In this document: positions 1 to 64,000 of the stretch, piece after piece
How the letters are laid out: every line of letters begins with the position of its first letter
Numbering within the stretch: the stretch's first letter is position 1
Source of the DNA: Amia ocellicauda
Taxonomy: Eukaryota > Chordata > Actinopteri > Amiiformes > Amiidae
Assembly (NCBI RefSeq): GCF_036373705.1
Contig: NC_089863.1
Location: forward strand, 8,283,357 to 8,347,356
Length of the DNA stretch: 64,000 bases
Reading direction: 5' to 3'
The notes under the pieces: generated by a model
The model's input: only the letters and a program-made list of their open reading frames with translations
The model's database searches: none
What the model was told of the DNA's origin: nothing
Translations under genes and position numbers: made by a program

Positions 1-56
1 AGATCAGAGCAATGATGGCTGCACCCATGGGCGAGCGTGACTCTCCTAAAGAATAA

Positions 57-287
57 GGAAAATGCAAGAAACACTCTGATTATACATGTATCATACATGT
101 CAACAGAGAGGTGAATGAAAGAGTACAGCCTCTCACAGCAGCATGGTTGAGTAAAGAAGTTGAAAGAGCCCTAAAAGGGATAGAATATGATGGAGTTGAC
201 CGGACATTAGCTGAAGCGGAAAGCAAACACAATGTCAATGAAGATCGCCTGGTCATACTTGATTCTAGAGAAACTGGCGCAAATTAA
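57..287 (+). other. Unassigned open stretch, possible partial exon or transposon relic
   Basis: A frame stays open from a stop at 54-56 to a TAA at 285-287 with no in-frame ATG. The translation from about position 99 looks protein-like: charged and hydrophilic, with segments such as LSKEVERALKGIEYDGVD and ending RETGAN. It could be the last exon of a gene beginning left of the window or part of a decayed mobile element. I do not recognise the family and no splice acceptor clearly defines a left edge. Confidence 0.3.
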
Positions 288-772
288 GGTGATTTCATTT
301 AATCAAATAAGATCGGCTTTCATCTGACATGACATCGACACTAAAAGATAACGGGTGCTGAAAACAAAAGTACCACAGGGCAGTAACGTGCACAGCCTTG
401 CGAGGGCAGTGGCTGAAACAAATGAAGGGGCACTTCTGTTCCTGGCACCCCCCCTCTGCATGTCCCTGTCACAGGGGACTGTAACCCTTGGATGTCAGGG
501 ATCCCGTCTTTTCATTGGGCACTTTTCACCACAAGCTTTTTCTCACCAGGGACAATTCATCACCAATTGACATTGTTTACCTATTTGATTTAGATAAAAT
601 ACTGTTTTGGAATTGTAGGACCTTTTTATTGATAACTCTAATGCATCCCTCTGTTGGCTTGTTTTCCCCAGGGTGTTGACTGTAATCATTCTGCACAGAA
701 TATGACCATTTATTCAATGAAGGCTCAGACAGTCCACAGTCAGTGTAAAGGAAACCTGTTTGCATGATCTAA
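288..772. other. No gene seen
   Basis: Short open frames here have no recognisable domains. The stretch ends at the AAT-type tail of the LINE that follows. Confidence 0.5.

Positions 773-836
<64 letters not shown>
773..836. repeat. (ATT)n microsatellite, LINE 3' tail
   Basis: About 20 trinucleotide units immediately abut the conserved LINE 3' motif, so this is a tail repeat and not an independent microsatellite. Confidence 0.9.
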
Positions 837-3660
837 TCTTGGCAGACACCCATATCCAGGGTGACTTACAACATAAGTGCAAAAATACAGTGAAGTACAA
901 GGCATCAATAATAACACATTCAATTTAGCTAAAACAGCAATTCAGAATAATACATTTTACAAATTCCAATTTACAATTTACACAAGTACAGTAAGTGACT
1001 TCCTACATCCTGGATGGTGAAAGCTAAGTGCTGTCAAGATGTAGGGTCACAGACAGGGGCTATGAGATAGGGAGCAAGGAGGAAAACAATCAAGAACACG
1101 AGAAGCATAATAAAACTGTGAAGTGCTATCTAGCAGGGATAGAGGACTAATATTACAAGTACTGTCAGAAAAGATGCGTCTTCAGTAAGCGCCGGAAAGA
1201 GGTCAAGGACTCTGCTGTTTTGACTTCGGTGGGCAGGTCGTTCCACCATTTAGGGGCCAGGGATAAGAAGCAGTGGCTCTGGAGGAAGGAGAGTGGAGAG
1301 GAGGCAGAGTTAGTCTTCTGGCACTGGAGGAGCGCAGTGGTCTGGAGGGGATGTATGGAGAAACGAGTGTCTGAAGGTAGCTTGGTGCAGTGTGGTAGAG
1401 ACAGCGGTAGGTGAGGGTCAAAGTCTTGAACTGAATGCGTGCCGCTATCGGGAGCCAGTGGAGGGAGCGGAGCAGTGGAGTATTGTGTGCGAATCGTGGC
1501 AGAGAGAATACCAGACGAGCCGCAGAGTTTTGGATGAGCTGGAGCGGCAGGTAGTAGATGCAGGCAGGCCGGCCAGGAGGGAGTTGCAGTAGTCCAGACG
1601 GGAGAGGACCAGTTGACTGGACGAGTAGCTGAGTCGAGTAGTCGGTGAGGAAGGGACGGATCCGGCGTATGTTGCTTAGGAAGAATCTACAGGTGCATGT
1701 CAGCGTGGTGATGTGCTGGGTGTAGGAGAACGCAGGATCTAGAGTGACTCCTAGATTTTTAGTGTGGTGGATTCCAAGGGGATCGAGATGAGGAGGTCAG
1801 CAACGGGTGAGGAAGAGTTGGGGAAAAAGAGGAGATCCTATTTGGAGAGGTTGAGCTTGAGGTGGTGCGAGTGCATCCAAGCGGAAATAGCAGACAAGCA
1901 GGAAGAGATGCGAGAGGGGATGAGAGGGTCAGAAGGGGGAAAAGACAGGAAGATCTGAGCATCATCAGCGTAGAAGTGGTAGGAGAAACCATGGGAAGCG
2001 ATGAGGGGGCCCAGGGAGCGAGTGTAGAGAGAGAACAGGAGCGGGCCTAGGACGGAGCCTTGGGGAACGCCTGTGAGGAGAGGTTGGGGGGTGGATGAGG
2101 AGCCTCGCCATGTCACTTGGTAGGACCGGTCACTGAGGTAGGAGGAGAACCAGGTGAGAGCAGTCTCAGAGATCACAAGGTCAGCGAGGCAGGAGATGAG
2201 GATGGAGTGATCGACGGTGTCAAATGCTGCAGAGAGGTCAAGGAGGATGAGGACTGAGGAGAGGGAGGCCGCCCGAGCACAGCTGAGGGAGTCAGTGACA
2301 GCCAGGAGAGCCGTCTCAGTGGAGTGAGCTGTGCGGAAGCCAGATTGCAGAGGATCAAGGAGTGAATGTTGGGACAGAAAGTCCGAGAGCTGATGGTGGA
2401 CCACCCTCTCGAGAGTATTGGAGAGGAAGGGGAGTAGGGAGATAGGGTGGTAGTTCTGAGGAGAGGTGGCATCAAGGGTTGGTTTCTTGAGCAGTGGGAT
2501 GACAGCAGCTTGTTTAAATGCAGAGGGGAAACAGCCAGAGAGGAGTGAGGAGTTGAGGAGGGAGGAGATGAAGGGGAGAAGATCAGGAGCGGTTGCTTGG
2601 AAGAGATGAGAAGGGAGAGGGTCCAGGGCGCATGTTGTGGGTTTGTGACGTTGGATTCGAAGAGAGATTGGAAGTAAGACTTCTTGGCTGAGGTGAGAGA
2701 GGACGAGAATGTGGACAGTAGAGAGCGGTAGAGTTTAAGGGCAGCTGGGAGTTTGGTCCTTTTCCACTTCTGTTCGGCGGCACGTAGACTAGTTCGGGTT
2801 GCGCGGAGAACAGCAGAGATCCAAGGCTGAGGAGGGGAGGGACGGGCAGGACGAGACGCGAGAGGACAGAGAGAGTCAAGGGAGGAGAACAAAGAGGAGG
2901 TAGCACAGTTGACAGATAGATGGGAAAAACAGTCAATGGAAGGTAAGAGAGTGAGGGCAGTGAAGGCAAGGGTGGAGGGGGAGACTACGGCGGAAGGTGA
3001 CAGAGGGAGTGGGTCGGGTGGGGAGGGAGGAGAGGGAAAGGGAGAAGGAAATTAATGGTGGTCCGAGATGTCCATGGGTGTCAAGGAGAGTGTTGAAGGT
3101 GAGCAGCCTCTAGAGAAGATGAGGTCTAGCTGGCGGCCAGCCCTGTGAGTGGGGGGAGATGGGGAGAGAGAGAGAAGTTGAAGGAGAGGAAGAAATCCGG
3201 CACAGTGGGAAGGGTTGGAGAGGTGGATGTTAAAGTCTCCCAGGAGGATGGTAGGTGAGGACAGCGAGGGGAGAGAGGAGAGAAGAAAGTCGAGTTCATC
3301 CAGGAAGGAGGTGTGGACCAGGTGGACGGTATAGAACTAGAAGGAAGAGGTGAGAGGGAGAGGTGATTTCCACTGCATGGAATTCATAGCTGTGGGTTGA
3401 GATAGAGGAGAGAGAGGGGGGGGACAAAGAGAGAGGATAAGGCAGCAGGGGTGGTAGAGTTGTCTGGGGAGATCCATGTCTCGGTGAGAGCGAGGAAATC
3501 CAGAGACTGGTGGGAGGTGAAGGCGGAGATGAAGTCGGCCTTGTTGGAAGCTGAGTGGCAGTTCCACAGGCCTCCAGAGAGTGGAGTAGCAGGGAGGGAG
3601 AAGGAGGGCTGGAGAATATTCCAGTAATACATATTGGGAGGAATACTTACATATGAACCA
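773..3660 (-). mobile_element. L2/Rex1-like LINE, 5'-truncated and frameshifted
   Basis: The element lies on the minus strand. From its 5' side, an APE-type endonuclease remnant is visible near 3550-3000 (LALTETWI). A reverse transcriptase follows, translated from about 2404 to 1838, with [35 protein letters not shown] and the catalytic YADD box (as FYADDAQ). The C-terminal region runs to about 1050. The 3' end carries the motif complementary to a GGCAGAC...CCAGGGTGACTTA tail at 840-870, followed by an (AAT)n microsatellite at 773-836, which is the usual 3' tail of this family. Stops and frameshifts break the ORF, so it is not active. A second copy lies at 30340-31745. Confidence 0.88.
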
Positions 3661-3946
3661 GCATGTAAACGTAATGTGCAGAATACCAGGTGAATATTTG
3701 TTGTGGGCCATCACTCAATGTAAGTTTTGTTGTTGTACTTGATGCATATTAATGTTTAACAAAGGAATGACATATTACACAATTTTGTAATCTTTGGGTA
3801 TATGGTTTAGAAATCAGCAGTTTATTACAAAAAACATTGCACATATTCCAAAAGGGTCAAAAGCTTGAGCTAAGCTATACATTGATATAAGCTATTCTAA
3901 AATGCCTTTAATCTTTAATCACGACCACCGCAGCTTTTTCACTTCG
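3661..3946. other. No gene seen
   Basis: AT-rich sequence with no supported ORF or repeat assignment. Confidence 0.4.
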
Positions 3947-4140
3947 CTTGCCGTGCTGCTTGCCGTGCTGCTTGCCGTGCTGCTTGCCGTGCTGCTTGCC
4001 GTGCTGCTTGCCGTGCTGCTTGCCGTGCTGCTTGCCGTGCTGCTTGCCGTGCTGCTTGCCGTGCTGCTTGCCGTGCTGCTTGCCGTGCTGCTTGCCGTGC
4101 TGCTTGCCGTGCTGCTTGCCGTGCTGCTTGCCGTGCTGCT
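3947..4140. repeat. 12-bp minisatellite, 16 perfect copies
   Basis: The unit CTTGCCGTGCTG is repeated 16 times (3947-4138) without a visible mismatch. It is GC-rich inside AT-rich DNA. Because 12 is a multiple of 3, several frames stay open and give artificial Leu-Ala-Val-Leu, Cys-Cys-Leu-Pro or Arg-Gln-Ala-Ala repeat peptides. I see no reason to call these proteins. Confidence 0.97.
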
Positions 4141-4142
4141 TC

Positions 4143-4520
4143 AGCCCTGCTCCCCCCGCCCCTGCATCTCTCCAAAAAGGAAGAACAAAAGAGAACCCCC
4201 CACTGTTACACAGGCAGGCTTTTTAAAGTCCACTGCCTTTGTTTCAGAGAAGTGGGGAGGAAGGGAAAAGGTCCAAGGATTGGTCGGTCAGGGAACCAAT
4301 ATCCAGTGCGACAGGTGCCCTGCGTTTGGGCTAACCAGCTCGTAGATAAGCAAAAATAACCCATGCAATCAACTAATTAAGGTAATGATAACAGAAACAA
4401 AAGACAGTACAAGTGTTATAATAAACAATAGTGAATCAAAACACATAATAACCAAAGAAAAATAAACATCCCAAAAATAAAACCATGTAAATCAACCAAT
4501 AATAAATTAACCCATTAACA
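4143..4520. other. No gene seen
   Basis: GC-rich flank of the minisatellite grading into AT-rich DNA. No gene or classified repeat recognised. Confidence 0.4.
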
Positions 4521-4524
4521 CCAA

Positions 4525-4940
4525 TAAGCGAGCTCGAGCACCAGCTGCAACACTATCCAGTCTATTTTTAAATGTTCCCAAATTTTCAGCTTCAACCACA
4601 TCGCTGGTTAGTTTATTCCAGATTTTGACTACTCTCTGTGTCTTGAATGCCTTGAAGCCCAATTTCCATTTGTGTCCCCGGGTGCATGTGTCCCTGCTGA
4701 TCTGGAAAAGCTCCTCTGGTTTGATGTGGTCGATGCCCTTAATGATTTTGAAGACTTGGATCAAGTCCCCACGTAGTCTCCTCTGTTCCAGGGTGAAAAG
4801 GTTCAGTTCCTCAGTCTCTCAGTAGGACATTCCCTTCAGACCTGGAATAAGTCTGGTTGCTCTCCTCTGAACTGCCTCTAGAGCAGCGATATCTTTCTTG
4901 AAGTGTAGAGCCCAGAACTGTACACAGTATTCCAGAGTAT
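4525..4940 (-). mobile_element. CR1-like LINE 3' fragment
   Basis: Minus-strand translation gives the C-terminal tail typical of CR1/L2-group ORF2 proteins: LIQVFKIIKGIDHIKPEELF, then [20 protein letters not shown], then [19 protein letters not shown]. Continuing toward 4940 it shows the [12 protein letters not shown]-type segment. The same sequence recurs on the plus strand at 20115-20640, which confirms a dispersed repeat. Only the extreme 3' part remains. Confidence 0.85.
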
Positions 4941-5444
4941 GATGAAGTTTCAGTTGTGCCTTTGAGATATTGCACAAAGTGTACTTTCACATTTTGTTTT
5001 ATATTGTATGTAAAAGATAATTCTCCCTGGGATTTAGGCATTTGATAGAAAGTACTAAGGTGTATAGGACCTTCAAAACATTTTAACTGAAGAGATAGTA
5101 AAGTTATGGGGTCATGAAAAGCGATTAAATATACATTTTTGACCAAACGTACTAAGGTTGATATTGCATTACTGAAATGCTAGCAAGTTTCACATGGAGA
5201 ACTTTTATTTTTAATTTATTTTTAAGTACAAGTATGAGATCAAAAAACCATTGAGAGAAAGTAGTCCCCATGTTCGTGGAACAGAACCATATTTCTAGCC
5301 ACATTCTGAATTACAGCTTATGGCCGGCCTACAGGTAGGCTTATCTAAAACTTAAATATTTCATATTTTAAAACTGTTATCTTACAATGTGTTGATGACT
5401 CAAAACAGTGAACCCAAAGAACATTTCAGAGTCTGGAGAGAAGT

Positions 5445-5570
5445 GTTCAATTCATCCAGTTCATTGTTTAATTAGACCAATTAAGGAGCCAAGATCTGGG
5501 CTGCAATAAAACCCAGCAGACACTGCAGCCCCCCAGGACTTGAGTCTGACATCTTTGCCATAGATAATCA
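5445..5570. repeat. Probable unclassified interspersed repeat
   Basis: The stretch with AATAAAACCCAGCAGACACT and CTGCAGCCCCCCAGGACTTG resembles a short dispersed repeat I associate with fish genomes. I cannot name the family and no second copy is obvious in this window. Confidence 0.3.
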
Positions 5571-5948
5571 TTACAAGCAGATAAAGACCATTAAACTAAT
5601 CCTCACACTCCCAGGAGAGGCTTTGTTTGGGAACAGTATAAAAAACTGTGGTAAACGGTCTCCCTTTCAACACAAAAGACCGTGCATTGTTAATGACCCA
5701 TGAGAAGAAGTTGAATGCAAGGAAGTCAAGAAGCACAGAGCCATTTAAAAAATAGTTTATTCTTCAATTATTTATCATAGCTTAATCAAGTAAACAAAAC
5801 TGAAAAAAGTAAACAAATGTTTAACTGTGGAACGGAGGAATGCAAACATGAAACCAGTTTGGCAGACATGAAACATTATAGCCTGTTTGGCCCCTAACCA
5901 AGAGGCTTTCCTAATCATATCAAAACCAGTTTCCTCAACACAAGAGGC

Positions 5949-5956
5949 TATTTAAA
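5949..5956 (+). promoter_or_regulatory. TATA-like box of the CXCL17-like gene
   Basis: TATTTAAA lies 77 nt upstream of the start codon at 6026, placing a likely transcription start near 5980 and a short 5'UTR of about 45 nt. This fits an inducible secreted-protein gene. It is assigned by position only. Confidence 0.5.
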
Positions 5957-6025
5957 GGGACTGTGAGGACATTTTTCTGAGACAGTTCCTCTGAGCTCAA
6001 GGCATTTTGACCTCCACAAACCACG

Positions 6026-8215
6026 ATGTCTAAGCTGGTGTTTTTGATGCTCCTGGTCATCCTAGCAGTCATCTGCAGTCAGTACACAGGTAAGGAAAGA
6101 TATAAACCATTTAATGCCAGAGTCAGTTGGACTTAGAAGGACTTCATTTGAATCACAGTTATAAGTGTATAGAAATACAATCTTCTCTGTATGTTATTAT
6201 TGATATTTGCATGTCATTTTTCCAAGTAATTTTCTGACCTTTTCTTTAAATGGGGAGGGTGTAATATGCATCTTCTCATTGTGAACTCAGGTTTACACTG
6301 ATATACTGAGTATGAACTCAGTTCTATTCAGTAGTAAAATAATAAAAAGTTATTATTGTTCGATACATATTCTTTCTTGTTGGTCACGTGACATATGTAT
6401 AATACTGGACACTGAGCTGAGGGAATAAAATCACAGGTAGATCAGTAAAGAACCGAAAAGGAATGGTAATGAAATGAATCTATTCTCGAATGCAAGTTTT
6501 TCATTAGGCAACTCCTAATCAGTAAATAAAAAAACACCATTGTAGTTCAGCATTGTGAAGGTCAGTATTGTACTGACCATGGTGAGAGACAATATATTTA
6601 AATACAAAAATAAATGCTGTATACTAGACTTCACCACAGTCAAATCATATGATGCATTACTTTACTATAATAGTATCTACAAAAACATTACCACAGTTCA
6701 TTATTGTACTAGACCAGTCTTTAGTAACCTAAAGAATAGCTAACCAGCTCATACTACTAAAGTATACTACATGGTTCAGTAGCCTAAGAAAATGTCATTT
6801 CCTTTGGATATGACAATAACACTTTGCATGGGAGGTTCCCCACCTGCAGATTCATACACTTGTCCACAGAGAAGGGAAGGAGGTTTTAATCCATGGGTCT
6901 GTGCATCGTGTAATGCATAATTAATCTGCGTGTTCGTTTTCTTTCAAATCAGTCACATAAAACTGCTAACTATTTCCACTACATGAATAATAAAGGCTGG
7001 TTGTCCCTAACAGAGTAAAACTGCTGTATTGAATCATCATTTCTAATTAAAAAAATGTTCAGCTGATGATTTGAAAAACATCTCAAGTATTCGAATGGCC
7101 GTAGTTTCATTTTACTTTTAGTTGAATCCAGTCATCCCATTTAGTATACCTGTACTGTTACCCTGTCCAAGAAAAGTTTAGATTTGTCCTCTGAAGTGCA
7201 CAAAGATCTAATAAGTTAATTTCACTGTGAATCGCCGTGTTTTGGCAGGACAAAATTGGTTTAAAAAGATTTTACGGGTTAACATGGTTTTAATAAAGGT
7301 TACCGTAGAAAACTGCAGGAAATGTAATCAAGAACTGAGAGGATAATATTATGAGAACCACTGATAAATATCATGTGCACAGTGTGAGGGTGTAGTTAAT
7401 GTAGATAAAGAGGTGCATTTCCTTACATGTTTTCTACCCGATTGAATGATTTCCAGAAAAATATATTTATTTTAAATAAAAGTTTTACAATGTATGAGAA
7501 ATGTATTTAATACATTGTACATGTTCTGTGTTTACCATTGACTTAAAGGGGAAAAGCACACTCACCAAAATAAGTGGTTTATATGTACTTCTGTGTCAGG
7601 ACTGTATACATAAAGGAGCTGTGATTTTTCTGTGGCCACAGTACAGCTCTTCTGTGTTTCAAGATGTGAAGGTTCGACACTAACACAAAAACGACTATAG
7701 AGTACAGGATTTGTCTTCCCAGCGGCAGCTCCATTGCATGGTACGGTGACCGATGGCTCCATGTTGACCGGGACACTTTGAGACAGGATGGGATTTTAAA
7801 TGGAAAGACACATTTCAATCAGTCATTGTTTACACCATTGCCAAATTGAGTACCTTTGCACTGTGAAAACAACATCTAGATAAGGCTCATAACACCTTAT
7901 CATTCATTTTTATTTGTTTGCCATTATTAATATGATAAAGTCATTGATTATTTCCTGTAAGAAATTATTACAAATTCTGTGCTCTTTAGATGTCGTCTAT
8001 TCTGCTATCTGGTACATGTTGGAATGACAGAAAAGCTCTCCTTTGGGATATTTACAGTAGCCCTGACTGAGGTGAAAGTCATGAGTAACACATGAGTACA
8101 TATAGACTAGTCACTGTGGTGAGGGAGCTTAGTTATGCTTTAAGCAATCTTCTGTGTGAAAAATACAAATTATAGAACTAGCTTCAACTTAACTTTCACC
8201 AATACTAACTTACCT

Positions 8216-8284
<69 letters not shown>

Positions 8285-9289
8285 CCATCTCCCTCTCCCT
8301 CCTTCCCTCTGCCTATCACTCCCTCTCCCTCCCTCCCTTCCCCTCTCCCTAACCCTCACCCTCTCTCTCTCCTTCTCCCTCTCTTCCTCTCTCTTTCACT
8401 TCCTCTCCCTCACTCTCTCTCCCTCTCTACCCCTCTCCCTCTATCCTCTCTGCCCAGTTGACTCCCACAAGGGGATTGGGAACCGACTGTTCAAGAATGA
8501 GTGCAACTGTAAAGGTGAGGATTCTTGTCCTTTGTTAGTCTGGCCGGTCCAGCAGACACTCTTTTTGTGTCCTGTCCTCTGGATAAGACAGTCTAAAACT
8601 ATGCTGAGCAACTTGTATAATTTGAAATACTGTGCTAAATTGAATCTTGTTATTGTTCTTGTTCTTCTTATGCATCATCATCGTCATTTTCTAACCACCC
8701 AAAATGCTTCTGATATACTTTGATTCTATTCTCAACTCTAGTTTTGCCAAATAACAAGCTGAACTGTCGAAAGGGGTTAATTCCACGCACCCGCGATGAC
8801 AGGTTTCAATTGATGGAGTGCCTCTGCAAGAAGCATCGGCACGGTGAGTGTGGTGGACATTTTCAGGACTAGAGAAAGTGGTTCTGGAGCTCCATCAAAA
8901 GGTCAATAATTAGGTTAATAATGTCCTGCAATGGTTTTACAGACTACCTAAATCCTATAGGCCTATACTTTATTTTAAAAAATGATCGATTATATGCTAT
9001 CACATTATTATCCTGTTAGTTGATGGTGAGGTTTTGAATGAGTGAAAGCCAGTTTTGACCAACAAAATACCCCCATAAAATACTAGTATTAAATCCAACC
9101 CCAATTCCCTTGGTTTGAGTCCGGATGGAAGTTGGTTGTATTGCTTTTCACTACTTTTTGGCTTTTAGTCTTTGATTTGAAGAATCTCTTGTTCTCTGCA
9201 CAGAACTCGACAAGAAGCTGGATATTCCCCTGCAAAACACATGCAAGAAACTGTACAAAGGATTTTCTATTCCCCTTCCCCTGGCCTGA
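6026..9289 (+). CDS. cxcl17: CXCL17-like secreted cysteine-rich basic peptide (4 exons, 102 aa)
   Basis: Coding exons are 6026-6089, 8458-8514, 8742-8843 and 9204-9289. All introns are GT-AG and all are phase 1; total 309 nt. Residues 1-22 form a hydrophobic signal peptide (MSKLVFLMLLVILAVICSQY). The mature part is short and strongly basic, with six cysteines at 37, 39, 49, 67, 69 and 88: a C-N-C pair, one single, a C-L-C pair, one single. It ends GFSIPLPLA. Mammalian CXCL17 has the same plan: signal peptide, two C-X-C pairs separated by a basic loop, a late cysteine and a tail ending in Leu-Pro-Leu. Human CXCL17 also has four exons and lies near CNFN, matching the cornifelin-like genes downstream here. 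In mammals it is a mucosal chemoattractant, and recent work reports GPR25 as its receptor with the C-terminus as the activating part. The cysteine spacing does not fit ordinary CXC or CC chemokines. Another small secreted peptide remains possible. Confidence 0.72.
8218..8453 (+). repeat. (CT)n microsatellite extending into a 235-nt polypyrimidine tract before exon 2
   Basis: A pure (CT)n run at about 8218-8281 continues as an almost uninterrupted C/T-rich tract up to the acceptor (tgcccag) at 8457. It forms an extremely long polypyrimidine tract for exon 2 of the CXCL17-like gene. Confidence 0.9.
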
Positions 9290-10640
9290 GACAAGGACTG
9301 GAGTCAAGTTCATGCCGGCTGGAAAGCCAACACCACCGTGTGCAAGACAATGTCACTTGTATTTTACTATGATTTCTATTTCACTCGCACAGACACTTTT
9401 TTAATATTTTAATATTTTGTTTCAAAGTGGGGACTACGTGTCCTCAGGCAGTTTCCTCTACCAAGACAGATATTGAAATTAGGGTATTTCAACCTTTAAT
9501 TAATTTAAAATCAGGGAAGGTTCATTGTGGTAATGCCATTGAGACTGATAGTTCATCTTCTGATTACATTTAATTACTTCGGATTTACAAAAACAGCAAT
9601 TGACTGAAGAGGAATTCAAATTTGGCATCCTAAGAATTGATCAAACTTGATTTCTCTATGCAGGAGTTTCAAGACATCCCCATTACTACAGTTATAGCTT
9701 CAGTTTAATATGTTCATTTACAATATTCTGGGAAACAGTTTCTTGAAAACATCATATTTATATATATTATATATATAGTTGTATTCCAAAAGCCAAAATA
9801 TTTCTGTCCTGAATGCATTTGTAGACTTTTTCTGAAAATGAATTCAGCAAACTTTGACTTCAGTTTCATACAACTGATTTTGCACCAGTGCTCTGTATTT
9901 TGCCAAAAGGCCATAGCCTATTCTGTACTGTGAAATTCTATCTATTGCATTGTTTTTATGATTTATTATGGTTTAATTACATACATTATCCTGCTGTGAA
10001 TGTATGAGGTATTTTAGGTGATTAACAACTAAGACAAAGTGTACTGCCGTTTCTAGGTGTAAGATCATTCCTGAAAAAACATGATATAATGATTTTTGTA
10101 GTGCGCTGTGAGGGACTGAAGACTGCAGAAGACAAAGGAAGGTACTTATTAAAACACGTTTTATTGTTAGGGCATTAAGTAGATTTATGGTAACGTGCAA
10201 AAATATATTTGTATTTTTCTATAATATGTGTGCTGAATTTATACATTTTCATTAGATTATTCTTTTAATTACAGTAGCTCTCCAACTGCACTCAACACAC
10301 ACACACTATGATGAATAAATTGATTTCAGACACATTTCCAACTCAGATTTCCCTGGCTGTGTTTTGTGCAAAAGCCTTCTCAGATTCCAGACAAAATTGG
10401 TACTCTATACAGGTTTGACATACAGGAAACAAGAATTCACTGAAATAACAATAATGGCGGTCTGATATTTCACAACACTTGGTACTGAGCCTGGGACTGA
10501 AACAAAGGGTGACAAGCCGATCTCAATGAAACCTGGGTGACCTTACCACTGCATTTTACAGCATTATACTAAAAACTAGAGTCTGTTGTTACTGTTTGTT
10601 TATTCTTCAAATAAAATGTTGAAAACCTTAAATTAGTGCT
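9290..10640 (+). other. Probable 3'UTR of the CXCL17-like gene
   Basis: AT-rich DNA after the stop codon. AATAAA hexamers at 10314-10319 and 10610-10615 are candidate polyadenylation signals. Which is used, and whether the 3'UTR is this long, cannot be told from sequence. Confidence 0.4.
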
Positions 10641-13600
10641 GTGTATTTAAGTGGGTATTTTGTGTATAGAAAATCGTTATGTCTGCACAAAATTGTTTTT
10701 ACAGTTCCGCTTCATTTGGGTTGTCTGGTTGTCATCACTTTAGAGGGATTTAGAGGGTCTATATGCATTAAACTCCATTTAAATTTAGATTTAAGATTTC
10801 TAACAGTGGAGGAGTGATTATCTTTAAGTGGAAACTTGCAAATCATACAAATTAAATGAAATTAAGATTTACAATAATTCTCCTTGAATTAATTTTCATA
10901 AAAATATATCATAAATAAATGGGAATAATATTTAACAGAATATATGCTAAATCTTATTTTATACTTATTTCTCAAATTCTTAAAATTGAATTAAAATTGA
11001 ATGTTCAATAATAATCAATTTACTCCTGCCAAGAGTTCTTCCCAGAATTTAATTTGCATTCATTGATAACAGAATTGCATGACTCTACCAGCCTGAAAAT
11101 ATACTGGCTTTGTTCATTCCTGGCTACCATTTCCAAATCCATTTATATAAAAATTAATGAAGGGCCATGTAGCTGACCTTATTCTTGACTCTACATCTTT
11201 CTTAGCCTGATCAGACTGGTCAGTGTGATATAATATTGCAATGAAAGCAAAGCCACATTTTGGTGAATGATAACATTTTTAGGTTGACACCAAAAAATGC
11301 TGCTTTGATTCAATAACATACTGTATCGACCTTGCCTTTTTAAAGGTTGCTAATAAAATAAAGCACTTGAGACGGAGTTTTTCCAAAACAAAAACTGTGA
11401 TTTATTAATCTGTACAAAGGTACTTCCCTTTCCCCCTGATTCCTTCAGATTCTCTAAACACACCAATGTTTTTCTCCAGTAAACTCCCACTCAACTCAAC
11501 TCAACTCCTAACCCGTCACCATGCCCTTATATATTCCCCTATCTGGTGACTCCCTCCCGTCCAATTACCGCTCTTCGGGACGGGGGGAGCCACACAGACA
11601 CACTTACCCACAAATCCCTTCCAAACCCGACAGAATAACACCCCACATGTAACATACATTCACACTCATGCACACACACATAAACAGACAGTCCCCGAAC
11701 TGACCCACCCACCCTGCATACACTCTTTTACATCCTACCCCCACCTTTGCGCTGCCCTCCTGGCACATTCACACAGTCACCCGCCAGGATTGCTACAATA
11801 TGAAAACCTGGTGGTGTCACAATCAAATGCACCAAACTTTTGCACTCTTTTGTAACACTCACCTGTGTAAAATAGTCTTAAAAAGGCATGTTTAAGACAG
11901 TAATATAAAAGAGTGAACCTAAAGAATCACAATAGCAGGACTGTACTTCCTGAAACTGAGAACACAAACTTAGCAGACAGATGCTTTTCTTTGACTCAAA
12001 TGATATGATATGTTTTTGTATTCAGCCACTATATTTTTATACTACATTTTTAACTATACTGACTGCCTTACATTACACAATATTTCTGAGCTAACATATC
12101 ATGGTAGGTACTCTTACGACAATCAATCACAACTAAAAGCTAAATAATGTGTAACCTACCATGAAGCAATAAACCTTTTCATAAACAGTATGCAAGGTTT
12201 CTCTTTTCAATTTTGCCTAAAGCCATCAATGGGCATTAAAATGAACCCCTGGGTATCTAAAACATAAATGGGGGTGATTTGTTCCCATGATGTTTTTCAG
12301 AATATTAACATCCTTTTGAACTGTGACTGGTCTTGTTGCAGCAAGCTCGAAACCCTCCATCAGAGACTGCGTCACTATCGGCCTTTATCTCTGCTGCTTC
12401 GCTGCTCTTGCCATCCAATCCCCAACAGACCATCTTCAAGTCTTCAGGAATATGCTGTCGATTGAGGTAAACTGCTTTCATTCTCTCCCAGGGACTTTTT
12501 AGATAGATTCTTGTTCCATGAGTTTCCCATGGCCTTTTGTCAACTGCATCCTTTCAGGGGAAAATATAAAGTAGATGAATTTATAACCCTGTTTTTAACA
12601 AACAATCCTTTTCGATATTATATAATACATTATGTATTTAGCCAAAGATTTAAGATTGCAATACTGTTTGTTAGAGTGTTTTCGTTGTTAGATTTCCTGC
12701 AAATTAAAGACCAAAATAAATTAATAGATTAAAAAATGCATTTTGGTTCTATTGAAATTCTGCTTTATTTGCTTAATAACAGGTTGTATTGACACATTAA
12801 CCATTAGAAACACTTTCCCTATTCAATTAATTGTGGTTTTCCGCCGCTTTATTCACAAAGATCAGACAATGACTAGTTTTCACAAGTGATAGAACTGTTT
12901 CCTTATTTTCTGTATACACATCTATAAATCATGCAATCAATGACAAAATTAAAATATGTCTGCAGTGTTATTCTTGCAAACATTATCACGTGAAGGATCG
13001 CTTACCTTCTAACGCAGGCACGAGGTATTGTTAGTTATAACTGCTCTTGTGAACCCAATCTTCAACATTTTCCCTCTAGAATGCACAGCTTTGTCCCACA
13101 TGGGATTTCACATCAAGTTTGCAAAAGAAGAAGATAAAAGATTCCAGAAGATTCTTATTAATGCAAAACCAGAAGCAATTTTTTTATCTAATCCAGAAGG
13201 AATCCTTGTAATTTATTGTAATTTCTTCTCCAAATAGTTAACAGGCTTCCACTTGTGTGAAGCTAGATTCTGTTTTTTTAAAGATATTGATGCACGACCA
13301 TAATAATCAATAACATTGGTACCACGCATAATTATGGGTTAACAGAACAATGTAAACAGTCATTGTATGTCAGTGAGAAGAAAAGGGCACGCCTCACTAT
13401 ATTACAGTTTCAAACCAAACAAACTAAATAATGTAAGCATTTAGACAGTTCACATTTTATTTATTTTTACTCATAATTAACACTTACTACATGTGGAAGC
13501 CTGTCTTTGTTCTAAGGTGGAACCACATGTTAATATGTCTAGAGCTGAGTTATTTACAGAATAATACAGAATGTTATTGTTATGTCTAAACACACTGGGT

Positions 13601-16600
13601 CAATTGCGACACAGAAATGATCTCTTTGTAAGTCCTTCAGGTCTAAGTTAGTGAGCTGATAAGTCCCAATTTTAACAAACCTCCTCTCTCTCACAATAAT
13701 CTCCAAAATGTTACCATCTGCAACAAACTCCAGATACTCAGAGCTGCCCCCTAGAGGTTCCTGATATTATGGACTAACTCAAACCATCAAACGAGGAGGT
13801 CTAACCCCCCCACCGATTGACCATACTAACTACAGTTTAGTGGAAATTGCAGTTAATGCAGCACTGCTTTAAAACATTTTATTACATTTGTCACTTTTAT
13901 TAAATGCACATGTTGTACCACTAAATCAGAACATTCAATTACAATTACACAACTTAAAGCCGATCCTGTGCCCAGCGTACAGTGGTTGACTTTGGCTTCA
14001 TCACACTGAAAGAATATGGTATCGCCAGGATCTCCACATGCATTATGGGAATTTGGTGAAGCATCATAATTTGTGGTAAACTTGCACATGCATAACCCAC
14101 TTCAATTCCAAATGGCGTCATGGGATGGCAGAACATGGCATTACAGATGCGCTCAGATAAGTCTGAATCCTGTTATACAAAACCCTACGGGTCTTGCCAA
14201 GTGCCAATCTACACTGTGATGTTTCTTTGGCATATCTGGGTATATCGGATATAAATAATGTGTAAAAGCAAAAACAACCCCGTTTTGCTGTTCTAACTGT
14301 ATTTGGTCACATGATCTAAAATGCCTGCATGACTCCATATCTCCAATGATCCAGATCAGTTCTTGCAATGTGGTCTCATAAAGTTTAATATTAAGTTATG
14401 TTACCTCGCTTTCAAACCAACCTGAATCCTAGCAAGTGTGGGTATGGTAGTGAACCTAATTTGCAGCACAGAAAATCTGTAATAAACGCATTAGGTTACA
14501 AACAAAAAATAAATAAAAACAAATGTAAGGGTTGGAAGGTGGCCTGAAAATTCTACTAGATTTCTCATCAGGTCTGTTTTAATGATATTGTTATTATGGA
14601 GGAGACAAACAACCTTTAATTATCATTATGATGCTATGGGGGGGGGGCATTCATGAAGATATATTACCTTGAAAAAATGACAGGATATTCCACATATCTC
14701 ACTCATTGTTTTGCATATTGATAAATTGCATTGATAGGCTTTCATTCAGTCATTTAATAAAGGATTGAAGCTTGAGACAGACACCTATGATGTTTTGTAG
14801 GATAACTTGATTTCCTGATTTCTGTCTTAAATGCATTTGAATCAGGAGAACTCCAGCAAATATTTTACTATTATCATATTCTTATGATGCGTTTGAGCTT
14901 GTTGGTTTATTCTGTTCATCCTGCTGAAGTCCTCTGGGTTAGTTTTGCATGACCTTGCTGTTCTGCTGCAGCCATGTCAGTCTGTACTTCACGTGCAATT
15001 GCTAAGCCAGTATTGCGACAGAAGTTGAGCTGAGGGTGCCTTTCAACAGATCTGTTGCATTTGGATTTCATTTTGTTTATGCATGGAGTTTAAATCTCAA
15101 TAAAACAACAACAAAAAAGATATTGCTCAATAGATTTTTATGCTTTCTGATAAACCATAAAGGATTGTGTATCGGGAGTTAAATGCTTACAATTCCATGC
15201 TTAAACATCAGGGTCTTGATCTTGATTAAAGATCGGGGTGCAGATCTACCCAGACACAGCGCACTGGATCACTGGATACAAGCACTGGTGATTTTCAAGA
15301 CAGCACTTGCCAAACGTTTGTTGTTGATGTGTAACCATCATGGAGTTCTAATGGATGTCTAAGCTATTTTCCTGAACATGACTGGCATGACTCATAGTTG
15401 CCGTGCTCAACATGAGCGATCTGGCATACAGTGCAGTGATTCATATGTACCCTGGCCCTTACCTGTTCTCCATGTTGTGATCAAGCTAGGCGAAATGCAC
15501 CACTGTCCTCTGCCCACATTTTGCATTTTAGTCAGTAGTGAGGTCAATGTCAACAACCCTGACAGCACTACAGTGAAAAAGATGGAAGTTTATGGAGCTG
15601 ATAGGGAGACATTTTCTCCCCCAACTGATAGGCGCACAAGGAACACTGCATGCCTGATTCATTCATTCATTCATTCATTCATTCATTCAGAATAACACCA
15701 AAGTAGTTTATTCAACTATAACAACTCATCTAAAGTTTTTTTGTAAAAAACATACTATCATATAGAAGAGCATATAGAACTCGACTGACATCATTTTGGT
15801 TACTTTTGCTACCTTTGTCTTTTGCTCTATGTATGGCCTTGTATGAAGCGCAGGGTTTCTTCTGTCAATCGGTTTTAATATCCCCTATGAAAAACTTGTA
15901 TTACTGGTGTTTGGTATTTATTGTTTACTCTGCTTTGTTTTAAAGGTAAACAAATATAATACATTACAAATTAATAGAATGATAATTTATTTCGAAAGTA
16001 AAATGTAAATGTTAAAACATTTTAAAAGCTTTTTTTTTTTTTTATGTAATAGCTTTCCAGTAGACACAACCCGCATATATTTGGAGGTAGTATTTATAAA
16101 GTGGTTTAAAGTGGCATCTAGTGTTAAATTAATGTCACTGCATCCCAGAACTTAAAGGCAAAGGGCGTGTGGTTATATTCACCGGTTGTGTCACCGGTGA
16201 GCCTTTTTGATCACCGAACTGTAGATGAAGTCACCAGGTGGCGCTCAGCGAACTGCAGTTAAACATTTCGATGAGACTCACCATAAACATTGTTGACAAC
16301 ATGGCTGTCAATTCTGAAAGTTTCAGGTGGGCTGTGGGAGACCACATTTACCATATGAGTGCACCCTGTGGATGCAAATCGCATGAGACATGGCAAGCAT
16401 AAAATATGCCAATCATATTATGAAGATATAATACAATTAATAATGTATGCATATGATATAACGCAATTTTTAAAAGTACATCAGGAATAGGCGGTGGAAC
16501 TCGGATATTGAAACAATAATAACGTTAAATTGCAGAAGAGAAAATATTAGTTTTAAAGATAATTGAAATAAAGCATGCTGGGAAAGAGTGGAGAATATTT

Positions 16601-18425
16601 AGTTCATTTTTAACTTGCAACTCGTCGCCATTTTTTTTTTCCACCAAACTGTGGTTTTAATCCCCCACTGGTTGATGTGCTTCCGCCACATGAATAAAAC
16701 CAGCGCGCAGGGGTTGAGAGAAGCAATTAACACAATTCACAATATACAATTTTTTATTTGCCATTTTTAATTGCAATTGTAAATTACAGCTCATTTTAAA
16801 TGAATACATTTGTTTATATATGCATATATTTGCATTGGAAAGTAAATATCAATGAAGCATACATGCTATTTTTGAAAACCTAAACTCTTGGGTGGGTGGG
16901 GTGGGGGGGAATCACATTACAGCATTAAGTTATTTTGTTAACTTCTGCGTTGTGTTGAAAGCAATAGTAGACGGCCTGGATTATTCACATGCCAAGCGAA
17001 TACAACCTGAAGATTTAAAGAGACAAAATGAACTGAACATTGGATAAATGTGCAACCAAATAGCACGCTAATCAAGTTGAACCGGAAAGCATCCAGATTC
17101 CCTGATGATTACCTGTTTTGGTTTCTGCACAAATAAGTCATCAACAACACAATGCATTGTAATGACATTGTAGTGTAATTTGCTATTATAACTCTTAATG
17201 AGTCAGAGCAATTTGAGCTCTGAATTAAGATCACTAGTCAGCTATACATGGTCACTCAATCAAACATGCCATGTAGTGATATAAAAATGGATGACAATAA
17301 ACAAATGGTGTCATTGTTGACAGATACTCTGTCCATAAAAATCTGTATCAAACTACTCTTTGATATCAGAACTATAGATTTGAACTTTATATGTCCAAAA
17401 AACTGTTCTAGGTACAGTGGACACAAACCTGTGTTTTTAGATGAATCTCTAATAGTAAAAGTGAACACGCTATGAACTATGTATTGTTTCTTTTCTTTTG
17501 TTCTGTTCCACGTGATCATGATTAGGCACCCATTATTGTGATGGAGAGAGAATGTATAAAAAATATGTAGTTCACATTGTCTAGAAGGTTCCTGGGTAAC
17601 GGCGTTAAATCGATGAGATAACTCACAAGGAAGTCAGAGAAAGAATGTAAACGCAAGGTGAAGGAGTTAGTCGAAGGTTTGTTGAGAAAATGGGTGCAAC
17701 AGCCCAGCTTAACTAATGTGATGCCCAACCTTGTTGTCAGACAGTGAAGTGTGTGTGTAATGACTCTGATAGAATAGTATATAAAGCTCTATAAAAATGG
17801 AGGTCATAATATCTTGCATTTATACAGTGCCTTTTTGTAGGTCTAGTTCAAAAAGACATGACCTGGAAAGAACTGAACTGGAGAGAACTGGAAAGATCAT
17901 GTGACACCGCCGGGGGGATATCCACAGTGCTGCACTTATTATATAGGCGGGGTCTAGAGGGATAGTCTCATGAAGGCTGGGTTCAATGGTTTTGTTGAAG
18001 GGTTGCGTGTTTGCAAGCTTAATATCACCTACTAAAATTATCCAATAAGTGTGTTTAATTAATTTGATAATGACAGTCAAGAAGGGTATTTGGTAAGATA
18101 TTGCAGTAGCTTAGTGGCATGTAAATAGGAAAGTGTCAGTGAGTAGTGCATGTTTGTTTCACCGTTCTAGACAGATCAATAACAATATTTCAAACTGTGC
18201 TTGTCACTGCATTGTTAAGTTACAAGATAATTGAAGTATATACATGTATAATGCTTTGTTGTTCACTGATTAAGGGGAGAGTACAATATTTGATCAAAAC
18301 ACTCTAGCTACTGACACCACCCGTCTGCAATGATTAACATTCATAATATAGATAGTCTGTCGTTAATGAGATTGAGATGAAAACACAGGAATATCATCTG
18401 AAGTGAAGATAAAGCCAACAAACTG
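10641..18425. other. Intergenic region, no gene recognised
   Basis: No supported coding exon on either strand. An (ATTC)n run lies at 15657-15689. The C-rich block at about 11340-11800 differs in composition from its surroundings and may be an unclassified repeat. Short open frames near 14150-14370 and 17250-17520 show no domains. Much of the rest is AT-rich. Confidence 0.5.
15657..15689. repeat. (ATTC)n microsatellite
   Basis: About eight tetranucleotide copies in a row. Confidence 0.9.
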
Positions 18426-18445
18426 CTGAAATTGTTTATGTATTG

Positions 18446-18451
18446 TTTATT
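18446..18451 (-). terminator. Poly(A) signal, cornifelin-like gene A
   Basis: AATAAA on the minus strand, about 730 nt past the stop codon. The surrounding sequence (TATTGTTTATT on the plus strand) recurs at the same place downstream of the other two copies (33082 and 38987), so the 3' end was duplicated with the gene. Confidence 0.65.
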
Positions 18452-19175
18452 ATGAATGAAATACACCAGTGCACAAAATACACAGATTATATGTACAGAT
18501 TTCAATCAATCGTAACTTTTCTGGTGCTTCTATTTATCATTCGTTGGAAAGTATTGTTTCAACAAATGACTGCTAAACTGACACAAAGAGAAAACTAATT
18601 ACAGATCAGAGAATGTAAATCATCGTCTATTACAATTAATATATACAGCGAATGTAACCAGATTCATTAGTTGAACATTAATCTTTCATCCACGATTTAT
18701 TAAAAATGGGTGTAAATAACAAATGTAACAGCAAAGAAATAGTTCCATGGTACCAGAATATATTTTTGGAGTTTATAATGAATTAGACAAACACAATACT
18801 GGCCAGTCACTTCCTTCCAATACAGTTTAATACCTAAACACCTGGTGCTCAATACCCCCCCCTACCCCTGCGTTCGTTGCTTCACATCCCACCTCCTCCC
18901 CAGTTACCACCTCTGCTTGGATCCTTCACCTTACTGAAAAAAGGGTCTGGGGGTGGGGGGGAGTGGTCAAAAGGTCTGACCCTGTCAATCCTCAATATAA
19001 TGAACTACTCGCACTAATTGACAATCGGGGGTTGTAAACTACTGCAATGACATATTAGATATAATTAAAACAACAAGAAATATTAATGTCTGAGGACACA
19101 GAAGTTGCAAATGACATTGAGGGTTTAAGCAAGGCCTTCAGTTGGTCCTGATGAATGCTTTCTAAGTTTGTAGTT

Positions 19176-22100
19176 TCAAGCATTGTAGTTTCCGGCATTG
19201 ACATTGGGCAGCGCGTGGGTCAAAACTACTGGCTTGGCACGCATCTTTATCTCTCTGGAAACCTGGCACCAAGAGCAAGCGTAGCAACAACAGGCGTATA
19301 GACAGTCATGACAGATAGTGTCCTGTGAACAAAGAATAAAATGAAAGTCAATATACGTCAATATACACCATTCACTACTGCCAAGTCCCAGGTGAAAGCT
19401 GAAAAAAAAAAATCTTGATCTCATTTGTGGTCTTTATACACCAATACAGAAAACACTTAGATTGAAGACCAGCCTCATACTGGTTTCTGTGAATGGCATC
19501 TACTAACAGTCAACATTAGTGTAAACTTTAAACAGCAAAGTAAACTTGTTAACACATGCCTGCATTACCTGGCTGTTAATAAACAAACAGGTCCCCCTCA
19601 AAACTAAATCCTGAACCAAATAAATAAAAGAACAACAGAAAGAGAATGTTAACTCATATAATAAACTGCGTCCACTGGATCGCCTAATGTGGGCCCAGTT
19701 TGGACAAGAGGCAGAAAAGAAAATCAACATTATGTGCTAAATATATCCAATCCAATATATGATTCAGTTAATTTTATTAAGGTGGGGAGACAGGTAAATA
19801 CCTTGATCCCATAGCGCTGTCGGGTGACTACCCTCATAGTCAGAGCGATGGGTGGTATAAAACCAAACATGTCCAGAAGGGGGAGACAAAGGCATTCCCC
19901 ATATTCGTGGACAGTCTTGCAGGCAAAACAGGGACCACACCAGAATGCTAAACAGCCTGGAAAGCAAGAAAATGATATTTGTGTACTGTCTTTAAACTTT
20001 AAGTGTAGATTTTGTTTTTCTTATTTAGGTTACAGATCGCTATGTGGTGTTAATAGCAAAACCCAAGCAGGTAAACAGAATGCTAGGGTATATTGTCCAA
20101 AGTGTAGAATTTAAAACAAGGGCAGTAATGTTAAGACTGTACAATGCACTAGTTAGAGCTCATCTGGATACTGTGGACAGTTCTGGGCTCCACACTTCAA
20201 GAAAGATATCGCTGCTCTAGAGGCAGTTCAGAGGAGAGCAACCAGACTTATTCCAGGTCTGAAGGGAAAGTCCTACTGAGAGACTGAGGGAACTGAACCT
20301 TTTCACCCTGGAACAGAGGAGACTACGTGGGGACTTGATCCAAGTCTTCAAAATCATGAAAGACATCGACCACATCAAACAGAGGAGCTTTTCCAGATCA
20401 GCAGGGACACACGCACCCAGGACACAAATGGAAATTGGGCTTCAAGGCATTCAAAGCGTCGCCCTGGATAAGGGCGTCTGCCAAGAATAAAAATAATAAT
20501 AATAATAAAAAATAGGAGAAGCTTCTTCACACAGAGAGGCGTCACAATCTGGAACAAACTCCCCAGCGATGTGGTCGAAGCTGAAAATTTGGGAACATTT
20601 AAAAATAGATTGGCCTCCTCTCATTTGTAAACTTTCTTATGTTCTAGATCTCCACTTGTCTGAATATGATGTCCAGCATCATTTAGGAACTGTGTTTAAC
20701 TAATACAAGTGTTAATAACAATCTTTTACATTCCCAAGTTTCAGTTGTTTATGCCAGGGGTTCTCAAACTTTTTCACGCGCGACCCCCAAAAAACGCCAC
20801 GCACACATACGCACATAACATAAGGATTCACACCGCAACACAAATGTAGACACGCTCAGTAGATCATATTAAGATAACTAATAAAAGAACCCTCATCAAC
20901 TATTTCATATTAATGATCTGTTCTCTCATGTATGTTTATTATTAGTAAGTTAAGTCTGAGCAACTTACTCATTTAATGAGATAGGTGGGCCTGCTTTTTG
21001 GAGCACAACAGCTGCATCCTGGGTTTGATCAGTTTGATTTGGTTGCACCATTGAGATGTGATCTGTATTTGTTTTTGATATATGTCAGTTCATATGGAAA
21101 AGAGTTCAGTGGAAAATGTTGCCTCACATAAGTAGGTTGATCCAAATGGAATCACTACATCCATCGCTGCTTTGGATAGTCCTGGGTATTCCTCTGCAAC
21201 TGAAATTCAGAATTCAGCAAGTGTGGTTGCGGCAAACATTGCCTTTAAGGTCCGATCACTGGACAGCTCCATCAGCGTGTCCTCCAGGTCGGATGACAGG
21301 CGGGTGAGAACTTTCCCCCGCGAAAGCCACCTGACCTTGGTATTGAAGAGCAGGGCTTCATATCTCTTGGCAGAGGATGGCAAACAGCCTGGTGTTCCTG
21401 GGATGTGATTTAATGGACTTTACTATTTTAATAGCACTTTGGAGAACCGTTTTACTCTGGATTGAGTGATTTACTAGCGAGAGCTTCTCTGTGTATAATA
21501 CAGTGCATAACATTAATGTGAGGTGTCACTTGTAAAACTCTTTTAATCCTTTCTTTTTTAACCCAACATTGCTCCTGCACCATCTGTCCCATCACACTTG
21601 TCCCAAGAGAGGCCCTCCTCTTGTATTTTGGTATCCATGTCATTGCCTGAGCAAAAATTTTCCAAAGCAAAAGAAAATAGCATGTCATCTTGAAGTGTCC
21701 CATTAAAACTGTATCTGATGAATACAAGTAACTGTGCAACGTTTGATATGCCCATTGACTCGTCTAGTTTTCACCCTTCCCTCGTTCAATAAGCTGGTCT
21801 CCCCAATTGTACGTGGCTTTTTGGCTTGTGCAATTGGGTACGCTACCTCATACGATGCAATTTCCGCTTTGGCGGGACTGTGGCTTGCAGAGTTATCGCT
21901 TGCTTTTGACCACATAGCTCTGCTTCCTTTCAGCGGAAAATACATGTTAGTTTATCGACATGAGAGGGATGCTTGGTCCAATGCCTTGAATCCAAACTGT
22001 ATGAATTCTTCTTGATATTTTTGACGTTTGGATGGCTTGTCAGGCTGGCCTTACCCTTGCGTTTCTCATTTCTCATAGGCTTATTTTAATTGGAAGTTGA

Positions 22101-23235
22101 TTGCTTTTCTGAAGGAATGCTTTCATCAGCTGTTTGAGAGAGACTGTTGTCATGTAATGTCTTCTCATTTGTAGAGCTACGGATTAGCCACCGATCCATG
22201 TTGTAGGCTATGTATATTTGCTAGCTAACTAAAAGCGTGCACACAGCAAGAATTGTTCAAGTGTTGCTCCGTAGATGTTCTGTTAACCTGCGCAACAGTT
22301 TCAACCAACCAGTTTTCATTCTGTGACATGAAATATTAAAATATTAAAATTGTACATATTTAGCCTATATTTAGTACATATGTATCCCCCTTATATATAG
22401 TATCACATTTTTCAGGTTTATTAAAAATAGCACTTTTTAATTTTAATTTATTAAATCATCTTGCAGCCCCCCCAAAAGCATCTTGCGACCCCCACTTTAA
22501 GAACCACTGGTTTAGGCATTCTGGTGGGTTGAGAATAAAAATCCATCCGTTCATAGAAGTTACACTTTCTCATGTGAGTTTACTGAACCTTTAGAGAGCA
22601 ATGGCTGTCTGTTTATTGCATGATATTGTGAACTGGATGTTAGCCCTCTTCCTTTGTAGTAGTTAAGATAAATCATACTCTGAGTATTAGATATTCAAAC
22701 TCAAAAACAGAAATTGACTGGATACAAATCTGCAATGCATTATCTACTAAAACATTTGATATTGCAGCTTCCTGTTTGTGACACGCTACACCTCTGCTTA
22801 AACGGAAACTGTTACAGACTGTTATCAAACACAGACAAACAATGTGTCGGGCTCTGTAACCAGCAGGGGTTGCCAATTCATTCTCACAGCATCTCTGTCT
22901 CCCAGCAGAAGTAATATAGTCACTGATTAATATTCATGAGACATGGTTAAGTATAGACTATTCTGGGCCTCCCTATTGAATCTTTAATCTTGAACAGCCC
23001 AAACTACTGCCAGAAGTGTTTGCGTTCCCTGGGCCAACAGACGCAGATGCAAAATGTAGAAAACCAGTCCAAGATAAGACTCCACAAGAGCACAATAGGA
23101 CGGGACAGACAGTGGAAAGGATCACTTACAGGATTCAATGTCTTCACAGCAGTCGCAGATGCCCGTGCTCCACTCCGTGGATTCCATTTCATACATGAGT
23201 GGCTGGGGCTGCTGAATTACTATTTTTGTAGCCAT
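19176..23235 (-). CDS. cnfn: Cornifelin-like PLAC8-family protein, copy A (135 aa)
   Basis: Coding exons are 23130-23235, 19802-19956 and 19176-19322 (106, 155 and 147 nt). The untranslated first exon ends at 29253, and the start-codon exon begins at an acceptor at 23248. The protein starts with [12 protein letters not shown], then shows the PLAC8 signature: [17 protein letters not shown], a Cys-rich [11 protein letters not shown] segment, [19 protein letters not shown], and [13 protein letters not shown]. Human cornifelin has closely similar RERY and CQMARELKIR segments, closer than human PLAC8. Cornifelin is a component of the cornified envelope. Fish members of the family are small cysteine-rich membrane-associated proteins of epithelia with poorly known roles. 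The third exon carries YACCCYACS where copies B and C have a single cysteine before Y-T/S-C. The introns are enlarged by hAT, Tc1 and CR1 insertions. Confidence 0.88.
20115..20640 (+). mobile_element. CR1-like LINE 3' fragment with nested insertion
   Basis: Plus-strand copy of the element at 4525-4940: it encodes [33 protein letters not shown] and, after an interruption, a [20 protein letters not shown] segment. It lies in the intron between coding exons 1 and 2 of cornifelin-like copy A. A second repeat at about 20456-20518 splits it. Confidence 0.85.
20456..20518 (+). repeat. LINE-tail repeat nested in the CR1 fragment
   Basis: GTCGCCCTGGATAAGGGCGT, then CTGCCAAG and (AAT)n. This is the same tail motif as the L2-like LINE at 773-870, here as a short solo insertion. 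Confidence 0.8.
20755..22509 (-). mobile_element. hAT DNA transposon (ZBED5-like), decayed, with target-site duplication
   Basis: Ends are CAGGGGTTCTCAAAC and the near-inverted TTAAGAACCACTG, flanked by the 8-bp sequences GTTTATGC (20747-20754) and GTTTAGGC (22510-22517), which differ at one base. An 8-bp duplication is diagnostic for hAT. Minus-strand translation gives ZBED5-type transposase pieces in order: [10 protein letters not shown] (near 22000), [52 protein letters not shown] and, near 21300, a [13 protein letters not shown]-type segment. Frameshifts and stops break it. It lies in an intron of cornifelin-like copy A, in the same orientation as the gene. Confidence 0.88.
22797..22912 (-). 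other. Intronic block conserved among the three cornifelin-like copies
   Basis: The stretch from the AACACAGACAAACAATGTGT segment through CAGCAGAAG recurs in the same intron of copies B (about 34933-35040) and C (about 40368-40496). It is non-coding. It may simply be duplication residue or may be an intronic control element. Confidence 0.6.
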
Positions 23236-23475
23236 TCTTGTCTTTTACCTGTGGACAGAAGAGATAAACTGTTAAGAAATGTGATATGTCAGGAATCCAC
23301 AGGACCACAGTAAATCAATAAGATGTTTGTCTAATTGAAATAACATAATATGGAGAAACAGGAGACAGGGATACAGAGGATCCCCAACTCAGCAACTGCT
23401 CTGAGCCTTGAGCAAAAATAGGTGTGGTTGTTTATAAGTTGAGACCTCAAATGTGAACAAAGAAAAGTCTATATA

Positions 23476-24188
23476 CACTCACCTAAAGGATCATTAGGAA
23501 CACCTGTTCAATTTCTCATTAATGCAATTATCTAACCAACCAATCACATGGCAGTTTCTTCAATGCATTTAGGGGTGTGGTCCTGGTCAAGACAATCTCC
23601 TGAACTCCAAACTGAATGTCTGAATGGGAAAGAAAGGTGATTTAAGCAATTTTGAGCGTGGCATGGTTGTTGGTGCCAGACGGGCCGGTCTGAGTATTTC
23701 ACAATCTGCTCAGTTACTGGGATTTTCACGCACAACCATTTCTAGGGTTTACAAAGAATGGTGTGAAAAGGTAAAAACATCCAGTAAGCGGCAGTCCTGT
23801 GTGCGAAAATGCCCACCATGTACCCATCCTCTGATGGCTACTCCCAGCAGGATAATGCACCATGTCACAAAGGTCGAATCATTTCAAATTGGTTTCTTGA
23901 ACATGACAATGAGTTCACTGTACTAAACTGGCCCCCACAGTCACCAGATCTCAACCCAATAGAGCATCTTTGGGATGTGGTGGAACGGGAGCTTCGTGCC
24001 CTGGATGTGCATCCCACAAATCTCCATCAACTGCAAGATGCTATCCTATCAATATGGGACAACATTTCTAAAGAATGCTTTCAGCACCTTGTTGAATCAA
24101 TGCCACGTAGAATGAAGGCAGTTCTGAAGGCGAAAGGGGGTCAAACACAGTATTAGTATGGTGTTCCTAATAATCCTTTAGGTGAGTG
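23476..24188 (+). mobile_element. Tc1-like transposon, internally deleted
   Basis: Terminal inverted repeats CACTCACCTAAAGGAT at both ends, flanked by TA. The transposase N-terminus (LSNFERGMVVGARRAGLSIS, a helix-turn-helix) is followed directly by the C-terminal catalytic part ([29 protein letters not shown]). The first catalytic Asp region is missing. At 713 bp it is a non-autonomous deletion derivative of the element at 29585. It lies in the 5'UTR intron of cornifelin-like copy A. Confidence 0.93.
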
Positions 24189-24196
24189 TATATATA

Positions 24197-25763
24197 CAGT
24201 GAGGGAAAAAAGTATTTGATCCCCTGCTGATTTTGTACGTTTGCCCACTGACAAAGAAATGATTAGTCTATAATTTTAATGGTAGGTGTATTTTAACAGT
24301 GAGAGACAGAATAACAACAAAAAATCCAGAAAAACGCATTTCAAAAAAGTTTACATTGATTTGCATGATAATGAGGGAAATAAGTATTTTATCCCCTATC
24401 AATCAGCAAGATTTCTGGCTCCCAGGTGTCTTTTATACAGGTAACGAGCTGAGATTAGGAGCACTCTCTTAAAGGGAGTGCTTCCAATCTCAGCTCGTTA
24501 CCTGTATAAAAGACACCTGTCCTCAGAAGCAATCAATCAATCAGATTCCAAACCCTCCACCATGGCCAAGACCAAAGAGCTGTCCAAGGATGTCAGGGAC
24601 AAGACTGTAGACCTACACAAGGCTGGAATGGGCTACAAGACCATCGCCAAGCAGCTTGGTGAGAAGGTGACAACAGTTGTGCGATTATTCGCAAATGGAA
24701 GAAACACAAAATAACTGTCAGTCTCCCTCAGTCTGGGGCTCCATGCAAGATCTCACCTCGTGGAGTTTCAATGATCATGAGAACGGTGAGGAATCAGCCC
24801 AGAACTACACGGGAGGATCTTGTTAATGATCTCAAGGCAGCTGGGACCATAGTCACCAAGAAAACAATTGGTTACACACTATGCCATGAAGCACTGAAAT
24901 CCTGCAGCGCCCACAAGGCCCCCCTGTTCAAGAAAGCACATGTACAGGCCCGTCTGAAGTTTGCCAACATCTGAATGATTCAGAGGAGAACTGGATGAAA
25001 GTGTTGTGGTCAGATGAGACCAAAATCGAGCTCTTTGGCATCAACTCAACTCACCGTGTTTGGAGGAGGAGGAATGACCCCAAGAACACCATCCCCACCG
25101 TCAAACATGGAGGTGGAAACATTATGCTTTGGGGGTGTTTTTCTGCTAAGGGGACAGGACAACTGCACCACATCAAAGGGACGATGTACCGTCAAATCTT
25201 GGGTGAGAACCTCCTTCCCTCAGCCAGGGCATTGAAAATGGGTCGTGGATGGTATTCCAGCATGACAATGACCCAAAACACACTGCCAAGGCAACAAAGG
25301 AGTGGCTCAAGAAGAAGCACATTAAGGTCCTGGAGTGGCCTAGCCAGTCTCCAGACCTTAATCCCATAGAAAATCTGTGGAGGAAGCTGAAGGTTCGAGT
25401 TGCCAAATGTCAGCCTCAAAACCTTAATGACTTGGAGAGGATCTGCAAAGAGGAGAGGGACAAAATCCCTCCTGAGATGTGTGCAAATCTGGTGGCCAAC
25501 TACAAGAAACATCTGACCTCTGTGATTGCCAACAAGGGTTTTGCCACCAAGTACTAAGTCGAAGGGGTCAAATACTTATTTCCTCCATTAACATGCAAAT
25601 CAATTCATAACTTTTTTGAAATGCGTTTTTCTGGATTTTTTTGTTGTTATTCTGTCTCTCACTGTTAAAATACACCTACCATTAAAATTATAGACTGATC
25701 ATTTCTTTGTCAGTGGGCAAACGTACAAAATCAGCAGGGGATCAAATACTTTTTCCCTCAATG
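24197..25763 (+). mobile_element. Tc1-like transposon with long inverted repeats, near complete
   Basis: Ends CAGTGAGGGAAAAAAGTA and its near-inverse, flanked by TA. The inverted repeats are about 0.2 kb. The transposase starts around 24561 ([20 protein letters not shown]). It carries [52 protein letters not shown] and [11 protein letters not shown] (the DDE triad) and ends NKGFATKY at 25557. A few frame breaks (after 24714, near 24974 and near 25240) inactivate it. It directly abuts the previous Tc1 element, separated only by a TATATATA run at 24189-24196. Confidence 0.93.
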
Positions 25764-26296
25764 TATATATGTAACACCTCAAATGCAAAATTACTGTTTT
25801 ATTAATGGGGTGTCATAGTTTGTGGGCATGTTAACAGGGTTCATTGTTTGAGAACCAAACCTTTGGCCAAGGAGTAGTTATTGAAGTGTATTATACTATA
25901 TTTAAGAGAGCTCAACCAACTGAAGGCAAAATAGACGTCAAATTTAACATAATTACACAATTACAAGGAGTTAAATAGATATAAATATAATATAAAATAT
26001 CTTAGTTTACTAGTCAGAATCCTGCATTCAATATGGTTTGATCTTTTTCTAAACATTCGCATGCTGCAGGGCAACTGTAAACAATTTATACATGTAAACA
26101 AGTTTGTTATTTGGAAAGATACGGAAATGTGCTCTTCCAGAATGTTCTAAAAATATCACCGGGAGTGACTTGTGAACAGTTCAGCCTTTCCATGTAAGGC
26201 CGTAATCAGCCGTATCGCGAACTCCACAGAAACAACTGCCGCACCCAATAACTTACAACAAAGCAATGTGTCTGATTAGTGCAATTCGGATGCTAA

Positions 26297-26297
<1 letters not shown>

Positions 26298-26331
<34 letters not shown>
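26298..26331. repeat. (CA)n microsatellite
   Basis: About 17 dinucleotide units. Confidence 0.95.
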
Positions 26332-26332
<1 letters not shown>

Positions 26333-26771
26333 CATACTTCTTGTCTGCATTTGAGAAAATTAACTTCGCACAAGTCTCCCCCCGATCTGCTCGACCTTAC
26401 TGCCTGCCTTGGATTCAATCATTGCCACTGAGGAATGTGGGAAATGTGACCCTGCCCAGCACAGATTGGAAACTTGTTAATCCACTTCGGCTGTACACAT
26501 GCAAGACAACCTGCCTCCGAAACCACACATGGCTCTTCTGTGTCAAAATGGTGCTAACCAGAACACCAGCAGTTTCACCTGATGTTATGATTACTAGAAT
26601 GAGTGACTTCCAATTTGCTTTGTAGGAAAGATGCTAGCAACCTGGAGACCAACTCAGGCAGCAAGAGAAAGGGAAGTAAGAGTTCAGTCTAGAAGATTTG
26701 GACATGGCTGGAAACTATCCATTTTAACATAGTCTATAGTGAGTGCCCAAATCAGTGGAAGCATTAAAGTG

Positions 26772-26775
<4 letters not shown>

Positions 26776-26838
<63 letters not shown>
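26776..26838. repeat. (CT)n microsatellite
   Basis: About 31 dinucleotide units in the 5'UTR intron of cornifelin-like copy A. Confidence 0.95.
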
Positions 26839-26841
<3 letters not shown>

Positions 26842-27779
26842 TCCTTTTAAAATGAGATTAATCCCCAGGTTTGCAGGTCTTACATTGATTGGTAAATCGT
26901 TTGCCATACTTCGGAGGGATTAGTAATGTGATGCCTGCACCAAACGCACAAATTCAGTTATTTGTTTATTTCCATGGTGTATGGGACAAATTCATGTGGT
27001 TAATTCAGAGGTTATATATTCAAAAAGTATATCTAATTTGAGGAAATTGATTGTATGATTGATTTCTGTACTTTCCGATCACCACAAAAAATGTGTGTGT
27101 CAAAACTGTCTAACCATGTCCTACATATCCTAAAGTTCACTAATGACTGTCCTATTCAGTCTTTTGCCTTTTCTTTTAGTGAAATTACTATTTCAGTTCG
27201 GTGTAAGACCATAAAGGTCATAATGGCCTGGCAGTTTTGCATAAAAACCCTACCCAGAGCATTCAACACATTCCAAACCTTCTTCGAGATGCAATCTCTC
27301 TACATAAACAAATGATTATTGACATTGTAGTCTGAATAAAGAAACAATCTTCCGGCTTTGTGACAGTATCGGTAAAGACACGTGAATGACAGAGTGAATC
27401 TTGTCTCAATTCCATTAAATACGAAATAGGTGTTTCAATGAAACGTGCAAGGGACAAATCCAGGTTTTCACATCACAAACCTGATTGTTTCATGTGTAGC
27501 CATCACTTTGAATATTAATATTTATATATTGCTTCTTCTGCTACAATCAAGGAGACGAGTGAAACCAGACCCCTGGATAAAAATATGGACATTTCACAAT
27601 GATCATCAAAAGCTTGCCCTGGGTGTGACACACATTGGTACATCATGGTTGTATGGTGATTGTTGTTAAAGATGAATACATATTTTAACATATACATTTT
27701 GTAGGGTGCAAGCAAGAGCAATTCTACATAGAGGATATCTGTGCCAACCCAGACTCTGCGTTGAGCGTAACACAGTACA

Positions 27780-29252
27780 ATGTTCATCAAACAGTAAATA
27801 CTAGAGTCTAGTGTTTAATCAAACATTTTTATTAAACATGTTAAATTAAAGTGCTATCAATCTTGCTGTATTAAGGATTGTTATTTGCACCAGAACATTA
27901 CAACGCAGAGTCAACTTAAAACTTAAGATGCCTGCAATAGCAAACATTCCTGAATTCCACCTACCCAATGCAAAGGTGTTTATAAAGCAGGCTCTGGAAA
28001 AGTATGTTTACAGTAAAAAGTAAATAGTCATGAACAGACATCAATCTCTAAGCTATGCATCGTCAGGTCTGATCATCCTCAAGGGCCACCTAATGGCTTT
28101 CATTAATTTAATATAAATGTGTATTATTACCGTTATTATTATTATTATTACATTATTGTTTGCGTGCACTGGCACTGTCCATGCATTCAAATAAAATAGA
28201 TGGCATTATAATTTTATTGTTTATGTTCATCAGATCAGTAAGGTCAAACTGTTAATTAACACAACCACTGTAAATAGAATCTGAATATGCCAAAACCCTT
28301 TTGATGGCACTAGAAAATAAATGTCTACAACAATAATATTTTACCAGTTACGTGGTATGGAGGAGAACCTTGGGGCTCAATTTATTGTTATTTTTTTTTA
28401 ATGGCTAGATATTGCCAATTGAGCCATTAAAAGACAAACTTGACCATCCTCACTGAGACAGAAATGTAGGCTGACCTGTTTGGTCAAGAGTTTGGAAAGG
28501 GTGATGCGTAGATAAGATAAGCAGTCTCATTTTGCAATACAAACACAGAAGAACAAATAACTTTTGCATCAAAAACAATTAAAGGCCTTTGTTTAAATCT
28601 CTGTAAAGTTCATTTTTGCAATTATAGCACTGGATGTAAGTCTTGGACACAAGAATGAGAACTCTGTGACATATCATAAGGAAACAAACCAACATAAAAT
28701 AGATTTCAAGGCTGTAATGGTCAGTTTATGCAATTGATTTTCTAAATAGACTATTGGAAACGAAATGGTTTGTGCAGAACATAAGTCATGATCAAATTGC
28801 ATTTATTTCCCCTTTTATCAGATGTGTGTTACTGGCCTTTATCAGCACAATACTAAATGTCAGACATAACAACGCAACTAAACTAAACATCATTATTCTA
28901 TAATAAAAGCTTTTTTTCACTCCACAATCATGTTCTGGCTAATTTCTCTTTTTCAAACCATAATGCGTTAATATAAAATGCAATAATATCCATTCTTTGT
29001 CACTCTCACCTTAAATACACCCGGAACAGTCAAACTAGTATTTTGTAAAATTTATTTTCATAGAGATACTAGCAGTAATGCTATGATAATCCATGCAGTG
29101 TCACGGAGGTGTCGTGGATGAATGATTTTCTGTGCAATAACTGAATGAAATGTAGTTGAATTGTATTTACCTGTTATAATTATGCAGTTCACTTGAATTT
29201 CATTTTAATTAATATTTAAAGTTAGATAGTTACATATATACAAAGCACTTAC
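27780..29252 (-). other. 5'UTR-intron sequence shared with copy C
   Basis: Segments such as GCTGACCTGTTTGGTCAAG, the CATATCATAAGGAAACAAAC block and the TTATTTGCACCAGAACA block recur in the same order at about 41040-42600, in the first intron of copy C. The non-coding first intron was therefore duplicated with the gene. No exon is seen here. Confidence 0.65.
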
Positions 29253-29319
29253 CTTAAGTGTGAGCAGCCTGCTGTAAAAATTCTAAAAAAAAGAATGAAA
29301 TGCATTGCAGCAATTTATA
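29253..29319 (-). promoter_or_regulatory. Promoter and untranslated first exon, cornifelin-like copy A
   Basis: A TATA-like box (TATAAATT, 29312-29319) lies about 60 nt upstream of a donor CTTAAG|GTAAGTGC whose exon ends at 29253. The exon includes CAGGCTGCTCACACTTAAG, nearly identical to those at 37061 and 42632. The transcription start is inferred at about 29285-29290. Confidence 0.65.
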
Positions 29320-29584
29320 GCTTTGTGTCACCGACACAATCACATAGCTGGTCTATCAGGTAGAACTGGACTGCATTTATTTTTTAGGGGAATTATTATT
29401 GTTGCAAGTGTTATTATTTGTTTCCTGATAAAGAAAATACTTTCACAGTCACTTGGATATGAGCTCAGTGGAATGATCTTTTGGATTCTTTTAAAATAAT
29501 ATCATATATTTGACTGTTTTTCTCTTTGTTTTCCCTTTAGGTTCGATTTTTATATTTGTAGTGTTTGAGTATTTGTAGTATATA

Positions 29585-30333
29585 CACTCACCTAAAGGAT
29601 TATTAGGAACACCATACTAATACTGTGTTTGACCCCCTTTCGCCTTCAGAACTGCCTTCATTCTACGTGGCATTGATTCAACAAGGTGCTGAAAGCATTC
29701 TTTAGAAATGTTGTCCCATATTGATAGGATAGCATCTTGCAGTTGATGGAGATTTGTGGGATGCACATCCAGGGCACGAAGCTCCCGTTCCACCACATCC
29801 CAAAGATGCTCTATTGGGTTGAGATCTGGTGACTGTGGGGGCCAGTTTAGTACAGTGAACTCATTGTCATGTTCAAGAAACCAATTTGAAATGATTCGAC
29901 CTTTGTGACATGGTGCATTATCCTGCTGGAAGTAGCCATCAGAGAATGGGTACATGGTGGTCATAAAGGGATGGACATGGTCAGAAACAATGCTCAGGTA
30001 GGCCGTGGCATTTAAATGATGCCCAATTGGCACTAAGGGGCCTAAAGTGTGCCAAGAAAACATCCCCCACACCATTACACCACCACCACCAGCCTGCACA
30101 GTGGTAACAAGGCATGATGGATCCATGTTCTCATTCTGTTTATGCCAAATTCTGACTCTACCATCTGAATGTCTCAACAGAAATCGAGACTCATCAGACC
30201 AGGCAACATTTTTCCAGTCTTCAACTGTCCAATTTTGGTGAGCTTGTGCAAATTGTAGCCTCTTTTTCCTATTTGTAGTGGAGATGAGTGGTACCCGGTG
30301 GGGTCTTCTGCTGTTGTAGCCCATCCGCCTCAA
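29585..30333 (-). mobile_element. Tc1-like transposon, 5' half missing
   Basis: The right inverted repeat (CACTCACCTAAAGG at 29585, preceded by TA) is intact. The minus-strand ORF reads for 238 aa from about 30333 with AWSDESRFLLRH, FQQDNAPCHKGR and [11 protein letters not shown] and ends KAKGGQTQY. Over the shared C-terminal 100 codons it looks almost identical to the copy at 23476-24188. The element stops abruptly at about 30333 against an L2-like LINE. Confidence 0.93.
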
Positions 30334-30339
30334 TCAGCA

Positions 30340-31745
30340 ATCCAGGCAGGAGAGAACCAGGGTCTGGACGAGCAGCTGAATTGAGTAGTCAGTGAGGAAG
30401 GGATGGATTCGAAGTATCTGCAGGTGCGTAACAGTGTGCTGATGTGCTGAGTGTAGGACAGAGGGTCAAGGGTCACTCTGAGATTGCTAGTAGAAGAAGA
30501 GGGGAGAGTGTGATAGATTCCAGTGGAATTTAAATGAGGAGATCAATAGAAGGTGAGGACGAGGAGGGAAGAAGAGGAAATCAGATTTGGAAAGGTCAAG
30601 CTTGAGGTGAGTGCATCCAAGAGAAGACGGCAGAGAGACAGGAGATGTGAGAGGGGATGAGGGGGTCAGAAGAGGGAAAAGACAGAAAGATCTGGGCGTC
30701 ATCTGCATAGACGTGGTAAGAGAATCCATGGGATGTGCTGAGAGGGGCACAGAGAGCGGGTGTAGAGAGAGAACAGGATTGGGCCCAGGACAGAGCCTTG
30801 GGGTATGCCTGTGAGGAGAGGTTGTGATGAAGTAAGAGGAGAAGGGAGTGTCTGACAGTGTCAAGGGCTGCAGAGAGATCAAGGAGGATCAGGACATAGG
30901 AGAGGGAGGCTGCAAGAGCAAGAGTTAAATGAAGACCGAAGCTTATATGAAAGCCGAGAGCATGGAGAGATCAATAAGGAGTTGAGAAGGGAGGAGATGA
31001 AGGGGAATAGTTGAGGACCAGTCTTCTGGATGAGGTGAGGGGGCCAAGGGTGTTACATTATCAAAAAAATACGATAATTATCATATATGTGGCCACACTG
31101 AATGGTGTAAGACAGAAAGAGCAGAAGAGACAAGCGTGGAGGGGGAGAGAGAGCAGAGATTCTGTCAGGAAGAGACCATGGAAGTGGGTGGGGTGAAGAG
31201 TGAGTGGAGGGAAAGGGAGGATGAGATGAAGTGGGGTCACAGGGAGGTCAGAAGGGGAGCAGCCTCTGGAGAAGATGGGGTCCAGCTGGTGGACTGCCTT
31301 GTGAGTAAAGGGTGATTGGGACAGGGAGAAACTGAAAGAGTGAAGGAGGGGAAGAAATCCCAGGAAAGTCTCCCAGGAGGATCGTAGGAGAGGAGAGGAA
31401 GGGGAGGAAGGAGAGAAGGAAGTCCAGTTCATCTAGGAAGATAGTGAGTGAACCAGGGGGATGGTAGAGAACCAATAAGAAGAGGTGACATGGAGAAGTG
31501 AGTTCAACTGTGTGGAACTCAAAGGTGTTAGTGGAGAAAGAGGAGAGAAAGAAAGGGAGAAGAGAAGAGAAGGAGAGAACAGAAGCCACACCCCCCCGAG
31601 GGGAAATCCATGTTTCTATGAGAGCAAGCTAAGTCCAGAGAGAAGTGGGAGGCAAAATTAGAGATGACATCAGTCTTGTTAGAAGCCAAATGCCATTCCA
31701 GCCACAGGGGAATGGTGGGGAGAGGCACAGAGATTAGTTTGGAAG
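30340..31745 (-). mobile_element. L2-like LINE, second rearranged copy
   Basis: Same minus-strand element as at 773-3660, aligned over the region corresponding to about 1600-3550 with a gap near 30900-31000 that removes much of the reverse transcriptase. Recognisable remains include the RT-side [11 protein letters not shown]-equivalent block near 30700 and endonuclease-side ILLGDF and FSRGCSPS-type pieces near 31250-31400. Multiple frameshifts. Confidence 0.8.
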
Positions 31746-33069
31746 GATTAGGGGAGCTGTGTTGAGCAAGTGAAGGATCTAGAAAATTCTTGCAGGTAGA
31801 GACCCTTTCCCTTGGGTAGTGGGGTACTTTGGAAAAGTGGGCACTGAAGGCTGCTGGTGCAGAGGTCTGTGGGGCAATTTGTTACTAATTGGAAAACACA
31901 TGACTGGACTGCATTGAATAACACTAGGTTTGCGAGATTGAAGATAGGGATCTCGGAATGGATGGAATGCTACCCCAATTAACAGCATTTCCTGATTGCA
32001 GAGAAATGTACCAAACACACAATTCCACTTTGCAGGAGATCAAAAGAAAACACTGTAGTATGTAATGAAACCGTATCTGATTAAAGAAGGCAGTTCATGG
32101 CTCCCACCAATCACAAACTACAAGCTATTACTGCAGCCCAAGTGTGTAAATAAATAATATAATGCCCTACAGGTATTCAGGCCATTTCTGGATACAGAAA
32201 TTGGTGGTTGTTAATTTCTAGTAGCAGTGTAAATCAGTACAAAACTGTCAATGCTGTGATAAGTTAATAAACACAAATAATTAATAAATAAATATGGTGG
32301 GTCTGAGAAAGCGTCCTTGCTGCCTAACATTTCATTTCCTTCTGAGTTCTCCCATTAGATTGTTTTTTTTTAATGTCTCCCTTTATGAAAATAAGTCTTT
32401 GAACAATGTACTTGCTTTGATGCATCAAGGTTAGCTAACTTATGAGGATTGTTGTTGGAATTAAAAACAGAGGTATTGATGAATATTTAATGAATATGTG
32501 TTTTCTCCTAGACTGCCTTTTTCTTTACTCCTTTACCTTGAGAGATGCACGTCATCCAATTCTCCGGTGTCTTTAAAAAAATATATGTCTTAGGAGTTGC
32601 TTTTGCCCAGAGCATTTATACTGTTGGGATTTTACTGGAGCAATCTAGGTACAGTATCTTGCTCAAGGGTACAACAGCAGTGTCTCCCACCTGGTAATGA
32701 ACCCACAACCCTCCACTCAGGAGTCCCGAGCCCTGACCACTACTCCTCAGTGCTGTCTTCTCATGCTGTTCATGTGCCCAGCCGCCTCCTTCCCAGAGGG
32801 ACCTCGATGTTAATACACTTTTACTAATCCAATCCTGGACTGTCATAAGAATACTGTATATATGGGTCAAGTGTCTGCAATCTTAAAAGCACCTACTAAA
32901 ATTGCACAATATGCTTATTTCAGTAGCAATTGCAGGAGCTCAGTGGGATGCATATAAGAATATATTGGTTAGTAGTGCATTTTTATTTCCTTGTTCTAAA
33001 CAATGACCACAAAATTAAAACATGGAAATATTATCTGAAGTGAAAATAAAGCCAACATTCAATTGAATT
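31746..33069. other. Spacer between cornifelin-like copies A and B
   Basis: No gene recognised. It lies between the untranslated exon of copy A and the 3' end of copy B. Confidence 0.5.
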
Positions 33070-33081
33070 ATTAGTGTATTG

Positions 33082-33087
33082 TTTATT
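33082..33087 (-). terminator. Poly(A) signal, cornifelin-like copy B
   Basis: Minus-strand AATAAA in the conserved context shared with copies A and C, about 770 nt past the stop codon. Confidence 0.65.
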
Positions 33088-33854
33088 GGGTTTGAATAAC
33101 ATCAGTTCATGAAATACATATTTAAGAAATTCTTGCTTAACTGGTACACATGTAAAGATTATTATGTTTTTTTATTATTTTATATTAAACCTTTTCAATG
33201 TTTTGAGCTTCCACAAATGAATACTTTTTGTGTTTCTATCCCTCATTGGATTGTTTAAACGAATGACACTGCTAAACAAAACAAACACAAAAAGTTCAGA
33301 AAATTATGAAAAATAATATAAATCATCATCTGTAACAATTCATATATAAAACTATTGCAAAAGTATGTTACCATTCAAGAGCTAGTTAAAATGTACCTTT
33401 TATCATGATTTATTGAAAACAGTCATTAATGTCAGAAATGTAATTGCCCAGAAACTATCAATGCAATTTATAATGACATTACATGAGTAGACAACCTAAA
33501 TGCTGGTCTCCAATAAACTATAACAACCTGGTTCCTAACACCATCCCCTGAGCAACCCAATCACCATGTCTGCAGCAAATCCTTGGTTCATTCCCCTTAA
33601 GGGGGGGGAATCAAAAGGTCTGATGCTGCCTCAGTCAAGCAAGTAATGTCAAACCTCAAAATAATTAATTACTAACACCAATTCACAACTGGGCTTGTAA
33701 ACTACTGAAATCAAGTAGTAGAAATAATTAAAACAACAATTAAAAAGTAATGTATTACTGAGGATACACATGTTGCAAATGGCCTGACTTGGGGCCTTGA
33801 GGGTTAAAGGAAGTCCTTCACTTGGTCCTGAGGATTGCTGGGAAGGTTCACTGG

Positions 33855-36308
33855 TCAAGCCTGGTGGACTCTGGCGGTGGCTCTGGGCAAGGCTTGGGTC
33901 AGAACTACCGGTGTGTTGCGTAACTTTATCTCTCTGGCAATCTGACACCAAGAGCAAGTGTAGCAGAAAACGGTGTATAGACAGTCATTGCAGACAGTGT
34001 CCTGTAAAAAAGGAATAAAAATAAAGCCAATACACATTTCCTGAGCCATTAACTAATGCAAAATCCCAGACGAAGCCATGTCCATGGATTTTGTAAGACA
34101 TTTTCTTCACTTTTTCTGGAGTGAAGTTGAAATTCTGAACATCTGTTATCCTGTGAAAGCTGAGTATACTGTTTGTGCAATAATTGCTGTAGATTGAGGT
34201 TGGTCTTCATTTCATATGTTTTCTGTTTTGTTTAAAGACCACAGAATGTGTACACATATTTGTGGCTGGAATCCAGACAGTAGGGTGCATGTGGTTGAGA
34301 GTTCAGAAAGCTGCCCCTTAAAATAAACCATGTCCACTGGATGTCTAATGTGGACCGAGTTTGGACAAGAGGCAGGAAACACAATGCGTGAAATCCAATA
34401 TGTGATCCAATCCAGCTTATACACCTATGCAAGGGGAGAAGATTTAATGGCAGGTGAGAGACGGGTACATACCTTGATCCCATAGCGCTCTCGGGTTCCT
34501 GCCCTCAGAGTCAGACCTATGGGTGGTATACAACCAGACATATCCAGAAGGGGGAGACACAGGCATTCCCCATATTCACGGGTGGTCTGGCAGGCAAAAC
34601 AGGGGAAGCACCAGAAAGAACAACAGCCTGGAACGTAAGAGAACAATATGTTTGGGCTGTCTTTGGGCTAATTTTGTTGATTTTCAAATTTAAGTTACAG
34701 ATCACTCTGGTGTCAATAGCCAAACCCAACAGGTCTCCAATTGTCTGTACCTGAATTTGATTTCAGCATCCTGGTGGGTCGCAGACAAATCCTAGCAAAG
34801 GAAGTCTGAGTCTATAGATGTAGGTTCACTGTATGCCAGTTAATACTTTACAGTAATGGGCACAATTTCTTAATTCATCTGTGTATTAAAGCCAAGGGAA
34901 TAACATATGAATGCCTTGTGCACTACTGATAAGTTCTGATGTTGATCACATGTAAAGACTCTTTTCAAACACAGGCAAGCAACGTGTTGTGCTCTGTGAC
35001 CAGCAGAGGTCGCCAATTCATACTTCTAATGGGATCATGAGTTCTAGAGCTAGTAAAAAACAAACAAACAAACAAACAAAAAACACCTTGTACATTCAGT
35101 GTTTGTTGCATAAATTAATGACAACAGTACAATTTTCAAACACATATGTTTGGCCAGGTAGCACTGATTTTTGGCTGGGCAACCTGAATAGGTCTACAGG
35201 AAACCTGCATGTATTTATCCAAAAAACTAAAAACTCACTGTACACTTTTCTTTGCTAAAAACTTATTTTTGTTGCATTGACTCAATCTGGAGGGCACTGT
35301 ACATTTACAATTAATAGAATGTGATCTGCTTCTGTGTAGAGATGCAGAAATGCCTGTAGATATGACTAAACATTATTATTGTTGTTTGTTTTACATCCTT
35401 TCCTCTTAAAAAAAGAGTGAGCGAGGATACAGAACAGAAACCCCTGCAACTGAGGTCTGACCTGATGCCAGTTGCAGTATAATTATTACCAGCACCAGTG
35501 AGGTTCAGAAAAGTAGAAGGTGGTGTTAAGAGTTAGGGTGACACAGTTAAAACAAAAATAGTTCAATAAAATAAATGCGTTACTGATACTTTCAGGAGGG
35601 ACTAAACAGCTCAATTGCAATCATATTTATTTACCTGACTGTTCTAATGGTTTGTACAATACAGTAGGCACACCATTTTTAAGGACTTAAAAAAAATATT
35701 AATCAAAGAAGTTTAATTGTGCCAAAATATTGACTGGCAAGAGATTAATATAAGAAAGGCAAAGGGAAGACTCAACCAGTGTTTGTTTGGAAGCAAGCGA
35801 AGATGCTTAAAAAATAAGTGGTATCAGAAATACCACTGGCTAAAATACAACAAAAACAGTATTATTGAATAAATGTATGTAAAGCAGTACATTAAAGTAC
35901 ACTTACGTTATAAAACGTAAAACAACACCCTTATACATGTAGTTAAAGCCATGAATTACCAACCATTTGTAGCAATCTTTTTTTCTGACTGTGCCCCACA
36001 AAAACATTGATGCTGCTTGACGCCCCTTGTGAGACATAGTACTACCCTACCAAATCTTGAATGTTGAACAGGGTCCTACTGCCAGAAGCGTTTGGGTCCC
36101 CTAGGCCAACAGACCCAGATGCAAAGTGTAGAAAATCATAGACATAACAAAACTCCACAAGAGCACAATAGGACAGGACAGACAGTGGAAAGGATCACTT
36201 ACAGATTTTTAGGTCTTGACAGCAGTCGCAGATGCCCGTACTCCACTGATTTGAGTTGTTTACATACATGGTGGGCTGGGGCTGCTGGATTACTACTGTT
36301 GTCGTCAT
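33855..36308 (-). CDS. cnfn: Cornifelin-like PLAC8-family protein, copy B (135 aa)
   Basis: Coding exons are 36203-36308, 34473-34627 and 33855-34001, again 106, 155 and 147 nt. The acceptor before the start codon is at 36321 and the untranslated first exon ends at 37061. The protein begins MTTTVVIQQPQPTMYV and has [43 protein letters not shown] and CSWCQIAREIKLR. The FWCFPCFAC segment, unlike copy A's FWCGPCFAC, is shared with copy C, so B and C look like the younger pair. All splice sites are GT-AG and the frame is intact, so the gene looks functional. The role is inferred from the family (epithelial barrier or membrane-associated cysteine-rich protein). Confidence 0.9.
34933..35040 (-). 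other. Intronic conserved block, copy B
   Basis: GTTCTGATGTTGATCACATG and the following AACACAGGCAAGCAACGTGT stretch closely match copy C at about 40368-40450 and more weakly copy A at about 22797. Confidence 0.65.
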
Positions 36309-37060
36309 TGTTGTCTCTTACCTGTGGACAGAACAAACTGTCAAATGCCATGTACATGCTGAACGCTTGGCCCAGGAGCTTTAAGAATCAGTCAGGCAGA
36401 GACGTGCACGAGGTGACAGTTGAACTCCAAGATCTGACCACAGGAATTTTAATGGTTTGTCAAACTACTGTATCTCTAAGACATCCTTAAGAGTGCCTAA
36501 CCAACCAACAGCGAAACAGGTGGCTGAATTCAACTACGTACTAAACTAGCAAGCAGGAGTGCTGAGCACCAAATGCCATGAATTTGGCTGCTGAAATGAG
36601 TCCCCGACACATACTAAAAATGTTCTCAGGTGCAGCAAACCCAAAGTAATATCTGCAACACTACAAGAAAGGGCTAAGTTAGTCTAACACTTTCACTAGC
36701 CTAAAACATTTAGTACCATACTAAGTGGAACAAAGTAACACATCCAATGGTTTAAGTGTTAATATTGCTTAAATGTAAGCACACACACATATATATGTAT
36801 GTATATATACCTCTAGATTGCTATACATGATGCAGTTACTTAATCCTTAGTACCATGCTAAGCAGGGGATTTTTATTTTTTTTTGCAATCGAAGGAGGAT
36901 ATCCAGATAGTACCATTCTAGGTAGTATACCACTCCATACTAGTAACTGTAAATGTTTGTTGCAATCTTAATGTATTTACCAGTAATAATTAGGCAAGTA
37001 GCTTGAATGTCCTTTCAATAGACATTTAAAGTTAGACCTTTCCATATACAAAGTACATAC

Positions 37061-37121
37061 CTTGCATGTGAGCAGCCTGCTGTCAAATAAAAGGATGAAA
37101 TGCATATCAGAATACTTATAT
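37061..37121 (-). promoter_or_regulatory. Promoter and untranslated first exon, cornifelin-like copy B
   Basis: TATA-like ATATAAGT at 37114-37121. The donor is GCATGCAAG-like (CACATGCAAG|GTATGTAC) and the exon ends at 37061. The exon core GCAGGCTGCTCACATGCAAG matches the other two copies. The first intron then runs to 36321. Confidence 0.65.
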
Positions 37122-38980
37122 CTTACCATCGCAGACGTAATCATGTAGCTGGTCCATCAAGTTGAACCGGATTGTATTTTTTTTAAGAGGAATCATATTT
37201 CCATAAAATGGATTTATTCCTTGAGAACACACAGGTATTCAAAGTACTGTGACCTCAGAGGAATGACAGTGACAGCCCAGATTTGACTGATCCACTCTTT
37301 GTTAGCGAATACCGTTTTCATTGTTTATAGCCTTTTGTCAACCCACGTCTACCAAGAGAAGGAGTGGAACAGTTTCTCTTGACGTCTGACACAGAACTGA
37401 TTATTTTGCAACACCCAGCAATGAGGGATCAGTCACCACCTGTAAGAACTAGTGAGGGTTGTTTTTTTAATTTGAAGTCAGAGGTAGGGTGAAAATCAGG
37501 CACTCCGGAGCACAGATAAACTAAGAGGACAGTCTTTATTGTATAGCATTAAAATCAAACTACAGACTGAGACACTTAATCCTGGGAGGACAAATGAAGG
37601 ACAACCCAAGCCATACAGAGTCCACAGAGTGTCTCCCCACAAGCAAAATATGTGAATCTGTCAGCTACTGACTCTGAAATACAAAACCTTAATCAGAGTT
37701 TCAAAGGGTGATATAACATGAAAATAAACACCTACAATCTATACATTAAACCCCAAAATGATGAACAACAACCTAGTGAGAGTGAAAAAACACACAAACC
37801 AGACCAAAAGACCTTGAAGCTGCCCATACAAGACCCCACAGGGTGGTAGACCCGCCCACTTATTAATGCCATAATCACATCCATACTACACAAGAACTTA
37901 AAACAGACAATACATACCAATAAGAGTTTCACAAATTTCAATAAACACCTAAAACAATTAATCATAATTCTAAATATATATACTGTCGACAGTGTAGATA
38001 CTCTTGACTCACAGCTGTAACATTATTTGGAGATCTGAACAGACACCTATATATTCTATATTAATTTCAGCATACTTTCAAAAGCAATTGATTATCACTG
38101 CTTTAGCTATTGGTCTTACAATCCCTAAAACGTACTGTCTGATGGCACCATTTAAAAAATAATTGACGTAATCTGATTGCATATATAGTTTTACAACTGT
38201 CATTTAACCCATTTCCTTCTAATATTTTGGTCTACCTCTTATATTTTTATTTATTACTGAATAGCGCAGGTGTACACGTATATTTTTATGTATATATAAG
38301 TAACAAATTCAATATAAAATATAACGGGAAACATGAATCATATGATTTTGGAAAAAAGTAGGCAGCAGCAATGACACATTAACAATCATTTTACTTTTAA
38401 AACACCTGCAAAATATACTGTGGGGGAAAAATATAGAAATCCTATCCTGCCTTTGTCCTTGGTGTGCTGTTACTCCTAACTTGGTTATCAGCAGCTCACA
38501 TTCCTTTCTTGCAACGTATTATCTGCAAAGTACCTTTCAATGCAACTGGCAATGTAGAGGTTAATGATTATTATTCATGAGTATTGATTATAATATTGAT
38601 AAGATGGGAAGGCTTAGTTTAGAATGCCAATGAAATCACTGCTAGTTATTAGAAATGACCATTCAGACACTGTTTGTAAAATGTTAAGGCCCCTGGGGTG
38701 TATCTCCCAGAGGGGGTATAACAGCTTTGTTCTGTCTTGGGGAACAGTGTCATGCTGGCATAAAATCCTTTGTGTTGCGCTGTTCCTCTCGTGCATGTAA
38801 TAAATTCTGACTAGAACTCCCGACTCCAAATCTTTCTTCCACCACAATCCTTTCTCCCTGTTTTTGGGTTATAATTTTCATACCTACCCCACTAACCACT
38901 GCTCTGGCTGAATGGTCAGCAAGTCTCTGTGACACAAAACACCATACAAATGGAAATAAAGCCAGCATTCAGTTATTTGT
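37122..38980. other. Spacer between copies B and C
   Basis: No gene recognised. Upstream DNA of copy B continuing into the 3' flank of copy C. AT-rich, with one C-rich block near 37560-37870 that may be an unclassified repeat. Confidence 0.45.
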
Positions 38981-38986
38981 GTATTG

Positions 38987-38992
38987 TTTATT
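38987..38992 (-). terminator. Poly(A) signal, cornifelin-like copy C
   Basis: Minus-strand AATAAA in the same duplicated context as in copies A and B, about 460 nt past the stop codon. Confidence 0.65.
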
Positions 38993-39453
38993 AGGTATGA
39001 ATTACATCAGTGCATGAAATACTAGTATATATTTAAGGAATTATTCCTTAACTGACTCATATATTATATATCAAGATTATTATGTTATTATTTTATACCC
39101 TTTCAATGTTTTGAGCTTCCACAAATCAATAGTTTTTTGCATTTCTACGCATTGCTGGATAGCAAACCGTCGCTTCACATCCCACCTTCTCCCCAATCAC
39201 CACGGTCAAAGGGTCTAGCCCTGACTCAAGCGAGTAAAGTCAAAACTCAATCAAATTAACTACTCACACCAATTCACAAGTGGGGTTGTAAACTACCAAA
39301 ATCAAGTATTAGGAATAATTTAAACAACAGAACAACGATTTTTAAAAATATGGTGTCTGAGGATACAGAGGTTGAAAATGACCTGACTTGGGACATTGAG
39401 GGTTAAAGAAAGGCCTTCACTTAGTCCTGAGGATTGCTGGGAAGGATCACTTG

Positions 39454-40791
39454 TCAAGATTGGTGACCCATGGCAGTGGCTCTGGGCAGGGCGTGGTTCA
39501 AAACTACTGGTGCATTGCGTATCTTCATCTCTCTGGCAATCTGACACCAAGAACAACTGTAGCAGAAAAAGCTGTATAGACAGTCATTGCAGACAGTGTC
39601 CTGTGAACAAGGAATAAAAAGAAAGTCAATATGCAGTTCCTGAGCCTTAAACTATGGCCCAGGTGAAGCCATGTTTGTGGATGGTGTGATAAGCTTCTAT
39701 CACTTTTTCTGGTTCTGTGTAACTCTGGTAGGTTGGATGTGGTTGAGATCCACAGAGAATCTTACAATTTCATCCTGCAGGAGACTGGATGAGTGGATGT
39801 TCAATCTGATTTTAACGTTCAAAACCCCCAAAAGCTGACTGGCTGGTCAAGGCCAGTGATGACATGATCAAACAGGTGGTCCAATTGCAACTATACAGCA
39901 ACCACCGGGCTCATACCAACATCAATAAAACTTTGTTAATTGTTGGGATGCACATGTTGTAAAAGCAAGAGCACATCTTATACATACAGGCGAGGGAAGG
40001 TACTTACATGGATCCCATAGCGCTGTCGGGTTCCTACCCTGAGACTCAGACCTACGGGCGGTATACAGTTGAACATATCCAGAATGGGGAGACACAGGCA
40101 CTCCCCATAATCACGGGTGGTCTTGCAGGCAAAACAGGGGAAGCACCAGAAGGAAAAGCAACCTGGAAAATAAGAGAACGATACGTTTGAATTGTCTTTA
40201 AGTGCTGGTTCTGTTGTTTTTCTGATTTAGGTTACGGATCACCCTGTGGTGTTATTGGCAAAATGGAAAATCAATAATACTTTACAATAATGGGCACCAT
40301 TTCTTAATGAATTAATGTATGAATACCAAAGGAGTAAGATATGAACACCTTGTGTGCTACTAATGAGTTCTGATGTTGATCACATGTATAGACTGTTTTC
40401 AAACACAGGCAAACAACATGTCGTGCTCTATGACCAGCCCAGCAGGGACCACCAATTCATACTTCTCATGGGATCTCTGTCTCCCAGCAGAAGTAATTAA
40501 TATTCATCAGACATGACATGAGTATAGACTACACCTCCCTATTGAAACTTGAATCTTGAACAGGGTCCTACTGCCATAAGTATTTGGGTCCCCTGGGCCA
40601 ACAGACCCAAATGCAAAATGTAACAGCAGACAAAACTCCACAAGAGCACAACAGGACGGGACAGACATCGGAAATCAACACTTACAGGATTTAAGGTCTT
40701 GACAGCAGTCGCAGATGCCCGTGCTCCACTCTCTTGACTGGTTTACATACATGGTTGACTGGGGCTGCTGGAAGACTATTTTTGTCGTCAT
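39454..40791 (-). CDS. cnfn: Cornifelin-like PLAC8-family protein, copy C (135 aa)
   Basis: Coding exons are 40686-40791, 40008-40162 and 39454-39600 (106, 155 and 147 nt). The start exon begins at an acceptor at 40804 and the untranslated exon ends at 42632. The protein begins MTTKIVFQQPQSTMYV. It has [44 protein letters not shown] and CSWCQIAREMKIR. It is the most compact of the three, with no transposon visible in its coding introns. The second donor follows CAT instead of AAG, so the residue before the last exon is His where A and B have Lys. The frame is intact. Confidence 0.9.
40368..40496 (-). other. Intronic conserved block, copy C
   Basis: Counterpart of the blocks at 34933-35040 and 22797-22912, all in the intron between coding exons 1 and 2. 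Confidence 0.65.
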
Positions 40792-41304
40792 TGTTGTCGC
40801 TTACCTGTGGACAAAACAAACTTCATACAAACAAATTTCATACTGCTGTTCAATGTAAACAATGTGGAACTCCACAAAGTCCTTATAAATTATATATCAG
40901 TAGATAAATAAATAAATAAATATAACCAAGACTCTGTGTCCAATAAATAAAAAATAATAATAAAGCCCAGCCAGACATTTATATGCCAAGAAGTGAACGG
41001 AACGCAATACAAATTTACATGTGTATAATTTTTGAAATAGAATGTTTATTAAACAGTAAACACTATAGTGCAATATTTATTCAAACATATTTATTAACCG
41101 TGTTGGATTACATTAAGGTGCTATCATTCATGTTACTTTAATGGTTGTTATTTGCACCAGAACAGTAAGACACAGCCTGACTTAAAACTTAAAACGACTA
41201 CAATACAAAATATTCCCGAAACTCACTTTCCTACACAACAGTGTATAAAGCAGGCTCTGCAAATGTATATATCTATAACTCTCTGTATTTTTGCACTTAT
41301 GTTG

Positions 41305-41360
41305 TAAGTCGCCCTGGATAAGGGCATCTGCCAAGAAATACAAATAATAATAATAATAAC
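41305..41360 (+). repeat. Solo LINE-tail repeat
   Basis: GTCGCCCTGGATAAGGGCAT, CTGCCAAG and (AAT)n, in the first intron of copy C. Confidence 0.8.
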
Positions 41361-42146
41361 TTGTGTATAGTTTTCAAATAAAATCTAAGGGCCAAATCAA
41401 ACCCAACTCGCTACATGTCCAAGGTGTAAACAATATTAGCTGGGAATATGATTGAATGTTGTGTTGCTATGACTACAGGTGAGCCTTACTCTTTTGTGAA
41501 TTAAATATAAATGTATATAATTATCATTATATAAAATGCACAATGTTTTTTTTTTGTTTTATTGTTGATGTCCATCAGAGCTGTTGGGGTCTTCTATTTA
41601 TAAGCACAGGAAAAATAAAAAAATGCAGGCTGACCTGTTTGGTCAAGCGATCAGAAATGATGACACTTAGACAGGAAAAACAGGAATAACACAGTCGAGT
41701 GGACATCTTTTGGCCTGAAGACAATTCAATGATTGTTTAATCTCTTCCTGTTTTAAAAGGTGTAGCCGTGTTAAATCTCTACCTCTACAGACCATTGTTG
41801 AAAAATGTAGCTGTGTCTGTCTGTGACATATCATAAGGAAACAAACAAACAAAACAGATAATAACATTCAAGGCTATTTGGTCCTTTCATATGTCACTGT
41901 CACTGAGTGATTTGGAAAATAGATGATTTAAAACATTAGTCACAACATTTATTTTATCTTCTATCAGGTGTGTGTAACTGGTCTTCATCAGCACAACAAC
42001 AAATATCAGACAGAAAGGGACAATTGCACTAACTGTGAATGATCGACCATTTACTTCGGAGATCCATACTAAAGTAGCTAGTAGGATAGCTAAGTAATTT
42101 GGCTGCTGAGATGAGTCCCCAGTTACCAGCTGCTGGATATGGGCGT

Positions 42147-42205
42147 GTCGCCCTGGATAAGGGTGTCTGCCAATAAAAAAATAATTAAAAAAAATAATAA
42201 TAATT
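42147..42205 (+). repeat. Solo LINE-tail repeat
   Basis: GTCGCCCTGGATAAGGGTGT and CTGCCAA followed by A/AAT-rich sequence. Confidence 0.75.
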
Positions 42206-42631
42206 AACCTATTCTCAGGTGCCTCAAACAGCTGCTGCCCTCTAGAGGAGATTACAGGAAAGGGCTAAATTAGTCTAACACTTCATTTCCCTGTACAAAT
42301 AATGTGATAATATTACGCAGCTCTGTACTAACTGTAAAAGCTTGTTGCAATCATCCCATAAGCTTCACTACACTGAGCATCAATATGCTTGGAAAAGCAC
42401 AGTACAATTTCTCACTCCAGAGTTGTAACTTCTCAATTTCAAATTAGAATTCCTTCATATGAAAATAATAATAATAATAATATACATTCTCTGTCTCTTT
42501 AAATACAACCAGCACAGTCAAAATAGTATAGTAGTATGTTTATTTTAATTGAGTTAAAAAGTAATTTAATTTAATTTACCTGTATGCTTGGATGTCCTTT
42601 TAATAACCAGTTAAAGTTACCAAGAACTTAC

Positions 42632-42706
42632 CTTAAGTGTGAGCAGCCTGCTGTTAAACAAGAGGACGAAATGGAGAATCCTGAAATGGAGGTCAGGATA
42701 CTTATA
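42632..42706 (-). promoter_or_regulatory. Promoter and untranslated first exon, cornifelin-like copy C
   Basis: TATAAGT at 42700-42706. The donor is CTTAAG|GTAAGTTC and the exon ends at 42632, with core GCAGGCTGCTCACACTTAAG. The TATA-to-donor spacing of about 70 nt is close to that of copies A and B. Confidence 0.68.
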
Positions 42707-43448
42707 CCGCAGCACCATAGATGTCTCTAGGTGGTCTATCAAGTTGAACCAGATTTTACAGGTGATCAACTACAAATTAGCATTGATGTGCAGTGTTACT
42801 CAATTGATTTACCATCAATATTCATTGCACAAGCACCCTTTGGCTTGGAGTTTTTATATTTGTTTCCTCTATTTATACTATATCGATTTCAGTGATGAAG
42901 CACCTACTGTATGTCTCCCTGGGTCATTTTAATGTAGGCAGGTATCTCAGCTGGAAAAAAAAAGTTGTATTATGCATAGTATTGATTTAAGGCCGGAGAA
43001 AATGCAGCCAAACTGACCTCTCTTCTGAACTCCAGTTAACTTTTTGAGTCCCTTAACCATTGAGGGCTGCTGTGGCGTTCCTCTATAGCAAAATGATCAA
43101 ATTTAAAAAATATTTGTTTGCATGTTAAACATATCTGTGTGCGTTGTAAGACTACCAAACCAAAAACAACATACAATTCTGTGTATTATTAATGTATTAT
43201 TAGTATGCATGTGCAAAAGAAGTGCGTTTAAACACATTCGTATACGACAACACGGAGCATTGTTGACAGATTAAAACAAATATTATTGTATTTATACTTT
43301 AAAATGATGATTTTTTTAAATGTATACTGCAAGACAATACATTTGTGACCACATCCTGACTGTTCAGTTCGCTGATTTAAATTATTTTAAAAATATGATT
43401 TATCATTATTCACCATACAGAGGCTTACATTACGATAATGATCGTATA

Positions 43449-43530
43449 TCAATCAATCAATCAATCAATTTTTATTTGTATAGCGCCCTTCGCAGGGTAG
43501 CCACAGAGCGCTTTACAGACTGGTAAACAT
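43449..43530 (-). mobile_element. RTE-like retroelement 3' tail
   Basis: (TCAA)n followed by TTTTTATTTGTATAGCGCCC and CACAGAGCGCTTTACAGA. This is the widespread fish repeat end with TATAGCGC and AGCGCTTTACA motifs. Orientation is inferred from the tetranucleotide tail lying on the left. Confidence 0.6.
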
Positions 43531-43733
43531 ACAACAAACGTACAGCAAAATAAAATACATAAATACAATAAAATCAAATATAGACCTGTAAACATTTTAC
43601 ATGATCTAGAATAAAGTGAGTGAACATTTAAGTAAATAAACCATTTAGGCATGGAGGAGAGAAAAACAAAAAAACTCCTATGGATGGCATGTAGGAGCAA
43701 TATTTAGCAACACTGACAGTAATTAAAGCACAC

Positions 43734-43738
43734 ACACA

Positions 43739-43774
<36 letters not shown>
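43734..43774. repeat. (CA)n microsatellite
   Basis: About 18 units with a short imperfect lead-in. Confidence 0.9.
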
Positions 43775-43777
<3 letters not shown>

Positions 43778-44719
43778 ACAAACCAACTCATATTCTATGT
43801 AGTGGATTTTTGACTACTGCTACTTCCAATACTCAAATAACTGTAAAAATATGCGTCCCAGTTGTCACAATCATGTTTTAAAATGCATAACATAAAGTAC
43901 AACATAATGAACAGCATATACAGTAGCCTTTGATTGTATATCTGCATTGTCTTAATCTTTCATTTACACTTCAGCGATGTGTGTGTGTTCCTCCATTGCC
44001 AGGAAGTGGCCAGGGAGTGACTGCAGACACGTTCATAAGGTGGACAGGTATATCCAGATCCAAGGCCCATTTGTGTGGTCACATGGTATGAATGAGAACA
44101 ATTACAGGACAGCCCAGGGCAGGTCAGAGACCCCATCTGGATAGAAATGCTTATCCTGTTTAGGTAGAGCTCACAGAACGAATGGTTACAGCCTGGATGT
44201 CAATTCATATTGTCACCTCAGTAAGATTATTTTCTGAGGGAAGACACAGTCAAGTCACAGGTGTGCAATAATCATTTATTTAATTCCATTTGGTTATATT
44301 CCTAAAACATGTAATATTAATCTTCAGTTGACTTACAGGAAGGAAACAGATAATACCCAATTTATCTCACTGCTCCTCGCTAACTGGTGTGGTCAGTCTA
44401 GTCAGCCACTTCTTCCTCCTCCGGTACTTCTCCTTTTTCTATTTTTCTCCTTTGTTCAGTTTGTCTCATACCAGAACATACCATGAGCTCCATACATGAT
44501 GAGACCATGCTTTACCATGGCCCATGCCTACAGTCATGAGGTGGACACAAGAATCCACAGGTCCATGGTCTGTTTGGAAAAGTTAATTACTGATTTTGTC
44601 ATTGTTTTTTTAAACTTTCTGCAATGAAACTTTCCTTCCTATCCTGGGCAATGAGCTTGACTTCTTAGAACAGGCTGTTGTGTAAAAATACGGGTGTTCG
44701 TGTGGGTGTGTGTACGCAG

Positions 44720-45215
44720 CGTACCGGAAGCCTCCGTCAGACCCTGAGGTCTTCCTCCCTCCTCAACACCTCTTTCCACTTCTGCCTTCAAGCAAGCTGA
44801 CTGTCTCTCCCCTCCTTCAAAAGCCTACTCTCAACAGCACCTACTGGCAGGCTACTCCTTTCTTCGCTTCCTCTCCAAAACCTCTGCCTTCCTCTCTCCT
44901 GTCTAACCACTCTCTCCTTGACCTTTTACATCAGCTGTTTACTTCTCTATTCAGCCCACCACAATCGTTCTCCTGTCACTAACTCACCAAACTCTCTGTC
45001 CAAAATTTCTCTCTGTGGCTTCCGGCGCTGTAGACATATCTATTCTCCTAAACTGATCTCTGGCACTGTTGTTTCCAGGTTCTCCTCCTACTTCACCTAG
45101 CAGGTAGCATGTCAAGATATTCCCCTCAGCCTGTATCGACAGGTGTACTCCAAGGACGTGTCCTCGGCTGTTCTCTCTCCACACCTGCTTTCTCTGGTCC
45201 CCCTCATGCAGGGCT
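44720..45215 (+). mobile_element. Degenerate LINE reverse transcriptase remnant
   Basis: Plus-strand translation contains LSNHSLLDLL and, near 45140, STGVLQGRVLGC. This is a mutated version of the RT motif [10 protein letters not shown] seen in the element at 773-3660. Many stops. Confidence 0.6.
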
Positions 45216-47274
45216 CCTCACACAATGATACAATTAGTAGGTTAAAGCACAATTATCATGGTTTCCAATGTGATTGTTTTCTTATGTTCTTGTGTGCTGG
45301 AATCAGTGTATCAGTATCAGATGTTTCTGTTCTATTCTGTCATATCAATTTTGGAAGCTGTGATAGTTGTCCTTTAAGGTACAGTAATAGTTAAAATAAA
45401 GTATACTATAAACTAAGTTGAGGTATATACAAAATGATTTGTGAATCATCTGTGTAGTTTCAATCTTTGGAAAAGATTAACATAATTTTTTTTAACTTGA
45501 ACTCGTCCTTCAAATCATGGTACCCCTCTGTTGCTGAAAAGTTGAAGCAACATTGTGGTTGCCAGACTGATTAGTCTGTTTGGCCTTGTTTGTTGCAGAT
45601 TCTTCCTTATTTCAAGTTTGACTAAAATTGCTTTTCTAAGCTGTATTTTACTGTAATAACTTGTGACGACACAACTATGACCAACACATTTCAGAAAGTA
45701 AGTTACCTCACTGTATTTCAAAACTCATTATTGCCCGTCTTTCACAACTAAACAGCAACTGATGGTGTTTTGTCAGGGCTGGAAATTAACAGGGTTGGGC
45801 ATCGCAGACACCATCACACTGCCCAGGGCCAGTGACCGAGCTTAGCCTTTACAAACGCTATGACACACAAAATAACACCTAGCCTAGGTAAGGGAACATC
45901 TCCTTATTTCCCAATGTGCCAGTAGTAGTGTCTGTTTTCTGATTTAATTTTAAAAAACTATTGTGCTAGTGTGTTCTTGTTAAGACACAAATAAAGGCAT
46001 CATCATCATCAAGGGTAAACATAGTTTTTATGCAGTACCTAAGTTCTGGATTAGCAAATGTCAGGCTGGACCTGGGATGGGAAATCACAAATATAAACTA
46101 GACACAGCCTGCCGTGCAATTACATTAATTTGAATGTAAATGTAACAAATTATGAAAATGCAACTAAAAGCTGCAGGGAACAGCTTCCAAGCTAGTTAAT
46201 GTATTCCTTCACTACGAGCAAAGATTTGAATTGGTAGATAGGGCAACATTATCAAAGTACAATTGCAATCTTAGTAGCTTCTGATGGCCATATTATTTTA
46301 ATGCAGCAATATCATTTGAGAATGATAAACCAGTGGAAAAATGGTAAACAAACATGTCATACAAGTAACAATAGTAGCAAGCTTGCTAACTAAATGCCAT
46401 AATTCGGCTAAACCAACTAAATTACAATTAGGCCTATGCTGATGAAGCTGTAGTGTTGTTTGTCATAATTCATACAATTTGTGTCCCCCTAGCATACATT
46501 TCAAAATTCCAAATTGGGATCCAAACTCCAAATCCACAAACAACTCTGAGTAGTTCTGGTGGCCCTAAAAACAAATCAAATGTCCATGTCCTTGAAAAAA
46601 TAAACATACAAAATGAATGCAATATATTTTGTCTGTTCTGTGCAATGATTGACAACTTACAATGTTCCTAATGTCCCGTTGTAGTAAAATTAAGACTCAT
46701 TAATGCTAACAGAAAAACTGTTCAGTGAAAATCAGAGAATGAACACACAGTGGTTGCTACAGGACTGTTGCAGTGCGCCCTCAATATATTCTTTCTGTCT
46801 TGATTTGTTTTTTTTTAATAAACAAACTTCATATACCCCCCTTCCTCTTCATCTTGTGTTACACTGTCACATCTATTCAGCATGTAAAGCCAAAGAAATG
46901 CATCATAAAGTAAATATAATATTATCTACCACCAAAAAACAACAACAACAACACAGTAGAAACGGGTCTGCGATTATTACAGCATTTTGGAATGCGTTCC
47001 ATGTCTCAAAGAGAAGTAGATTTACATTAGCAATTGTCCTTATTTCCACTTTTATGGCAAGTTAATTATGTTGTTTTTGCATTATACTGAATAGGCTTAT
47101 TTGATTTGATGTCGTGGGACATGTTAAGTTGTGAATACAGTTCAGTTCAAGTACAGTTAACCCTTTCCAGACAGCCCATGTAAATGTCGTTCGAATTCAT
47201 ACCACAACAAAATTATTAATCACACAGTGACAAGTAGGCTAATTTATTTCAAATTACCATAAAGTCCAGTATAT

Positions 47275-48979
47275 CCTGGTGGAAGTGCTTGTCTTGCTCC
47301 TCCGAGTACGCTCCCATGTTCTACTTGAATTGATCAAGATGACCATCAAGGATATGGACTTTGAGGGACATCCTACAGCCCATTGTGCCATAGTTCTTCA
47401 CCAGAGTCTCAACCAGCTCCACATAGTTTTCGACCTTGTGATTGCCCAGGAAGCCCCAAACCACTGCAACAAAGCTGTTCCAAGCCGCTTTCTCTTGATC
47501 TTCTTGGGGAATTCATTGTACTCCAGGATCTTCTTTATCTGTGGTCTGACGAAGACACTGGCTTTGACCTTTGCCTCAGACAGCTTAGGGAAGAAGTCTT
47601 GAAGGTTCTTGATGGCTGCCGACTCCTTATCTAGAGCTCTGACAAATTTGATGTGCAGTGGTGGCATCAGCATCTTCCGGGGGTCCACCAGTGGCTCGCA
47701 CTTGACGTTGTTCCTCCCCACAGAGAACTCGGTCCGCTGTGGCCAGTCCCGCCTGTGGTAGTGCGCCTTGGTGTCCCTGCTGTCCCAAAGGCAAAGATAG
47801 CAGTGAAACTTGGTAAAACCGCCTTGGAGACCCATCAGGAATGCCACCATTTTGAAGTCTCTTATGACCTCCCAGCGTACTCATCATACTTCAAGGCCTC
47901 CAGCAAAGTCTTGATGCTGTTGTAATCCTCTTTGAGGTGCACTGGGTGAGCGTTACCATTGTTACCATTATGGAGTAGCACGGCTTTGAGGCTCCTGGAT
48001 GAGCTGTCAATGAAGAGGCGCCACTCATTCTGGTTACAGGTGATTCCGATTGCCTCGAACAGACTGATCACATTGTGGCAGAAGCAGAGCCCATCTTGAC
48101 GGGTGAAGAAGCTGAAAAAAGGTTGGTGACACTTCCTCTGATCTGCGACCTGCACACTTTCAACCAACAAGTTCCACTGCTTGAGCCTAGATGTCAAAAG
48201 CTCGGCATTGGACTTGGTGAGACCAAGATCTCTAATCAAGTCGTTGGGGTCTTTTTGGTTGGGGTAGTATGGGTTTCTCTCCTCAGCTCCACCTCTGAAA
48301 TTGTCATCTGGATCTACAATGTCTTCCTTGCACTCTGACTTGCTGCTCTCTTCTAAAGACGGCTGCTCTCTCTCTAGAGGAGTGGGTACGGGGAGCTCAT
48401 GGCAGTGTGGCACTGGGGCGATGGATGAAGGAAGGTCCGGATACGTGATTTGCAGGTGCATTTTTGCCAGTCCGACGTTTGGAATGGTCCACCATGCAGA
48501 AGTAGTAGTTGCTTGAGTGGTCAGTGGGTTCCCACAATTTCTTGGGATAGCAAACTTCATGGCTCTCTTTTCCCCTCTGTACCATCATACAAAAATACAT
48601 TTATTTCACGCATGACTAATGTGTAAGGTTCTCGCAAACATTTTTCATATATGATATATTTTTTCAATAACATTGAAAATTGTAAAACATTTTAAAATTA
48701 AAAACTTTTACAATTTTTTTTTTTAACACATTTTATAACATAAAATTCCGAGCAACAATTGTCCATCTTACCTTCCAGAGTTTTTTTGCTGCGCACGCAG
48801 GTGAAATGAGGTGCCCAGTGTTTGTCTTGATCCCCGACAGGCATGCTGAAATATGCCTTGTAGGCCTCACACATCTTAGCAGATGCTTCCACGGAGTACT
48901 TTTTCGCTCTTGTCTTGATAAATTGGCTGCAGACATAGCAAAATGTGTCTGCCGGATGCTTGCAGCCTCTTGATGCCAT
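47275..48979 (-). pseudogene. Frameshifted copy of a multi-copy transposon-like gene
   Basis: From the 5' side, MASRGCKHPADTFCYVCSQF starts at 48979 and runs to a donor-like site at 48772. The protein resumes after an acceptor-like site at about 48576 with WEPTDHSSNYYFCMVDHSKR in one frame. It then continues as ITYPDLPSSIAPVPHCHELP and a long stretch in another (48430-47890), and as FKMVAFLMGLQGGFTKFHCY in a third. The C-terminus near 47275-47400 reads ENYVELVETLVKNYGTMGCR with later stops. At least three frame changes make it a pseudogene. Cys-x2-Cys pairs near the N-terminus suggest zinc binding. I recall this as an unnamed family present in many copies in fish and amphibian genomes, annotated only as uncharacterized protein. 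Its transposon class is unknown to me. Confidence 0.7.
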
Positions 48980-49009
48980 CTCAGAAAAATGCAGATATGT
49001 ATCCACTTA

Positions 49010-49872
49010 GGCAGCTGGAACTAAACTGAACTGGTGGGCTTAAGGCCCTTGTATTTATACTACTATTTATATTGCTGGAAAGTTCTAGAAAGTTCTAGAA
49101 GTTACTCCAAGTTTACTCAGCACTGAATCTAACTGGAATGTTCTGGAAAATAGGTACATTTCAAAATATCACTGTCCTGGTCACAAAAGCAAAGTTCCAT
49201 GTCTCATTAATTTGTATAACCCAAAATAATTTAAATATACTTCTACTAATATTCAAATCAATAGCGATGAGTAAATGTACAAGGTTTTTATTTTTCTTGG
49301 AACTTAGTTGGGGTTTCAAGGGTGGCAGCTGCCACCCCATGCCATAAATGTAAACCTAATCAACAAAGACAGGAACTGGGTGCGTTCTCGAAGCATTAGG
49401 ATTTCTGCAGTTCTGCACATAGCCCTGTCGAAAACAAATGTGTGCCAATCTGATTAAGCCATGGACCAAGGAAACTACATGGAGAGATCTCTCTTCATCT
49501 GTTAATCACAATTTGTGTCTCCTGTCCCCCTAGCTATCAAACATGACACAGTAAAGCTGTGCAAAGATGTTGGGATGGTTTGGATGCTATAACCAACACA
49601 GATCAAGTCCTACAAGAGTTAAACAACTGCAAGTCTGTGTCGTTGGTGCTATCAAATGTAAAAGCCATATTTTCGTCCATTTGTTCTGTTCTTGCCATTG
49701 TGTTCTTGGTCGTCAGGCAATCACTAATTGTGCCCCTCCACTCTGGGCTGCAGTCTCAGTCATTGAAGATGATGTTTGTGTGGGTTATTGCTTCTGCAAA
49801 GCAGAACTTGGATGCAAGTTGGATGCACTGCTGACCAAAACTGTGAAAGAGAAATGGTGATATGTGTATATG

Positions 49873-49910
<38 letters not shown>

Positions 49911-52900
49911 ATATGCGTGTGTATATATATCTCAGGAAGCCAAATGTTTGGCAGATGCTCGCTGAGCACAGATCTTGATGTGGTGTGGTTTCTCTTCTCT
50001 CCCTCCCATCCACATGCTATCAGATATAAGATCTGCTTACATCTAATTTAACTTATCTGTTAGTACAAGATTATTGGTTTTATTATATAACATTCTAGAT
50101 AGTTTTATGAAAAAGTAAAGTTTTGTGCGAAACTAGCTGTATAAGTAAAATAAACTTAACTTCCCCTTCCCTTACAATAAAATGTGCTAATGCTACAATG
50201 TCAGCACTTTCCACTTAAATTCTAGACTTTGTCTTGTTTATATATTCATTTATGCATTTATGCACGCCCTTCTGACTCATTCACACCCAAAACTGAAACA
50301 AATGCGTGTGTCAGTGTGTAGCGGCAAATAATTTGCAATGCAAATACTTGTAGTAAACTAACAATTTAACATTGTAACTAGTCAGAGTTTGCAACATCAT
50401 ATAAGGAGCAGAGAGAAAGTGTGAAAGGGTACAGTATGCACTGTCTGGCCCAGGCAACTTTTACGACAGCCCATTTTTAAAGCAGTTCATATTATGTGCA
50501 ACCTGCTGTTGTTTAGCTGATGCAGGATGTGGTGTAAGATCTAGACTCCCTGGTAGTAGGGCATGAACAGACACCAGGTCTTCATTCTACTAATAAAAAC
50601 TGCTCTTGATATATATATACATGTATACAATTCAGGGAAAGGAACACTGTCAGTATGTGGTAACTTGCGTGTGATAAGATTTTAGAAACTGCGACTAAAG
50701 TAAGTACAAATCTTTGCTCACTTTCAAGTTACAGAATGAATTTGCAAGATTGATTGTGTTTGGGTTTTCTTCCAGGAAATTGCAATTTTCCTTCCTGTGT
50801 TCTCATACAGTCGTGTTTTTTTTTTTTTTTCGATTTGTGGAGAAGACACACGGGGTGGATAATCAAAGAGGACTATCTGCATCCTTTGACAAGCTACTGT
50901 ACCAAATAATACAAATCTTGCTGAAATGTTTGCAGCATTGAACTTCAAGACTTTATCTGGTTGAGGACTTCACTCTGTTTGGCTACTGTAGCTTGGGATT
51001 TTGATTGTTGGCTGTTTTGCTACATTCAAAGGGATTTGTTTGTTCCTTTTTATTTCTATGCCATTGTTCTCCATTCTGTTGTCTCCAGATTGCACAGTAA
51101 GTATAAAAACAAACATGTTAATGGCTGGCAAATGTGAAATTCGGCAAACAATTGCTGATGAAATGTAAGAAAACAGAGTCCCTGTTTATGTTTATTGATT
51201 TGCTTGCTTTTTGACTTAAATGCTAAAATGTGAAATGTGTCTCCATTTGAAATGTAGGCTAATTTGAAAATAATGGGCCTCATATGTTCATTAATGTGAA
51301 TTGTACTTTAAATCAATATCAGGATGGTGAACCAAAGGGAGATTGCCTATTGCTCACCAGACTCAAAGGAACCCCCCCCCCCCACACATTAACTCAACAA
51401 TAATATTACTCCACACAATTACATTTACATTACATGTCTCAATAATTAGTTTCCATTGACACAAATAATGTTGTTATTTTTTACATTTTCTGTCTAATTT
51501 ACCTCTTGTTGATGAAGCCTCCAGGTTCCATTTTATGCAGATGAACATTGTTGTGAGAACCCAAGATAAGGCAATTATCATAATTGCAATTATACACATA
51601 GCATGTTATTATTAATAATAATAATAATTGTTGCCATCCTATTTCAGCAGAAATTTAACCGACAAAAAATGAAGTAAAAAATAAAATATAAATTTCCCTG
51701 ACTGGTTTCATGATATGTTTTAAGACTTTGGGTTATATTCATTTAACCTTTCCAGTCAAGCTAATTGCAGTGATATCTGAAGTTAACAGAAGGGAATGAA
51801 ATACTTTATTTGTTATTTGTTCCAGCTGTTATTGTTTGTGTCAGCGGTGATAAACTTAACATGATATTAACGTTTTGAGACTGTATGGCATTTCATGTAT
51901 TTAAAATAAATATGTACAGGCTCATATGACACCCCTAAGGAAGCTATAACAGTATAATTACAGGAAATACTTAATCCTCAATTTTCACTGTGATGTTTTT
52001 TTTAGTTTAAAGATTAAATGGATCTGGCAATCCTATGCAGGACCCCGCATATTGTTCCAAACTAAATTATAATGAAAACAGCAGACACTAAAATACACAG
52101 TGTCAGTTACTTTGATTAATGTGTTTTACCAAAATCCTGCATTCAAAAGCAAATGTGAACTAAACCCTATGTGAGAATACAATGGGAATTAGAGGTGAAT
52201 TGAAAGTTATGATCCTGATCATTTGATTTTTCGTCTCTCTAATTTAATGTGCATATATTAAAAACTTTGATTGACTATCAGAAATCAGAGAATCATATGC
52301 ATTATACAGAATTAATGCAACAAAAGGACTTATAACCATGAACCGCTGGTGTTGAAGCCTTGGGCAATGAACCTTACCCAGATTCCTTACGTCAAAACAA
52401 AACAAAAAAGCATGAATGGGTACAAATGTATGTTGTTTTGGAGAGATGTGTCAGTCTTTCAAATCAATCAATAATGACAATAAAATGACTGAAAAGGGGT
52501 AATATTTTAGCAAATACTCTTTACAAATTGCATGGAAGGTACTTTAGTTATTAATTACCATTGTTCTGCTTATGTGTCTCAACATTTAGAGTCTTCAGGG
52601 ATGTGAGCAAAGAAAGGTCATGCAGCCATGAACTTGTAGCTTAAAAAAAGTCCCCCACATGGTCGACTGAGTTGTAATTGCCCATAAGCAGACCACAGCA
52701 GTGACAGAGGAGCTTTTCTGAATGATGGGATTATTTGAATGGATCTGCTGAATGGCTGCTATTCATAATATAAGAACCATGATCACGTCACCATGTGGTT
52801 TTCCTGGAACAAACGTTTCCACACTATTTGGCCTCTGAGGTGTCTTTCAGTTGATGTTTAGAAACACAGAACTTGCCTAGTAGATCCTTTATTAGCAGAA

Positions 52901-52920
52901 GACTAAAAACAGGCAAAGAA
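49010..52920. other. Intergenic region, no gene recognised
   Basis: Contains a (TA)n(TG)n run near 49876-49912 and a T-run near 50816-50830. Short open frames such as 49559-49860 have no recognisable domain. Confidence 0.5.
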
Positions 52921-52988
52921 AACAGACCACGTATATCAGGACCTTCCTTTCATGACCACACTTGCACCCGATTCTCATAATCCACAAG

Positions 52989-53978
52989 ATGGGGGTGACA
53001 AATATGAACTGTTCCTTCAACTTGACCAGTGACCAGTTGGGACTCATGTCCATCTACAGTGTCACCTTTGTACTGGCGCTGCCTGCTAACCTGCTCTCGC
53101 TGTGGGGGCTCTACCAACTCCTACGCGCTGGCAACACCATGCCCATCTTCATCCTCAACCTGCTGGTGTCCGATCTTCTGCAGATCCTCACCCTGCCGCT
53201 GTGGATCATCTACCTGAAGAAGAACCACATGTGGACGTATGGGGACACCATCTGTGACTTTGTCGGGTACCTCTTCTACATCAACCTATACGCGAGCATC
53301 GTCTTCCTCTGCCTGATCGCGCTGGACCGCTACCTCGCCATCGTCCACCCGCTGAGGAGCAGGAGATTCCGGACCGTCAAGTTGGCTCTGGTCGTCAGCC
53401 TGGGGGTGTGGGTGGTGATCTTCCTCTTCTGCCTGAGCGGACTCTATCCCTCCGTGTACGATCCCAATCAAAGACATTGTCTGGAGCAGTATCCTGTCAG
53501 CAGCAGGTACGCCAAGTTTAAGATCGGCACCATTGTGATGGGATTCCTGCTGCCCTGCATTATTCTGGGGTGCGTAAAAACAGTTTTCTGTTCCTTTTTT
53601 ATTATTTTGTTTCATTATTTTGTTTCATATATTTAAAGATGAATGTGTTTTAAGTAAAAGTGTGCTTTAAGTTAAAGTATATACAGTGTAGCGTTTGGGG
53701 GTCCTTCTGGAAATGCTGGGAATTGCCATCGCTTGCAGTTCTCGAATGCCCGGGTTATTTGGAGACACAGTCTTATTCAGCTGACTTATATTGGCTGCTT
53801 ATACTCAATAACACCCCAGCAGCCCCTGCAGAAAACAATACTTATCTGCTTTAGAATCTTTCTCTAACATACTTAATGCTCTGTAGGCATGCGTCAGAAT
53901 GGACAATGTCCGTTAGATTGACAGTTTTGGCACTTACAAAGGTGAGAGAAAGGAAAAATGTATTACCCCCAACAAATA

Positions 53979-54070
<92 letters not shown>

Positions 54071-55311
54071 ACTCAATGTTACAATGAGATCATCTATTTT
54101 TTTATTTTGTATGCATATACATTCACTAAAACTGTTTATTATTACTACAGGGTCACAAAAAATGAAATAAAACCAAACAAAAAATCTGTATTGAACAGCA
54201 ATGCCAACGGTACATTCATATCTGGGTGTTTAAATACAGTATTTTATTTTCAAAGTAAGGAGTAGAAACAAAATCCAAAACCACAATGAGGTGTCTGTTC
54301 TCTCCCACAACACAAGTCAGTGTTCGGTTGTTTCAAGTTTGCTTAAATGTTCCTTAAATGTTTTCAAACACTGAAACCAATATAACTTACCAGATGAAGG
54401 CTGATAACTAACTGTGCGTTGTGCTCTTTCTCAGTTTGAGGATGTGTCACAACGTCATGGAAAGCGAGAAAACACAGCTGAAAATTTTAGAAAGCCCCAA
54501 ATGTATCTTCCCTGCACCAACTTGAGTCATTAAGTTCAGTGGTGCTTTAGCATTATCTTACCCAGAAATAATAATATTGTGAATTTTCCCTCGAAAGGTA
54601 CAATCACCGAAACTCAGCATTGTGTAAACAGAATATTTAAATTTGAAAAAGGTCACAAAAATGAATCAATTTAGCTTTTTTCTAATTATTGTAAAGTTCT
54701 TATTATTAAAAAAAAAAATTGGGCTAATATGGAATAATGGAGATTTGTCACTCATTTCATACCAAGATTTAAAAAATGGGGGATTGATTGTTCATTCAAT
54801 TTTCAGTAAAAAAATAAAAATAAGGATACAATACATGAACCTTAATACACTCATCTCTTCTGATGGTGAGGGAGTTTGATTCAAGGAGCGTCTAATGATG
54901 AATGATTTGTTTCCCCCCAATAGGTACACATCAGCGAGAATCCACACTGCGCTGCGTTCCTCGCCATCTGTGAGCCGGGGAGAGAGAAAGAAAATTGTTG
55001 GGATCCTCTGCATCATTACAGTCATCTTCATTGTGGTCTTTGGTCCATACCACTTGGTGGGGTCCTACAAGTTTATATACTACTTCATAACCATAGACAG
55101 ATGTGCCTTAGAAAAAAAACTCTTCTTAACCTACCGCCTGTGCTATGGACTCACGAGCCTCAACAATCTCTTAGACCCCCTGTTTTACATCTTCATTTGC
55201 AATGATATTAGGAAGCAACTTAAGAAGTCCTTGCCTTGCATCAGATCGTACCTTAATTCGGTCAATGACAGTGAGATCCATATTAGAAACTTTGAAAATA
55301 TTACACCGTAA
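52989..55311 (+). CDS. Class A GPCR, P2Y/proton-sensing type, GPR132-like (322 aa, 2 exons)
   Basis: Coding exons are 52989-53569 and 54924-55311, joined GG|G in frame after TM5. The ATG at 52989 has a good context (A at -3, G at +4). N-glycosylation sites NCS and NLT lie at residues 7-12. Seven hydrophobic segments are present. Disulfide cysteines are Cys89 and Cys164, the DRY motif is at 113-115, FGPYH in TM6 at 233-237, and DPLFY in TM7 at 278-282. The extracellular LPLWIIYLKKNHMWTYG segment closely parallels that of GPR132 (G2A). GPR4, GPR65 and GPR68 share the DPxxY and PYH features. Such receptors sense lipids or protons on leukocytes and couple to G proteins. The ligand cannot be stated. 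A poly(A) signal AATAAA lies at 55520-55525. The coding intron is unusual for this group. Confidence 0.85.
53980..54070. repeat. (CAT)n(AAT)n compound microsatellite
   Basis: About 10 CAT units followed by about 19 AAT units inside the GPCR intron. Confidence 0.95.
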
Positions 55312-55519
55312 ACAAGATCAGCTACATATATATTGCTAATCCTCTCATTAATATATATGTTTGTGCTTCATGTAATCATGTATTTCCTGGAAGTCATTAG
55401 ATGTTCTGTAAGTACTGAGTATTGTTGAGATGTTATGAGGTTCAAATAGAAGAAGACATTATATATGGATATGGATGGCTGAAAATGTGTGTTATTTGTG
55501 TGTTATCAGGGTTTCAGTT

Positions 55520-55525
55520 AATAAA
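55520..55525 (+). terminator. Poly(A) signal of the GPR132-like gene
   Basis: AATAAA about 210 nt after the stop codon. Confidence 0.55.
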
Positions 55526-55963
55526 ACCTTTGTTGAGTTATTACATTTAATTTAGATTGCATAACACTGCTTTTGAATCACATACAGCATCTACAGGAAC
55601 AACAGCCTTTGTTTAAATGCATCGATGTATTGAATACTCTGTGACATTGTGTTATTCCTTGTTTTGGTGGAACTGAAGGGGCTACAGTGACACCTGTAGG
55701 ATAATACATGAATTATTATTTCTTTTCTGTACATCTACCACATAGTATCTTATACATGACGGGTGGAAAATATGCAGCTGAGTGACACAGTAGGGATTAG
55801 AGGCCTTTTGGATGCAGTGGGCCGATTAAAAACAACATACCTTTAAAAGTATGTGGCGTTCAACTAGTAGATTGTGTTTTTCTTCAGCTGTGATTTGTAA
55901 CCTGCATTTCTGTCCTTCAGCACCAAGACATGAGTTATTTTCTGTGTGGATTACTTCTTCCCC

Positions 55964-55965
<2 letters not shown>

Positions 55966-56023
<58 letters not shown>
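55966..56023. repeat. (AAT)n microsatellite
   Basis: About 19 trinucleotide units without an adjoining LINE tail motif. Confidence 0.95.
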
Positions 56024-56025
<2 letters not shown>

Positions 56026-57487
56026 GTGCTGCTTTATTCATGACTTGACAATAACAACCATGCACGGACAATGGATTTTAAGTCACAAATACAGTTGCCA
56101 TGATAATAATCATAAATATATAATTTTATTCATAATTATTGAGCTTTTTAGTGTATACATGTTTTGTTCACCATGGGGAAATGTACAAATGTGTTAAACC
56201 ACCTAAAACACCTTTTTCTTGTTTTACTTCCTATATACTTTCTTATCTGAAATTAAGAAATGTTTATAACTGCTTTTGTGGCATCGCATCTGTAGGGAGA
56301 GCAGACTTACTATTTATTTAAATTAGATTTGTATTTATTTTATTTCTGCTGCGATTAAACATCTTTTAAAAAATATATACTTAGGCCATATGTTACATCC
56401 ACAGCTCAACCATCCCCAGGTTCGCCACCAGAGGTCGCTATTACCAAAGCATCCTCTGTGTCTTTCCCTGGATCTCCTGGTACCTAATTATTCTATTATT
56501 GTCCCTGCTTAACTGAATCATCGCCACACCTGTCTCATATTCTCCTGCTCATCAACACTAGTATGTATTCCCCGTTGTTCCCACCAACCAATGTGAAGTC
56601 TAGTTTGCCATTCCAGCACCTCTACTGAGTGTTCCAGACCTATCTTGTTATTGACCTTTGCCCATTTGTGACCAATGTCTCTTGCATTTCCCTCTTTGCC
56701 TTGTTCACATAATCAACTGACCTCCTGCCTGTTTCCTTGCCGGCCAACGACCCATTGTTTGTCTGAATCACACCATACTTTCAAAGGATGAATTACATTG
56801 CATTTCATTAGGACATACATTTGCTGTGTGATTACAGAAAGTGATGATATAATTCTGGCGCAAAATGGTCATTGACTGTTTTTGCATTCCTTCCAGTTAA
56901 GTGTTTATGTTTCATGTGTTCATATACTTATACTTAAGTTGTAACGCACCTACTTATGTATACAATTTTCCAATAAAATAATGAGTTTACACATTTAAGT
57001 ACTTTTAAAAATGTTTTTTATTTTTAATACAAAAATATCTATGAAGTAAACATAAAATGCCATTTCTGTTACAATTGCCCTTAAATTATATTTATACATG
57101 TGCTCTTCCAAACATATGTGAGTGTGTCAATAAAGATAAGTGAAGAAGAACATCTATGTCAAATTATACATTCATGAAAAAGCACACAATACGGATATAG
57201 TTGCAATGTAATTTTAATGAATTTTTGTGAAACCTCAATTATTTACATATTAATTTTAAACCCTATTTCAGCAGGAGTATTCTAATGAGATGAACATCTT
57301 GTCCGCACTTAGCTTTTACACTCCAGGATGTTAGACGTCATTTATTGTATTCACTTGTGTAAATTGGAATTTGTAAAATGTATTATGCTTTGAATTGCAC
57401 TGTATTATGTACATCTGAATTTGTAATGTTTTATGCCTTGGACTGAACTGTATTTTTGCACTTTGTATTATACTTTGTGCTTATATT

Positions 57488-57545
57488 CTGTAAGTTGCCC
57501 TGGATAAGGGCATCTGCCAAGCAATAAATACTCATAATAATAATA
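57488..57545 (+). repeat. Solo LINE-tail repeat
   Basis: GTTGCCCTGGATAAGGGCAT, CTGCCAAG, then AAT-type sequence. Confidence 0.75.
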
Positions 57546-58562
57546 TACATGAATACAAGGGTGCAAGGATTTGCATTTGAAATAAAATAGTGCAGTATAG
57601 TTTAGACTAATGTGTTTCAAAGGCAGGTCCTATCCATTGAAGAGTTTCACATCTCCTGCCTTTTCTACTAATCTGGCAAATAACTGTTAGTCTGTTGAGC
57701 CGAATATGGTAAGATTCAGGATTCAGTTCAGAGAGAGAAAATTAAAAAAATGTTATATGAAGTTTAAACTGGAAGTCACTTGCCTGCAATGATTGTTTGG
57801 GGGAAGAAAGATAGCACGCTAATAGACAGACTTCTTCTTTACCTCCTTCACTTTTACCTGTTCACTCTGTACAGGTGACATTCATTAATAAACAAAGTAC
57901 ATTCAGAAATTGAACGTCTGCAGGCTCCCTGTTCCTTTGTGTCTTAAAGCAGACAGATGGAGCATATTCTTATTTGTTTGATATTGTTTTATTTATTTAG
58001 TGAGAATCAAACTGCTGGTATAAAGGTTGTTTGACACCATGGGCTGTATTTATGAACATTTTCTACCTACTTCAGCTTACTGCACTTCTCATGTTATCAT
58101 TAAAATGTGCTGGACTTGAGGTTAGTTTAACATAAATATATGTAGCATAGTTAAGCACAGATTTTAATTCTGCCAAAATATGGACATTATGTGATAAAAT
58201 TATCACTGTAAATTTACCAAAATCCAAAACACTCAACATGACTGATGAAATATATTTTAATCAATATCTTTCCACATTCTCTGGTGTATTGTATACAACA
58301 TTATGCCTAAAGCCATTTAACCAATACAGATAGTTAAGCAGTCCAGGACTAGATCTTACTAATGATGCTATTTTGTGCGCTTTATGTCTTACAGAATATT
58401 TCCTTGTCATTTGAGAGAGCAGTAACATGTATTGCCATCAGGGAGCAGTGCATTACTATAAAGCAATGAGGGATTTCAAATTTCAAAAGCACATGACTAA
58501 ACTATTGACTGAAAAAATTCTAAAAAACATGCACAATACTTCCCTAATCACTATTTATAAGG

Positions 58563-58563
<1 letters not shown>

Positions 58564-58621
<58 letters not shown>

Positions 58622-58655
58622 TTTATTTATTGGCAGATGCCCTTATCCAGGGCGA
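58564..58655 (-). repeat. (TTA)n(TTTA)n with LINE-tail repeat
   Basis: Microsatellite followed by TTGGCAGATGCCCTTATCCA and GGGCGA, i.e. the tail motif in minus orientation, as at 773-870. Confidence 0.85.
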
Positions 58656-59319
58656 ATAAAAAACTTGTTTCTGCTTTACAATATGGAAAGTCTATTGATG
58701 TGGTGTGCTATACATATATATATTAAACACACAGGTTTCTATTGCAACAACCATGGTGCACAGCATTATTCATAATCATTAAAAATGCAGCTTTCATTAC
58801 CTCCTGGGCACCATGCCAGATTACACTTCTCGGTAAACAGGGCCGGCGAATGATCTTTATCCATGTGCACCTTGATGTTCATGTTCCTGCCTCATCAGCA
58901 CACGCACTGAGGTTAACCTGAATGCGGGGGGATGGGCTATGCTTGCGATGCATACATGTGAGATTGAGCATCGTGTGGTTGTAAGCGAGGCTCGATTTCC
59001 AACACACAATCCAGTCATGCTCTGAGAGACGCTGTTTATTTTCAAGCACAAAGATGGAGATGTTGCAGTTCATGGGCATCATGTTTCTTATCTCAGAGAA
59101 ACAGATGAAGGTGTATTACCTTCTATAAGGAAAACGTTTCATGCAGTTGATTGAACTGATAGAGGGGAAAGATGAGTAGCTGCATAAGCAAAATGCATAC
59201 AATGTATGAAGTAAAATAAAAATAATAACAACAGTACAATCCAAAAGTGGAAAATCTCAGAAAAGACTAACCTGTGCAATTCTGTCTCGAGGTGCATTTT
59301 TCATTACTTAAAAAAGTAT

Positions 59320-59325
59320 TTTATT
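59320..59325 (-). terminator. Poly(A) signal of the ptgdr2 gene
   Basis: Minus-strand AATAAA about 200 nt past the stop codon. Confidence 0.5.
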
Positions 59326-59525
59326 CTCCCTGTACAAAAACATATATTATATTGGCCACTGATCAACTTTAGATTTACACAAATCAAGAGGACAACTCAA
59401 TTGAAGAGTTAAATTTGCCGTACAGTAATGACTTCATAGCATATTACTGCACACTAATTGATTTGTTCTTACTGCAAACAATAGTCACTAGACTTGGAAG
59501 ATCCCGCCCCGTCACCGGGAAGCCA

Positions 59526-60650
59526 TCAGAAAACGGCCGGGTTCTCCTCCTCCTTCTCAGTGCTGCCCAACTTCTCACGATGCCCGCGGAGTTTCTGCCC
59601 GCGGCTCAGCAGCTCGCTGGTGCTGACGGAGGAGCGCGTTGTGCTGCGCCGGTGGCTGAAGTCCATGTCCTCCATCAGCACGCTCTCCATCACCACGCTG
59701 AGGGACTGGCGGATCTTGGCCATGAAGTCGGGGCAGCTGAAGACGTACAGGAAGGGGTTGAGCACGCTGTTGATGAAGGCCAGGCTGCTGACCAGAGGGA
59801 GGGCCCTGGCGACAACCAATCGCAGGCTATGGTGATAGTGGGAGGCGGCCTCCAGTAGGCTGAAGATGTGATATGGGATCCAGCACACGATAAACGTGAT
59901 GATCACTGCTAATACAAGCCGGAAAAATCGATAGGTACGCCTCCGGCCCCGTCTGGTGATGCTGGAGCTGACAGCCATGTAGCTGCCTATGATTATAATC
60001 AGGGGTAATAGGAAGGATATGATAAACTTGCTGACAGCCAGGATGTCTTGCCTTACCCCACACAGCTGGTCAATTTCGTCGTCGGGGGACCGGTACTGCA
60101 CGTAGTTGTAGTAGCACATGATCCTCCCGTCCTTCCTCACGATAGTGTCCCGGAAGATGTAATACGGAATGGTGTTGATAATGGCCAGCACCCAAATCCC
60201 AGCGCACACCTGAGTGGCCAAGCGCACGTCCCTGTGATTCTGGGACCACACGGGGAGAATGACCACCAGGCAGCGATCAAGGCTGATTACGCTCAGCAGG
60301 AAGCCGCTCACAAACATGTTGAGGAAGAACATGGATGAGTGGATCTTGCAGAAGGTGGTGCCCAAGGTCCAGGTGTGGCCCATCGCCAGGAAGTGGGTGA
60401 AGAACGGCAGGGAGACGGTGGCCAGCAGGTCGGAAGCGGCCAAATTGAGGATCCAGACACTGATGACGGTCCGGCGGACGCGGAACCCGATGACCCACAG
60501 GATCAGAATGTTCTCCAGGATCCCGAAAACGGACAAGATGCCATGCAGGCAGACCGTTGTGTAGTTAATGCTACTGTCAGAGTTGTTGGAATTCACTGAA
60601 TGGTTGATCATTTGCTGAATGAGAGGACAGAAGAGATTGTTTTCTGCCAT
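59526..60650 (-). CDS. ptgdr2: Prostaglandin D2 receptor 2 (CRTH2/GPR44) orthologue, 374 aa
   Basis: Single coding exon. A splice acceptor (TTTCACCAG|GGATCTG) at 60692 lies 42 nt before the chosen ATG at 60650, so the upstream ATG in the same open frame (60782) is intronic. The start MAENNLFCPLIQQM resembles human PTGDR2. Strong family stretches are LGTTFCKIHSSMFFLNMFVS, GFLLSVISLDRCL and FRDTIVRKDGRIMCYYN. The DRC motif (125-127) replaces DRY, as in mammalian PTGDR2. Cys101 and Cys179 form the expected disulfide and NPFLY is at 298-302. Residues known from structural work to contact ligand in the human receptor are conserved as Arg167, Lys208, Tyr260 and Glu267. N-glycosylation sites are at residues 16, 22 and 29. 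The receptor couples to Gi and directs leukocyte migration to prostaglandin D2. The C-tail is rich in Ser/Thr. Confidence 0.93.
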   Translation of the reverse strand: MAENNLFCPLIQQMINHSVNSNNSDSSINYTTVCLHGILSVFGILENILILWVIGFRVRRTVISVWILNLAASDLLATVSLPFFTHFLAMGHTWTLGTTFCKIHSSMFFLNMFVSGFLLSVISLDRCLVVILPVWSQNHRDVRLATQVCAGIWVLAIINTIPYYIFRDTIVRKDGRIMCYYNYVQYRSPDDEIDQLCGVRQDILAVSKFIISFLLPLIIIIGSYMAVSSSITRRGRRRTYRFFRLVLAVIITFIVCWIPYHIFSLLEAASHYHHSLRLVVARALPLVSSLAFINSVLNPFLYVFSCPDFMAKIRQSLSVVMESVLMEDMDFSHRRSTTRSSVSTSELLSRGQKLRGHREKLGSTEKEEENPAVF

Positions 60651-60839
60651 CTTTCTTTGGGATCCGTGGCTTGTCGTTCCACCTTCAGATCCCTGGTGAA
60701 AAATTTTAAAATAAAGTATATTACGAAAATGCATGAATATGTCACATAGACAGTGGCTACACCACCTTGAACCTTTCTCCATATTTTATCATGTCAATGC
60801 CTCAGTTTTGTTTCCCACATAGCTACACAGTATACTCCA

Positions 60840-61420
60840 CACAAAAAGTCTCCACCTCATTGTTATTACTTGGTGGGAGCACCTTTGGCAGCAGTTACAG
60901 CCGTGAGTCTGTTGGGATGGTATCTGCAAACTTTACAGACTTAGATTTGGCAATATTTTACAATTCTTTCGAAAACTTTTCAAGCTCTGTCAAGTTCCTT
61001 GGGGAGCGCTGAGGGATAGCAATCTACAAGATATGCCACAGATTTTCCATTGGATTTAGGTTGAGGCTCTGACTGTGCCACTAAAGGACATTTAACTCTT
61101 TGTTTTGTTCCTTAACCACTCTAGTGTAGCTTTACCTGTGTGATTCAGGTTGTTGTTATGCAGAAAGGTGAACTTCTGGGCCAGTTTCAGTATTCTTGCA
61201 GATGCAGCAATCCTTTTCCTCAAGGACTTTTCTATACTATGCTTCTTTTAATCCTGACAAGTGCCCCAACTGTTGTGCAAAACTCTGCATTTAGGCCAAA
61301 CTGTTCAATTTTAGCTTCGTCAGACTAAAACTTCTTGTCATGTAGCTACAGTATCTCCTGAGTGCCATTTTGCATACTTCAAATGAGATCTGCTTCTTTC
61401 AACAACTTTGTCTGCATGTT
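60840..61420 (-). mobile_element. Decayed Tc1-like transposon remnant
   Basis: The plus strand reads as the antisense of a common fish Tc1 transposase: GGGAGCACCTTTGGCAGCAG, CAAGCTCTGTCAAGTTCCTT, GGTGAACTTCTGGGCCAGTT and TTTAGCTTCGTCAGACTAAA match its usual reverse complement with many changes. No intact ORF or terminal repeat is visible. Confidence 0.6.
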
Positions 61421-64000
61421 TGTCTGGATTTGTAAAGGAAAGCAAAAACCACGTCTTTCCGATGTGTTTACGCCATCAGAAATGTTGATGTGTAGGATCT
61501 CTTTAGCTGATGAGACGAGAACATCACAGTGCACACTGACCAAACTAGCTGATACATTTTACTGTTCATATCTTGTGACAGGGCGTGACTGCCTGAGACA
61601 TAATAATAAACAAAACATTTTAGCTTTGGGAGATGTGTTTTGTGATATTTAAATATTTGGTGGTGTGAGAAGTAAACCCACCCAGACTGCAAGTCTGTTA
61701 CAAAGTCTGATTCATATTAAGATTATCCTCTGACATTTCCTTCTGGTTGAGTTTTTGCAGAAGGTCCTTTTGAAGTTTGTTTCTAAATGTTTGCAATGAC
61801 ACTACTGAACTGAACTACTGAGTGCTTAATTTATTGAAACAAGATAAATCACACACAATAAAGCAATCAAAGTGTATATTTTCTGGCCGCCTTGAGACAT
61901 TTGGCCTGTATGCTTCATCACCAGTAAAGAACTGAAGATAAAGAGAATGACAAAGCTAAGAGTTATTGTCCACAGTAAATAATAACACTGCTAATACATT
62001 TTGCATGTCTTGAGGTTTTTCTGGCAGTCAGTACAAGTTTGAAAATTTGATATCCTGTTTTTGAAATATAGAAAATTGAGCTGCTGTCTTATCTCTTGTC
62101 ATTTTCCACATCCTCGAAAGCTACATTTTTACGCTTCCTATTAGATACTGACATTTTGATTATTCACCCAGATTAAAAAGAATAATTACATGCGTTGCTG
62201 CAAATTGCAAATCTGCAGATTGAAACTCAAAAGTATTATAACTCAAGATGTAGAGTGATACCTGTGCACCTCCACATTATATTTTAGTACACACTTGCTT
62301 CATGCTTTTAATAAGTCACTCATGGATTTTAATGTTTTTCGATTCAATATTTGTTTTTTTAATAAAAGTTACCACTAATAGAAAAAAATGTGTTCTGTGG
62401 AATTCTGAACATGAGACAAATCCATTCCAGGAATAAATGCTTTGTCTGATTAGAGGACTATTCTTGAGTTATATTGGTTTGATGCTGTTCCTTAAATATT
62501 AAACAGAAATAAAAGACCATTAAAGCAGCAGTAGTAGGCCAAAAGCACCGATAAGGTAGCGTGGCATATAAATCTGCCAAAAACAAACACAACAATTCTG
62601 AAGAAGTCCTAGATTAGATAAACCCTAACAGATTAATGAACCATGTGATCTCACTGGTAGGAATAATGCACTTAAATGTCTTAAACCTTTATTCTGTACA
62701 CTGTATTAGATGTTTTTTATAGTGGTGTTGGTATAATGTTTATATGTGTAACATTATATGGTAGCAATTGCTAAAGCTTGTGAAAGTAAGTCATCTTTGA
62801 TAAAGGCACTGACTATGGAAGTTTCTAATTTTCATTTTTTATGTATTCACAACCACATGAGTTTTTAAACTTCACAGTTGGATGTCTGATACTGTCACAC
62901 TGAAGTGAAAGTGTTGTCGGGCACCGAGGACAGCTTTCAACACACTCTACCTCCACGAATACAACGATCAGCGATGGAAATAAAATAAAAACATTTACAA
63001 GTGGTGAGAGCTGCTTTGTCTTCAAAGCTGTGTGGGTTAGACATTGATTTAGAATAAGAAAGAAAGAGAAATGCAGTAACAGGGTCAGAATCTGAATATG
63101 AACTCCAAGTACTGTAAAGTCTCCAAACCATGATCCACAGTTCAGTTGTATAGGGCACCCTAAAATAAGTAATGACTCAACACAAGGTCATTAGTAATGA
63201 TAAATTAAGTTGAAGGGAACTCAGGTCCTTGAGGGTTAAAGGGTATTTAGATCATGCTGTTCTTTAATCACCATAGCTCTAATTGATTGAATTCACCGAA
63301 ATATGTTTAATTGATTGTAGATTAGTATCATCAAAGGGATATAATTCCTTTGAGGAAGCACCAATCAGATAAACACCTGCAGGAAGAAAAGGCCACATTT
63401 CCCAAATGTCACACATTCTCTTGATGTCCCAGCATTTAAAAATATCCCAGGTATTCAACTGGGTTCACATTTGTGATCGGCCCACGGCCTACCAGGAATG
63501 TCAAGATGTATGTAAATATGAGTCAGATTTAGATCAAAAGTGTGAATACGGTTCCACATTGTAACCAAATGCACAATTCCAGAATCATTCCGATACACAT
63601 TATTTAATAGAGAACGGCAAATTGAACAAATGATGATTTAATCTTGCTTCGCACCAAAATCGAAATAAAACTGGGCTGGAAGTATAGAACACAATCTCTA
63701 CACAACTGATAGCCTGCAGGTAAAAGGAAAATGTACAAATTGTGTAAACGAATAAAGGTAAACAAATATGACTAAATCCAAACTCCAAAACATATACACT
63801 CCACCCCCGCAATCCTATTACTCAACCTGCAGGTATGTTGACTCAGGCAAGTGTCATGTATTTGAAGTGTCGAGCCAAAATGGCACCCAAACATCTTTAT
63901 TCTTCACGGAAAAAAGTATCACTGAGGCAAGGTTGAGACTATAGCCTACTATCCTAAATACATTTTAACTCACATATTGGATATTTTGCCTGTGAATTTG
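61421..64000. other. No gene recognised
   Basis: AT-rich DNA with scattered short open frames that lack domains or splice support. Confidence 0.45.

Follow-up and report, generated by a model that had tools for sequence, protein, structure and literature searches.

An earlier note on a 64-kb window of the bowfin (Amia ocellicauda) genome, the window being the whole stretch of 64,000 nucleotides analysed here, described a fish CXCL17-type gene in four very small exons, and the locus thus raises the question of whether such a gene exists and to which family of secreted peptides it belongs. The note's premise, that CXCL17 has long been called mammal-restricted, agrees with a 2024 survey that describes it as mammal-specific (PMC10792014), but it has been overtaken by an account published in January 2026 of two zebrafish CXCL17 genes, both of whose products activate zebrafish GPR25 (PMC12905490). 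According to the same account, lamprey CXCL17s reported earlier were IL-17s. No other report of non-mammalian CXCL17 was found in the searched literature, works naming CXCL17 together with coelacanth being left aside. Nor did the search find any work that treats the bowfin genome and chemokines together; the main text of the zebrafish article mentions no bowfin, gar or sturgeon, and 'holostean' and 'teleost' do not occur in it either, while its species tables may list a holostean (PMC12905490).

The four exons lie where they were first read, on the forward strand and with lengths of 57-102 nt (Table 1). All three introns are of the GT-AG type and interrupt the reading frame in phase 1, with donors gtaagg, gtgagg and gtgagt and acceptors cag, tag and cag, and the spliced frame is open for 102 residues before a TGA stop, encoding MSKLVFLMLLVILAVICSQYTVDSHKGIGNRLFKNECNCKVLPNNKLNCRKGLIPRTRDDRFQLMECLCKKHRHELDKKLDIPLQNTCKKLYKGFSIPLPLA. 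The GC content is 45-49% in the exons and 36-37% in the introns. The hydrophobic N-terminus, MSKLVFLMLLVILAVIC, which includes C17, is signal-peptide-like as judged by composition, in agreement with the signal peptide proposed before, and the whole product is under 200 residues long, as described for fish CXCL17-like. A long (TC)n-derived tract near the end of intron 1 may be an unusually long polypyrimidine tract for the exon 2 acceptor. A tblastn search for exon paralogs elsewhere in the window gave nothing better than E 0.83.

Table 1. Features of the window, numbered from its first nucleotide
Feature	Position	Strand	Description
Transposon-like piece	1165-3714	-	by the look of its translation
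Tandem repeat	3946-4141		16 perfect copies of the 12-bp unit GCTTGCCGTGCT; several frames are open
Candidate TATA-like box	5949..5955	+	TATTTAA, 77 nt 5' of the ATG; a consensus match, not proof of a promoter
Exon 1, coding part	6026..6089	+	64 nt; ATG, signal-peptide-like start MSKLVFLMLLVILAVICSQYT; donor gtaagg
Intron 1	6090..8457	+	2368 nt; long pyrimidine-rich tract at 3' end
(TC)n-derived tract	8216-8451		236 nt; stops six bases short of exon 2
Exon 2	8458..8514	+	57 nt; VDSHKGIGNRLFKNECNCK; first CXC pair, C37 and C39
Intron 2	8515..8741	+	227 nt
Exon 3	8742..8843	+	102 nt; VLPNNKLNCRKGLIPRTRDDRFQLMECLCKKHRH; C49 and second CXC pair, C67 and C69
Intron 3	8844..9203	+	360 nt
Exon 4, coding part	9204..9289	+	86 nt including stop; C88, tail GFSIPLPLA, TGA
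Candidate polyadenylation signal	10314..10319	+	AATAAA, consensus match; others are ATTAAA at 10148 and AATAAA at 10610
Transposon-like piece	23624-25557	+	by the look of its translation
Transposon-like piece	29617-30333	-	by the look of its translation
Transposon-like piece	30487-31881	-	by the look of its translation
Transposon-like piece	47398-49006	-	by the look of its translation
GPR4/GPR68/GPR132-like receptor	52956-about 53580, 54880-55311	+	two pieces; apparent intron of about 1.3 kb between them, with trinucleotide repeats
PTGDR2 (CRTH2) ortholog	59526-60785	-	ATG at 60650; single uninterrupted reading frame

A reader seeking a peptide of this kind might have joined chance splice sites into something that is not a gene, or into one that has decayed; after all, the gene is known from a sequence model, and the peptide was not found in public protein sets. 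This explanation was confronted with a null of 8000 first-order Markov random windows of equal length and dinucleotide make-up, searched on both strands for four-exon models that have a signal-like start, six cysteines spaced 2-10-18-2-(17 to 20), of which two fall in exon 2, three in exon 3 and one in exon 4, and a tail of the form [LIVMF]P[LIVMF] followed by at most two residues. Because this pattern was devised with the peptide and the zebrafish spacing already in view, the resulting counts test fit to a pattern and are not those of a blind search: 63 of the 8000 random windows contained a matching model when any GT/AG was accepted, which lends the chance explanation some room, but none did (0/8000) when GTRAG was demanded at all three donors. 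The real window holds 19 matching models on the forward strand and none on the reverse strand, and the two forward models that survive donor and pyrimidine-tract filters differ solely in the choice of ATG. An extra residue at the tail of the peptide, discussed below, could signal relaxed constraint, yet the frame is intact, the exons are richer in GC than the introns, and a TATA-like box lies at a fitting distance. A chance or decayed assembly is thus extremely improbable, and the four-exon gene, as a sequence model, is confirmed as more than chance.

What family the gene belongs to is indicated above all by the arrangement of its cysteines. The earlier note had pointed out two CXC pairs (37/39 and 67/69), a basic body and an Ile-Pro-Leu-Pro-Leu stretch in the tail, all of which are present, the computed pI of the mature peptide being 9.66-9.77 over five assumed cleavage sites. 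It had passed over cysteines 49 and 88 and the alanine that follows IPLPL. With these included, the mature peptide has six cysteines (37, 39, 49, 67, 69 and 88) in the order CXC-C-CXC-C, and it ends I-P-L-P-L-A, 14 residues past the last cysteine. The same order is described for the second of the two zebrafish genes, Dr-CXCL17-like (si:dkey-112a7.5; UniProt A0AB13AB19), which has four exons and three introns and encodes a protein of 95 residues with a signal peptide, a mature part of pI 10.0, cysteines C36, C38, C48, C66, C68 and C86, and the end L93-P94-L95 (PMC12905490). By this published description, the bowfin cysteines are offset from the zebrafish ones by one residue for the first five and by two for the sixth, and both genes, moreover, have four exons and three introns and specify a signal peptide (predicted for bowfin), a mature part that is basic, and an LPL that closes the protein or lies close to its end. 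Six cysteines randomly placed in 78 residues would reproduce the zebrafish gaps to within one residue with a probability of 3e-6, and when two CXC pairs plus two lone cysteines were imposed this happened in 26 of 400000 trials.

The two peptides also differ. That of bowfin is the longer (102 as against 95 residues), has 14 rather than 9 residues past the last cysteine, and carries one alanine beyond the LPL with which the zebrafish protein ends. A C-terminal Xaa-Pro-Yaa was among the discoverers' search criteria, although the rule is listed in their text for CXCL17 and not for CXCL17-like homologs (PMC12905490); the bowfin peptide ends PLA, and the motif sits one residue inward. With the cysteine order CXC-C-CXC-C leading to CXCL17-like and not to CXCL17, the gene is probably the bowfin ortholog of fish CXCL17-like and would encode a secreted, basic, GPR25-directed chemoattractant, an assignment drawn from cysteine positions, exon count, charge and tail, with the zebrafish protein compared by its published description and not by alignment.

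The assignment sharpens and partly overturns the first reading, by which the gene was a fish CXCL17-type gene with the layout of mammalian CXCL17. With its four small exons it does look like the gene of a GPR25 ligand of the CXCL17 type, but its match is fish CXCL17-like and not mammalian CXCL17. The comparison with the latter drew on 24 sequences, namely 23 of 85 listed proteins and the human sequence. In all of these the cysteine order is CXC-CXC-C-C, with gaps of 2-23-2-26-7 in 16 of the 24 and at most three residues off these values in the other eight, and the penultimate residue is invariably proline (24/24), as opposed to the bowfin end P-L-A. The Pfam CXCL17 model (PF15211) found no match in the bowfin peptide, while the human CXCL17 control gave 6.7e-53. 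A profile comparison with mammalian CXCL17 did no better than shuffles: built from the 24 sequences and run against the mature bowfin peptide, the profile scored 14.6 over seven residues around a CXC, a value that 17 of 150 full shuffles reached, as did 34 of 150 in which the cysteines were kept in place, and a whole-protein comparison with the same set (score 14.2) was likewise not above shuffles. This lack of detectable similarity agrees with the published account, in which the fish proteins could not be found from mammalian ones and Dr-CXCL17-like is without similarity to mammalian CXCL17 (PMC12905490).

Could the gene nonetheless be orthologous to true CXCL17, which mammals and zebrafish (as zgc:158701) have in common? 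Zebrafish and mammalian CXCL17 are, like the bowfin product, small, secreted-looking and basic; their six cysteines likewise include two CXC pairs, their tail is hydrophobic and contains proline, and both are GPR25 ligands, as the bowfin peptide would presumably be. Moreover, in alignment the bowfin stretch KGFSIPL looks similar, by eye, to ASFALPL at the mammalian end, a lead that runs against the CXCL17-like reading: the bowfin tail may be taken for FSIPL with three residues added or for LPL with one. Dr-CXCL17, however, is described as having the order CXC-CXC-C-C and as adjoining cnfn, pafah1b3 and ceacam1, in a setting that resembles the human one (PMC12905490). On both the cysteine order and the penultimate proline, zebrafish and mammalian CXCL17 thus part from the bowfin peptide, and the chromosomal neighbours reported for them are others than those recognised here, which are PTGDR2 and a GPR4/GPR68/GPR132-like receptor; cnfn, pafah1b3 and ceacam1 were not seen in the window, of which only 6 kb is visible upstream of the gene. 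Together with the absence of a Pfam match and a profile score within the shuffle range, these differences make an ortholog of true CXCL17 very unlikely.

Canonical CXC chemokines share with the bowfin peptide a CXC and a secreted look. They differ in that the bowfin peptide has two CXC pairs and six cysteines and matches no Pfam family. Pfam includes the canonical chemokine model, and none of its families was reported for the peptide at E values up to 10 with the HMMER filters on. Searches of the PDB gave no match with the bowfin peptide and none with one mammalian CXCL17. A word-based search of 5.8 billion proteins turned up no candidate sharing three 5-residue words with the peptide, and since this collection includes Amia and gar proteins, the result means that no sufficiently close relative is present there rather than that fish are absent. 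The lack of a homolog and of a Pfam family among the matches, together with a terminal residue that departs from the Xaa-Pro-Yaa rule, would also fit a gene encoding a six-cysteine secreted peptide of some other, undescribed family, convergent on a CXCL17-like appearance and inactive on GPR25; zebrafish CXCL17-like, itself described as lacking similarity to mammalian CXCL17, suggests that such layouts may arise repeatedly. Convergence would nevertheless have to account for all six cysteines at nearly the same positions as in Dr-CXCL17-like, an equal number of exons and an LPL-type tail, and it is judged unlikely. The bowfin peptide looks like a real member of the family described in 2026, one without a match in the searched protein collection.

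The surroundings of the gene were also compared. Dr-CXCL17-like is flanked by ponzr3-6, ugt5g1 and cldn7a, neighbours that differ from those of mammalian CXCL17, and its discoverers suggested that CXCL17-like is perhaps of independent origin and perhaps confined to certain fish (PMC12905490); in the searched literature ponzr and cldn7a occur together in that article only. Six-frame Pfam scans, with stops read as X, covered about 48 of the 64 kb (4500-8600, 9300-23600, 25600-29600, 32000-46700, 49000-52900, 55300-59500 and 60800-64000), the intervals outside being 1-4499, 8601-9299, 23601-25599, 29601-31999, 46701-48999, 52901-55299 and 59501-60799. In the scanned part no family reached its curated cut-off, and no ponzr/PLAC8, UDP-glucuronosyltransferase or claudin domain was seen. 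With the gene 6 kb from the edge of the window and with domains broken by introns, this is a weak test of neighbourhood. The reading of stops as X did recover PTGDR2 against the PDB (not Pfam), a check that is uninformative for genes in many pieces because PTGDR2 has one coding exon. Weak matches to DUF2689, Atrophin-1, DUF3915, DUF7351 and Apis_Csd all fell below the cut-off and were set aside.

Other contents of the window can be described in their own right. The PTGDR2 ortholog is identical to its best named match, the public Amia calva PD2R2, except for a 28-residue block missing from the public protein, a gap that is probably an annotation fault, and next among the named matches is spotted gar (82% over 88% of the query); the near-identity marks the window as bowfin, from A. 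calva or a close congener. From the look of their translations, the transposon-like pieces resemble LINE reverse transcriptase and Tc1-type transposase, with a gene derived from hAT or another transposon as a further possibility.

If the bowfin gene is indeed an ortholog of CXCL17-like, its mode of action can be sketched from the zebrafish protein. Dr-CXCL17-like binds Dr-GPR25 with a tracer Kd of about 7.5 nM, acts in arrestin recruitment/activation with an EC50 of about 20 nM, attracts receptor-bearing transfected cells, and is left with almost no activity after removal of the last three residues; in a structural model the C-terminal carboxylate of Dr-CXCL17 lies against a pocket lysine, with a similar pattern for CXCL17-like (PMC12905490). 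For bowfin, transcription, receptor and activity are presumed. The bowfin peptide, its six cysteines probably forming three disulfides, would be held on cell-surface sugars by its positively charged body once the signal peptide had been removed, and its hydrophobic, proline-containing tail SIPLPLA would enter the GPR25 pocket on leukocytes and draw these cells in. The additional alanine would either be accepted by the receptor, as apela suggests, or be taken off by a carboxypeptidase.

Apela (Elabela) is a short peptide hormone with another body and the apelin receptor as its main receptor, yet like the bowfin peptide it has a proline-containing hydrophobic C-terminus that runs one residue past an Xaa-Pro-Yaa core. 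It ends VPFP (PMC13197934), and both it and apelin are reported to activate certain non-mammalian GPR25 receptors weakly (PMC12905490). An end of the bowfin type therefore need not be fatal to activity. Against this precedent, a review on human receptors mentions a screen that showed no binding of apelin isoforms to GPR25 (PMC13197934).

The earlier note held that the locus, if correctly read, shows the CXCL17 ligand to be ancient, a conclusion that does not follow when the match is CXCL17-like, a paralog with other neighbours and perhaps of independent origin; the case for the antiquity of mammalian CXCL17 rests on another, already published zebrafish locus (zgc:158701). The bowfin locus bears on a different matter. 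The split of bowfin from the teleost line predates the teleost genome duplication, so that CXCL17-like, if the bowfin gene is its ortholog, is no product of that duplication; the family would then be extended to a non-teleost fish and placed before the holostean-teleost split. A further proposal, possible though rather doubtful, is that CXCL17-like represents a second lineage of GPR25 ligands older than both the split and the duplication, whose tail in bowfin is capped by an extra residue, making it either a pro-ligand activated by removal of that residue or a ligand that docks on GPR25 in the manner of apela. As the bowfin peptide was not found in the searched protein collection, gar, sturgeon and basal teleosts may have more such genes that annotation has missed. 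With the fish CXCL17/GPR25 pair newly in print, the bowfin gene bears on how the second paralog, CXCL17-like, arose, and its peptide would offer a naturally altered version of exactly those tail residues that GPR25 is thought to read.
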